A program made the position numbers and the translations under genes. A stretch of DNA of 64,000 bases, taken from Siphonodentalium dalli. Lineage: Eukaryota; Mollusca; Scaphopoda; Gadilida; Siphonodentaliidae. Shown here in pieces: positions 1-64,000 of this stretch (position 1 is its first letter; the number at the start of each line of letters is the position of its first letter). Under the pieces are notes generated by a model that searched no databases, had not been told where the DNA came from, and saw only the letters and a list, made by a program, of their open reading frames with translations. The stretch covers positions 4,450,976 through 4,514,975 of the forward strand of contig CP136069.1 in assembly GCA_032622095.1 (NCBI GenBank). The letters run 5' to 3'.

Positions 1-1225
1 GGCTTAATTATTTATTATTGATTATTTTATCATGTGTGATGATACTTTTATTTTATATTTCCGTTTCATGGTTAAATGGTTAAATGGAATGTCATTTACG
101 TAGTATCACGTCAATTGGATGTGTATGGAACATATGGAACTGTGTACAGAACATATGGAACTGTGTATGGAACTGTGTATGGAACATTTGGACCTGTGTA
201 TGGAACATATGGACTGTGTATGCAACATATGGAACTGTGTATGGAACTGTGTATGGAACATTTGGAACTGTGTATGAAACATATGGACTGTGTATGGAAC
301 ATATGGAACAGTATGGAACTGTGTAATGAACATTTGGAACTGTGTATGGAAATGTGTATGGAAATGTGTATGGAATATTTGGAACTGTGTATGAAGCACA
401 TATAACTGTGTATGGAACATATGGAACTGTGTATGGAACTATGTATGGAACATATGAAACTGTGTATGTAACATATGAAACTGTGTATGGAAGATATGTA
501 ACTGTGTATGGAATAGATGGTCCTGTGTATGGAACATATGGTCCTGTGTATGGAACATATGGAACATATCGACCCGTGTATGGAACTATATGGAACTATG
601 TATGAAACATATGGAACTGTGTATGGAACATATGGGACTGTGTATGGAACATATGGACTGTGTATGTGACATGGAACTATGCATGGAACTGTGTATGGAA
701 CATATGGAACTGTGTATGGAACATATGGAACTGTGTATGTAACTATGTATGTAACTATGTATGGAACTATGTGTGTAACTGTGTATGTAACTATGTATGG
801 AACTATGTATGTAACCATGTATGTAACGGTGTATGGAACTACATATGGAACTATGTATGGAACTGTGTATGGAACTATGTATGTAACTGTGTATGTAACT
901 TTGTATGTAACTGTGAATGGAACTGATTTCTGAATATGGAACAGCAGGAACACTGTTATTCTAGGAGCCAATTTTTGCCAATTCTGATTTATTTTGACCA
1001 AATAACAAAAAACTGGCCAAAATAAATCCTCATTTTCTGGTCTCACAATTAACAAATATTTTTGTATTATTTAACATCTAACATTCTATATAATTATATC
1101 CATAATATTGTGTCTAGACTTCTTTAATGCCACCATTGTTACTTAACAATATAACACTACCCACAATCTACCATTCAGCCTTATATGACAGACAAACGAT
1201 TCATCAGTGTTAATCATCATTATTA
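1..1225. repeat. 1.3 kb element, copy 1 of tandem duplication
   Basis: The sequence from position 1 recurs from 1296 with a shift of 1295 bp, rising to 1307 after one 12-bp unit is gained near 1640-1710. I saw almost no other differences. The unit holds flanks like the element at 49801-50040 and a 12-bp minisatellite (119-925). The left edge is cut by the window start. Confidence 0.9.
119..925. repeat. 12-bp minisatellite (tatggaactgtg and variants)
   Basis: About 65 degenerate units of a 12-mer of the type tatggaac(t/a)(g/t)tg. Because 12 is a multiple of 3, long open frames appear on both strands (for example PYTVPYIV repeats on the minus strand). I do not consider them genes. Confidence 0.92.
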
Positions 1226-1295
1226 CATACCACCTAAACTAGAATCGTGAATTTAAAAAAACATTGACTTACAAGGTTTATTCAGGCACATACAG

Positions 1296-2532
1296 GGCTT
1301 AATTATTTATTATTGATTATTTTATCATGTGTGATGATACTTTTATTTTATATTTCCGTTTCATGGTTAAATGGTTAAATGGAATGTCATTTACGTAGTA
1401 TCACGTCAATTGGATGTGTATGGAACATATGGAACTGTGTACAGAACATATGGAACTGTGTATGGAACTGTGTATGGAACATTTGGACCTGTGTATGGAA
1501 CATATGGACTGTGTATGCAACATATGGAACTGTGTATGGAACTGTGTATGGAACATTTGGAACTGTGTATGAAACATATGGACTGTGTATGGAACATATG
1601 GAACAGTATGGAACTGTGTAATGAACATTTGGAACTGTGTATGGAACTGTGTATGGAAATGTGTATGGAATATTTGGAACTGTGTATGAAGCACATATAA
1701 CTGTGTATGGAACTATGTATGGAACATATGGAACTGTGTATGGAACTATGTATGGAACATATGAAACTGTGTATGTAACATATGAAACTGTGTATGGAAG
1801 ATATGTAACTGTGTATGGAATAGATGGTCCTGTGTATGGAACATATGGTCCTGTGTATGGAACATATGGAACATATCGACCCGTGTATGGAACTATATGG
1901 AACTATGTATGAAACATATGGAACTGTGTATGGAACATATGGGACTGTGTATGGAACATATGGACTGTGTATGTGACATGGAACTATGCATGGAACTGTG
2001 TATGGAACATATGGAACTGTGTATGGAACATATGGAACTGTGTATGTAACTATGTATGTAACTATGTATGGAACTATGTGTGTAACTGTGTATGTAACTA
2101 TGTATGGAACTATGTATGTAACCATGTATGTAACGGTGTATGGAACTACATATGGAACTATGTATGGAACTGTGTATGGAACTATGTATGTAACTGTGTA
2201 TGTAACTTTGTATGTAACTGTGAATGGAACTGATTTCTGAATATGGAACAGCAGGAACACTGTTATTCTAGGAGCCAATTTTTGCCAATTCTGATTTATT
2301 TTGACCAAATAACAAAAAACTGGCCAAAATAAATCCTCATTTTCTGGTCTCACAATTAACAAATATTTTTGTATTATTTAACATCTAACATTCTATATAA
2401 TTATATCCATAATATTGTGTCTAGACTTCTTTAATGCCACCATTGTTACTTAACAATATAACACTACCCACAATCTACCATTCAGCCTTATATGACAGAC
2501 AAACGATTCATCAGTGTTAATCATCATTACTG
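1296..2532. repeat. 1.3 kb element, copy 2 of tandem duplication
   Basis: This is the second, nearly identical copy of 1-1225, with its 12-bp array at 1414-2232. Such identity means a recent duplication or an assembly doubling. The copies are separated by 70 bp (1226-1295) that also resemble the left part of the element at 49.8 kb. Confidence 0.9.
1414..2232. repeat. 12-bp minisatellite, second copy
   Basis: This is the same array as at 119-925 in the duplicated unit, one 12-bp unit longer. It carries the same low-complexity open frames. Confidence 0.92.
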
Positions 2533-2849
2533 TTTTATTGCATTTGGTGGCCCATTGTCTGGTAGTTCGCTGCCATGAATGCCTTTAGTTATCCATTAAG
2601 CTGTATCACCTAATCAATTAGCAGATGATCATACTATAAATTTGATTCTCATGATGTTCCCGTTACAAAACTGTTACAAAATCAATTTGGGTTTTTGAAT
2701 TAGATTTCCGAGTTTGGGGTAAAAAAAACTGGCCGAATGAAAAAAAATTTGGCCATTTTTTGAAGAAAAACAATTGACATTGGCCAATTTGGCCTATGAA
2801 AGTATGAACACTGCAAGCGTGTAATACAGTTATGTCTGGAATTACTTAC
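2533..2849. other. intron tail after e16, no feature
   Basis: This is intronic sequence downstream of e16. It contains an AT-rich stretch with several 'ttggcc' words around 2730-2800, similar in style to 42325-42375. I see no exon. Confidence 0.5.
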
Positions 2850-3122
2850 TATAGACGATCAGAGTGATAACTTTCGTGTCATTTCCTGCAGCATTTGTCA
2901 CAACACATTCATAAATAGCCTTGTCGGACATCTGAGCGTCAGAGATTCTGAGGCCCGATTCGACCTCAATGTTTCGCGATCCATCAGCGTGGTGCTGCTT
3001 AAAGTTCTTCTTCCAATGTTTGGTGGGCGGTGGGTCTCCTTTCGAGTCACATGGAAGTAGAATCGTCTCCCCTTCTAGAATCTCCAGCTCTATATCTGCC
3101 TCTCCGACAATTCGTGCCGCCA
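2850..3122 (-). CDS. HMCN1: hemicentin exon e16: Ig8 (single exon)
   Basis: A complete I-set domain: VAARIVGEADIELEILEGE, B-strand cysteine in ILLPCDSKGDPPP, tryptophan in KHWKKNFKQ, F-strand SDKAIYECVVTNAAG, ending VITLIVY. The F-strand motif has KAIYEC where most family members have a glycine (DxGxYxC). A sequon (NDT) follows. Acceptor tccccccacag variant (ccccacag), donor TATA|gtaagtaa, leaving phase 1. No further exon is found in the remaining 2.8 kb, so the next one is outside the window. Confidence 0.9.
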
Positions 3123-3209
3123 CTGTGGGGGAAAAAAATAGCCAATTATACATTTATCCCTTTGGCAGATGAAGATAGGCACAGAATTGCTACGGGTCTA
3201 CTCCCCTTA

Positions 3210-4190
3210 CAAGCCTGAGTTTAGTGTGCCTGTCATTTGCAGAATGAGATCCCCAGAGGGTAAATTTAGTGATGTTATTCCACATAGTGGGCTAGCATCA
3301 CTAAATTCACCCTCTGGGGACCTCATTTGCTTATATGTGCCTCATCATCTCTGGAAAGTTTCTTTATTATAAAATTTCTATAGAAACTTCTTCACATAGA
3401 TTCTATTTCTTTGTTAGTTAATTTCTCTATATACCCAAATTGGCAGATGACACATTGCATAATTGATGTTCCCAATGGGTGTACATCACAATATTCACCA
3501 TTTGGGAACCTCAATATGAGTCTATGTCTTCCATAGCAGATGAGGCCTAAGCAGAATGTGGTTCACAGAGGGTAAATTTTGTGATGCTAGTCCGCTATGC
3601 GTGATAGTGTCACTAAATTCATCCTCTGGGGACCTCATTCTGCAAATGACAGGCACAATAAACTCAGACTTGTCCCTTTATAAAATGGAGTGAGACCCAA
3701 TAGTCTTTGGGAAATATAAGTCTATTACTAATAATCCCAGGTATGGAAATAGTGTCTCACATTTGCAGAATGAGGTTCCCAGAGGGTGAATTTAGTGACA
3801 CTATCACGCATAGCGGACTAGCATCACAAAATTTACCCTCTGTGAACCACATTCTGCATGGCCTCATCTGCTATGGAAGACATAGACTCAGATTGAGGTT
3901 CCCAAATGGTGAATATTGTGATGTACACCCATTGGGAACCTCAATTATGCAATGTGTCATCTGCCAATTTGGGGATATAGAGAAATTAACTAACAAAGAA
4001 ATAGAATCTATGTGAAGAAGTTTCTATAGAAATTTTATAATAAAGAAACTTTCCAGAGAAGATGAGGCACATATAAGCAAATGAGGTCCCCAGAGGGTGA
4101 ATTTAGTAATGCTATCCCGCAGAATAGGATAGCATATATATAGTCACCAAATTCACACTCTGGCAACCTCAATCTGCTTAGGCCACATCT
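3210..4190. mobile_element. large foldback of family B MITEs
   Basis: Two arms of about 430 bp (roughly 3210-3660 and 3740-4190) are reverse complements of each other, with a loop of about 80 bp. Each arm contains smaller palindromes with the family B core CCCCAGAGGGTGAATTTAGT facing ACTAAATTCACCCTCTGGGG. It lies in the e15-e16 intron. Confidence 0.85.
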
Positions 4191-4296
4191 TCTGGGAAGT
4201 ATATTAACAATGTTTTCAGTTATCTTTTCGAATGGAATAAGGGTAGGATCATGCAATAAATACATAATACAGACAGAAGTTCCAAAACATATAATA

Positions 4297-4576
4297 CATG
4301 AGCGAGTATCCAGTCGTAAGTCGGGATTTTTTTACCCTGTGCCAATGCATTCTCTTATATATGCGAGTCGACCATAGGTCGCCTCGCATATATAAGAGAA
4401 TGCATTGGCCTAACAATTTTTTAACATTTTTTTTAAATAAATGTTTCTTACAATTTTTAGGACATAAAATAAAAAACATCCATTACCCTGCAGGGAGCCC
4501 CACATATATATAGAAGCATATAGAAGAGTGTCTTCTGCTCATGTTTGTCTGGGGCTCTGTATGGGTGAAATTATAA
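4297..4576. mobile_element. half copy of family C palindromic element
   Basis: It begins with ccagtcgtaagtcggga and carries the shared hairpin (4343-4412), then the tail with gcagggagccccacatat and tctggggctctgtatggg. It matches one arm of the complete element at 12550-13016. Confidence 0.82.
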
Positions 4577-4889
4577 AATTTGTATGCGCTTTCGCTCTCA
4601 GTTCTTTGCTCCTGGTCTATGACGGATAATCTATCAGCAAAAATAAAGGTGAGACATAGTTATCGCGAGACCTGCATTTATAAAACTTTGGCTTGAACTG
4701 TTTTTCGTTAATGGCATTTTCATTTTAGATAACTTCCAGACAACCTGAATGGTCATTCGCCTCAAATTTGCAGGCCTATGAGCCTACTGAATGGTATTTG
4801 AAAATATTTACATTTTTTTATAACACCAAGGGACCAGATAAACAAAACCATAAACATGCCAACTAGAGGCTGAGTATTAGCTAGGTATA
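4577..4889. other. intron, no feature seen
   Basis: AT-rich intronic DNA between two MITEs. Nothing codes on either strand. Confidence 0.5.
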
Positions 4890-5102
4890 CAGTAATGCTC
4901 TAATTAATCGACTCCTTAACCACAGCATAATTATGGGTAACTTTTCAGGATTTAGTCGGGAAATATGGCTTGTTGCCATTCATCGGAAAGCTCTCGGCGA
5001 GAACTTTCCGATGAATGGCAACAAGCCATATTTCCGAATAAATCCTGAAAGTTACCCACAATTCTGATGTGGTTAAGAAGTCGATTAATTAGAGCATCAC
5101 TG
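4890..5102. mobile_element. family A MITE, complete
   Basis: Near-perfect foldback of about 213 bp with ends CAGTAATGCTC and GAGCATCACTG, flanked by TA on both sides. The TA target and short palindromic form suggest a Tc1/mariner-type MITE. No transposase is present. Confidence 0.85.
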
Positions 5103-5224
5103 TAGCAGTTCTTGATCACGCAAATGATTCCTTGTTTACTATAATTTCATATTTTATACAACTTGTTTATAAAAAATATTTTCATTTGAATTCATTGACA
5201 TCTAAACCAAAACATAAAACCAAC

Positions 5225-5506
5225 CTTGAACGATTAATTTGACGTCTTTTTCAATCTCTCCTGCGACGTTTGATGCGATACATTTGTACATTCCTGTATC
5301 CTGGTCCTGTGATTCGTAGATTTCTAAGCTACCATCCTCCAACACAAAAATGTTCTCGTCTTCCCATGAGAGTGGGCTGCCATCCTTATACCACTGGAAT
5401 AATGGTGGTGGGTCAGCGAACACAGAGCAGGGTAGGATCACTAAATCTCCCTCGTTAACTCTTACGACGTCCCTATCATCAGGATCAGGTATCAGCTTCG
5501 GGGGAA
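5225..5506 (-). CDS. HMCN1: hemicentin exon e15: Ig7 (single exon)
   Basis: A complete I-set domain: VPPKLIPDPDDRDVVRVNEG, B-strand cysteine in VILPCSVFADPPP, tryptophan in FQWYKDGSPL, F-strand motif DTGMYKCIASNVAG, ending VKLIVQ. It is 282 nt with acceptor gtattttcag and donor CAAG|gttggttt, a less common donor than gtaagt. Phase 1-1. The intron below it contains a large foldback element and a family C fragment. Confidence 0.9.
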
Positions 5507-5699
5507 CTGAAAATACAAATTTTTTTGGGGTTTACCAATGGTTTAGGCAATAATGGTATAAAAGTTGATGAAAATATTATAAACTTACATGAATTGACAA
5601 ATTTGCATTGATAATATATGTCAATTTATGTTAACTGTTCTGGGTAGCGTTTTTCTCCTCGAATGAGATGCAGAGGATTATTTTTACGACAGGTATACC

Positions 5700-6291
5700 T
5701 GTCACCCAAGAATATCGCAAACGTAACCAGATTAGAATGGCAGCCGGTCGGCTCAGTGCCTTTATGGAGCCTCACACAGACCCAAGCAGACGACAGTCAC
5801 CAGTGCATCATTATCTCTGTCTGGGGCTCCATAAGGGTATTATGGTATTAAACGTAGCCAGATTAGAATGGCAGCCGGTCGGCTCAGTGCCTTTATGGAG
5901 CCTCACACAGACCCATGCAGACGACAGTCATCAGTGCATCATTCTCTCTGTCTGGGGCTCCATAAGGGTATTATGGCATTAAACATAACCAGATTAGAAT
6001 GACAGCCGGTCGTGTCAGTGCCTGTGTGGAGCCTCACACAGACCCATGCAGACGACAGTCATCAGTGCATCATTATCTCTGTCTGGGGCTCCATAAGGGT
6101 ATTATGGTATTAAACGTAGCCAGATTAGAATGGCAGCCGGTCGGCTCAGTGCCTTTATGGAGCCTCACACAGACCCAAGCAGACGACAGTCATCAGTGCA
6201 TCATTCTCTCTGTCTGGGGCTCCATAAGGGTATTATGGTATTAAACATAACCAGATTAGAATGGCAGCCGGTCGGCTCAGTGCCTTTACAA
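5700..6291. repeat. 131-bp tandem repeat, about 4.5 copies
   Basis: The word ccagattagaatg recurs at 5727, 5858, 5989, 6120 and 6251, exactly 131 bp apart. Each unit contains an internal inverted pair, ggagcctcacacagacc against tctggggctccataagg, related to the tail of family C. Confidence 0.92.
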
Positions 6292-6299
6292 ATTGTAAA

Positions 6300-7050
6300 C
6301 AAAAAATAGAAGAATATATATATACTAGAAGGTGACCCGACTTCAAAAACCAAATTTCAAGTCGATTGTTCCACCCGTTTCCTAGATCTGGTCTGCGCAT
6401 GCGCGAAGCTGGTGTCGCACGGGCTCGGCGACCCGATAAAATTCGTATCCGGGGCAAGATACATTCACATACCAAATTTCAAGTCGATAGCTACACCCGT
6501 TTTCGAGATATATAGCCCAATGTCATTTGCGGATACCTCGGCCGGTGATGAGTTAACGCGACATCGGCCTCTTAAGAGTTAACGCGAACACGTCACGATA
6601 TGTTGATGGCGTAATATATTTTTTTACGCAATGATTTTCGATGAGCGAAGCATGAACTTGTGTTCTTCCCGATAATTAAGGTAGAAACTTTAAACGTACA
6701 CAGGCGTGTCATACATCATTGGAAAGGTGACACGCCACAGATTCTAACCGTGCAAATTATATGACTGGCAATTTATTATTCGCGCTATATCGAATCGATT
6801 TGTGAGCACCGAACTGAAATATATTAGCGCAAAACGGCGTAAAAACAGATTTGACCTCGGCACGTGAAAAGTTGACCTCGGATCTGAAAATCAATATGCC
6901 TATGTTCGTCTCCGGCCGAAAATACATCCAAATACCAAGTTTCATCGAAATTGGCTTAGTCGTTTTTGAGTCCATCGATTTCAAACACACACACAAACAC
7001 ATACACACACACACACACAGATCTTTCAAAATATATAATAGATAAAGGCT
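6300..7050. repeat. dispersed repeat of unknown class with CA-rich tail
   Basis: Three motifs of the type 'ataccaaatttcaagtcgat' (near 6348, 6470 and 6930, the last as ataccaagtttcatcgaaat) lead to a CA microsatellite at 6984-7018. This arrangement is common at the ends of invertebrate retroposon-like repeats. I see no reverse transcriptase. Confidence 0.55.
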
Positions 7051-7216
7051 GGGAATTAATTTGTAAAAAATTATAATAAGATTCAAGGTGGTGATTAAAG
7101 GTTGTCAATGGGAGAAGTCGAACTCCTCCGAAACCACCCAAATTAATGACTATATGCCGACATTGAATTCATACATGTACGTATATAAATTTCACAAATG
7201 TATGTGTTATATTCAC

Positions 7217-7322
7217 TGAGAGCTTTCCGATGAATGACAACAAGCCATACTTCCGACTAAAGCCTGAAAAATTACCCATAATTCTGCTGTGGTTAAGGAG
7301 TTGATTATTTAGAGCATTACTG
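7217..7322. mobile_element. family A MITE, right half
   Basis: One arm only, from gagagctttccgatgaatg to gagcattactg followed by ta. The left arm is missing. Confidence 0.8.
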
Positions 7323-7396
7323 TAGCTAACTGCTGACTGTTGGCAAATTTCATTTCTATGACATATACTAGTACTAGTATAAATTTTCTGGAGTCG

Positions 7397-7448
7397 CACA
7401 TTATTAAAACTCACAACGGAAATAAATCGAGACATTATTAAAACTCAC
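7397..7448 (-). repeat. duplicated donor side of e14
   Basis: The first 16 or so intron bases after e14 (gtgagttttaataatg on the minus strand) occur again 34 bp downstream at 7397-7414. The second copy keeps gtgagt and is a potential decoy 5' splice site. Confidence 0.8.
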
Positions 7449-7721
7449 CATGGACGTCAAGCCATACATTAGCAGTGGTGTTCCCAGCAATGTTTGCTGC
7501 CACACAAGCGTACGGTCCTTCATGTTCTGCCTGTATGTTACGAATCGTAAGTTTACCATGGCCGTCCTTTATAATGTGCCTGTTTGACTGCAGAAGATGA
7601 TTATTTCTTGTCCAAACCACAGATGGCAACGGGTTCCCGTTTAAAACAATGCATTCTAATTCAATGCTGTCACCCTCTACTACTTCATTAAAAGGTTCTA
7701 TATACGCCAGCATCGGTCGAA
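7449..7721 (-). CDS. HMCN1: hemicentin exon e14: Ig6 (single exon)
   Basis: A complete I-set domain: VRPMLAYIEPFNEVVEGD, B-strand cysteine in LECIVLNGNPLP, tryptophan in VVWTRNNH, LTIRNIQAEHEGPYACVAAN and ending VWLDVH. The sequon NTT is present. The F-strand motif is EGPYAC in place of the usual DxGxYxC. Acceptor atcttgcag, donor CATG|gtgagttt, phase 1-1. Both borders have copies nearby: eight or so acceptor-plus-start units upstream at 7722-8117, and a second donor-like copy 34 bp into the downstream intron at 7397-7414. Confidence 0.9.
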
Positions 7722-8117
7722 CTGCAAGATAAATAAAATATCATAATATGTACGCCAGCATCGGTCGTACTGTAAGTTAAATAAAATATCATAATATGTA
7801 CGCCAGCATCGGTCGAACTGTAAGTTAAATAAAATATCATAATATGTACGCCAGCACCGGTCGTACTGTAAGATAAATAAAATATCATAATATGTACGCC
7901 AGCATCGGTCGTACTGCAAGATAAATAAAATATCATAATATGTACGCCAGCACCGGTCGTACTGTAAGATAAATAAAATATCATAATATGTACGCCAGCA
8001 TCGGTCGTACTGCAAGATAAATAAAATATCATAATATGTACGCCAGCACCGGTCGTACTGTAAGATAAATAAAATATCATAATATGTACGCCAGCATCGG
8101 TCGAACTGTAAGATAAA
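7722..8117 (-). repeat. 48-bp array built from the e14 acceptor and first codons
   Basis: About eight units of 48 bp start directly at the acceptor of e14. On the minus strand each reads ttatcttgcag or ttatcttacag followed by TACGACCGATGCTGGCGTA, while the true exon begins TTCGACCGATGCTGGCGTA. Each unit therefore carries a plausible 3' splice site and the first 18-19 exon bases. Confidence 0.93.
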
Positions 8118-8408
8118 TAAAATTGGTAAACGACAGTAAACTGTAGTTATATGCAATTTGAATTTTTCTAATATCTTTTTACTTATTCGTTTTTTTTTTT
8201 AAGAGGAGCGGCTTAGTTGCAATAACTTGTGTTTCAATCCTATTCAGACATTAGTGATGTGCGGCATATCAATTAATTGACAACGCCATGGTATGAAAAC
8301 CAACACCGTCTTACAACACCCACATTGATTTCTAAATGGTATATCGGCAGTTCAATAATATCACGACAATCAAACTAATGAAACATTCTCAAGGAAATGC
8401 TTTATCTA

Positions 8409-8571
8409 CAGTAATGCCCTAAATAATCGACTCCTTAACCACAGCAGAATTATGGGTAACTTTTCAGGATTTAGTTGGAAATATTGCTTGTTGCCATATT
8501 TCCGTCTAAATCCTGAAAAGTTACCCATAATTCTGCGGTGGTTAAGGAGTCGATTATTTAGGGCATTACTG
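8409..8571. mobile_element. family A MITE, internally deleted
   Basis: Both ends (CAGTAATGCCC and GGGCATTACTG, TA-flanked) are kept, but the central part is shortened to about 163 bp. Confidence 0.85.
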
Positions 8572-8633
8572 TACATTTGAATAAAATGTCTCTGTGACGT
8601 GATGGTTTATATAGAAGGGTATAAATAACTTAC

Positions 8634-8729
8634 CCAGACCAGTAACTGTGAAATAAGCGGAGGTCTCTTTAGCTCCGAACTGGTTTTCTACGGTACACGT
8701 GTAGTATCCTTCATCATCCGGCTCGATAT
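8634..8729 (-). CDS. HMCN1: hemicentin exon e13: second half of Ig5
   Basis: This short 96-nt exon encodes NIEPDDEGYYTCTVENQFGA through AYFTVTGL, with the F-strand motif DDEGYYTC. Acceptor gattgttttcag, donor CTGG|gtaagtta, phase 1 in and out. It is too short for most single-exon searches and is recognised by its place between e12 and e14, the conserved cysteine motif, and frame continuity on both sides. Confidence 0.86.
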
Positions 8730-8799
8730 CTGAAAACAATCAATTCAAATCCCAAATCAGTTTCTCTTTTGAGTGAGCTAGTGTTCAAGTCTGTCCATC

Positions 8800-9030
8800 C
8801 ATCTGTCCATCAGTGTTTACAATCAGTTTGTTTATTGAGTGTGAATGTTACAGCCAGTGTTCACGTTAGACTCTGTCTGTCCATCTGTAAGTCCATCAGT
8901 GTTTACAATCAGTTTGTTTATTGAGTGTGAATGTTACAGTCAGTGTTCACGTTAGGCTCTGTCTGTCCATCTGTCAGTCAGTCCATCTGTGTTTACAATC
9001 AGTTTGTTTATTGAGTGTGAATGTTTGTCC
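8800..9030. repeat. 88-bp tandem repeat, about 2.7 copies
   Basis: The block tttacaatcagtttgtttat recurs at 8816, 8902 and 8992, with ctgtctgtccatctgt between. It fills most of the shortest intron (e12-e13). Confidence 0.85.
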
Positions 9031-9093
9031 GTCTTTTATCATGTTTAAGGGCTAATTATGTGATAAAGAAAATTATAAAATGCTGTAACTTAC

Positions 9094-9276
9094 TTGAGAT
9101 ATGTAGATCACCGTTTGACTGCTGTCTGACTCTCCCACTCATTTCGACAGACAGCCCGTCATGTCTCTGCCAGTGAACTTTCGGCGGAGGAATACCTTCA
9201 CCCTGGCATTCTATCGTTGCCTCTGTCTCAATATCAGCAGCCACGCTCTGTGGATATTTAGTGATCCTAGGAGGGG
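9094..9276 (-). CDS. HMCN1: hemicentin exon e12: first half of Ig5
   Basis: This exon encodes SPPRITKYPQSVAADIETEA, the B-strand cysteine in TIECQGEGIPPPK, the tryptophan in VHWQRHDG, and ends GDLHIS. Acceptor agttttag variant (gttttag|CCCC), donor TCAA|gtaagtta, phase 1 in and out. It is 183 nt. The next intron (8730-9093, 364 nt) is the shortest in the window and holds an 88-bp repeat. Confidence 0.88.
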
Positions 9277-9479
9277 CTAAAACAAACATTAGTAAATAAG
9301 CCAGGCATGTGTCAATTACAATAGACTGGAATAGACAACACTCCATAGTGCATGCTTCCATTTGTGTGAGGCTCCCTGCGGGATACCTGTGGGAGGGGGT
9401 AATGACCAACCCCGGCCATCATGTCTCAAGTATTATTTGTTCACTCGAATATATCTTCAAGTGGGCCATAATCGAGGTG

Positions 9480-9660
9480 ACTAATGGGTGAACACCACCT
9501 ACTTAAACTGGGGAACTTCAATCTGATCATAGGTCCCCCATATCAATTGAAGCCTCAGCAGAATGAGGTTCCCAGAGGGTGAATTTCATCATGCTAGCCC
9601 GCTGTGCGGGATATCGTCACTAAGTTCACACTCTGTGGATCTCACTCTCAAAAGCATTTA
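9480..9660. mobile_element. family B MITE fragment
   Basis: It contains gcagaatgaggttcccagag and a diverged inverted partner near 9610-9650. The piece at 9355-9410 resembles the family C tail. Confidence 0.7.
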
Positions 9661-9800
9661 ATAGGTAGACAGAGGTGTTAATGTTTTAATTACGGATGAA
9701 AGTTTAACACGGACTGTAAAATATGAATAGAATGATATACGGGACTAATACATGAAATTTATCTAAATGAATCTTTTCTTCATCACAGAAATGAAACCTA

Positions 9801-10013
9801 CAGTAATGCCCTAAATAATCGTCTCCTTAACCACAGCAGAATTATGGGTAATTTTTCAGGATGTAGTCGGAAATATGGCTTGTTGCCATTCATCGGAAAG
9901 CTCTCACTGAGAGCTTTCCAATAAATTCCAACAAGCCACATTTCAGACTAAATCCTGAAAAATTAGCCATAATTCTGCTGTGGTTAAGGAGTCGATTATT
10001 TAGGGCATTACTG
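9801..10013. mobile_element. family A MITE, complete
   Basis: About 213-bp foldback with ends CAGTAATGCCC and GGGCATTACTG, flanked by TA. Confidence 0.87.
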
Positions 10014-10545
10014 TATACTGAATATAATTTTTGCCAAATGAGAATTATTTATGCATTTGTAAATTTTGATAAATGCGCGAACCCTGTATGATGGAAAATG
10101 TTCAAATAAACATTTATTACATGATCCTACCTTTATTCCAATCAATAAACCCATTCTATAAATTCTATAAACGTTCGTTTAATAACAGGAAATAGTGCCA
10201 GGTGACCTTTGACTTCTGGTTTATCGTCTGTTTACATTCCGTACGCTACGTCTCAAAATAATATGGCTTCCAATATTTTTCCAATAAACTATCATGAATG
10301 AAGAGTTTGAAAAGTTATGCCATTAAATATATGCCATTAAATATGCAAAAGGGTCTTTATTTGTCTGGGACTATTTCTTTACGTGGGCAAACAACCCATA
10401 GTTACATGAAACGTCATCGCAGGTATTACAGAAGCCGATGTTAGTTTCGCATCCTATTTGTTGATTTAAGTATTCATTGTTTTGTCAAGGTTTTGATCAT
10501 GTAATAAATAGAATCTACAACTCGTCCCAGTTTATAGCGGAATTT
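10014..10545. other. intron, mostly unclassified
   Basis: No exon seen. The segment 10510-10555 (cagtttatagcggaatttac) has an inverted relative at 44395-44460, so part of this is a dispersed repeat. Confidence 0.5.
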
Positions 10546-10547
10546 AC

Positions 10548-10665
10548 AAAACTCGTCCAGTAAATTACCCAGAGGGTGAATATGGTGGTGGTAGCCCGCT
10601 GTGTAGGATAGTGTCACTAAATTCACCCTCTGAGGACCTCATCTGCAGCTGACAGACAGACTAAA
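10548..10665. mobile_element. family B MITE
   Basis: Core hairpin cccagagggtgaatatggtg against cactaaattcaccctctgag, with a short loop containing tgtgtaggatag. Confidence 0.75.
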
Positions 10666-10695
10666 TCCAGACTTGATTTGGTACATTGGCTGTTA

Positions 10696-10908
10696 CAGTA
10701 ATGCTCTAATTAATCGACTGCTTGACCACAGCAGAATTATGGGTAACTTTTCAGGATTTAGTCGGAAATATGGCTTGTCGCCATTCATCGGAAAGCTCTC
10801 GGGGAGAGCTTTGCAATGAATGGCAACAAGCCATATTTCCGACTAAATCCTGAAAAGTTACCCATAATTCTGCTGTGGTTAAGGAGTCGATTAATTAGAG
10901 CATTACTG
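10696..10908. mobile_element. family A MITE, complete, 20 bp from e11 donor
   Basis: 213-bp foldback, TA-flanked, ends CAGTAATGCTC and GAGCATTACTG. It is one of two family A copies bracketing exon e11. Confidence 0.88.
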
Positions 10909-10928
10909 TATATTAGTTTCACACTCAC

Positions 10929-11073
10929 ATCCTACTTCTAGTTGGACCTCGGCCTCGACAGCCCCAGCCTCATTCTCAGCAAGACATCTATAGGATCCGG
11001 CATCAACCTGCTGTGTTCCAGTTATTATGAGGTCACCGGCCTCGGTGATTCGGGCATATGATACGCTGTGGAG
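10929..11073 (-). CDS. HMCN1: hemicentin exon e11: second half of Ig4
   Basis: This exon encodes LHSVSYARITEAGDLIITG, the F-strand motif VDAGSYRCLAENEAG and the G strand EVQLEVG. The acceptor is gattctttcag. I place the donor at GGAT|gtgagtgtg, which leaves phase 1 and joins e12 as S-PPRITKYP. The exon sits between two family A MITEs, one 20 bp from its donor. A near-identical copy of the exon and its upstream intron lies inverted at 48268-48484 inside family A ends. Confidence 0.88.
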
Positions 11074-11154
11074 CTGAAAGAATCACAGAACACATAGTCA
11101 GCAAACATATTTTGATGGAAACAAGCAGTCATTGACGCCGGTATACCCCACCTA

Positions 11155-11277
11155 CAGAAATGCCCTAAATAATCGACTCCTTAATTCTTCTGTGGTTAAT
11201 TAAAGAGACGATTATTTAGGGCATTTTCAGGATTTAGTCGGAAATATGGCTTGTTGCCATTCATCGGAAAGCTCTCA
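11155..11277. mobile_element. rearranged family A MITE upstream of e11
   Basis: Starts cagaaatgccctaaataatc after ta, then jumps between arm fragments (cttctgtggttaattaaag) and ends gaaagctctc. The derived end word with 'aaatgc' in place of 'taatgc' is shared with the copy at 48.27 kb. Confidence 0.8.
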
Positions 11278-11329
11278 CCAAGCTCCAGTCATTTTAGAGT
11301 TAAAATTGAAATTGCAATGACAAAAAAAT

Positions 11330-12075
11330 TACAATCAAAGGGGCGTAACTCTGTCGAAAATGTCTGACCGGGCCTAGTTTGTGAACTTGTTTAAGATATT
11401 CCCCTTGTGAACTCATATAACAAAAATCTTTGAAATCCATTGATAATTGTTTGAAATAACACCCGGACAACTTTTTTTTTCGAAACGTTATGTGACATGC
11501 GCTTAGCTGTCATATAGTCAGCAATCTGCAACTGATGATGATCTTATCAAAACATTTTGGCATCTTTTTAACTCATTGTGAGTAATTTTCAAAAATTTAT
11601 AAATTCTACTTTTGGCATTAAATAAAATCATGTTTTTGTGGGGTAAGTTCTAAAACTTTTTCAAAATTCCAATAAACTGCTCTGGGATCCAGCTTCCACC
11701 TCATTGATTCATGTCATCAGAACAAGGAGCAATTTGTCTGCGAGAAATTGGGATCTTGGTCATCATCATATTTATCCTCGAATCTTCTTTAATATGACTA
11801 GAAGACAACCTCCCCTTTCTTTTGACATCCATACATTTATGCACCACCATCATTATGTGGGGAAATTATATAATGGACAGGTTGTAAGCCATTATTTCTT
11901 TCACTCTACTTATGTTGACAAACAGAAAGGCCGTAAGGTCCATCAGCCAGTTCTCCATTCTGACTTGTTATTGTCATTCCGAAGGGCTAGGTGTGATTTT
12001 CGTTGACCCGGACAGATGTGTTACCTTGTCAGGCACCCACTTACCTATATTGGTTAACCTATAGAAATAACACCC
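11330..12075. repeat. dispersed repeat, relative of 17640-18000
   Basis: The part 11700-12060 matches 17660-18000 in order (tcttggtcatcatcatattt, tttgacatccata, ttatgtgggg, ttatgttgaca, cacccacttacct) but is much diverged. No intact coding frame is convincing in either copy. The class is unknown. Confidence 0.65.
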
Positions 12076-12409
12076 GTACAACTTTTCGGGTCAGACGGTA
12101 TCTATTCCAAGATCTCCAGCCAAAAAATGTTTTGGGTGGGGGATAATTAATGAGGTTCATCGGACGTCAGATCAGTACTTCAAAATATTTCAAGAAGCCA
12201 AACTAAACTCGCTAGTAGTCGAACAGACAGGATGCACGGACGCCAGTACCTGCCTTGCTAGAATGGGACAAATTTAGCCATAATAGAATGTCGCTCGGTC
12301 AGCAAAGTGCATTTACAAATTGTCAACAAAAATGGAAGATATATACAGAAGCTGGGAATTTATTTGGAAAGATTGTAGAAGAATTGCGAAGGTGATATAC
12401 AAACCTTGA

Positions 12410-12549
12410 AATAGGGTGTCTGTCATTTTCAGAATGAGGTCCCCAGAGGATAATTTTTAGTGATGCTAGCCCGCTAAGCGGGGTAGCATCACTAAATTCA
12501 CCCTCTGGGGACCTGATCCTGCAAATGACAGACACACTATTTCAAGGCT
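12410..12549. mobile_element. family B MITE, complete core
   Basis: Palindrome around 12480: gaatgaggtccccagaggat against tcaccctctggggacctgat, with outer arms gtgtctgtcat and atgacagacacac. Confidence 0.82.
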
Positions 12550-13016
12550 TGGTGATATGTGACCCGCCATATCAAATCCAGTCATAAGTCGGGATTTTTT
12601 TACCCTGTGCCAATGCATTCTCTTATATATGCGAGTCGACCATAGGTCGCCTCGAATATATAAGAGAATGCATTGGCCTAACAATTTTTTATCATTTTTT
12701 TAAAATAAATGTTTCTTACAATTTTTTGGACATAAAATAAAAAACATCCATTACCCTGCAGGGAGCCCCACACATATATAGAAGCATATAGAAGAGTGTC
12801 GTCTGCTCATGTTTGTCTGGGGCTCTGTATGGGTGAAAGTATAAAATTGTTAAAGAATACAAGAAAAAATTATTAAAATTGTAAAAAATTGTTAGGCCAA
12901 TGCATTCTCTTATATATGCGAGGCAACCTATGGTCGGCTCGCATATATAAGAGAATGCATTGGCACAGGGTAAAAAAAATCCCGACTTACAACTGGATTT
13001 GATATGGTGGGTCACA
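12550..13016. mobile_element. family C palindromic element, complete
   Basis: A 467-bp foldback with ends TGACCCGCCATATCAAATCC and its complement at 12990-13016. Each arm carries the shared hairpin (12605-12676 and about 12895-12966). No coding potential. It is the best reference copy of this family here. Confidence 0.87.
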
Positions 13017-13252
13017 TATAAAGGCTGTCAGTTGCCAAACTTTTCCAAAAATGCTTGAATTTCTTTGATAATTGCCGATGCCATGGTGTTCGCTAAGTTG
13101 TCCATTAAAATATATAGGGTGTCACTTCGTAAACATGTCGATATTGCATGCATATATGTTGGTGTATATTTCACGAATTAACATGTTATTTCACAAGTTA
13201 TCGTTTATCTCAAGTCAACATCTGACAGTTATATGTAAAATTTTACAGAATT

Positions 13253-13490
13253 GTGCAGGCTATTTATAGGTTATGTCAGGCTATTTATAAGTTATGTCAG
13301 GCTATTTATAAGTTATGTCAGGCTATTTATAAGTTATGCCAGGCTATTTATAAGTTATATCAGGCTATTTACAAGTTATGCCAGGCTATTTACAAATTAT
13401 GTCAGAATATTTTTATAAGTTATAAGTTATGTCAGGTTATTTATAAGTTATGTCAGACTATTTATAAGTTATGCCAATCTAATTTTCTTC
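13253..13490. repeat. 21-bp minisatellite, about 11 units
   Basis: Unit gttatgtcaggctatttataa with point variants. The open frame (AIYKLCQ repeats) follows from the 21-bp period. Confidence 0.92.
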
Positions 13491-13546
13491 AATATTTCTG
13501 CTGAAAAAATCGTTTCAATGGGAATGAAAGAGAGTGCTTTAAAAAG

Positions 13547-13626
13547 TTATCTAAGTTGCCTCCAGACCACCTTGAGAGTTATCTATAAACTTACTTTGAT
13601 ATCACCTTTAGAGTTGTCTAACTTAC
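13547..13626 (-). repeat. degenerate duplications of the e10 donor side
   Basis: Two diverged copies of the e10 end plus donor follow the exon. On the minus strand the true site is GATCTCGAG|gtaagttag, the nearer copy GATATCAAA|gtaagttta and the farther one GGTCTGGAG|gcaacttag. The nearer copy keeps a usable 5' splice-site consensus. Confidence 0.75.
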
Positions 13627-13751
13627 CTCGAGATCACCTTTGAACCATTTCATCTTAGGAGCAGGTATTCCTGATGCTTTACAAAACAGTCTGGCCGTGT
13701 CTCCCGTAGCAACGAGAATCTTACTCTCAAACAAGTTGATTACTGGATGCT
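13627..13751 (-). CDS. HMCN1: hemicentin exon e10: first half of Ig4
   Basis: This exon encodes HPVINLFESKILVATGDTAR, the B-strand cysteine in LFCKASGIPAPK and the tryptophan in MKWFKGDLE. It is 125 nt with acceptor ttgatttacag and donor GAG|gtaagttag, phase 1 in and phase 0 out. Two degenerate copies of its end plus donor follow at once in the intron (13547-13616); the nearer one keeps an intact gtaagt. The intron upstream of it carries three unrelated minisatellites. Confidence 0.88.
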
Positions 13752-13779
13752 CTGTAAATCAAGAGAATAATATGTATAC

Positions 13780-13950
13780 ATGCACCATGCTAACTAACCC
13801 ACACCCCCTACCTGGGCTTACTGAATAACGTGCACCTTGCTAACTAACCCACACCCCCTCCATGGGCTTACTGAATAACATGTACATACGCACCGTGCTA
13901 ACTAACCCACACCCCCTCCATGGGCTTACTGAATAACATGTACATACGCA
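13780..13950. repeat. about 60-bp repeat, three units
   Basis: The block gctaactaacccacacccc with gggcttactgaataac recurs three times. Confidence 0.88.
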
Positions 13951-13951
13951 C

Positions 13952-14747
13952 CTGTGTTGGTTGGTTTGAGTTTATATAACACCTGTATTGGTTGATTTGA
14001 GTTTATATAACACCTGTGTTGGTTGAATGGAGTTTATATAACACCTGTGTTGGTTGGTTGATTGGAGTTTATATAACACCTGTGTTGGTTGGTTGGAGTT
14101 TATATAACACCTGTGTTGGTTGGTTGGAGTTTATACAACACCTGTGTTGGTTGGTTGATTGGAGTATATATAACACCTGTGTTGGATGGCTGGAATTTAT
14201 AACACCTGTGTTTGTTGGTTGATTGGAGTTTATATAACACCTGTGTTGGTTGGTTGGAGTTTATATAACACATGTGTTGGTTGGTTGGAGTTTATATAAC
14301 ACCTGTGTTGGTTGGTTGATTTGAGTTTATATAACACCTGTGTTGGTTGGTTGGAGTTTATATAACAACTGTGTTGGTTGGTTGGAGTTTATATAACACC
14401 TGTGTTGGTTGGTTGATTGGAGTTTATATAACACCTGTGTTGGTTGGTTGGTTGGAGTTTATATAACACATGTGTTGGTTGGTTGATTGGAGTTTATATA
14501 ACACCTGTGTTGGTTGGCTGGAGTTTATATAACACCTGTGTTGGATGGCTGGAATTTATAACACCTGTGTTGGTTGGTTGGGGTTTATATAACACCTGTG
14601 TTGGATGGCTGTAGTTTATATAACACCTGTGTTGGATGGCTGGAGTTTATAACACCTGTGTTGGTTGGTTGATTCGAGTTTATATAACACCTGTGTTGGT
14701 TGGTTGGTTGGAGTTTATATAACACCTGTGTTGGTTGGTTGGAGTTT
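13952..14747. repeat. 31-37 bp minisatellite
   Basis: Unit ggagtttatataacacctgt followed by gttggttggtt, some with an extra gatt. About 24 units. Confidence 0.92.
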
Positions 14748-14799
14748 TAGGATCATTTCAGCCACTTGGTCGTATAATGACATTGCCAGGCTTTAATAT

Positions 14800-14849
14800 C
14801 AAGCCTTGAAATAGTGTGTCTGTCATTTGCAGAATGAGGTCCCCAGAGT
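14800..14849. mobile_element. family B MITE, broken at array start
   Basis: tgtctgtcatttgcagaatg followed by aggtccccagag, then a direct change into the 47-bp array. The array may have expanded inside or beside this element. Confidence 0.7.
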
Positions 14850-16870
14850 CATCGGGGTCCCCTCCATAAGAATGCCATGCGTCTTACTAACTGAGCCATC
14901 GGGGTCCCCTCCATAAGAATGTCATGCACCTTACTAACTGAGCCACCGGGGTCCCCTCCATAAGAATGTCATGCTCCTTACTAACTGAGCCATCTGGGTC
15001 CCCTCTATAAGAATGTAATGCGCATAACTAACTGAGCCACCGGGGTCCCCTCCATAAGAATGTAATGCGCCTTACTAACTGAGTCATCGGGGTCCCCTCC
15101 ATAAGAATGTAATTCACCTTACTAACTGAGTCATCGGGGTCCCCTGCATAAGAATGTAATGCGCCTTACTAACTGAGTCATCGGGGTCCCCTCCATAAGA
15201 ATGTAATTCACCTTACTAACTGAGCCATCTGGGTCCCCTCCATAAGAATGTCATGCTCCTTACTAACTGAGCCATCTGGGTCCCCTCCATAAGAATGTCA
15301 TGCTCCTTACTAACTGAGCCATCGGGGCCCCTTCCATAAGAATGTAATTCACCTTACTAACTGAGTCATCGGGGTCCCCTCCATAAGAATGTAATTCACC
15401 TTACTAACTGAGCCATCGGGGTCCCCTCCATAAGAATGTCATGCTCCTTACTAACTGAGCCATCGGGGTCCCCTCCATAAGAATGTAATTCACCTTACTA
15501 ACTGAGCCATCGGGGTCCCCTCCATAAGAATGTCATGCTCCTTACTAACTGAGCCATCGGGGCCCTTTCCATAAGAATGTAAATTCACCTTACTAACTGA
15601 GTCATCGGGGTCCCCTCCATAAGAATGTAATGCGCCTTACTAACTGAGTCATCGGGGTCCCCTCCATAAGAATGTAATGCGCCTTACTAACTGAGCCATC
15701 GGGGTCCCCTCCATAAGAATGTAATTCACCTTACTAACTGAGCCATCTGGGTCCCCTCCATAAGAATGTCATGCTCCTTACTAACAGCCATCGGGGTCCC
15801 CTCCATAAGAATGTAATTCACCTTACTAACTGAGCCATCGGGGTCCCCTCCATAAGAATGTAATTCACCTTACTAACTGAGCCATCGGGGTCCCCTCCAT
15901 AAGAATGTCATGCTCCTTACTAACTGAGCCATCGGGGTCCCCTCCATAAGAATGTCATGCTCCTTACTAACTGAGCCATCGGGGCCCTTTCCATAAGAAT
16001 GTAAATTCACCTTACTAACTGAGTCATCGGGGTCCCCTCCATAAGAATGTAATGCGCCTTACTAACTGAGTCATCGGGGTCCCCTCCATAAGAATGTAAT
16101 GCGCCTTACTAACTGAGCCATCGGGGTCCCCTCCATAAGAATGTAATTCACCTTACTAACTGAGCCATCTGGGTCCCCTCCATAAGAATGTCATGCTCCT
16201 TACTAACTGAGCCATCGGGGTCCCCTCCATAAGAATGTAATTCACCTTACTAACTGAGCCACCGGGGTCCCCTCCATAAGAATGTAATTCACCTTACTAA
16301 CTGAGCCATTGGGGTCCCCTCCATAAGAATGTCATGCTCCTTACTAACTGAGCCATCGGGGTCCCCTCCATAAGAATGTAATGCGCCTTACTAACTGAGT
16401 CATCGGGGTCCCCTCCATAAGAATGTAATGCGCCTTACTAACTGAGCCATCGGGGTCCCCTCCATAAGAATGTAATTCACCTTACTGAGTCATCGGGGTC
16501 CCCTCCATAAGAATGTAATGCTCCTTACTAACTGAGTCATCGGGGTCCCCTCCATAAGAATGTAATGCGCCTTACTAACTGAGCCATCGGGGTCCCCTCC
16601 ATAAGAATGTAATTCACCTTACTGAGTCATCGGGGTCCCCTCCATAAGAATGTAATGCGCCTTACTAACTGAGTCATCTGGGACCCCTCCATAAGAATAG
16701 CATGCGCCTTACTAACTGAGCCATCGGGGTCCCCTCCTTAAGAATGTCATGTGCCTTATTAACTGAGTCATCAGGGTCCCCTCCACAAGAATGTCATGCA
16801 CCTTACTAACTGAGCCATCGGGGTCCCCTCCATAAGAATGTCATGCGTCTTACTAACTGAGCCACCTCCA
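14850..16870. repeat. 47-bp minisatellite with tRNA A-box-like motif, about 43 units
   Basis: The unit reads ggggtcccctccataagaat, then gtaatgcgccttactaactg, then agccatc. Three sequence variants (aatgcgcc, aattcacc, catgctcc) alternate. On the minus strand each unit has GATGGCTCAGTTAGTAAGG, like the D-arm/A box of a tRNA (TGGCTCAGTTGG). No anticodon arm or B box follows, so these are not tRNA genes. A block of about 422 bp is itself repeated (15559 and 15981 landmarks). Confidence 0.93.
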
Positions 16871-16914
16871 AAAGAATGTTGAAGAATGAAGACGAGATAT
16901 TACTAATTGGCCTC

Positions 16915-17330
16915 ACAATATGGTACTGGTCATGTGCAGAATGAGGTCACCAGTGGGCTAACATCACCAAATTCACCCCCTGGAGACCTCATTCTGCTTA
17001 GGCCTTATCTTCTCTGAAAAGTATTTTATTATCAAATTAACAAGTTTTTAAATTTCTTTAGAAATTTTCGTTTTCTTTTAAGTTTAGTTTCTCAGTATAT
17101 CCCCAAATTGGCAGACGAAACAATGTATAATCGAGGCGCCCAATGGGTGCACATCACCATGTTCATCATTTGGGAACTTAAATCTGTGTCTAGGTCTCCC
17201 ATAGCAGATGAGGCCATGCAGAATTAGGTCCCCAGAGGGTGAATTTGGTGACACTAGTCCACTGTGCAGAGTAGCATAATTAAATTCACCTTCTGGGAAC
17301 CTCATTTTGCAAATGACCAGCAAAATATTT
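16915..17330. mobile_element. family B MITE, extended form
   Basis: It contains the family B inner words (ctatatccccaaattggcag variant, catcaccatgttcatcattt) and a core hairpin at 17220-17320 (gtccccagagggtgaatttg against aaattcaccttctgggaacc). Confidence 0.78.
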
Positions 17331-17392
17331 TTAGGCCTGCTTACCAAGGTATTTAAGATTGAGAACTTTAGCGTCCTCTCCTGCTAAAGGCC
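17323..17392 (-). repeat. copy of e9 3' end and donor (distal)
   Basis: gcttaccaaggtatttaaga with gaactttagcgtcctctcc matches the last 39 or so nt of e9 plus its donor gtaagc on the minus strand. The family B hairpin beside the true donor (18053-18150) is copied with it. Confidence 0.88.
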
Positions 17393-17399
17393 GAAAAGT

Positions 17400-18000
17400 T
17401 TGTGTTCATATGCTTAATATGGCACAGGTTAGGGACTTGCAACTGAGGAAGATCCTATTGGTTGTATCTTTCTTTTGACTTTTCAAAACTTTACCTCTTT
17501 GGTCTTCTATAATTTTAAAGTTTTACCTTTTTCCTTAAATTACAAATTCTTAGGTATCTTTGATTTTAATTACCCTCTTTCGATCTGTACGTTCTTAATT
17601 ACTTTTCAAAATATTTCCAGCCCCTCCGTGACTTTGCTCTACGACTCAAAATTTTATGCCAAGAACACGAGGAACACAGTATCTGCATGTGATTGGGACC
17701 CTGACCCTAATATATCCCCATTCTTTCATATACTTTGCAGACACTCTCCTCTTGTTCTTGACATCCATTACATTTTTGCTCCGCCAATATTATGTGGGTA
17801 AAATGATGAATATGTTTGAGGCGTTTTTCTTTCTTACTAAAACCTATGTTGACTAACAAATAGGCCATTTATGGTCTACCTGCCAGTGCTTCACTTTGAC
17901 TTGTTTTCTGTCATTCTGGTGTGCTAGGTTTGGTGTTGCTTACCCTGGAACTCGTGTTACCTGGTCTGACACCCACTTACCTGATTGGTTACACATAAAC
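17400..18000. repeat. dispersed repeat, relative of 11330-12075
   Basis: Diverged relative of the 11.7 kb repeat with the same order of landmarks. No gene recognised. Confidence 0.65.
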
Positions 18001-18009
18001 AAAAAAATA

Positions 18010-18055
18010 AAAAATATTTTTAGGCCTGCTTACCAAGGTATTTAAGATTGAGAAT
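18010..18055 (-). repeat. copy of e9 3' end and donor (proximal, short)
   Basis: gcttaccaaggtatttaaga then ttgagaatt matches the last 22 nt or so of e9 plus the donor, before joining a family B element at 18053. It keeps CCTTG|gtaagc. Confidence 0.85.
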
Positions 18056-18150
18056 TAGGTCCCCAGAGGGTGAATTTGGTGACACTAGTCCACTGTGCAG
18101 AGTAGCATAATTAAATTCACCTTCTGGGAACCTCATTTTGCAAATGACCA
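18056..18150. mobile_element. family B MITE core next to e9 donor
   Basis: Hairpin gtccccagagggtgaatttg against aaattcaccttctgggaacc, nearly identical to 17225-17320. Confidence 0.82.
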
Positions 18151-18171
18151 GCAAAATATTTTTAGGCTTAC

Positions 18172-18414
18172 CAAGGTATTTAAGATTGAGAACTTTAGCG
18201 TCCTCTCCTGCTTCGTTGAGAGCGACACACTCGTATCGTCCAGCATCCCCTTGTCGAGCATCTGGGATGGTGAGGTACGGCTCGGTCGATAGAATCTTAC
18301 TGTTGTGTAACCAAAGGTATTCAGGATCTGGGAATCCTTGAGCCTCACATTCAATCTCCAGCGTCTCACCGGCAACGAAACTGATGTCCTCAAATGGGAG
18401 AACCAGCGGTCGTT
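18172..18414 (-). CDS. HMCN1: hemicentin exon e9: Ig3 (single exon)
   Basis: A complete I-set domain in one phase 1-1 exon: RPLVLPFEDISFVAGE, B-strand cysteine in LEIECEAQG, tryptophan in YLWLHNSK, and the F-strand motif DAGRYECVALNEAG, ending LNLKYL. The donor is CCTTG|gtaagcc and the acceptor ttattcacag. The upstream intron is the 19.5 kb satellite intron. Its 3' edge with donor occurs twice more in the downstream intron (near 17335-17390 and 18023-18053). The phase 1-1 design means this exon could be skipped or duplicated without frame change. Confidence 0.9.
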
Positions 18415-18440
18415 CTGTGAATAAATAATTTTTTTATTCA

Positions 18441-18680
18441 TTAACCCTTTGAGTGCCAGGTCGATTTTTGTAACAACCCATATACCCTGTGCCAATGCAT
18501 TCTCTTATATATGCGAGTCGACCATAGGTCGCCTCGCATATATAAGAGAATGCATTGGCCTAACATTTTTTTTTTTTTTTAATTTTTTACAATTTTAATA
18601 ATTTATTCTTATATTCGTTTACAGACTTATTTTGTAGGTTTAGGGCCGATGAGATCGGCCCCTGGCACTCAAAGGGTTAA
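18441..18680. mobile_element. family D MITE (TTAA, CCCTTT ends)
   Basis: TTAA then CCCTTTGAGTGCCAGG at the left and CCTGGCACTCAAAGGG then TTAA at the right. TTAA targets with CCC-type ends are typical of piggyBac elements. The shared hairpin lies inside (about 18487-18560). Confidence 0.85.
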
Positions 18681-20223
18681 TGCAGAACTAACATCATGAT
18701 TCGTCAATCTGAAGGCAATTAGAGCTTACTCATCAGGGCTGCAACGATTCACCGATGTTTATCGGCGATATATGATATGCGGTTCGTTCCGTAATTATTT
18801 TGGTATGTTTTCTATCCACATTTTTATAGTCCAACGCATGCCCAAGCACTCTGAGAGGATACTGTTCATCGGCTGTAATCACAATAATTCCATAGTTTCA
18901 TGTTCTGTTAAAATGTTTTAATCAATTTCATGTTGGAACTATCAGACCATGATAAAATTGCAAGTTGTCAGGCGGTCGGAGGTTGGGCAACTAAAAAAAA
19001 ATTGTCATGCGGCCGGCGAAATGTAAATTGCATGTATGGAAACATATCGGTTTTCGTGCCTTTGAGAACGACGGTGTGTGGAATACTGACAATAGAAACA
19101 ATATGCTAAGTAGGCAAAAGTTTTAATCCGGTCAAATTTTCAGTCTGGAATGTATCGTGATACGTATCATATTGTTGCAAAAAATTGTGATACGTATCAA
19201 ATCGTGAGGTGGGTGTATTGTTGCAACCCTATTACTCATAAGATGACACTTGGCAGACAAACAAAAATGATGCACTAGTGAACTGCGGGTCGTTCTATTG
19301 ATGAAACATGATTTTTTTTTTAATTACATGTATGTTAGTTGAAACATGATTCATCAAACGTATGTAGAGGTTACTCAAGTGATAAATAAATAACACTGTT
19401 ATTGCTTTAGCAGCTAAATATTTTTGAATAAGTAATTTGAAATATAACGGCCATGATAACCTCATGATTTGTTAAATTGAAGCAATGTAGATTATAAAGT
19501 TGCTTATATATAAAGGTGAAACATATGCATATTGCATTTACTTTTGGCTGGAAAAATTAACCCTTTCATGACTGGAGCTCCATTTTTTTTGGAGAAAACC
19601 CTGTGCCAATGCATTCTCTAATATATGCGAGTCGACCAAAAATTTATAAAGAATGTAAGAAAAAATGAAAAAAAATGAAAAATTGTTAAAGAATGTAAGA
19701 AAAAATGATAAAATTGTTAAAGAATATAAGAAAAAATGTTAAAAATGTAAGAGAAAATGTAAGGTAAATATTCCAACAAATTTCTAGAATCTTAAAATTG
19801 GAGCTTGAAATTTCCAATTTTTGTGATTTATACCATCAAATTGCCCAGTTACTTTCTATGCTTTAAAGATGCGGGCGGTCTTCACGGTATTGCTGTTAAA
19901 ATAGTCACTGCCATAAACAGGAAGAATATTATATAACAGACAGATTTTAATCTTAAACCAATTATAAATATTGCGTACATTGCATGCTATTATCATGTTT
20001 GAATGCCTTGTTATGTAAACAAACATCAAAAATGTTACAGAACGATTTGTTTATAGACAAACACTTGGAACTACTGGATCGTCCACTGAAAATGTTCTGT
20101 TGTGCTGTTGAAGTCGAAGATCAAATTATTGTTGCTATCAATAATCACATTCAAATCATACCAAATTTTATTTTAATTGACCCATTCTACCCACTGTCAG
20201 TTCAAAAATCCAGCTAATCCACG
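18681..20223. other. intron, mostly unclassified
   Basis: No exon seen in 1.5 kb. A broken MITE starts at 19557 (ttaaccctttcatgactgga) and contains half of the shared hairpin, followed by degenerate 'gttaaagaatgtaagaaaaa' repeats to about 19765. Confidence 0.5.
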
Positions 20224-20622
20224 TTAACCCTTTACCCAACAAACCGGCCAAAACCGGCCAAATAAAGCTTCAACAGCCTAAAATATCTTCGGTCTGTCTC
20301 AATAGAACCATACAAATATGGATATCATTGGAACCGGCTCCTTGACCACATTGTGATAGTTACAGTTAGCCCTGTGCCAATGCATTCTCTTATATATGCG
20401 AGTCGACCATAGGTCGCCTCGCATATATAAGAGAATGCATTGGCCTAAAAAAAATCTTTTTTTAACACTTTTTACCATTTTTTCTTACATTCTTTAACAA
20501 TTTTATAATTTTTAATGTGTTAAGCCAATGCATTCTCTTATATATGCGAGGCGACCTATGGTCGACTCGCATATATAAGAGAATGCATTGGCACAGGGCC
20601 GTTCTGTTGGATAAAGGGTTAA
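20224..20622. mobile_element. family D MITE, long form
   Basis: TTAA plus CCCTTTACCCAACA at the left and TGTTGGATAAAGGG plus TTAA at the right. Two copies of the shared hairpin lie inside in opposite orientation. Related full copies are at 56292 and 61811. Confidence 0.87.
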
Positions 20623-21095
20623 TTCATGATTGCGAAATGATCAGACAGAAAACATGTACATGTACATAATATAATTGTTCTTGCAAAGAGATGAACATTT
20701 TCAATCCAATTAGTATTTTCTCCTAACCTATGGTAACTATGGTAATAACGTCACACACCAAATAAGGAATTTACAACATACATGTATGATAGTATTGTGA
20801 GTTGTAAGTTGTAGATGCACCAAATTAGGGGTTTTACAACCGACATAGAAAGCGCGCGATTCCAAATAAGGAAATGGTGCAAAATCATGACTCGGCTTAT
20901 AAACAATTCATTGTGCTTTTTTCGAGAAACTATACAACACTCGATCTGCATTTTCTCCAACACAAAGCACATGTATTGTGAATAATATCGATATCATTAT
21001 TATGCTATTACAATTAGTATAGTTTTGAGGAAATTATTATAAATTGATAAATGTTATTTTTAAGTTATAACCTACAACGAAAGCTACCTGTCCCT
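20623..21095. other. intron, no feature seen
   Basis: AT-rich sequence before the satellite. The short open frame at 20751-20972 (minus) resembles nothing I know. Confidence 0.45.
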
Positions 21096-24000
21096 TTAAT
21101 TTCACATCATATAGAGTATTTATTCCACTAACCATGGACTATAATTTCCCATCATATAGAGTATTTATTCCACTAACCATGGACTTTAATTTCACATCAT
21201 ATAGAGTATTTATTCCACTAACCATGGACTTTAATTTCACATCATATAGAGTATTTATTCCACTAACCATGGACTTTAATTTCCCATCATATAGAGTATT
21301 TATTCCACTAACCATGGACTTTAATTTCACATCATATAGAGTATTTATTCCACTAACCATGGACTTTAATTTCACATCATATAGAGTATTTATTCCACTA
21401 ACCATGGACTTTAATTTCACATCATATAGAGTATTTATTCCCTGGACCTTTAATTTCACATCATATAGAGTATTTATTCCCTGGACCTTTAATTTCACAT
21501 CATATAGAGTATTTATTCCACTAACCATGAACTTTAATTTCCCATCATATAGAGTATTTATTCCACTAACCATGGACTTTAATTTCACATCATATAGAGT
21601 ATTTATTCCACTAACCATGGACTTTAATTTCCCATCATATAGAGTATTTATTCCACTAACCATGGACTTTAATTTCACATCATATAGAGTATTTATTCCA
21701 CTAACCATGGACTTTAATTTCACATCATATAGAGTATTTATTCCCTGGACCTTTAATTTCACATCATATAGAGTATTTATTCCCTGGACCTTTAATTTCA
21801 CATCATATAGAGTATTTATTCCACTAACCATGAACTTTAATTTCCCATCATATAGAGTATTTATTCCACTAACCATGGACTTTAATTTCACATCATATAG
21901 AGTATTTATTCCACTAACCATGGACTTTAATTTCCCATCATATAGAGTATTTATTCCACTAACCATGGACTTTAATTTCACATCATATAGAGTATTTATT
22001 CCACTAACCATGGACTTTAATTTCACATCATATAGAGTATTTATTCCACTAACCATGGACTTTAATTTCACATCATATAGAGTATTTATTCCACTAACCA
22101 TGGACTTTAATTTCCCATCATATAGAGTATTTATTCCACTAACCAAGGACTTTAATTTCCCATCATATAGAGTATTTATTCCACTAACCATGGACTTTAA
22201 TTTCACATCATATAGAGTATTTATTCCCTGGACCTTTAATTTCCCATCATATAGAGTATTTATTCCACTAACCATGGACTTTAATTTCACATCATATAGA
22301 GTATTTATTCCACTAACCATGGACTTTAATTTCACATCATATAGAGTATTTATTCCACTAACCATGGACTTTAATTTCCCATCATATAGAGTATTTATTC
22401 CACTAACCATGGACTTTAATTTCACATCATATAGAGTATTTATTCCCTGGACCTTTAATTTCACATCATATAGAGTATTTATTCCACTAACCATGAACTT
22501 TAATTTCCCATAATATAGAATATTTATTCCACTAACCATGGACTTTAATTTCACATCATATAGAGTATTTATTCCACTAACCATGGACTTTAATTTCCCA
22601 TCATATAGAGTATTTATTCCACTAACCATGGACTTTAATTTCACATCATATAGAGTATTTATTCCACTAACCATGGACTTTAATTTCACATCATATAGAG
22701 TATTTATTCCCTGGACCTTTAATTTCACATCATATAGAGTATTTATTCCACTAACCATGGACTTTAATTTCCCATCATATAGAGTATTTATTCCACTAAC
22801 CAAGGACTTTAATTTCCCATCATATAGAGTATTTATTCCACTAACCATGGACTTTAATTTCACATCATATAGAGTATTTATTCCCTGGACCTTTAATTTC
22901 ACATCATATAGAGTATTTATTCCACTAACCATGGACTTTAATTTCACATCATATAGAGTATTTATTCCACTAACCATGGACTTTAATTTCCCATCATATA
23001 GAGTATTTATTCCACTAACCATGGACTTTAATTTCACATCATATAGAGTATTTATTCCACTAACCATGGACTTTAATTTCACATCATATAGAGTATTTAT
23101 TCCACTAACCATGGACTTTAATTTCACATCATATAGAGTATTTATTCCACTAACCATGGACTTTAATTTCACATCATATAGAGTATTTATTCCACTAACC
23201 ATGGACCTTTAATTTCACATCATATAGAGTATTTATTCCACTAACCATGGACCTTTAATTTCACATCATATAGAGTATTTATTCCACTAACCATGGACTT
23301 TTAACTTCACATCATATAGAGTATTTATTCCACTAACCATGGACTTTAATTTCACATCATATAGAGTATTTATTCCACTAACCATGGACTTTAATTTCAC
23401 AACCTTTAATTTCACATCATATAGAGTATTTATTCCACTAACCATGGACCTTTAATTTCACATCATATAGAGTATTTATTCCACTAACCATGGACTTTAA
23501 TTTCACATCATATAGAGTATTTATTCCACTAACCATGGACTTTAATTTCACATCATATAGAGTATTTATTCCACTAACCATGGACCTTTAATTTCACATC
23601 ATATAGAGTATTTATTCCACTAACCATGGACTTTTAACTTCACATCATATAGAGTATTTATTCCACTAACCATGGACCTTTAATTTCACATCATATAGAG
23701 TATTTATTCCACTAACCATGGACTTTAATTTCACATCATATAGAGTATTTATTCCACTAACCATGGACTTTTAGGAAGGCTCTTTAATTTCACATCATAT
23801 AGAGTATTTATTCCACTAACCATGGACTTTAATTTCACATCATATAGAGTATTTATTCCATTAACCATGGACTTTTAGGAAGGCTCTTTAATTTCACATC
23901 ATATAGAGTATTTATTCCACTAACCATGGACTTTAATTTCACATCATATAGAGTATTTATTCCACTAACCATGGACTTTTAGGAAGGCTCTTTAATTTCA

Positions 24001-27000
24001 CATCATATAGAGTATTTATTCCATTAACCATGGACTTTACTTTTACATCATATAGAGTATTTATTCCACTAACCATGGACTTTTAGGAAGGCTCTTTAAT
24101 TTCACATCATATAGAGTATTTATTCCACTAACCATGGACTTTAATTTTACATCATATAGAGTATTTATTCCACTAACCATGGACTTTTAGGAAGGCTCTT
24201 TAATTTCACATCATATAGAGTATTTATTCCACTAACCATGGACTTTAATTTCACATCATATAGAGTATTTATTCCATTAACCATGGACTTTTAGGAAGGC
24301 TCTTTAATTTCACATCATATAGAGTATTTATTCCACTAACCATGGACCTTTAATTTCACATCATATAGAGTATTTATTCCACTAACCATGGACTTTTAGG
24401 AAGGCTCTTTAATTTCACATCATATAGAGTATTTATTCCACTAACCATGGACTTTAATTTCACATCATATAGAGTATTTATTCCATTAACCATGGACTTT
24501 TAGGAAGGCTCTTTAATTTCACATCATATAGAGTATTTATTCCACTAACCATGGACTTTTAGGAAGGCTCTTTAATTTCACATCATATAGAGTATTTATT
24601 CCACTAACCATGGACCTTTAATTTCACATCATATAGAGTATTTATTCCATTAACCATGGACTTTTAGGAAGGCTCTTTAATTTCACATCATATAGAGTAT
24701 TTATTCCATTAACCATGGACTTTAATTTCTCATCATATAGAGTATTTATTCCACTAACCATGGACTTTTAGGAAGGCTCTTTAATTTCACATCATATAGA
24801 GTATTTATTCCACTAACCATGGACTTTAATTTCACATCATATAGAGTATTTATTCCATTAACCATGGACTTTTAGGAAGGCTCTTTAATTTCACATCATA
24901 TAGAGTATTTATTCCACTAACCATGGACTTTTAGGAAGGCTCTTTAATTTCACATCATATAGAGTATTTATTCCACTAACCATGGACTTTTCGGAAGGCT
25001 CTTTAATTTCACATCATATAGAGTATTTATTCCACTAACCATGGACTTTAATTTCACATCATATAGAGTATTTATTCCACTAACCATGGACTTTTAGGAA
25101 GGCTCTTTAATTTCACATCATATAGAGTATTTATTCCACTAACCATGGACTTTAATTTCACATCATATAGAGTATTTATTCCACTAACCATGGACTTTTA
25201 GGAAGGCTCTTTAATTTCACATCATATAGAGTATTTATTCCACTAACCATGGACTTTTAGGTAGGCTCTTTAATTTCACATCATATAGAGTATTTATTCC
25301 ATTAACCATGGACTTTAATTTCACATCATATAGAGTATTTATTCCACTAACCATGGACTTTTAGGAAGGCTCTTTAATTTCACATCATATAGAGTATTTA
25401 TTCCACTAACCATGGACCTTTAATTTCACATCATATAGAGTATTTATTCCATTAACCATGGACTTTAATTTCACATCATATAGAGTATTTATTCCACTAA
25501 CCATGGACTTTTAGGAAGGCTCTTTAATTTCACATCATATAGAGTATTTATTCCATTAACCATGGACTTTTAGGAAGGCTCTTTAATTTCACATCATATA
25601 GAGTATTTATTCCACTAACCATGGACTTTAATTTCACATCATATAGAGTATTTATTCCACTAACCATGGACTTTAATTTCACATCATATAGAGTATTTAT
25701 TCCACTAACCATGGACTTTAATTTCACATCATATAGAGTATTTATTCCACTAACCATGGACTTTAATTTCACATCATATAGAGTATTTATTCCATTAACC
25801 ATGGACTTCTAGGAAGGCTCTTTAATTTCACATCATATAGAGTATTTATTCCACTAACCATGGACTTTTAGGAAGGCTCTTTAATTTCACATCATATAGA
25901 GTATTTATTCCATTAACCATGGACTTTAATTTCACATCATATAGAGTATTTATTCCACTAACCATGGACTTTTAGGAAGGCTCTTTAATTTCACATCATA
26001 TAGAGTATTTATTCCACTAACCATGGCTCTTTAATTTCACATCATATAGAGTATTTATTCCACTAACCATGGACTTTTAGGAAGGCTCTTTAATTTCACA
26101 TCATATAGAGTATTTATTCCATTAACCATGGACTTTTAGGAAGGCTCTTTAATTTCACATCATATAGAGTATTTATTCCACTAACCATGGACTTTAATTT
26201 CACATCATATAGAGTATTTATTCCACTAACCATGGACTTTTAGGAAGGCTCTTTAATTTCACATCATATAGAGTATTTATTCCATTAACCATGGACTTTT
26301 AGGAAGGCTCTTTAATTTCACATCATATAGAGTATTTATTCCACTAACCATGGACTTTAATTTCACATCATATAGAGTATTTATTCCACTAACCATGGAC
26401 TTTTAGGAAGGCTCTTTAATTTCACATCATATAGAGTATTTATTCCACTAACCATGGACTTTAATTTCACATCATATAGAGTATTTATTCCATTAACCAT
26501 GGACTTTTAGGAAGGCTCTTTAATTTCACATCATATAGAGTATTTATTCCACTAACCATGGCTCTTTAATTTCACATCATATAGAGTATTTATTCCACTA
26601 ACCATGGACTTTTAGGAAGGCTCTTTAATTTCACATCATATAGAGTATTTATTCCACTAACCATGGACTTTAATTTCACATCATATAGAGTATTTATTCC
26701 ATTAACCATGGACTTTTAGGAAGGCTCTTTAATTTCACATCATATAGAGTATTTATTCCACTAACTATGGACTTTTAGGAAGGCTCTTTAATTTCACATC
26801 ATATAGAGTATTTATTCCACTAACCATGGACTTTAATTTCACATCATATAGAGTATTTATTCCACTAACCATGGACCTTTAATTTCACATCATATAGAGT
26901 ATTTATTCCACTAACCATGGACCTTTAATTTCACATCATATAGAGTATTTATTCCATTAACCATGGACTTTTAGGAAGGCTCTTTAATTTCACATCATAT

Positions 27001-30000
27001 AGAGTATTTATTCCACTAACCATGGACCTTTAATTTCACATCATATAGAGTATTTATTCCACTAACCATGGACTTTTAGGAAGGCTCTTTAATTTCACAT
27101 CATATAGAGTATTTATTCCACTAACCATGGACCTTTAATTTCACATCATATAGAGTATTTATTCCACTAACCATGGACCTTTAATTTCACATCATATAGA
27201 GTATTTATTCCACTAACCATGGACCTTTAATTTCACATCATATAGAGTATTTATTCCATTAACCATGGACTTTAATTTCACATCATATCGAGTATTTATT
27301 CCACTAACCATGGACTTTTAGGAAGGCTCTTTAATTTCACATCATATAGAGTATTTATTCCACTAACCATGGCTCTTTAATTTCACATCATATAGAGTAT
27401 TTATTCCACTAACCATGGACTTTAATTTCACATCATATAGAGTATTTATTCCACTAACCATGGACTTTTAGGAAGGCTCTTTAATTTCACATCATATAGA
27501 GTATTTATTCCACTAACCATGGACTTTAATTTCACATCATATAGAGTATTTATTCCATTAACCATGGACTTTTAGGAAGGCTCTTTAATTTCACATCATA
27601 TAGAGTATTTATTCCACTAACCATGGCTCTTTAATTTCACATCATATAGAGTATTTATTCCACTAACCATGGACTTTTAGGAAGGCTCTTTAATTTCACA
27701 TCATATAGAGTATTTATTCCACTAACCATGGACTTTAATTTCACATCATATAGAGTATTTATTCCATTAACCATGGACTTTTAGGAAGGCTCTTTAATTT
27801 CACATCATATAGAGTATTTATTCCACTAACCATGGACTTTTAGGAAGGCTCTTTAATTTCACATCATATAGAGTATTTATTCCACTAACCATGGACTTTT
27901 AGGAAGGCTCTTTAATTTCACATCATATAGAGTATTTATTCCACTAACCATGGACTTTAATTTCACATCATATAGAGTATTTATTCCACTAACCATGGAC
28001 CTTTAATTTCACATCATATAGAGTATTTATTCCACTAACCATGGACCTTTAATTTCACATCATATAGAGTATTTATTCCACTAACCATGGACTTTTCGGA
28101 AGGCTCTTTAATTTCACATCATATAGAGTATTTATTCCACTAACCATGGACTTTAATTTCACATCATATAGAGTATTTATTCCATTAACCATGGACTTTT
28201 AGGAAGGCTCTTTAATTTCACATCATATAGAGTATTTATTCCACTAACCATGGACTTTAATTTCACATCATATAGAGTATTTATTCCACTAACCATGGAC
28301 CTTTAATTTCACATCATATAGAGTATTTATTCCACTAACCATGGACCTTTAATTTCACATCATATAGAGTATTTATTCCATTAACCATGGACTTTTAGGA
28401 AGGCTCTTTAATTTCACATCATATAGAGTATTTATTCCACTAACCATGGACTTTTAGGAAGGCTCTTTAATTTCACATCATATAGAGTATTTATTCCACT
28501 AACCATGGACTTTAATTTCACATCATATAGAGTATTTATTCCACTAACCATGGACTTTTAGGAAGGCTCTTTAATTTCACATCATATAGAGTATTTATTC
28601 CACTAACCATGGACTTTTAGGAAGGCTCTTTAATTTCACATCATATAGAGTATTTATTCCACTAACCATGGCTCTTTAATTTCACATCATATAGAGTATT
28701 TATTCCACTAACCATGGACTTTTAGGAAGGCTCTTTAATTTCACATCATATAGAGTATTTATTCCACTAACCATGGACTTTAATTTCACATCATATAGAG
28801 TATTTATTCCATTAACCATGGACTTTTAGGAAGGCTCTTTAATTTCACATCATATAGAGTATTTATTCCACTAACCATGGACTTTTAGGAAGGCTCTTTA
28901 ATTTCACATCATATAGAGTATTTATTCCACTAACCATGGCTCTTTAATTTTACATCATATAGAGTATTTATTCCACTAACCATGGACTTTTAGGAAGGCT
29001 CTTTAATTTCACATCATATAGAGTATTTATTCCATTAACCATGGACTTTTAGGAAGGCTCTTTAATTTCACATCATATAGAGTATTTATTCCACTAACCA
29101 TGGACTTTAATTTCACATCATATAGAGTATTTATTCCATTAACCATGGACTTTAATTTCACATCATATCGAGTATTTATTCCACTAACCATGGACTTTTA
29201 GGAAGGCTCTTTAATTTCACATCATATAGAGTATTTATTCCACTAACCATGGCTCTTTAATTTCACATCATATAGAGTATTTATTCCACTAACCATGGAC
29301 TTTAATTTCACATCATATAGAGTATTTATTCCACTAACCATGGACTTTTAGGAAGGCTCTTTAATTTCACATCATATAGAGTATTTATTCCACTAACCAT
29401 GGACTTTAATTTCACATCATATAGAGTATTTATTCCATTAACCATGGACTTTTAGGAAGGCTCTTTAATTTCACATCATATAGAGTATTTATTCCACTAA
29501 CCATGGCTCTTTAATTTCACATCATATAGAGTATTTATTCCACTAACCATGGACTTTTAGGAAGGCTCTTTAATTTCACATCATATAGAGTATTTATTCC
29601 ACTAACCATGGACTTTAATTTCACATCATATAGAGTATTTATTCCATTAACCATGGACTTTTAGGAAGGCTCTTTAATTTCACATCATATAGAGTATTTA
29701 TTCCATTAACCATGGACTTTTAGGAAGGCTCTTTAATTTCACATCATATAGAGTATTTATTCCACTAACCATGGACTTTTAGGAAGGCTCTTTAATTTCA
29801 CATCATATAGAGTATTTATTCCACTAACCATGGCTCTTTAATTTTACATCATATAGAGTATTTATTCCACTAACCATGGACTTTTAGGAAGGCTCTTTAA
29901 TTTAACATCATATACAGTATTTATTCCACTAACCATGGACTTTAATTTCACATCATATAGAGTATTTATTCCACTAACCACGGACTTTTAGGAAGGCTCT

Positions 30001-33000
30001 TTAATTTCACATCATATAGAGTATTTATTCCACTAACCATGGACTTTAATTTCACATCATATAGAGTATTTATTCCATTAACCATGGACCTTTAATTTCA
30101 CATCATATAGAGTATTTATTCCACTAACCATGGACTTTTAGGAAGGCTCTTTAATTTCACATCATATAGAGTATTTATTCCACTAACCATGGACTTTAAT
30201 TTCACATCATATAGAGTATTTATTCCACTAACCATGGACTTTTAGGAAGGCTCTTTAATTTCACATCATATAGAGTATTTATTCCACTAACCATGGACCT
30301 TTAGGAAGGCTCTTTAATTTCACATCATATAGAGTATTTATTCCATTAACCATGGACTTTTAGGAAGGCTCTTTAATTTCACATCATATAGAGTATTTAT
30401 TCCACTAACCATGGACTTTAATTTAACATCATATACAGTATTTATTCCACTAACCATGGCTCTTTAATTTCACATCATATAGAGTATTTATTCCACTAAC
30501 CATGGACTTTTAGGAAGGCTCTTTAATTTCACATCATATAGAGTATTTATTCCACTAACCATGGACTTTAATTTCACATCATATAGAGTATTTATTCCAC
30601 TAACCATGGACTTTTAGGAAGGCTCTTTAATTTCACATCATATAGAGTATTTATTCCATTAACCATGGACCTTTAGGAAGGCTCTTTAATTTCACATCAT
30701 ATAGAGTATTTATTCCATTAACCATGGACTTTTAGGAAGGCTCTTTAATTTCACATCATATAGAGTATTTATTCCACTAACCATGGACTTTAATTTAACA
30801 TCATATACAGTATTTATTCGACTAACCATGGCTCTTTAATTTCACATCATATAGAGTATTTATTCCACTAACCATGGACTTTTAGGAAGGCTCTTTAATT
30901 TCACATCATATAGAGTATTTATTCCACTAACCATGGACTTTAATTTCACATCATATAGAGTATTTATTCCACTAACCATGGACTTTTAGGAAGGCTCTTT
31001 AATTTCACATCATATAGAGTATTTATTCCATTAACCATGGACTTTTAGGAAGGCTCTTTAATTTCACATCATATAGAGTATTTATTCCACTAACCATGGA
31101 CTTTTAGGAAGGCTCTTTAATTTCACATCATATAGAGTATTTATTCCACTAACCATGGACTTTAATTTCACATCATATAGAGTATTTATTCCACTAACCA
31201 TGGACCTTTAATTTCACATCATATAGAGTATTTATTCCACTAACCATGGACTTTTAGGTAGGCTCTTTAATTTCACATCATATAGAGTATTTATTCCACT
31301 AACCGTGGACTTCTAGGAAGGCTCTTTAATTTCACATCATATAGAGTATTTATTCCACTAACCATGGACTTTAATTTCACATCATATAGAGTATTTATTC
31401 CACTAACCATGGACTTTTAGGAAGGCTCTTTAATTTCACATCATATAGAGTATTTATTCCACTAACCATGGACTTTAATTTCACATCATATAGAGTATTT
31501 ATTCCATTAACCATGGACTTTTAGGAAGGCTCTTTAATTTCACATCATATAGAGTATTTATTCCACTAACCATGGACTTTAATTTCACATCATATAGAGT
31601 ATTTATTCCACTAACCGTGGACTTCTAGGAAGGCTCTTTAATTTCACATCATATAGAGTATTTATTCCACTAACCATGGACTTTAATTTCACATCATATA
31701 GAGTATTTATTCCATTAACCATGGACTTTTAGGAAGGCTCTTTAATTTTACATCATATAGAGTATTTATTCCACTAACCATGGACCTTTAATTTCACATC
31801 ATATAGAGTATTTATTCCACTAACCATGGACTTTTAGGAAGGCTCTTTAATTTCACATCATATAGAGTATTTATTCCATTAACCATGGACTTTTAGGAAG
31901 GCTCTTTAATTTCACATCATATAGAGTATTTATTCCACTAACCATGGACTTTAATTTCACATCATATAGAGTATTTATTCCACTAACCATGGACTTTTAG
32001 GAAGGCTCTTTAATTTCACATCATATAGAGTATTTATTCCACTAACCATGGACTTTTAGGAAGGCTCTTTAATTTCACATCATATAGAGTATTTATTCCA
32101 TTAACCATGGACTTTTAGGAAGGCTCTTTAATTTCACATCATATAGAGTATTTATTCCACTAACCATGGACTTTTAGGAAGGCTCTTTAATTTCACATCA
32201 TATAGAGTATTTATTCCACTAACCATGGACTTTAATTTCACATCATATAGAGTATTTATTCCATTAACCATGGACTTTTAGGAAGGCTCTTTAATTTTAC
32301 ATCATATAGAGTATTTATTCCACTAACCATGGACCTTTAATTTCACATCATATAGAGTATTTATTCCACTAACCATGGACTTTAATTTCACATCATATAG
32401 AGTATTTATTCCATTAACCATGGACTTTTAGGAAGGCTCTTTAATTTCACATCATATAGAGTATTTATTCCACTAACCATGGACTTTTAGGAAGGCTCTT
32501 TAATTTCACATCATATAGAGTATTTATTCCACTAACCATGGACTTTTAGGAAGGCTCTTTAATTTTACATCATATAGAGTATTTATTCCATTAACCATGG
32601 ACTTTTAGGAAGGCTCTTTAATTTCACATCATATAGAGTATTTATTCCACTAACCATGGACTTTTAGGAAGGCTCTTTAATTTCACATCATATAGAGTAT
32701 TTATTCCATTAACCATGGACTTTTAGGAAGGCTCTTTAATTTCACATCATATAGAGTATTTATTCCACTAATCATGGACTTTTAGGAAGGCTCTTTAATT
32801 TCACATCATATAGAGTATTTATTCCATTAACCGTGGACTTCTAGGAAGGCTCTTTAATTTCACATCATATAGAGTATTTATTCCACTAACCATGGACTTT
32901 TAGGAAGGCTCTTTAATTTCACATCATATAGAGTATTTATTCCACTAACCATGGACTTTAATTTCACATTATATAGAGTATTTATTCCACTAACCATGGA

Positions 33001-36000
33001 CTTTAATTTCACATCATATAGAGTATTTATTCCACTAACCATGGACTTTAATTTCACATCATATAGAGTATTTATTCCACTAACCATGGACTTTAATTTC
33101 ACATCATATAGAGTATTTATTCCATTAACCATGGACTTTAATTTCACATCATATAGAGTATTTATTCCACTAACCATGGACTTTAATTTCACATCATATA
33201 GAGTATTTATTCCACTAACCATGGACTTTAATTTCACATCATATAGAGTATTTATTCCACTAACCATGGACTTTAATTTCACATCATATAGAGTATTTAT
33301 TCCACTAACCATGGACTTTAATTTCACATCATATAGAGTATTTATTCCACTAACCATGGACTTTAATTTCACATCATATAGAGTATTTATTCCACTAACC
33401 ATGGACTTTAATTTCACATCATATAGAGTATTTATTCCATTAACCATGGACTTTTAGGAAGGCTCTTTAATTTCACATCATATAGAGTATTTATTCCATT
33501 AACCATGGACCTTTAGGAAGGCTCTTTAATTTCACATCATATAGAGTATTTATTCCACTAACCATGGACTTTAATTTCACATCATATAGAGTATTTATTC
33601 CACTAACCATGGACTTTAATTTAACATCATATACAGTATTTATTCCACTAACCATGGACTTTAATTTCACATCATATAGAGTATTTATTCCACTAACCAT
33701 GGACTTTAATTTCACATCATATAGAGTATTTATTCCACTAACCATGGACTTTAATTTCACATCATATAGAGTATTTATTCCACTAACCATGGACTTTAAT
33801 TTCACATCATATAGAGTATTTATTCCATTAACCATGGACTTTTAGGAAGGCTCTTTAATTTCACATCATATAGAGTATTTATTCCACTAACCATGGACTT
33901 TAATTTCACATTATATAGAGTATTTATTCCACTAACCATGGACTTTAATTTCACATCATATAGAGTATTTATTCCACTAACCATGGACTTTAATTTCACA
34001 TCATATAGAGTATTTATTCCACTAACCATGGACTTTAATTTCACATCATATAGAGTATTTATTCCATTAACCATGGACTTTAATTTCACATCATATAGAG
34101 TATTTATTCCACTAACCATGGACTTTAATTTCACATCATATAGAGTATTTATTCCACTAACCATGGACTTTAATTTCACATCATATAGAGTATTTATTCC
34201 ACTAACCATGGACTTTAATTTCACATCATATAGAGTATTTATTCCACTAACCATGGACTTTAATTTCACATCATATAGAGTATTTATTCCATTAACCATG
34301 GACTTTTAGGAAGGCTCTTTAATTTCACATCATATAGAGTATTTATTCCACTAACCATGGACTTTAATTTCACATCATATAGAGTATTTATTCCACTAAC
34401 CATGGACTTTAATTTCACATCATATAGAGTATTTATTCCATTAACCATGGACTTTTTGGAAGGCTCTTTAATTTCACATCATATAGAGTATTTATTCCAC
34501 TAACCATGGACTTTAATTTCACATCATATAGAGTATTTATTCCATTAACCATGGACTTTTAGGAAGGCTCTTTAATTTCACATCATATAGAGTATTTATT
34601 CCACTAACCATGGACTTTAATTTCACATCATATAGAGTATTTATTCCATTAACCATGGACTTTTTGGAAGGCTCTTTAATTTCACATCATATAGAGTATT
34701 TATTCCATTAACCATGGACTTTTAGGAAGGCTCTTTAATTTCACATCATATAGAGTATTTATTCCACTAACCATGGACTTTAATTTCACATCATATAGAG
34801 TATTTATTCCATTAACCATGGACTTTTAGGAAGGCTCTTTAATTTCACATCATATACAGTATTTATTCCATTAACCATGGACTTTTAGGAAGGCTCTTTA
34901 ATTTCACATCATATAGAGTATTTATTCCACTAACCATGGACTTTTAGGAAGGCTCTTTAATTTCACATCATATAGAGTATTTATTCCATTAACCATGGAC
35001 TTTTAGGAAGGCTCTTTAATTTCACATCATATAGAGTATTTATTCCACTAACCATGGACCTTTAATTTCACATCATATAGAGTATTTATTCCACTAACCA
35101 TGGACTTTAATTTCACATCATATAGAGTATTTATTCCACTAACCATGGACTTTAATTTCACATCATATAGAGTATTTATTCCACTAACCATGGACTTTTC
35201 GGAAGGCTCTTTAATTTCACATCATATAGAGTATTTATTCCACTAACCATGGACTTTTAGGAAGGCTCTTTAATTTCACATCATATAGAGTATTTATTCC
35301 ACTAACCATGGACTTTTAGGAAGGCTCTTTAATTTCACATCATATAGAGTATTTATTCCACTAACCATGGACTTTAATTTCACATCATATAGAGTATTTA
35401 TTCCACTAACCATGGATTTTTAGGAAGGCTCTTTAATTTCACATCATATAGAGTATTTATTCCACTAACCATGGACTTTAATTTCACATCATATAGAGTA
35501 TTTATTCCATTAACCATGGACTTTTAGGAAGGCTCTTTAATTTCACATCATATAGAGTATTTATTCCACTAACCATGGACTTTTAGGAAGGCTCTTTAAT
35601 TTCACATCATATAGAGTATTTATTCCACTAACCATGGACTTTAATTTCACATCATATAGAGTATTTATTCCACTAACCATGGACCTTTAATTTCACATCA
35701 TATAGAGTATTTATTCCACTAACCATGGACCTTTAATTTCACATCATATAGAGTATTTATTCCACTAACCATGGACTTTAATTTCACATCATATAGAGTA
35801 TTTATTCCACTAACCATGGACTTTAATTTCACATCATATAGAGTATTTATTCCATTAACCATGGACTTTAATTTCACATCATATAGAGTATTTATTCCAC
35901 TAACCATGGACTTTAATTTCACATCATATAGAGTATTTATTCCACTAACCATGGACTTTAATTTCACATCATATAGAGTATTTATTCCACTAACCATGGA

Positions 36001-37932
36001 CCTTTAATTTCACATCATATAGAGTATTTATTCCACTAACCATGGCTCTTTAATTTCACATCATATAGAGTATTTATTCCACTAACCATGGACTTTTAGG
36101 AAGGCTCTTTAATTTCACATCATATAGAGTATTTATTCCACTAACCATGGACTTTAATTTCACATCATATAGAGTATTTATTCCACTAACCATGGACCTT
36201 TAATTTCACATCATATAGAGTATTTATTCCACTAACCATGGACTTTAATTTCACATCATATAGAGTATTTATTCCACTAACCATGGACCTTTAATTTCAC
36301 ATCATATAGAGTATTTATTCCACTAACCATGGACCTTTAATTTCACATCATATAGAGTATTTATTCCACTAACCATGGACTTTAATTTCACATCATATAG
36401 AGTATTTATTCCACTAACCATGGACTTTAATTTCACATCATATAGAGTATTTATTCCATTAACCATGGACTTTAATTTCACATCATATAGAGTATTTATT
36501 CCACTAACCATGGACTTTAATTTCACATCATATAGAGTATTTATTCCACTAACCATGGACCTTTAATTTCACATCATATAGAGTATTTATTCCACTAACC
36601 ATGGACTTTAATTTCACATCATATAGAGTATTTATTCCATTAACCATGGACTTTTAGGAAGGCTCTTTAATTTCACATCATATAGAGTATTTATTCCACT
36701 AACCATGGACTTTAATTTCACATCATATAGAGTATTTATTCCATTAACCATGGACTTTTAGGAAGGCTCTTTAATTTCACATCATATAGAGTATTTATTC
36801 CACTAACCATGGACCTTTAATTTCACATCATATAGAGTATTTATTCCACTAACCATGGACTTTAATTTCACATCATATAGAGTATTTATTCCACTAACCA
36901 TGGACTTTAATTTCACATCATATAGAGTATTTATTCCACTAACCATGGACTTTTCGGAAGGCTCTTTAATTTCACATCATATAGAGTATTTATTCCACTA
37001 ACCATGGACTTTTAGGAAGGCTCTTTAATTTCACATCATATAGAGTATTTATTCCACTAACCATGGATTTTTAGGAAGGCTCTTTAATTTCACATCATAT
37101 AGAGTATTTATTCCACTAACCATGGACTTTAATTTCACATCATATAGAGTATTTATTCCACTAACCATGAACTTTTAGGAAGGCTCTTTAATTTCACATC
37201 ATATAGAGTATTTATTCCACTAACCATGGATTTTTAGGAAGGCTCTTTAATTTCACATCATATAGAGTATTTATTCCACTAACCATGGATTTTAATTTCA
37301 CATCATATAGAGTATTTATTCCATTAACCATGGATTTTTAGGAAGGCTCTTTAATTTCACATCATATAGAGTATTTATTCCACTAACCATGGACTTCTAG
37401 GAAGGCTCTTTAATTTCACATCATATAGAGTATTTATTCCATTAACCATGGACTTTAATTTCACATCATATAGAGTATTTATTCCACTAACCATGGACTT
37501 TAATTTCACATCATATAGAGTATTTAGTCCACTAACCATGGACTTTTAGGAAGGCTCTTTAATTTCACATCATATAGAGTATTTATTCCATTAACCATGG
37601 ACTTTTAGGAAGGCTCTTTAATTTCACATCATATAGAGTATTTATTCCACTAACCATGGACCTTTAATTTCACATCATATAGAGTATTTATTCCACTAAC
37701 CATGGACCTTTAATTTCACATCATATAGAGTATTTATTCCACTAACCGTGGACCTTTAGAGTATTTATTCCACTAACCATGGACCTTTAGAGTATTTATT
37801 CCACTAACCATGGACCTTTAGAGTATTTATTCCACTAACCGTGGACCTTTAGAGTATTTATTCCACTAACCATGGACCTTTAGAGTATTTATTCCACTAA
37901 CCATGGACCTTTAGAGTATTTATTCCACTAAC
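21096..37932 (-). repeat. 16.8 kb satellite built from the e8 donor junction
   Basis: A tandem array of 45-bp units and 59-bp units, plus 36-, 46- and 30-bp variants. On the minus strand the long unit is the last 24 nt of exon e8 (AAAGAGCCTTCCTAAAAGTC then CATG) followed by the first 35 nt of its intron (gttagtggaataaatactct then atatgatgtgaaatt). The 45-bp unit keeps only the last 10 exon bases. The array begins at the exon itself. From length I estimate 300-350 units, each with CATG|gttagt. Part 21.1-23.2 kb is almost purely 45-bp units; the rest mixes 45 and 59. Confidence 0.96.
37745..37932 (-). repeat. 30-bp truncated satellite units next to e8
   Basis: Six or so units of 30 bp (ctttagagtatttattccac then taaccatggac) lie between exon e8 and the long satellite. 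They lack the ttcacatcatat part. They may be an early or collapsed form. Confidence 0.9.
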
Positions 37933-38024
37933 CATGGACTTTTAGGAAGGCTCTTTCTTCTGATGATCCTCCTTCATTCGTCGCTCTGCATAGATAGTTA
38001 CCCTCATCATCGTCAGTGACACCC
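37933..38024 (-). CDS. HMCN1: hemicentin exon e8: second half of Ig2
   Basis: This 92-nt exon encodes GVTDDDEGNYLCRATNEGG to AFLKVH, holding the Ig2 F-strand motif DxGxYxC in the variant DDEGNYLC. The acceptor is tgatttcag. The donor is CATG|gttagtgg; reading past it gives GGT TAG, a stop, so inclusion of intron here would truncate the protein. The last 24 nt of the exon and the first 35 nt of the intron form the unit of the 16.8 kb satellite that follows immediately. The join to e9 (CAT-GAA, H-E) keeps frame, which supports this donor and not one of its downstream copies. Confidence 0.88.
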
Positions 38025-38059
38025 CTGAAATCAACGGTAATGGTAATAATAACCACTTG

Positions 38060-38255
38060 ATTTTAGAGTTAACCATCTTTATCTGCAAGACCGTCCGTTT
38101 GACCCCATGCTTCTTCGTGCTTGTGGCCCAAAACCAATTGAAATAATAAACTTCAAAAATCTATATCTGATCACTCTGAGCTTTGATGGGTATGTTCCTT
38201 GAGTCGAATCACATATTTTTTACCCCCGAAGCCAAAGAAATAGTAATGTGGTCAA
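38060..38255. repeat. dispersed repeat, relative of 61075-61275
   Basis: Shares atctgatcactctgagcttt and tttacccccgaagccaaaga with the second copy, in the same orientation. Unknown class. Confidence 0.75.
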
Positions 38256-38346
38256 GGAGCCGGTTCTATTGAGACAGACCGAAGATATTTTAGGCTGTTG
38301 AAGCTTTATTTGGCCAGTTTTGGCCGGTTTGTTGGGTAAAGTGTTA
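38256..38346. mobile_element. family D MITE, right end only
   Basis: ggttctattgagacagaccg and ggccggtttgttgggtaaag then tgttaa: the right arm of the long family D form. Confidence 0.78.
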
Positions 38347-38601
38347 AATTACAATTAATTTTAAATTTTAAATGAGTCATTTTTGTTTATAGTAAAGACA
38401 TATTATGTACTTGTTCAGATGCTGATAAGTTAGTATTCAGGTGCTTTGCCGACTGCAGGAATGTAGCATTCCACTAACATCGCCGAAAATCTCAAGCAAA
38501 TCGACCAGACCACTCCATAAAAAACTACTTTGAACAAGATTATTCTCCATTTCTATTTGATCACCGTTCCAGACTGTTTCACATCACTTTAATTTGCTTA
38601 C

Positions 38602-38782
38602 CTTACAACTAGTGTACCATTGTCAAATGTAGAAAACTTCTGATTTGAGGGAATCGGCAAGCCATCAGCAAACAGCCAGGTCACTTCGAAGCTAACGGCA
38701 CTCTGAGCCTGACAGGTAAGGAAGGCGGTCTGTCCAGGGGACACAGATACATTGGCTGGTGGTAATATGATCGGCGGGGGTT
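38602..38782 (-). CDS. HMCN1: hemicentin exon e7: first half of Ig2
   Basis: This exon encodes EPPPIILPPANVSVSPGQ, then the B-strand cysteine in AFLTCQAQSAV and the core tryptophan in VTWLFADG, ending DNGTLVV. Two sequons (NVS, NGT) are visible. It is 181 nt, acceptor cattttcag, donor AG|gtaagc, phase 1 in and phase 2 out. Its first 16 codons are the source of the 45-bp tandem array that starts just upstream in the intron (38816-39770). Several more copies of its acceptor and start lie at 39771-40205, so the true acceptor has upstream look-alikes. Confidence 0.88.
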
Positions 38783-38815
38783 CTGAAAATGTAAACATGG
38801 ATATATGTTGAAGAT

Positions 38816-39770
38816 GACAGTGCTCCGAGCTGAGGACACAGATACATTCGGTGGTGGTAATATGATGGATGGGGGAGGGGACACAGACACATTGGGTGGT
38901 GGTAATATGATGGATGGGGGAGGGGACACAGATACATTGGTTGGTGGTAATATGATGGATGGGGGAGGGGACACAGATACATTGGGTGGTGGTAATATAA
39001 TGGATGGGGGAGGGGACAGATACATTGGGTGGTGGTAATATGATGGATGGGGGAGGGGACACATATACATTGGGTGGTGGTAATATGATGGATGGGGGTG
39101 GGACAGACACATTGTGTGGTGGTAATATGATGGATGGGGGAGGGGACACAGATACAATGGTTGGTGGTAATATGATGGATGGGGGAGGGGACACAGATAC
39201 ATTGTGTGGTGGTAATATGATGGATGGGGGAGGGGACACAGATACATTGGTTGGTGGTAATATGATGGATGGGGGAGGGGACACAGACACATTCGGTGGT
39301 GGTAATATGATGGATGGGGGAGGGGACACAGACACATTCGGTGGTGGTAATATGATGGATTGGGGAGGGGACACAGATACATTGTGTGGTGGTAATATGA
39401 TGGATGGGGGAGGGGGACACAGATACATTGGTTGGTGGTAATATGATGGATGGGGGAGGGGACACAGACACATTCGGTGGTGGTAATATGATGGATGGGG
39501 GAGGGGACACAGACACATTGGGTGGTGGTAATATGATGGATGGGGGAGGGGACACAGACACATTGGGTGGTGGTAATATGATGGATGGGGGTGGGGACAC
39601 AGACACATTCGGTGGTGGTAATATGATGGATGGGGGTGGGGACACAGACACATTCAGTGGTGGTAATATGATGGATGGGGGTGGCGACACAGACACATTC
39701 GGTGGTGGTAGTATGATGGATGGGGAAGGGGACACAGACACATTGTCTGGTGGTAGTATGATGGGTGGGG
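38816..39770 (-). repeat. 45-bp array made from the first codons of e7
   Basis: About 21 units of 45 bp. In frame with e7 each unit reads PPPSIILPPPNVSVS or close variants; the exon itself opens PPPIILPPANVSVSP. All three minus-strand frames of the unit are open. Single-base gains and losses between units (for example near 39412) shift the frame, so the array as a whole is not in one frame with e7. Confidence 0.94.
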
Positions 39771-40205
39771 GCTCTGAAAATCTGAAAATGTAAACATGGA
39801 TATATGTTGAAGATGACGGAACTCTGAGTCTGACACAGATACATTGATTGGTTGGTGGTGGTGGACAGGGGCTCTGAAAAGATGACAGAACTCTGAGCCG
39901 GACAGACATATTGGTTGGGGGGGGGCTCTGAAAATGTAAACATGGATATATGTTGAAGATGATAGAACTCTGAGCCTGACACAGACACATTGGTTGGTTG
40001 GTGGTGGACGGGGGCTCTGAAAAGATTATAGAACTCTGAGCCTGACACAGATACATTGGTTGGTTGGTGGTGGACGGGGGCTCTGAAAATGTAAACATGG
40101 ATATATGTTGAAGATGACAGAACTCTGAGCCTGACACAGACACATTGGTTGGTTGGTGGTGGTGGTGGACGGGGACTCTGAAAATGTAAACATGGATATA
40201 TGTTG
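39771..40205 (-). repeat. repeat of e7 acceptor, exon pieces and upstream intron
   Basis: About five larger, irregular units. Each has an e7-like acceptor (cattttcag or cttttcag followed by AGCCCCC or similar), part of the first codons, and a fragment of inner exon (aactctgagcctgac, from the segment encoding AQSAV) plus the intron piece catggatatatgttgaagat. Confidence 0.88.
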
Positions 40206-40374
40206 AATATTTGTATGACCCACATATGTTAGTAAAGGGGGATGGCCAATGACACTTGAGTCCACGACAAGAGGTACCATGTCTTGCCCACCAGAAGCTG
40301 ACATAAGCTAATGACAGGCAGAGAACCCTGCTGTATAGGCAGTTTCAGAATCAATCAGAATTCGACCCATTATG

Positions 40375-40870
40375 TTAACCCTTTCAGTGCCAGGGGCCGA
40401 TCTCATCCGCCCTAATTTACGGTCTGTAAAATCGGCCCTAAAAATTTTTTTAAATTAAAAATATTTTTTATTTATTTCTTCTTTTTTTTAGATTTTTTTG
40501 GGTTGTATTTTTTTTGGGTATGCTTAAGCATGCTATAGCGAATTTAAAAACAAACTGGATAAAACCTTAGGGGCATATTATAACTCAAAACTATCACCAA
40601 GTATTCATAGTAATAATTTTGATGCCCATGAAAAACGTAAGATTCCCTGGCACTAAACCTACAAAATAAGTCTGTTAAAGAATATAAGAAAAAATTATTA
40701 AAATTGTAAAAAATTGTAAATAATAATAACAAATGATGAAAAATTATTAGGCCAGTGCATTCTCTTATATATGCGAGGCGACCTATGGTCGACTCGCATA
40801 TATAAAAGAATGCATTGGCACAGGGTATATGGGTTGATACAAAAATCGGACCTGGCACTGAAAGGGTTAA
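40375..40870. mobile_element. family D MITE, CCCTTTCAGTGCCA type
   Basis: TTAA plus CCCTTTCAGTGCCAGG at the left and CCTGGCACTGAAAGGG plus TTAA at the right. The shared hairpin is at 40752-40820. A partial second hairpin follows at 40929-40962, joined to sequence derived from the e7 array (40970-41020). Confidence 0.83.
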
Positions 40871-41084
40871 TTAATGCCATTAAAATTGTAAAAAAATAAA
40901 AAAATTAATAACAAATGATGAAAAATTATTAGGCCAATGCATTCTCTTATATATGCGAGGCTGAGGACTCAGATACATTGGTTGGTGGTTATAGAATGAA
41001 TGGGCGGGGGGGGCTCTGAAGAAACAAAGAACTGGAATATCGCCTGGTGCATACCCCATGTGGCATACCATCTAGTGTGGGCGT

Positions 41085-41841
41085 TAGAGATGGGTGGTTT
41101 GATTTTTTACGTTCGGTTTCGGTTTTAGTGGGAGAAAAAACCTCGGTTTCGGTTCGGTTTTCGTTTTTTTTACTAGATAGTGAAATTATACTGAAATACA
41201 TACAATTTGAGTATATACTTTCAAAGTAACCTTATTAGAGTCAATAATGTCCCAATAACGTTGAATATTTGAGGAAGGAAATGCGATCACAGGTAAACAA
41301 CGGGACAAAATGCCGACGCAAACTGAATCCAACGCGATAAGATGATACAATTCGGTATTTAAAAAAATAAACACCCCCATCTTCACTGTTTATCCCTTTC
41401 TGACATGTTTACAACATATTTATCATATTATATGCATTAGTATCTGAGAATTCAACCGCAAACAGCAGCAAATTCACAAACAGTGGGCGTCCTTGACCTG
41501 ACTGTGTAACAATTCTTGACACGTGTATGATTGACCCACATTCAATGACTGCGGTGTGATCGCTTTGATGTCTGTGATGTTGCGATATAGTTTACAAGGT
41601 GCACATGGCTGCAAACTTCTACCAGATTACGTCACATCGGAATGTCCAGCCGATCAAAGTGTTCATACCATTTACTTGGTTTATTCTTCGAGTTAGCAGA
41701 CGCTTCCATTTTTTAAACAGGAAAAAGCCACAAACAGAAGAATAAAAGTATATTGCCCGGATTTAAAATTGGGAACCGTTTTTCCGTTTTTTTCAATTAC
41801 GATCAAACCGAACTACATAAACCGAAACCGATCCATCACTA
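41085..41841. mobile_element. non-autonomous hAT-like element
   Basis: The ends TAGAGATGGGTGG and CCATCACTA are an imperfect inverted pair, and the 8-bp target duplication GTGGGCGT is exact on both sides (41077-41084 and 41842-41849). Sub-terminal 'cggtttcggtt' repeats face 'aaccgaaaccga'. 757 bp; no transposase frame seen. Confidence 0.87.
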
Positions 41842-41849
41842 GTGGGCGT

Positions 41850-42688
41850 ACCTATAACCCATGGCTGAGATACTCTGACAGACAGACCAAACAATCCAAC
41901 ATTTTCAGATAAACACAGAAGAATAACTCTAGAATGGACCATCCAAACAAAACAATTGAAAATGGGAGGCAGTTTATGACACATTACGTAACTAACATGC
42001 CATCGCTGGTACATCGAATTATAGGTCAATGTATTTATGTATTTCATCTTACAGACCGCCTAATCAACGAAATATGATATAACCTGTGCAGAGATTAAGG
42101 TTTTTGACGATTAGTAATGGCCTTTATACAACCATCACCATTCAATCAACCCTCCCCTTACAAAATAAATTTGGGTTGTCATCGTATGATGTATCTCAAG
42201 TACGAAACCCGCGTTTCCAAAACCAGCGATATTTCGTCGCCTAACTTCTTCGATCTATTCATTGCTTTTGAATTAGTTTTCTGTCTCCATTTGTGTTGAA
42301 AAAAAGTTTGTCCTCATGAAATTTTTTGTGGCCACTTTCGAAAAAAAGTGGCCATCGGCCACTTTGGCCACCGACAGCACAAACACTGGTGGGGCGAAAA
42401 CAAAGCTTTTAAGAACAAATGACATTACTGTTCTCAAATTGTGGTTTTTGCAGTATTTGGCTCATTTTTGAATGAATTGAGAAAAAGCCATTATATGCAT
42501 TGAATATTCATGGGTAAGGAACCGGTATAAATGTTTGATGTTCAAAATCGTATTCCAAATGCTTGCAGTATTTAATTCCATTTCAATTGACAATCGGTGC
42601 TGTACATCTATTGAATATATCTGCTCAATAATATACAATGTAATTGACAGATATTCAGCACCGATCCAGTATGTTTGGTTTATATTAC
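41850..42688. other. intron, no feature seen
   Basis: Unclassified intron. A short imperfect inverted repeat (acaatcggtgctgtacatct against agatattcagcaccgat) lies at 42585-42665 before the e6 donor. Confidence 0.45.
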
Positions 42689-42810
42689 CTGTGATATCGA
42701 GGAAGGTGTATGCGATACCGTATCCAGCAGCATTGGTTACATTACACGTGTACATCCCTTCGGTGTAGAAACCAGCGTGTTCAATCTCTAAATCTACTGT
42801 CTTGGAAAAT
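42689..42810 (-). CDS. HMCN1: hemicentin exon e6: second half of Ig1
   Basis: This 122-nt exon completes Ig1: FSKTVDLEIEHAGF, then the F-strand cysteine in GMYTCNVTNAAGYG and the G strand AYTFLDIT. The sequon NVT follows the cysteine. It lacks the usual 'DxGxYxC' spacing: the run is HAGFYTEGMYTC, with four extra residues between the usual Asp/Gly position and the Tyr-x-Cys. The acceptor is attgtag and the donor G|gtaatat; phase 2 in, phase 1 out. Confidence 0.86.
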
Positions 42811-42839
42811 CTACAATATCAAAACGTGTAATCAGTCGG

Positions 42840-43670
42840 GGTCAGGCCTAAAATATGGTGGCGGACATGAATGCAGAATGAGGTCCTCAGAGGGTATATT
42901 TAGTGACACTATAGCAGGCTAGCATCATTAAATTCTCCTTCTGTGAACCTCATTCTGCATCATCTTCTCTGGAAAGTACATTTACTATCAAATTAACAAG
43001 TTTTTTAGTTTCTTTAGAAACTTCTTTAGAAAGATGCTTTTTCTTTTTTAGTTTTAATTTCTCTATATCTCAAAATTGGTAGATAACACAATGCATCATT
43101 GCACATCACCGTCGGGAAAATTAAATCTGTGTATAGGTCTCCCGGCCATAGCAAATGAGGCCATGCAGAAAGAGTCCCCAGATAATGGATTTGTTGATGC
43201 TAGTCCGCTGTGTGACTAAATTCACCCTCTACAGACCTCATTCTACAAATGGCAGGCACACATGGCCCATATTGATATGCCCACTGAGGACCTCATTCTG
43301 CTTAGGCCTCATCTTCTGGAAATTATCTATTGTCTCAATATAACATTGTTTTAGTTACTTCTGTTCAGTTTCTATATCCGCTAATTTGCAGAAGATAAAA
43401 TGCTTAATCGAGGTGCCCAATGGGGGTACATCACCAACTTCAACTGGGGAACTTCAATCTCATCCTAGGTCTCCCAAAGCAGTTGAATCAGAAGATGAGG
43501 CCTGAGCAGAATGAGGACCCCAGAGTGTGAATTTGTTGATGCTAGCATGCTGTGTGGAGTAGCATCACTAAATTCACCCTCTGGGGACCTCATTATACAA
43601 ATTTCCATCACCATATTTTCAGGCCTGTATACCGTAACCCTAGTGATGTTACCACCTTGTACGCTGTGGT
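42840..43670. mobile_element. cluster of family B MITE pieces
   Basis: At least three core hairpins (near 42880, 43170 and 43530-43590) with the usual inner words (ctgtgtataggtctccc, cagaagataaaatgc). The pieces are partly rearranged. Confidence 0.75.
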
Positions 43671-43679
43671 GGTGGCATA

Positions 43680-43896
43680 CAGTAATGCTCTAAATAATCG
43701 ACTCCTCAACCACAGCAGAATTATGGGTAACTTTTCAGGATTTAGTCGGAAATATGGCTTGTTGCCATTCATCGGAAAGCTCTCATTATGAGAGCTTTCC
43801 GATGAATGGCAACAAGCCATATTTCTGACTAAATCCTGAAAAGTTACCCATAATTCTGCTGTGGTTATAAGAAGTCGATTACTTAGAGCATTACTG
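43680..43896. mobile_element. family A MITE, complete
   Basis: Near-perfect foldback around 43788 with ends CAGTAATGCTC and GAGCATTACTG; left flank TA, right flank CA. Confidence 0.86.
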
Positions 43897-45550
43897 CATG
43901 TCCTGTACATGTATATATGTAATCAGAGAATAGTGAACTGGGATTATTTGTCCGGTTGTAACCTTTGTAACTCGGGTTCGTTTTTACTTATTTTAAACGA
44001 AGTTTGTGCTTCTTAAAATTTGCTAATAAATTGTGGAATGTGTGCATTTCTTTTGGGGGTTAAACAGTAAGACGAGTCCATTTTGTAGTTTATTCCAATT
44101 TTGTACCTTCGGTTTCGCGCATATCTGGCTGTATCCGGTGAAATTCTGAGTATTTTCACTTAGTCTGCTTCTTTCTCTTCAATAAATGGTATCTCCCACT
44201 CACAATAGCTCTATTACAACTTCCAACAGGACATTCATTGCCATTGTATTTAGGTAAAAAATAAACACAAACAGAAACTCATAAAAACTATGTAATCTTC
44301 ATCATAAAAATGATTTTTGGAACATGAACATATTTGGGCATACCTCCCGCAAAAATCTCCCGGATTGACATTTTCAAAACTTAACAGGTCTGGTCCAGAC
44401 CTAATTTACTGGACTCGTTTTGTAAATTCCGCTACAAACTGGGCACTATAGTTGTAGATCCTATATATATGTATTGTTCTGGACACTTATCACTGAGAGC
44501 TTTAGCACATATGCAGGGTTTCCACTAGGGGTTGGGGGGATGTGGCCATATTTGGGAAGCACATACCAGGCGACCTGTCGGGAGAATTTTTTTATGTTTA
44601 TCACAGAAAAGTAGCCATTTTCTTGCACTTGAGACAACAAGCAGGATCATTGAAGCTTCGTAGAGAAACCAAATTAAAACAGATGTCTTTCTTAGATCTC
44701 AAGTTAATGAACTAAAAGCATGTAAGCACCACAATATACAGTGGATACAATGACTTTTATAACAGTAGGAATTTAAGCCGACATCAAAGGGACTACCCCA
44801 GTTGGCAAAAGACACATTGTCACGCTCAGTGGCAAGTGTACTTCAGCAGTAACCAGTGTGACGTCATCATGAGCAGAGCTCATGTCACATGCTATATGCA
44901 CGTTTTGCATGTTTTTTGTATTTTATTTACAGTACCAATCAAAACAATTAGGTGTAAAATCAAAAGCCATTCCTCAGACGGAGATGACCTCATGCTGGAT
45001 TCATATAACGGATAATTTTGTACTAATTGGATTGGGAATAAATACACTGATAATAACTATTAATATTTTAATTGTTTTATTTTTAATTAAACATTTATTT
45101 GATACAGACCTTGTTTTGAGGTAAAATATCTGCACTGTTCATCGCAGCGACTGCCAGACCTCACCTGTGTTCATGGTTGTAGCTCAGAATTCAGCCCTAA
45201 TGACTTACCAATGTAAAATGTGCAATTTGAGGGGAAATAGTGGGTCAGAACGTTGGGGCTTATAGACAGAAATATACTGTAAATTAAAATACGAGAGGCT
45301 GGTTACTACTAAACAAATCGTTGCCCAGGATGGTGTAGACCACTGTGCACGTGGTTCATCCTACTGATCATGTTTTATTCAGGCACCAAGAGCAGGATTC
45401 CTTGCAATCTGTTAATCATAAGTGTCAGTGATCGCTTGTCCTGTGTAAAAAGCTAGGTCTGTGGCTATTTTGTGGCCAATATTAAGCCAAGGTTGGGGAG
45501 GGGAATGAGGCCACTAGATGGCCGGCCTGCCATAGTAGCGGAAACCCTGA
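43897..45550. other. intron, mostly single-copy looking
   Basis: No exon recognised in 1.65 kb on either strand. The piece 44395-44470 is an inverted relative of 10510-10555. The frame at 44882-45124 (80 codons, plus) has a hydrophobic end but no recognisable family. Confidence 0.5.
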
Positions 45551-45557
45551 CATAAGG

Positions 45558-45980
45558 GAACCTCCCAGGCCTGCAAATAGCATGTCTGTCATTTGCAGAA
45601 TGAGGTCCCCAGAGGGTGAATTTAGTGATGCTATCCCGCATAGCGGGATAGCATCACCAAACTCACCCTCTGGAGACCTCATTCTGCTTAGGCCTCATGT
45701 TCTGGGAAGTATCTATAGTAACAAATTAACATTGTTTTTAGTTATGTTTTCCCTTCTGGGAAGTTTCTATATCCCCTTAATTTGCAGAAGATAAAATTCA
45801 TAATGGGTGAACATCACCAACTTCAACTGGGGAACTTCAATCTGATTGTAGGTCTACCTTAGAGGGCCTAAGCAGAATAAGGTTCCCAGAGGGTGAACTT
45901 GGTGGTGCTATCCCGGATCACTAAATTCACCCTCTGGGGACCTCATTCTGCAAATGACAGACACGCTATTTGCAGGCTTG
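45558..45980. mobile_element. family B MITE, composite
   Basis: Two cores (45600-45680 and 45880-45950) around the inner words; outer arms are tgtctgtcatttgcagaatg and its complement, so the whole forms a larger inverted pair. Confidence 0.82.
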
Positions 45981-46189
45981 GAACCTTCATATCTCTGCTT
46001 ATATATGTAATATTTTATAATTAACAAGAGGTTGCGCAGGTGGTGCTGGCCTACCCAACTGTGGTAAGTATGGTTCAGATATCTGCTGGACGGGAAAAAA
46101 CCAAACATTTTCATATAAACAAAGATAAATTAAGAACAGAAACATGAACAAAACAATTGAACACTTAATTGATTGTCATCATAGTAGTG

Positions 46190-46860
46190 AACATACATAC
46201 CAAATATCATAAATATCCGTCAAGCGGAGGTGGAGATAAACCAAAAAACCAAACTTCCAAATAAACAAAGATGAATAATTCTAGAATGGAAAACACTCAA
46301 TTGATAGCGCTCATAGTGGTAAACATCCATACTAAATTTAATTGAGAATCATGTCCTCATAATGTTAAACAACCATACTAAATTTCATTGAGATTCGTGT
46401 CCTCATAGCGGTAAACATCCATACTAAATTTCATTGAGATTCGTGTCCTCATAGTGGTGAACATGCATACTAAATTTCATTGAGATTCGTGTCCTCATAG
46501 TGGTAAACATCCATACTAAATTTCATTGAGATTCGTGTCCTCATAGTGGTAAACATGCATACTAAATTTCATTGAGATTCGTGTCCTAATAGTAGTGAAC
46601 ATCCATAACAAATTTCATTGACATTCCTCAACCGGTAGATATCGGCTCGAACAAACAAAAAAACCACCACTTCCAGATAAACAAAGATAAATAACTCTAG
46701 AACAGAAAATGTGGAAAAAATGATTGAACACTCCGTTGAATGTCCTCATAATAGTGAACATTAATAACAAATCCATTCAGATCCAAAAACCGGTGTTTGA
46801 GATATCTGCTTGGAGGAACAAACATTCCAGATAAACAAAGATGAATAAATCTAGAATGAA
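46190..46860. repeat. degenerate 46-60 bp repeat
   Basis: The phrase catactaaatttcattgaga with ttcgtgtcctcatagtggt recurs about six times between 46330 and 46620, with looser versions around it. Confidence 0.82.
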
Positions 46861-46877
46861 AAATACAGAAAAAATGA

Positions 46878-47120
46878 TTTCACCCATACAGAGCCCCAGA
46901 CAAACATCAGCAGATGACACTCTTCTATGTGCTTCTATATATGTGTGGGGCTCCCTGCAGGGTAATGGATGTTTTTTTTATTTTATGTCCTAAAAATTGT
47001 AAGAAACGTTTATTTAGAAAACATGATAAAAAATTGTTAGGCCAATGCATTCTCTTATATATACGAGGCGACCTATGGTCGACTCGCATATATAAGAGAA
47101 TGCATTGGCACAGGGTAAAA
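46878..47120. mobile_element. family C, half copy (inverted)
   Basis: Starts tttcacccatacagagcccc and ends with the shared hairpin (47041-47112) and cagggtaaaaaaatc. It is the mirror of 4297-4576. Confidence 0.82.
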
Positions 47121-47366
47121 AAATCATAGTGGTGAACATCCATACCAAATTTCATTCAGATCCAACAACCAGTGTTTGAGATATCTGCCTGGATGCACAG
47201 ATGGACAGATGGACAAACCGAAGGATAAATATCCAGACGGACGGACGAGGTCAATCCATTAAATCCCCTTTCTCTTCGAGAGTGGGGGTATAATAATGAA
47301 AAAGGACTACGTATTTTACCAAATATTTGTAAATGAAGGGTGTAATTAATAAAATCTCAGACATAC

Positions 47367-47584
47367 TTGTGGAGTTCTGCAGCTTTGTAGAGTTGTCTAT
47401 CTTTGTACCAAATGACCTTGTAAGGAATCAAGCTGCTGACATGGCAACTGAGCTTGGCTGTCTGATCAAAGTAGCCGTTGGTGAGCTCTGTCATGTGTAC
47501 ACTGGGAGCAGTTGGATCACGGGAGTTGATAGCGGTGTGACCCGCCCTCTCAAGTCTGTAGCCTTCATCGTCAATACCCTCAAC
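47367..47584 (-). CDS. HMCN1: hemicentin exon e5: linker end and first half of Ig1
   Basis: This exon encodes VEGIDDEGYRLERAGHTAIN, closing the linker, then the first half of Ig domain 1: the B-strand cysteine in AKLSCHVSS and the core tryptophan in VIWYKDRQLY. It is 218 nt, phase 0 in and phase 2 out, with donor AA|gtatgtctg and acceptor cgtacatttcag. The domain is completed by e6, so Ig1 is split by an intron in its middle, as are Ig2, Ig4 and Ig5. The downstream (lower-coordinate) intron carries family C and B elements. Confidence 0.88.
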
Positions 47585-47684
47585 CTGAAATGTACGAGAC
47601 ATATATAGAGTCATGGGTGTGGAATAAATAATGTAATGTAAATGTAACATTAGGCCAATATACAAAAATTGCTTGATTTACATC

Positions 47685-47990
47685 CCCTCTGGACCCAATT
47701 CACATCGCCTCCCGACCCTATTTACATCCCATCCCAACCCAATTTACATCGCCTCCTGACCCTATTTACATCCCCTCCTGACCTATTTACATTCCCTCCC
47801 AACCCTATTTACATCCCCTCCGACCCTATTTACATCCCCTCCCGACCCTATTTACATCCCCTCCAGACCCTATTTACATCCCCTCCCAACCCTATTTACA
47901 TCCCCTCCCGACCCTATTTACATCCCCTCCAGACCCTATTTACATCCCCTCCCAACCCTATTTACATCCCCTCCCGACCCTATTTTTAGA
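47685..47990. repeat. 22-bp minisatellite
   Basis: Unit ccctatttacatcccctccc followed by ga; about 14 units, starting 100 bp upstream of e5. Confidence 0.92.
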
Positions 47991-48118
47991 CCTATTTTTA
48001 GACCCATCCTCGGACCACTAGTTTGGCATAGTCAACTCCAAGCCATACAATATTTATATAATTTTGAAAAAAATTTCTGTTCAAGTTAATATTGTTATCA
48101 GTCCAATGAGAAGACATA

Positions 48119-48587
48119 GAGTAATGCCCTAAGTAATCGACTCCTTAACCACAGCAGAATTATGGGTGACTTTTCAGGCAGGATTTAGTCGGAAATATAG
48201 CTTGTTGCCATTCATCGGAAAGCTCTCCTCTGTGGTTAAGGAGTCGATTATTTAAAGCATTTCTGTAGGTGGGGGATACCAGCGTCAATGACTGCTTGTT
48301 TCCATCAAAATATGTTTGCTGGCTATGTGTTCTGTGATTCTTTCAGCTCCACAGCGTATCATATGCCCGAATCACCCCGGCTGGTGACCTCATAATAACT
48401 GGGACACAGCAGGTTGATGCCGGATCCTATAGATGTCTTGCTGAGAATGAGGCTGGGGCTGTTGAGGCCGAGGTCCAACTAGAAGAGCTTTCCGATGAAT
48501 GGCAACAAGCCATATTTCCGACTAAACGTTGAAAAGTTACCCATAATTCTGCTGTGGTTAAGGAGTCGATTACTTAGGGCATTACTG
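48119..48587 (+). mobile_element. family A element carrying a captured exon (e11)
   Basis: Outer ends GAGTAATGCCC and GGGCATTACTG, each next to TA. Inside lie a rearranged left arm (to about 48267), about 79 bp of the intron upstream of e11, 138 nt of exon e11, and a right arm. The exon runs on the plus strand, opposite to the gene. The upstream join 'catttctgtaggtgggg' is shared with the native e11 locus, showing that exon and MITE piece moved together. Confidence 0.9.
48347..48484 (+). pseudogene. HMCN1: inverted copy of hemicentin exon e11
   Basis: It is about 96% identical to e11 by eye: five changes, including ACCGAGGCC to ACCCCGGCT. It keeps the acceptor gattctttcag but ends at CTAGAAG, before the native donor, where the MITE arm begins. 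It translates as LHSVSYARITPAGDLIITG and so on without a stop, but it lies antisense within the host gene and cannot be spliced into it. Confidence 0.9.
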
Positions 48588-48692
48588 TATCATTTTTAAG
48601 TACTTTTTTAAATCCGCAAAATAAAGTCAGGTGTATAAAAATAATGCCTCTGCAAAGCAGAATCGGTCCATAGTGAAGTTATTGGTATTGTA

Positions 48693-48848
48693 CAGTAAAG
48701 CCCTAAATAATCAACTCCTTAACCATAGCAGAATTATGGGTAATTTTTCAGGATTTAGTCGGAAACATGGCTTGTTGCCATTCATCGGAGAGCCCTCAGT
48801 GAGAGCTTTCCGACAAATGGCAAAGAGCCATTATTTAGGGCATTACTG
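48693..48848. mobile_element. family A MITE, shortened
   Basis: Left arm CAGTAAAGCCC; the right arm is cut to a few words (gagagctttccgacaaatgg, ttatttagggcattactg). Confidence 0.8.
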
Positions 48849-48861
48849 TGACTGTTACATA

Positions 48862-49060
48862 CAGTAATGCCCTCAGTAATCGACCTCTTAACCAAAGCAG
48901 AATTATGGGTAACTTTTCAGGATTTAGTTGGAAATATGGCTTGTTGCCATTCGCCGAGAGCTTTCCGATGAATGGCAACAAGCCATATTTCCGACTAAAT
49001 CCTGAAAAGTTACCCATAATTCTGCTTTGGTTAAGAGGTCGATTACTGAGGGCATTACTG
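48862..49060. mobile_element. family A MITE abutting the e4 donor
   Basis: Complete foldback, ends CAGTAATGCCC and GGGCATTACTG, TA-flanked. Only 10 bp separate it from exon e4. Confidence 0.88.
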
Positions 49061-49070
49061 TAATACACAC

Positions 49071-49255
49071 CCTGACATAGAAGAATCCGTCTGGCGGAGT
49101 AAAATCATTGGTGTTGTAGATGGTTGGATAATCGGGATCTTGTGACAGCGAAAGGTTACTGATTGATGTCCCCTTCAAATCAACTATCTGTACGTTGGTG
49201 ATTCGACCTGGTTCATCTAATCCGTTCGTCCTGATCACAATTCTGCTTTGAATTC
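49071..49255 (-). CDS. HMCN1: hemicentin exon e4: linker domain, second half
   Basis: This exon encodes IQSRIVIRTNGLDEPGRITN through DFTPPDGFFYVR. It aligns in layout with the second beta-sandwich of the hemicentin linker, ending in the 'DFxPPxxxFxxxV' pattern. One sequon (NLS) is present. The acceptor is atatttcag. The donor reads AGG|gtgtgtatt, weaker than the gene's usual gtaagt. A family A MITE ends at 49060, only ten bases inside the intron, so part of the extended donor region lies next to transposon sequence. It enters in phase 1 and leaves in phase 0, joining e5 as ...FYVR-VEGIDDEGY. Confidence 0.87.
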
Positions 49256-49259
49256 CTGA

Positions 49260-49640
49260 AATATTGAAAAAAACTACATTCAAGCAAATACGTATGTGAG
49301 ACAGACAGTGCTCGCTCTGTAACACCTCGTGAAAATATCGCGAATGCTACGGGAATTGACGAGTTCTCATTTCAGACAATGTTTGCAGTACTTGTTTTTG
49401 TGGAGTACATGTGTGAATAATAAGTAAGTATCATGTTTTATTTAGAGATTAAGTCTTTTCTTCATGTTTGGTTGCATGTTTTAATTGTAATTATTTAATG
49501 TTTTCTGACCGCAAAAACGTTAAATCGATGGCTTTATTGACGAATGTTCTCGTTGTTTTGATTGTCAACGAACAATGGAAATATACGAACATATAATTTT
49601 TCTTCAATTAAATAAACGTAATATGGCCATGCGGTATATA
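49260..49640. other. intron, no feature seen
   Basis: AT-rich intron after the e4 acceptor. Nothing recognised. Confidence 0.45.
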
Positions 49641-49802
49641 CACAGAACGACACGATGTGTAAATGGGTTTGTCAATACGGCACGAGTGCTGTCGCGTAAG
49701 GATAGAACGAGAGGCGCTTGCGCCTCGAGTTCTATCCTTCCGCGACAGCACGAGTGCCGTATCGACAAACCCATTTACACATCGTGTCGTTCTGTGTTTA
49801 TT
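49641..49802. repeat. long perfect hairpin in an interspersed element
   Basis: Inverted arms of about 75 bp: cagaacgacacgatgtgtaa to ggatagaac facing gttctatcc to ttacacatcgtgtcgttctg, around the loop gaggcgcttgcgcctc, itself a palindrome. Nearly mismatch-free, which suggests a recent insertion. Confidence 0.9.
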
Positions 49803-50045
49803 ACACGCTTCGCATCCTAGAATCCGTGCATTAAAAATACAGGATTAGAAGGTTTATTAAGGCTCATACAGGGCGTGTTTGTCATGTGTGATGATTCTTT
49901 TATTTAAATAGTTCCAGTTTCGTGGTTGAGGCGAACGTCATGTACGTCATTTTACGTCAACGAGATGCGTATGGAACGTACGTTGCATACGGATTTGTGA
50001 ATATGGAACGGCAATAACACTGTACTTCTAGGAACAAGCGTGTAA
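49803..50045. mobile_element. unexpanded relative of the 1-2532 element
   Basis: Shares in order gtttatt.aggc.catacagg, catgtgtgatgat, gtttcgtggtt, gtacgtcattttacgtcaac, gtatggaacgtac, gaatatggaac and aacactgt with 1270-2275, but has only one or two 'gtatggaac' words where the left copies carry about 65. Confidence 0.82.
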
Positions 50046-50164
50046 TAAAAATTATGTACTCCTAGGGTTTCTTAATAGTTGTAAAATGAACATGATTTGA
50101 TATTCAAGGAATCCGTTTTGAATCATTTTTGCAAAATAATCTTTAAAACTTAAAGGTACTCAAG

Positions 50165-50530
50165 GTCCTCTGCAGAATGAGGTCCCCAGAGGGTGAATTT
50201 AGTGATGTTATCCCTCATAGCAGGATAGCATCACTAAATTCACCCTCTGGGGACCTCATTCTGCTTAGGCCTCAACTGCTATGGGAGATATACATGTAGA
50301 CTCAGACTGAAATTCCCAAAAGATGAATATTGTGATGTACACCCATTTGGAACCTTGATTATGCAATGTGTCGTCTGCCAATTTGGGGATATAGAGACAC
50401 TAAACTAAAAAAGAAATAGAATCTACGTGAAGAAGTTTCCATAGAAATTTGATAATAAAGAAACTTTCCATAGAAGATGAGGCCTCAGTAGAATGAGGTC
50501 ACCAGAGGGTGAATTTTAGTGATGCTAAAA
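50165..50530. mobile_element. family B MITE, extended form
   Basis: A clean core (50183-50262) with loop ccctcatagcagg, then the inner words gatatagagacactaaacta and a second core half ending at 50525. Confidence 0.84.
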
Positions 50531-50644
50531 GTCTGTCAAACAACTATCAACAACAATTACATGCAACGAAAGTGTCAATGACACTGTAGCTCACCTTACT
50601 GAGCCATCAATAGAATGATAAAGAAGAACGAAATTAAAAAAGTT

Positions 50645-50815
50645 TTAGTAAAGGGATTGTATTATGTAAAGGGATTGTATTATGTAAAGGGATTGTATTA
50701 TGTAAAGGGATTGTATTATGTAAAGGGATTGTATTATGTAAAGGGATTGTATTATGTAAAGGGATTGTATTATGTAAAGGGATTGTATTATGTAAAGGGA
50801 TTGTATTATGTAAAT
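50645..50815. repeat. 18-bp minisatellite, 9.5 units
   Basis: Perfect unit aaagggattgtattatgt (GLYYVK repeats in one frame). Confidence 0.95.
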
Positions 50816-50839
50816 GAATTATTTTTATTTCAAACATTT

Positions 50840-52330
50840 CTCCAATAAATGTGGGCTGCAGCGTGTGCCGATGGATTCAAATGTGAAATCCATGATGGCT
50901 GCAGGGGGTCATGTTTTTTAATGAATTTCGGAAAAATTGGACAGCTCCCATCTAGATGTTACCCCACAGAACAAAATGAAGTTTGGATGAAGAATGAGGG
51001 ATGTGGCATGTAGGGAGTGCTGAAGGATTTAGACATGAAAAGAGTAAAATCCAAGTTATCCAAGATGGCCACTGGCCACCCCGAAGATCCTTATGATGTT
51101 TCATGACGATCGGATGAGGGATGTGGCCTATAGGTTGTGCCAAAGGATTTAGTCATGCAAAGAATAAAATCCAAGATGGCCGCAGTCCTCCCAGACCCCT
51201 GGCCCATATTGATATGCCCACTGAGGAACTCATTCTGCTTAGGCCTCATCTTCTGGAAATTATCTATTGTCTCAATATAACATTGACTTCTGTTCAGTTT
51301 CTATATCCGCTAATTTGCAGAAGAGGTACCCAATGGGGAAACATCACCAACTTCAACTGGGGAACTTCAATCTCACCCCAGAGCAGTTGAATCAGAAGAT
51401 GAGGCCTAAGCAGAATGAGGTCGCCAGAGGGTGAATTTTATTATTCTAGCCCGCCATGCAGGATAGCATCACTAAATTCACCCTCTAGGGACCTCATACT
51501 GCATGGCAGACACACTATTTTGAGTGACAAGAATATGACTGAAAGTCGTTCCTATTCACACTAAGTGGGGTCAGTGTTAGGATGTGAAAATCTCTTTCGG
51601 AATATAGTTTCCGAACACTCTCTGGGTTACTATTTCAGTTGTGGTATGGTATGAAAACTTTTTCATTTCATGCTTTTATGGTGTTCCCATTATTATAACT
51701 AACAATATATTTTCCAGGCATTCTTTTTGCATGTCTGACCATTGTTCAAATTTGATAACTCCCATCTAGAGGTGATGGGCCGATGGATTAAAATTAGAAA
51801 TCCAAGATGGCTGCTGGTCGCCGTGTTTTAAAATAAAATTTGGTCAAAATAAGAGACTCTGATCTAGAGGTCACCCTGAAGATCCAAATGAAGTTTGGTG
51901 ATGACTGGATGACGAACGTGGTCTGTAGGGTGCCAAATGATTTAGTCATATAAAGAGTAAATTCCAAGATGGCCACTGGTGGCCATGTTTTTCAACAAAT
52001 TTCGGTCAAAAATAGGAGGCTCCTATCTAGAGGTCACCCCGAAGATCCATATGAAGTTTGGTGATGATCGGATGAGGGATGTGGTCTGTAGGATGTGCCA
52101 AAAGAATTAGTCATAAAAAGAGTAAATTCCATGATAGTGCTGGTTGCCATGTTTTTCAACAAATTTCGGTCAAAAGAGGAGGCCATGATAGTCATCAAAA
52201 TTCGATACCTCCCATCTATAGGTCACCCTGAAGCTACATATAAAGTTTGGTGAAGATCGGATGAGGGATGCGGCCTGTAGGAAATTGTTGATGCACAGGC
52301 GTATGCACGGATGACAGATGCCAACCCATG
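50840..52330. repeat. degenerate 'ccaagatggcc' repeats, about 150-160 bp
   Basis: The phrase group aaatccaagatggccgc, atgtttttcaacaaatttcgg, ggtcaccccgaagatcc, gatcggatgagggatgtggc recurs about five times with variable spacing. A family B MITE interrupts at 51195-51525. Confidence 0.78.
51195..51525. mobile_element. family B MITE within degenerate repeats
   Basis: Core at 51420-51495 (gtcgccagagggtgaatttt against aaattcaccctctagggacc); its left half matches 43270-43480 closely. Confidence 0.8.
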
Positions 52331-52359
52331 GCAATAGCTCAAACTTTATTATGTAAAGT

Positions 52360-54030
52360 TGAGCTAATAAAAGGCCGTCTGGCCACAGTGTCCCCTGAAA
52401 AAGTGGCTTCATTGGGGGCATCAGCTTTTCTGAAAAAAATAACAAGGACCCTAAATCAGAAGCAACCAGACAACAAGAGCTATGCTGGGCGTGCAAAATA
52501 CGTCCTCTCTTGGGTCGGCGGAAACTGGTAAAAAAGAGGCATAACTCTGGTAAAAATTGGCGGACGGAACTCAAATTTGAACTTGACCTGTGTTTTGGTG
52601 GGAGAAACTAATATACCAAATTATCATTGAATCCGATAAGCTCTAGTAAAGTTATCATCCGGACAACAAATTTCAGGGATTTTCTAAGTGAAATTACGTC
52701 AAATAAGGGGCATAACTCCGGTGAAAATTGGCGGACAGAACCCAAATTCGAACTTGAGCTGTCTTTTCTCCTAATAAACCCACATACCAAATTTGATTGA
52801 AATCGGTTAACTCTAACTAAAGTTATCATCCGGACAACAAATTTCAGGGATTTTCTAAGTCAAATTACGTCAAAAAAGGGGCCATAACTCTCGCAAAAAT
52901 AATCGGATTAAAACGAAATTCGGACTTGAGCTGTATTTCGATATATGTAATCCACGGGTTTTGCGTATAAACATTCCAAAATCGAGTTATCATCCGGAAA
53001 CCAAAAAACATAAGAAAAACTGAATTTTGACGCCCGGACGGACGGACGGACAGACCAATACTATAATACGGCCGTTTTTTCAAACGGGCGTATAAAAATG
53101 GGTGGATCGTACCCATATTCGAACTTGATCTGTATTTCGTTATCATGCGGAAACCAGAAATTGACAGGATTCTAAGTTGTAAAAGGGCCATAACTCTCAC
53201 AAAAATGGGCAGAGCAAACCCATATTCGAACCTGATAAACTATCATACTAAATTTGATTCAGATATGATCACACAAACTAAAGTTTTATCATCCGGAAAC
53301 CAGAAATTGACAGGATTCTAAGTCAAAAAAGGCCCATAAATAACTCTAGCAAAAATGGGCAGATTGTACCCATATTCGAACCCCTGTATTTCGAGCTGAT
53401 AAACGCACATTCCAAATTTGGTTAAGATATGATAACACAAACTGAAGTTATCATCCGGAAACCAGAAATTGACAGGATTCCAAGTCGAAAAAGGGCCACA
53501 ACTCTCGCAAAAATGGGCGCAGAACAACCCATATTCGAATTTAACCTGTATATAGGGCTGATAAACTCACATACCAAATTTGGTTCAGATATGATCACAC
53601 AAACTGAAGTTATCATCCGGAAACCAGAAATTGACAGGATTCCAAGTCGAAAAAGGGCCACAACTCTCGCAAAAATTGGCGCAGAACAACCCATATTCGA
53701 ATTTAACCTGTATATAGGGCTGATAAACTCACATACCAAATTTGGTTCAGATATGATCACACAAACTGAAGTTATCATCCGGAAACCAGAAAAATACAAG
53801 ATTCTAAGTAAAAAAAGGGCCATAACTCTCGCAAAAATGGGCGGAGCAAACCCATATTCCAACTTGACCTTTATTTTGGTCTGATAAACTCACCTATGAA
53901 ATTTGCTTTAGATCTAATACCCGAAACTAAAGTTATCATCCGGAAACCATTTCCGGACGCACACATGCATGCACGGACGGCGGGCAGACGGACACCGGCT
54001 ATTTTAATAGTCCCCCGGAAAAAAAAATTC
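52360..54030. repeat. degenerate 'ataactctcgcaaaaatggg' repeat, about 160 bp unit
   Basis: Around ten units containing gggccataactctcgcaaaa, cccatattcgaacttgacct and gttatcatccggaaaccaga. Two adjacent units (about 53425-53780) are nearly identical at 162 bp and so stay open for about 150 codons; I take that as a repeat effect. A fragment recurs at 57566-57650. Confidence 0.82.
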
Positions 54031-54451
54031 GGGGGACAAAAAGGAGGATATGAGAATACATACACTCGTCAGTTAGCCGGGGGGACTAGTGCACATTTTT
54101 GCTCAAAAAGTGGGGTACTGGGCTTACTCATGAGGTGCTATTGGTGTTATTCCATGACAAAATATATTCCCTTGTCACCACATCTAATTTGTTAGTTTTA
54201 ACTAGCAATCTGATTGGCTACAACACCCCGTTTAATCACCATGTCCCCCTTGACAGCAGGGTATAAGAGAACATGTGCCAAACATCGGGGGTATATGAGC
54301 ACGTGAAAACATCGGGGGTATATGAATGACCCTTGAACTGGTAGTTTCCGCTAATCATGGCGTTGCTCTCGCATGCCGAATTTGATGTCACCTGCATGAC
54401 GCCGAATCCTTAGGTCGACTACTGAATCATTCTATGAAAACCACACTTAAA
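54031..54451. other. intron, no feature seen
   Basis: Contains a short repeat, acatcgggggtatatgag, twice at 54282-54325. Nothing else recognised. Confidence 0.5.
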
Positions 54452-54671
54452 TTAACCTTTTCAGTGCCAAGTCCGATTTTTTTATCAACCCATATTTCCT
54501 TGATCATTTTTCACATTTATTGATTATAATAAGGTGATACATTGATGGAAATTTAAGAGCTCTTAAAGCTCTTTCCATCAATGTATCACATTATTATAAT
54601 CAATAAATTTGAAAAATGATCAGGGAAATATGGGTTGATACAAAAATTGGACTTGGCACTGAAAGGGTTAA
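54452..54671. mobile_element. family D MITE, short perfect form
   Basis: TTAA plus CCTTTTCAGTGCCAAGTCC at the left and GGACTTGGCACTGAAAGGG plus TTAA at the right. A 212-bp foldback with few mismatches and no shared hairpin. Confidence 0.86.
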
Positions 54672-54785
54672 GGCATGGGGTGCATGGAGAGTTAATACCT
54701 GGATGTCTCTTTTTGAACCCCTCGGCTCCAACTCGGGGGTTCAAAATTGATATCCAGGTATTAAATCTCCATGTGCACCCGATGT
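54672..54785. repeat. hairpin adjoining the family D MITE
   Basis: gtgcatggagagttaatacc faces ggtattaaatctccatgtgc, and gaacccctcgg faces ctcgggggttc. About 100 bp. Confidence 0.8.
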
Positions 54786-54846
54786 TGCCGAAGATAACTA
54801 ATAATATCATACTTTTTTTATATTTTAGGAGCAAAAGAATACATAC

Positions 54847-55083
54847 CACTAATAGGCCGATTGTTCAAATCAGTTCCATTAACTCCTGGTTTCCGTGTGA
54901 ACTCGGTTGAGAAATCCACTGAACTAAGGCCAGTAACTCTAACGGTGTGTGGTCCTTTACTTTTAACGAGAAGCCTCCAGAGACCTGGCGCGGGTTCTTT
55001 AACGTTGACGATCAAACCGTTCTCCAGTTCCAGAAGCTTCTTGATTTTATCATTACGATTTGAGTTCGGGTCGTGTCTGTTTC
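54847..55083 (-). CDS. HMCN1: hemicentin exon e3: linker domain
   Basis: This 237-nt exon continues the linker: it opens NRHDPNSNRNDKIKKLLELE, then carries GLIVNVKEPAPGLWRLLV, then HTVRVTGLSSVDFSTEF and TRKPGVNGTDLNNRPISG. The 'VNVKEPxxGxW' and 'VRxTGLSxxDF' motifs are the clearest hemicentin signature in the window. One N-glycosylation sequon (NGT) is present. The acceptor is cttttctcag, the donor G|gtatgt, phase 1 in and out. The N-terminal part is polar and probably a loop, longer than I expect from vertebrate proteins; that comparison is from memory and approximate. Confidence 0.9.
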
Positions 55084-55114
55084 CTGAGAAAAGAAAATGG
55101 TCGAGGTTAGAGTC

Positions 55115-55615
55115 ACTTAGAGTCTCTTTTCAAAAGACGATGATAATCGATGTATGTCTCTAGAAGTGTCCACTAAATTTCATTTCTACAATGATGCGGC
55201 ATTCCAATCATGACATAATAAACCATTTCCAAATATGGAGTGGATTCCTGGCATAGGAAATGTTTGTGAGAATCATGGTATTTAGAAAAAGTTATAAATA
55301 CAACAAGATGGGAAAGAATAATCAGTCAAAAATATCATTGACTGATAAAAACTCGAAGATGATGTGTCCTATATTGCGATGGATAAAATGAGTTATCACC
55401 TGTATTCAGTTTTCCAAGAATAGTTGAGTCTGACAATGCGTGGGAAACTTGTCAATGCGTCATTGACCTCAGATCTGTGAAGTGATCCGTTATGCCAATG
55501 AAATCACATGCGTGCTTCTCCACTCTCCAATGAAATGGATGGAATCCCATCAATTCAGTAACTGATTATGAATGAGATTTCCAGAGACACATAAATATTG
55601 TAAAATTTGACCAGC
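55115..55615. repeat. 500-bp dispersed repeat, copy 1
   Basis: Matches 63155-63665 along its length (for example ttcatttctacaatgatgcg, aatatggagtgga, gatctgtgaagtgatc, atcccatcaattcagtaact), with perhaps one difference in ten. It fills most of the e2-e3 intron. Confidence 0.88.
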
Positions 55616-55693
55616 ATCTGCCTGTTCGTCTGTCCATCGGGGTCACGACGTAAGCGCGAAAACTCTAACGTTAAACTGTAATCTGGTTATTAC

Positions 55694-55865
55694 CTGCTGG
55701 ATCTACGAGATGAACTCTAGGGTTTCTTCCGCTGATGGATACTGTGAACTGTTTAAGTTTTGTGTCCACCGGAAGCAGGAATGTTTGTTCTCGATCGTCG
55801 TTAGAATCCACAGCCAACAGGTTCACCTTCTTAGCCTGCACAGCTTCTCTAACGAACTCTAAAAC
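55694..55865 (-). CDS. HMCN1: hemicentin exon e2: VWA end and start of linker domain
   Basis: This 172-nt exon encodes VLEFVREAVQAKKVNLL through HLVDPAG. The first part is the final VWA helix (the 'VxEAVQAxKV' pattern typical of hemicentins) and the second is a beta-rich segment (KQFTVSISGRNPRVHLVDP) opening the linker between VWA and the Ig domains. The acceptor is ctgaaaacag and the donor G|gtaataacc; it enters in phase 0 and leaves in phase 1, matching e3. The upstream intron to e1 is 3.3 kb and holds MITE families A, B and D. No truncation is seen. Confidence 0.88.
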
Positions 55866-56291
55866 CTGTTTTCAGGGAGTAAAATATAAAGTATAGTATG
55901 TACATACATGTATACATCTACAAAAAAAACCTCACCAAACTGAACCCTCTATAAACCGAATCCCTCTCCATACTGAACAACTTGTCTGGTCCCGAATTCA
56001 CCCAAGTGCATTTTAATTAAAAATTACCTCTGTAAACTGGAAACTCTCTATTCAAAACATCAGACGGCTTTTCTATTCCATAAGTGAACGTATACATTAA
56101 TTTTTACCTCCAAAATCCAAACACGGAAATCGACACAAACCGAATGCATGTGCTGTAGATTTGACATACTTGATGCCGAGCTCTTATTGGCTTCGGTGAA
56201 AACTGGGGATCCTTTGTAAGTTTAAATCTCTGGTCTACATTAAACTCTGAGCGGTCGTGTTTGTGATGGCTCATTCATTGTGACAGGTTGG
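55866..56291. other. intron, no feature seen
   Basis: Single-copy looking intron upstream of e2. No exon. Confidence 0.45.
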
Positions 56292-56691
56292 TTAACCCTT
56301 TACCCAACAAACCGGCCAAAACCGGCCAAATAAAGCTTCAACAGCCTAAAATATCTTCGGTCTGTCTCAATAGAACCATACAAATATGGATATCATTGGA
56401 ACCGGCTCATTGACCACATTGTGATAGTTACAGTTATGCCCTGTGCCAATGCATTCTCTTATATATGCGAGTCGACCATAGATCGCCTCGCATATATAAG
56501 AGAATGCACTGGCCTAAAAAAAAACTTTTTTTAACACTTTTTACCATTTTTTCTTACATTCTTTAACAATTTTATAATTTTTAATGTGTTAAGCCAATGC
56601 ATTCTCTTATATATGCGAGGCGACCTATGGTCGACTCGCATATATAAGAGAATGCATTGGCACAGGGCCCTTCTGTTGGGTAAAGGGTTAA
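56292..56691. mobile_element. family D MITE, long form
   Basis: TTAA plus CCCTTTACCCAACA at the left and TGTTGGGTAAAGGG plus TTAA at the right, with two shared hairpins inside. Nearly identical to 20224-20622 and to 61811-62210 inverted. Confidence 0.9.
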
Positions 56692-57730
56692 CCTTGTATC
56701 GGTGACAATACACTGCCTTCGTGTACTTTTAGCATGCTTCATTATGGTGTTTAGTTTGGACAGTGGTCGTAAAAATACGAGTCCATGCACCTCAGAGAGT
56801 TTATAGTGTCAGTGCTCTTTTCTCTGTGAAGTCACCATTGTTCACTGAATGTGTGAAATTATCTAATCCGACACCTGCTGTTATAATCCGGTTCAAAGCA
56901 TTTGCCGAACAAAGACCACTAATTAAAGTGTTGCGCAAATACAACAGTAGCAAACTACAATACATGTGCAACAATAATATTGTCTGCGACATTTTCGTAT
57001 CACTGTAAAATGTATCATTTCCTTGTATACATGTATTATGTCTTAATATACCATGTTTTTAATTCTTATTATAACATGTTTTATCTATATTATTTATATT
57101 TTATTCAATACTTTTTAAAATAAAGTTAAAGACCAACCAAAATCAGAAAATAAACTACCTTTTTATTTGTTTAAATGTGATTTATTTGTTGCCAAATAAG
57201 GTTATAAAATGTTTATTTCACATTAACATTTTCGTGAATATATTTAATGATATTTTGAAAGAAATAGCTATCTTATTGTTTACTTTTGTGATCAGTCACT
57301 TCACAAAGTAATCTCCCTTTGGTTCATGGCATCATCATGTGACCCACAGTCATGACAGAGGGAAGACGTTATGAATCTAGGTGTATATATTTTGGAATAA
57401 TGAGTATAAAATACGATTTAAAAAAAATCAAATTCACGTTCCACACAAAATGTCAAACCAACTTGCATTCATACTCCATGGAACGCAAGCAAATCAACAT
57501 CGCAGTGATCAACGTTTTGATTGAATGCGCAGTGATTGACGTTTTGACATTGTCATTTGATAAGTGAAGTTATCATCCGGAAACCAAAACTGCTAACAGA
57601 CAGACGGACAGACCAAACACATAATATGGCAGTTTTTCAAACGGGTGTATAAAATGTCAAAATTTAACAGACTGCAACCATGATAATTTTTCCTATATTT
57701 GCCTGCAACAAAAATAAATGGCCGATCAAT
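56692..57730. other. intron, mostly unclassified
   Basis: No exon seen. A tail like that of the 52.4-54 kb repeats (atcatccggaaaccaaaact, then gacagacggacagacc) is at 57573-57625. Confidence 0.5.
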
Positions 57731-57734
57731 GGTT

Positions 57735-58045
57735 CCATGATGGTGAATATTGTGAACTACATCAATTGGGCACATTGATTATGAAATGTATCATCAGCCA
57801 ATTTGGGAATATAGAGAGACTAAACTAAAAAAGAAAAAGAAAGTTCGGGAAATAAGTTTCTAGAAACTTAAACACTTGTTAATTTGATAATAAAGAAACT
57901 TTCCAGAGACAATGAGGCCTAAGCAGAATGCGGTCCCCAGAGGGTGAATTTAGTGATGCTAGCCCACTATGTGGGGTAGCGTCATAAAATTCACCCTATG
58001 GGGACCTCAGTCCGCAAATGTCATGCATGCACCTTTTTCTCAGGC
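57735..58045. mobile_element. family B MITE, extended form
   Basis: Inner words at 57740-57900 and a core at 57930-58010 (gtccccagagggtgaattta against aaattcaccctatggggacc). Confidence 0.82.
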
Positions 58046-58116
58046 TTGACCGTAATCGTAACTATGGATACGGCAAAATGATAACTGATAGCAAGAATGC
58101 AAAATCTAGTGATGTA

Positions 58117-58330
58117 CAGTAATGCCCTAAATAACCGACTCCTTAACCACAGCAGAATTATGGGTAATTTTTCAGGATTTAGTCGGAAATATGGCTTGTT
58201 GCCATTCATCAGAAAGCTCTCAGTGAAAACTTTCCGATGAATGGCAACAAGCCATATTTCCGTCTAAATCCTGAAAAATTACCCATAATTATGCTGTGGT
58301 TTAAGGAGTTGATTATTTAGAGTATTACTG
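58117..58330. mobile_element. family A MITE, complete
   Basis: Foldback with ends CAGTAATGCCC and GAGTATTACTG, TA-flanked. Confidence 0.87.
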
Positions 58331-58364
58331 TAGTATCTTATTCGTAATTCTTATCAGTTCACTG

Positions 58365-58800
58365 ATACAAGCCTTGAAATAGTGTGTCTTTCATTTGCAG
58401 AATGAGGTCCCCAGAGGGTGAAATTAGTGATGCTATCCTGAACAGCGGACAATTGTCACTAATTCACCCTCTGTTACCTCATTCTGCTTAGCGCTCAACT
58501 GCTATGGGAGACCTAGGATCAGATTGAAGTTTCCACGTTAAAGTTGGTGATGTTCGCCAATTAGTCACCTCGATTATGCATTTTATCTTCTGCAAATTAG
58601 GGGATATAGAAACTTCCCAGAAGGGAAAAAGTTACTAAAAACAATGTTAAATTGAGACTATAGATACTTCTCAGAAGATGAGGCCTAAGGTCCCCAGAGG
58701 GTGAATTTGGTGATGCTAGCCCATCGTGCAGTATAGCATCATTAAATTCATCCTCTGGGCACCTCGTTCTGCAAATGTCAGATAAACAAAATTCAGGCTT
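58365..58800. mobile_element. family B MITE, composite
   Basis: Two cores (58402-58480 and 58690-58770) around inner words; outer arms are ccttgaaatagtgtgt and aaattcaggcttgta. Confidence 0.82.
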
Positions 58801-59076
58801 GTACTGGAAACCCAAGCTTCATGCAGAGTTCAGTCCCCTACGCAGGACTTACTGCTGCCCACACCAACACGTAATGTGAAGAAATGTCACATTTATTTAT
58901 TTAAGACTTTTGTAGGTTACAATTCATTCTGCATTATTCTGCGAAAATTGAACTTTCCATTTTCATTTGAAAATTGTCCAGATCAAGCCAGAATGAATTG
59001 TAACTGACAAAACACTTCAATAAAAATGTTAGATTTCATCAGATTTAATTAAGAAAATACACATGCCGACAGCGGT

Positions 59077-59221
59077 CAGACATAGCATAGCGAGGGGACT
59101 GAACTCTGTTTTGCAGCTTGCTAGAAACTACCTGTTTGACTTGATCTTCAGACATACCGTAGCGAGGGGACTGAACTCTGTTTTGTAGCTTGCTCGAAAC
59201 CTACCTGTTTGACTTGATCTT
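59077..59221 (-). repeat. 72-bp duplication of e1 3' end and donor
   Basis: Copy at 59077-59147 and native at 59149-59221 share cagacat.. through ctacctgtttgacttgatct. On the minus strand both have GTCAAACAG|gta. The intron-side copy is thus a second 5' splice site with its own exon end. Confidence 0.92.
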
Positions 59222-59327
59222 TTTTAAGCAGAAAGACTTGTCCTGAACTTGTTGAAGCAATTTCCTCAAAAGCTTGGAATCCTTGATGTGTTTGGTCGCC
59301 GCAGTCGCCCGTTAACACAAACACAAC
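59205..59327 (-). CDS. HMCN1: hemicentin exon e1: C-terminal part of VWA domain
   Basis: This exon encodes 41 residues, [12 protein letters not shown] to LLKKDQVKQ, the last beta strand and helix of the hemicentin VWA domain, including [12 protein letters not shown], a well-conserved stretch of the family. It is bounded by the acceptor ttctgcattgcag and the donor CAG|gtaggt, phase 0 on both sides. The upstream VWA exons with the metal-binding DxSxS-type site are not in the window, so the MIDAS cannot be judged. Both edges of this exon have been copied into the neighbouring introns: the 5' edge seeds the 42-bp array at 59390-60245, and the 3' edge with its donor is duplicated at 59077-59147. 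The recognition is secure. Confidence 0.9.
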
Positions 59328-59389
59328 CTGCAATGCAGAAAATTGGTGATATATTATATAGGTAACAATAGTTGCATGTATACACAAAC

Positions 59390-60245
59390 ACAACCAGTAA
59401 TGACAAAAAATACACTCAAATGTTAACACAAACACAACCTGTTATGACAAAAAACACACTCAAATGTTAACACAAACACAACCTGTTATGACAGAAAATA
59501 AAGTCACCTGTTAACACAAACATGACCTGTTATGACAGAAAACACAGTTGCCTGTTAACACAAAGAAAACCTGTTATGACAGAAAATACAGTTGCCTGTT
59601 ATCACAAACACACCGTTATGACAGAAAACACAGTTGCCTGTTAACACAAACACACTGTTATGACAGAAAACACAGTTGCCTGTTAACACAAACACACTGT
59701 TATGGCAGAAAACACAGTTGCCTGTTAACACAAACACACTGTTATGGCAGAAAACACAGTTGCCTGTTAACACAACATGTTATAACAGAAAACACAGTTG
59801 CCTGTTAACACAAACACACTGTTATGACAGAAAACACAGTTGCCTGTTGACACAAACACACTGTTATGGCAGAAAACACTGTTGCCTGTTAACACAACCT
59901 GTTATAACAGAAAACACAGTTGCCTGTTAACACAAACACACTGTTATGGCAGAAAACACAGTTGCCTGTTAACACAAACACACTGTTATGGCAGAAAACA
60001 CAGTTGCCTGTTAACACAAACACACTGTTATGGCAGAAAACACAGTTGCCTGTTAACACAAACACACTGTTATGGCAGAAAACACAGTTGCCTGTTAACA
60101 CAAACACACTGTTATGGCAGAAAACACAGTTGCCTGTTAACACAACCTGTTATAACAGAAAACACAGTTGCCTGTTAACACAAACACAACCTGTTATGAC
60201 AGAAAGCACAGGCATATGCTAACACAAACACAACCTGTTATGACA
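59390..60245 (-). repeat. 42-bp array made from the e1 acceptor and first codons
   Basis: About 20 units of 42 bp. On the minus strand a unit reads ttttctgtcataacag then GTTGTGTTTGTGTTAACAGG then CAACTGTG; the native junction is ttttctgcattgcag then GTTGTGTTTGTGTTAACGGG then CGACTGCG. In frame the unit gives VFVLTGNC, compared with VFVLTGDC in the exon. Confidence 0.93.
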
Positions 60246-60557
60246 GAAGATAGGTAATATATAATTTAGGTAACAATGGTCACCTGTATATATAGAAAAC
60301 ATGACCAGCTGTTAAATGACTTACACCATTTATTGGGCTCAGTTTATTTCATAATTCCATGTGTTATTAGTTAATTAGCGATATTAACACCTTCCGTTGT
60401 TATGATTGATAAAATTTTCAAAGTGTCTTTGCGATTGTGCTGTCACTTAAAAGTTCTAAGTCAAATTCATGAGCATGTAAATAGAACTATTTGAAAATAC
60501 ACCTGCACTAAAAGTCTTGTTGACACAGAAGCAACTACGAAAGAAATATCTCGATTG

Positions 60558-60845
60558 TCTGACCCGCCATATCAAATCCAGTCGTAAGTCGGGATTTTTT
60601 TACCCTGTGCCAATGCATTCTCTTATATATGCGAGTCAACCATAGGTCGCCTCGCATTTATATAAGAGAATGCATTGGCCTAACAATTTTTTATCATTTT
60701 TTTTAAATAAATGTTTCTTACAATTTTTAGGACATAAAATAAAAAACATCCATTACCCTGCAGGGAGCCCCACACATATATAGAAGCATATAGAAGAGTG
60801 TCGTCTGCTCATGTTTGTCTGGGGCTCTGTATGGGTGAAATTATA
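60558..60845. mobile_element. family C, half copy
   Basis: Starts TGACCCGCCATATCAAATCC, carries one shared hairpin and ends at ggctctgtatgggtgaaatt. Confidence 0.85.
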
Positions 60846-61785
60846 AAAACAATCATAATCGGACAACCTATTAAAGGTACTCTATCCGATCAGAGGGTCC
60901 CCATACCATCAAGATACAACAACAAAAACATTTCTTCAAAATACGCTTTAGTTATCAGAATCAATTAATTGCAACAAAATAATGCTAACCACTGTCAACT
61001 ATGGTATCAAATTTCCCAAAATGTGTTATTTATCAACATTTTGTTCAACAAAATATGGCCGTATTATCACTTGTTTTTAGAGTTATCCATCTTCATCCGC
61101 AATTTTGTCCGAGACCGTCTGTTTCACGATGTGTTTCTGGGCCACAAATAATTGCACACATCAAGAAATAACAAACTTCGCAAATCAATATCTGATCACT
61201 CTGAGCTTTGATGTGTGGGTTCCTCGACTCAAATAAAATATTTTTTACCCCCGAAGCCAAAGAAATAGTAATTTAGGAGTGTTAATTCGTATTTATATGC
61301 ATCTTTAAAATTAAATTAACACTGTGTCGGAAACATTAAGAATAATTTAATCGCTTACCTAAAGATTCAATAATTTGTATTTTGTTCAATGAAAACGTTC
61401 GAACAAGGTGGAAAATTTGATGTTCACATGAATGGCATTGGTAAAGAACCAGACACTAAACGCTGGTCTAAAATCTGCATTCAAACGCCAGATAATATAT
61501 TTACAATCTGATTCCGAGTGATATATAAATCCATATTTTGTGCTACACATAGTATCGAATTAAAACATCTTTGTTTTGTTTTTATAATATTCCATCCTCG
61601 ATAATGTTCCTGGCATGTTAAAAATGTCCACAGATTGTACCTGGTCAATGATGGGATCTTACAGCTTTAAATATTTCCTAAGCAAATATTCGTCTTTCAC
61701 AAAAGATTATCTAATTATTATGTGGTAAATGAAATTCCAATAACATCTGTTGGGAAACAGTAACTATAGTCTTGAACCACATAAA
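60846..61785. other. intron, mostly unclassified
   Basis: The piece 61075-61275 is the second copy of the repeat at 38060-38255. I looked for the preceding VWA exons here and found none. Confidence 0.5.
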
Positions 61786-62382
61786 AGTAATGTCCTAAAT
61801 AATCGACTCCTTAACCCTTTACCCAACAGAAGGGCCCTGTGCCAATGCATTCTCTTATATATGCGAGTCGACCATAGGTCGCCTCGCATATATAAGAGAA
61901 TGCATTGGCTTAACACATTAAAAATTATAAAATTGTTAAAGAATGTAAGAAAAAATGGTAAAAAGTGTTAAAAAAAGATTTTTTTTAGGCCAATGCATTC
62001 TCTTATATATGCGAGGCGACCTATGGTCGACTCGCATATATAAGAGAATGCATTGGCACAGGGCATAACTGTAACTATCACAATGTGGTCAAGGAGCCGG
62101 TTCCAATGATATCCATATTTGTATGGTTCTATTGAGACAGACCGAAGATATTTTAGGCTGTTGAAGCTTTATTTGGCCGGTTTTGGCCGGTTTATTGGGT
62201 AAAGGGTTAACCACAGCAGAATTATGGATAATTTTCAGGATTTAGTCGGAAATATGGCTTGTTGCCATTCATCATGAGAGCTTTCCGATGAATGGCAACA
62301 AGCCATATTTCCAACTAAATCCTGATAAGTTACCCATAATTCTGCTGTGGTTAAGGAGTCGATTATTTAGGGCATTACTGTA
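61786..62382. mobile_element. family A MITE interrupted by a family D MITE
   Basis: The left arm (agtaatgtcctaaataatcg, then actcc) stops at 61811 and resumes at 62207 with TTAAccacagcagaat. The family D element occupies the gap. Confidence 0.9.
61811..62210. mobile_element. family D MITE, long form, nested
   Basis: TTAA plus CCCTTTACCCAACAG at the left, AAACCGGCC-type right side and GGGTAAAGGG plus TTAA at the right. Target ctccTTAAccac within family A, so it is younger than its host. Confidence 0.92.
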
Positions 62383-62459
62383 ACTATGTTTTATATGCAG
62401 ATGCATGCATTTTCGTTTTGAAAAGAATCTTAGGCACGTACATGATTCATTGAACCTGA

Positions 62460-63045
62460 ATTCTTTATCATCCAGGGGGGGGGGGGGGGGGTGGGGGGGT
62501 CGGAAAAAAATTTCAGGCACGTATGGCATTTTTTCCCTTTCGATCATTTTTTGTACCCACCCACCCCCACCGCCAAATTTTTTCCCGTTTTCGGCAGTTT
62601 TTTTCCAACCATTTTTTGACACCCACCCCCCCCTTTTAGCACTAAAACAGAGATTTGCGGGGGGGAATTCACTGTAAACAGCTGTATATGAATTTCTGTG
62701 CATTCTATTTATCATGGATGTTAACATGGACATGTAAATAGGAATGAGTCATTTTGAGGTCATTCGGCCAAAAAAACATGGCTGCCAGCGGCCATCTTGG
62801 ATTTCAATATTTGCAACAAAATACAACACGATAACTGCCTGCAGTCAGTTTACCAGTTAGAATTACATTATTTCTCTCATTCAAAGTGGTTTTAAAGCCC
62901 AACTCATTGCCAAAACACTAAAAAACAAGCAGGAATTTTTTTTTTTAGTTGCGGAAAAAATTGGTTGTTGGTGGCTTTGACCATCCACCCACCCCGGCAA
63001 AAAAAAATTTCACCCCCCCCCCCCCTGTATCATCTAGGAGAATTC
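62460..63045. repeat. inverted G-run/C-run element
   Basis: atcatccag then a run of G (62476-62500) faces a run of C (63007-63023) then tgtatcat, with cggaaaaaaatttca on one side and aaaaaaaaatttcac on the other. A second C-rich patch is at 62560-62640. Probably a foldback with homopolymer ends. Confidence 0.6.
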
Positions 63046-63154
63046 TTCGACTGACAACTTTGGTCAGAATGTTAGAGCAAACAACTGTGATTTGGACAAA
63101 ATTAGGTATCAGCTTGAATGAAAAATAATAAATATGCTCGTAATATATTAATCA

Positions 63155-63665
63155 GTCTCTTTGAAAAGCCGACGATAATCCTAACGGATGAACGTCTCTA
63201 GATGTGTCCATTATATTTCATTTCTACAACGATGCGGCATTCCCAACATGATGTAATAAATCATTTCCAAATATGGAGTGCATCCTGGCATAGTAAATGT
63301 TTGTGAGAATCGTAGTATTTAGAAATATTTATAAATACAACAAGATGCGAAAGAATAATCAGTCACGAATATCATTGACTGATAATAACTCGAAGATGAA
63401 TGTCTCCTATAATGCGATGAGTAAAATGAGTTATTTCACCTGTATTCAGTTTTCCAACAATAGTTTAGTTTGACAATGCATGGGAAACATGTCAACACGT
63501 CATTGACCTCTGATCTGTGAAGTGATCTGTTATGCCATAGACCAATAAAATCACGCGCTTGCTTCGCCACTCTCCTATGAAATGGAGGGAATCCCATCAA
63601 TTCAGTAACTGATTATGAATCAGATATCCAGAGATGTAAATATTGTAAAATTTTCGTCGGCATTT
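63155..63665. repeat. 500-bp dispersed repeat, copy 2
   Basis: Direct-orientation relative of 55115-55615. Confidence 0.88.
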
Positions 63666-64000
63666 TAAAGAGACTGTATATTAATACCCTAATTTATTAG
63701 CTTTTTCCTCATTTCTGGTTGCGTGTGTGATACTCATCAACTTGAAACCACGTGATTCCCCACCAGGGTCTGCGCTGGACTGAAATTTACTTTTGCCAAA
63801 TTATTTGCCATATGAATATATTTTTTGCCAAATTCTATCATAATTTGCCAAATGTTATTCCTGATAGTATCATTTTCTTCAACATTGTTTGAGTTTTATG
63901 TTTCGACACTCGCGGTTTGAACAAAGTTTGATATTGATAGAAAAGCAGTTAGTTAATAATTATACTCGCATCTCTATTGTGGTTTATCTTACACAAAAAA
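63666..64000. other. intron, no feature seen
   Basis: A short repeat of 'atttgccaaat' words occurs at 63795-63855. No exon. Confidence 0.45.

Follow-up and report, generated by a model that had tools for sequence, protein, structure and literature searches.

Choice among identical splice sites has mostly been studied with a few engineered copies. The intragenic minisatellite of human IFI6 (6-16) is said to comprise about 26 units of 12 nt, the first few of which are used. By the title of its report, this minisatellite provides multiple splice donor sites (Nucleic Acids Res 1995;23:1854). Internal tandem repeats at human exon-intron boundaries are described, in the accessible part of the account, as changing gene structure (PMC2812944). 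Closest to the present case are the mirages of amphioxus, tandem copies lying across exon-intron boundaries in Adh3, the globins BflGb6 and BflGb9, PGBD5 and troponin C. As far as the available portions of two reports go (PMC3087553, PMC3902484), mirages occur at donors and at acceptors, their splice dinucleotides are intact in many units, their copy number differs among haplotypes or cells, and regular splicing is reportedly undisturbed, with transcript support for globin and Adh3. The kind of phenomenon described below is already known from these mirages.

Here we analyse a window of 64,000 nt from the scaphopod Siphonodentalium dalli (contig CP136069.1), in which a large array of this kind fills most of an intron of a hemicentin gene. 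The reading that we regard as probable is that the array arose by growth of a mirage-type minisatellite out of the donor junction of exon e8, and that splicing most likely tolerates it.

The e8 array and its origin

The host gene was identified as hemicentin by Pfam I-set domains and GBD_Hemicentin (E 5.4e-10). Exon e8 (37933..38024, minus strand) is 92 nt long, encodes the second half of Ig domain 2 and ends in ...AAAGTCCATG/gttagt in phase 1 (the slash marks the exon-intron boundary); it supplies the exonic part of the repeat. The first half of the domain is encoded by e7 (38602..38782, minus strand), in which Pfam Ig_3 and I-set score above cut-off and both splice sites were called, while e9 (18172..18414, minus strand) encodes a whole Ig domain and carries the acceptor of the intron of about 19.5 kb. 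Exon e8 is open and in frame, and its portion of the repeat codes for a normal end of an Ig domain, resembling the ends of neighbouring exons, e8 itself being among the seeds of the profile used for exon evidence.

The array (21101..37932, minus strand) begins at the e8 donor, whose first intron base is 37932, and extends over 16.8 kb with 337 donor units, the authentic one included, all of them downstream of the donor on the intron side of the intact exon. The junction-unit satellite reported in the preliminary description is confirmed, and comparison of the units bears out the composition given there: the 59-bp unit consists of the last 24 nt of e8 and 35 nt of intron, and the 45-bp unit is the same unit minus 14 nt between two AAAG words (10 nt of e8 plus the 35 nt of intron). 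The 336 spacings are 45 bp (149), 59 bp (125), 46 bp (47), 39 bp (8), 31 bp (6) and 60 bp (1). That the array starts at the exon itself is right in that units begin at the e8 donor; the intron motif is limited there to 20 nt, after which six 31-bp units follow, and the full 35-nt motif is present farther into the array and at its distal edge. In this exon-proximal sub-array (37747..37932, minus strand) each unit contains GTTAGT and AATAAA, with donors at 37932, 37901, 37870, 37839, 37808, 37777 and 37746. The distal sub-array (21101..23199, minus strand) holds the final 47 units, of 45 and 39 bp only, and its edge adjoins a repeat element (19862..21100, no strand assigned) with inverted termini and TTAA ends, piggyBac-like by eye and interrupted by other sequence.

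GTTAGT is found in 265 of the 337 units and GTTAAT in 63, so that 328 carry one or the other; the exceptions are the eight 39-bp units of the distal sub-array and one unit that reads ATTAGT. The earlier estimate of 300-350 copies of CATG/GTTAGT was too high, the exact word occurring in 257 units, or 319 when 62 with CATG/GTTAAT are included. Genuine exon sequence does precede donors in part of the array: the 24-nt exon tail has 103 exact occurrences, the authentic one among them, and GTTAGT directly follows 59 of these.

A 31-nt probe from the intron side, with up to 3 mismatches allowed, gave 323 matches in the 2.23-Gb genome (9 contigs) and 323 in the window alone, and all of the approximately 100 match places listed lie within the window. 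The unit thus does not recur at other loci as a dispersed genomic satellite would, the genome-wide search being that of this one 31-mer. In parallel, CATGGTTAGT was found neither on the opposite strand nor elsewhere in the window on the gene strand. Searches for the molluscan haemocyanin and hemerythrin families gave no match; the haemocyanin search recovered none of its controls either and so carries no weight, and the hemerythrin search succeeded in prokaryote controls only. Since probe matches are no more numerous genome-wide than in the window, the e8 donor junction is supported as the putative source of the array, and an identical satellite elsewhere without e8 sequence, named beforehand as the observation that would overturn this, did not appear with the one probe. 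The converse, that the satellite arose elsewhere and that e8 as recipient captured its end from it, is extremely unlikely and already contradicted, both by the lack of any probe match outside the window at this threshold and by the exonic part of the repeat, which encodes an Ig-domain end like those of the neighbouring exons.

Only 47 distinct sequences occur among the 336 unit intervals, and the longest exact internal repeat reaches 601 bp, which together suggest recent homogenisation. A clear higher-order repeat was rejected, as no period dominates over the whole array. The exact repeat, together with a mirage mis-assembled in an older draft according to the accessible part of PMC3087553, could also be taken to mean that the array length is a product of assembly, the real repeat being much shorter or longer. 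We consider this highly unlikely, given that the 47 distinct units stand in uneven order, that ordered sub-regions exist (31-bp units at e8, 45- and 39-bp units at the far end) and that separate arrays exist at further junctions of this gene.

Growth from the e8 junction, the reading preferred here, would, in an inferred order of steps, have started with tandem duplication of a 59-bp segment bounded by AAAG words that lie 24 nt upstream of the e8 end and 35 nt into the intron. A 14-nt deletion between AAAG words would then have produced the 45-bp form and additional loss the 31-bp form, with repeated unequal exchange expanding and homogenising the intron side while selection kept e8.

Junction copies across the gene

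The e8 array was at first presented as a singular case, and this did not hold: uniqueness in kind is rejected, as among the 41 donors and 41 acceptors of the gene that were tested, junction-spanning copies lie near 12 of the former and 9 of the latter. More exactly, the counts are 11-12 of 41 donors, 7-9 of 41 acceptors and 18-21 of 82 junctions, the figure of 21 including an acceptor picked at -72966 (a decoy copy) and a misplaced one near -39079, and that of 18 using -73006 and the corrected site instead. A copy was counted when BLAST aligned at least 28 nt at 80%, including 10 nt of both flanks of the junction. Beyond the window (negative coordinates), exon borders were called by our own scores with a donor matrix entered by hand, and three of them, near -92197, -100034 and -101831, are doubtful. 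Copy numbers at the other donors are 65, 15, 4, 4, 3 and 2, with five single copies. The two largest donor arrays, that of e8 and the one with 65 copies at -73089 (contig C9, about 4377886), belong to the two GTTAGT donors among the 41, a post hoc observation to which no weight is attached.

Several of these copies lie in the window on the minus strand. Upstream of e7, arrays (38834..40207) consist of units judged by eye to be similar to the acceptor side of e7 and to its beginning, with one 35-nt acceptor-spanning copy. A 48-bp array (7699..8123) covers the acceptor of the Ig exon 7721-7449 with 8 copies, AG being intact in all 8, and a 42-bp array (59370..60248) lies upstream of and across the acceptor of a weak-vWA exon (below the Pfam cut-off), with 17 copies and AG intact in 16. 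At donors, the repeat and junction-copy searches found a 34-bp imperfect duplication at the junction of the Ig exon ending at 7449 (7398..7471), a 72-bp two-copy duplication at that of the weak-vWA exon (59076..59221) and a 32-bp imperfect repeat over that of the half-Ig exon 13751-13627 (13545..13641).

At other Ig loci no copies were found at 20 donors and 22 acceptors, against 11 of 41 and 7 of 41 here (Fisher p 3.3e-4); this sample comprises 25 of 150 listed matches, 10 of them from one stretch of contig C4 (34.9-35.5 Mb) and so not 25 separate genes, 5 with 250 nt of flank only, with 8 of 50 borders uncallable and some called borders possibly inside longer exons. Tandem repeats cover 23% of like-sized pieces here without the e8 array versus 2.8% at the other Ig loci, and 6.3% of 24.8 kb at eight loci (L001-L008). 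In small samples away from the gene, each of four 1-kb pieces, the cover is 36% near C9 4.15-4.7 Mb (from two pieces), 3.7% in the C9 interior and 26% on four other contigs, at 4.4 Mb from their starts (almost all from one piece). As the region is dense in minisatellites, such growth may have occurred at many junctions of the gene, of which e8 would be the extreme. Duplication aimed at junctions is rejected: copies accompany 21 of 82 junctions, 781 of 1500 random intron points (points in the e8 array included) and 8 of 196 exon interiors, and with a lower rate at junctions than at random points in the gene's introns, no junction-directed process is indicated.

Ongoing destruction of the GT or AG of decoys was rejected as well, GT being intact in 98 of 98 decoys of the 11 other donor arrays and AG in 53 of 57 acceptor copies. 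Retention of GT ranks best of 33 offsets at donors, and that of AG fourth of 33 by per-array mean and lower when pooled; with so modest a rank for AG, we make no claim that selection keeps these dinucleotides in the copies.

Splice-site choice and AATAAA motifs in the array

Reading on past the e8 donor gives GGT TAG and a peptide ending ...LKVHG, and this immediate stop, pointed out in the preliminary description, is confirmed from the phase and sequence of e8. The reading frame supports its predicted consequence, truncation of hemicentin after Ig2 by any decoy; each would add the same TAG, and decay would probably remove the product.

How the first site is chosen among hundreds had been posed as an open question, and it has become less open in that the array is poor in acceptor-like sequence and published mirages are reported to splice normally. 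Indeed, the best of the 878 AG sites in the array scores 0.6 by our own simple pyrimidine measure, compared with 2.9 for the e8 acceptor; 36 of the 37 called acceptors of the gene score higher, although 13 fall below 2.5, one (0.3) lies below the best of the array, and the set includes wrongly placed acceptors (the exon at 5506, one near -39079). Because acceptor-like AG scores in the array are so low, the e8 acceptor probably defines the exon and would favour nearby donors. The first donor is not picked out by exon definition alone, since within 400 nt of the e8 acceptor there are nine GTTAGT donors, counting the authentic one. Where strong donors are bound at several places, the advantage tends to go to the intron-proximal donor, and this would speak against use of the first.

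Of 1239 GT sites in the array, 256 besides the e8 donor score at least as high as it does; its 2.94 ranks in the lowest third of the 37 called donors under the hand-entered matrix, and it is mid-range under a matrix from the gene itself. A donor matrix used 40 of 41 donors, that of exon 47584-47366 having been set one base off and dropped. The units match the donor consensus, as those of an IFI6-type array would. Decoy donors used at an appreciable rate would yield truncated or decayed transcripts and make the array a brake on hemicentin output, with a strength set by array length. We regard this as unlikely, even though 243 of 315 aligned decoys carry the authentic 9-nt donor, GT is unpurged (314 of 315 at e8, besides the other donor arrays) and the IFI6 minisatellite, by title, provides multiple donor sites. 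Published mirages are reported to leave splicing undisturbed in what is available of PMC3087553 and PMC3902484, and counted by copies the donor position most changed is +5 G, with GTTAAT in 63 of 337 e8 units and 25 of 98 decoys elsewhere, a change that weakens decoys; counted by arrays (n=12), -3 and -1 vary in 6 and +5 in 4. Tolerance of the array by splicing is most likely because the copies carry no good acceptor: only that of e8 could pair across the exon, with a near donor.

AATAAA occurs in 336 of the 337 units, starting 8 nt after the donor start, and GTTA(A/G)TGGAATAAA occurs 326 times in the array; outside it, the gene strand of the window has 53 AATAAA in 47.1 kb. On read-through from e8, the TAG sits 3 nt ahead of AATAAA. 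Intronic poly(A) signals are protected by U1, according to the accessible part of PMC5499120, and with these counts one may ask whether the array consists of U1-guarded poly(A) signals, low U1 binding leading to intronic cleavage and a short hemicentin ending ...LKVHG after Ig2. This seems very improbable: a single founding sequence accounts for all copies, so the pairing may be one coincidence, and in the gene's second largest donor array AATAAA occurs just 3 times in 5.9 kb. For want of the motif in that array, donor/poly(A) pairing as a general feature of the gene's arrays is rejected. An extension of marginally lower probability still would make the array a tunable switch of about 326 paired U1 sites and AATAAA behind a stop, transcribed through and spliced out when U1 is ample and giving a short secreted vWA-GBD-Ig1-Ig2 product when it is scarce, at a rate set by array length.

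The locus among known junction repeats

Tolerated or not, the array is a natural test of splice-site choice, in which 256 other GT sites score as high as the authentic donor, with exon context identical over up to 24 nt and no good acceptor among them, and the smaller copy series at other donors of the gene extend this test. Knowing which copy is used would gauge the weight of acceptor distance, donor strength and position, in a gene with recognisable Ig exons in which 21 of the 82 splice sites tested are accompanied by junction copies. We found no published description of such an array size, of so many affected junctions in one gene or of a donor paired with a poly(A) motif.

By its title, the IFI6 report describes an intragenic minisatellite that supplies several donors, and the units of the e8 array are candidate donors in the same sense. 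The human repeats of PMC2812944, in the accessible part of that account, create new introns or exon changes, whereas at e8 a pre-existing intron has been lengthened. The likeness to amphioxus mirages is closer: the e8 unit likewise spans the exon-intron boundary with its copies beside an intact exon, donors and acceptors of the gene are both affected, and the splice dinucleotide is kept in many, though not all, units. The globin and Adh3 mirages are spliced normally according to transcripts, whereas the e8 array is known here from genomic sequence. The BflGb6 mirage, as far as its description is available, counts 6 units in one haplotype and 3 in another, compared with 337 units at one donor here, and the present gene differs further from amphioxus in the number of its junctions affected and in the AATAAA carried by nearly all e8 units.

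Structure and origin of the e8 array

The hemicentin gene lies on the minus strand, and its exons in the window encode the galactose-binding-like domain of hemicentin along with I-set domains (Pfam). Of Ig domain 2, exon e8 (38024-37933, minus strand) encodes the second half; joined to the preceding exon e7 (38782-38602, minus strand), it reads ...NGTLVVRGVTDDDEGNYLCRATNEGGSSEERAFLKVH|G and ends at the donor CATG|GTTAGT (37932). The intron separating e8 from e9 (acceptor side at 18414) is about 19.5 kb long, and about 86% of it is occupied by a tandem array that runs from 37932 to 21101 and comprises 337 units, including the authentic donor unit. The donor word is GTTAGT in 265 units, GTTAAT in 63, GTCCAG in 8 and ATTAGT in one; exact CATGGTTAGT words number 257, every one inside the array and none on the opposite strand, and the full 24-nt exon tail of e8 occurs exactly 103 times. 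Six 31-bp units directly adjoin e8, the array body consists of intermixed 46-, 59- and 45-bp units, and the distal 47 units are of 45 and 39 bp only. The 59-bp unit starts at AAAG in e8 and ends just before AAAG in the intron, and the 45-bp unit lacks the 14 nt that lie between two AAAG words; a founding duplication on AAAG is likely, followed by deletions at that word. The 336 unit intervals hold only 47 distinct sequences and the longest exact repeat reaches 601 bp, which points to recent homogenisation of the array.

Since an Ig domain ends in the exonic part of the unit, e8 is the origin of the array. When a single 31-mer from the unit's intronic part was searched with up to three mismatches in the whole 2.23-Gb genome, it gave 323 matches, against 323 in the window alone, and the approximately 100 matches listed all fell within the window; by this probe, the satellite is confined to the e8-e9 intron. 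The distal array edge is adjoined by a repeat element with at least 39 scored places in the genome, whose inverted termini and terminal TTAA make it, by eye, piggyBac-like. Other repeats in the window include an intronic 47-bp array of 43 copies (14846-16864), whose gene-strand unit includes GTTAGTAAGG and which no called exon adjoins, and a pair of closely similar 12/21-bp repeat blocks (120-925 and 1415-2232), about 1.3 kb apart.

The units also carry AATAAA, which begins 8 nt after the donor start in 336 of 337 units; GTTA(A/G)TGGAATAAA is found 326 times, and the gene strand of the window outside the array holds 53 AATAAA in 47.1 kb. Protection of intronic poly(A) signals by U1 is known (PMC5499120). 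The pairing of donor and AATAAA may go back to one accident that was then multiplied; in the donor array of the gene that is next in size, AATAAA occurs only three times in 5.9 kb.

Junction copies in hemicentin and at other Ig loci

The gene survey covered the window and 200 kb downstream, with extra Ig exons located through a profile built from the hemicentin gene itself, and 41 donors and 41 acceptors were searched for direct copies spanning the junction at up to 25 kb. Such copies were found at 12 donors and 9 acceptors. By copy number e8 leads (315 copies detected), followed by a 62-bp array of 65 copies and 5.9 kb, located downstream of the window at about 4377886 of the same contig, C9 (window -73089), whose donor is AAAG|GTTAGT and whose +5 position is altered in 23 of the 65 copies. 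A duplication process aimed at junctions was rejected, as copies were present at 781 of 1500 random intron points of the gene, points in the e8 array included; together with the rate at exon-interior points (8 of 196), this indicates that junctions were carried along rather than targeted.

The same test at 25 other Ig loci, 10 of which come from one stretch of contig C4, detected no copies at any of the 20 donors or 22 acceptors; when near windows are used, the contrast is 18/82 hemicentin junctions versus 0/42 (p 3.3e-4). Tandem repeats cover 23% of the hemicentin region without the e8 array, whereas the other Ig loci reach 2.8% and eight loci found through the repeat element 6.3%; thus, the repeat excess seems to belong to this region of C9, 4.25-4.51 Mb from the start of the 215-Mb contig. 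Two of four 1-kb samples beside the region were rich in repeats. Some I-set exons form equally scoring pairs on opposite strands, with a few hundred kb between the two members (contig C6, 49.08/48.75 and 228.77/228.32 Mb; C4, 264.50/265.24 Mb), and would represent inverted duplications or assembly-duplicated haplotypes.

Exon e9, which encodes a whole Ig domain, has a copy of its donor junction 138 nt downstream (18171 to about 18033, minus strand), and the gap between the two contains sequence also present elsewhere in the window. The phase-1 frame across this gap has no stop, the first being at +149, and the second donor copy, if used, could add 46 residues in frame. Two more half-Ig exons (13751-13627 and 11073-10929, minus strand) follow e9 and precede the Ig exon at 9276, and a second-half Ig match on the plus strand, opposite to the gene (48377-48484; E 2.8e-8, gene-derived profile), is perhaps a displaced exon copy.

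Decoys and the choice of donor

The array copies of authentic splice sites (decoys) largely keep their core dinucleotides: GT is intact in 314 of 315 e8 copies and in all 98 donor copies outside e8, and AG in 53 of 57 acceptor copies. Compared with the authentic donor, 243 e8 decoys are equal, 72 weaker and none stronger, and the 98 outside e8 divide into 61 equal, 35 weaker and 2 stronger. Counted by copies, the +5 G changes most (25/98 outside e8; 63/337 e8 units); counted by arrays, variation affects -3 and -1 in 6 of 12 arrays and +5 in 4. Because copies share ancestry and most donor changes weaken the site, these counts prove no selection on decoys.

The e8 donor is ordinary within the gene: by a first matrix its score of 2.94 places it in the lower third among the 37 called donors, and it is mid-range by a second, gene-derived matrix, with 20 of 36 other donors scoring equal or higher. 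By the first matrix, 256 other GT sites of the array score as high, so local sequence cannot separate the first donor from the others. The array is without good acceptors. By a pyrimidine-based measure devised for this analysis, a blunt one that puts 13 of 37 called acceptors below 2.5, the best of its 878 AG sites scores 0.6 versus 2.9 for the e8 acceptor and is outscored by 36 of the 37. Given this poverty, decoy copies are unlikely to be defined as separate exons, and e8 would be picked by exon definition, the array offering decoys no good acceptor partner. Nine GTTAGT donors, including the authentic one, lie less than 400 nt from the e8 acceptor, and the first few decoys are therefore real competitors. 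As read-through at every decoy meets the same GGT TAG stop, use of any decoy would terminate the protein after Ig2, and decay of decoy-spliced transcripts is expected.

Parallels in other genomes

In the literature searched, with subscription papers mostly outside it, no paper linked hemicentin to a minisatellite, and titles and abstract starts within the same scope yielded no array of e8 size. The features not found described are thus how large the array is, how many junctions of a single gene are affected, and the unit that joins donor and AATAAA. The kind of array is already known: amphioxus mirages are minisatellites whose unit spans an exon-intron boundary, and splicing is reported to be undisturbed by them (PMC3087553, PMC3902484). 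Judged by the title of a reference, the human IFI6 minisatellite is another parallel to the e8 array.
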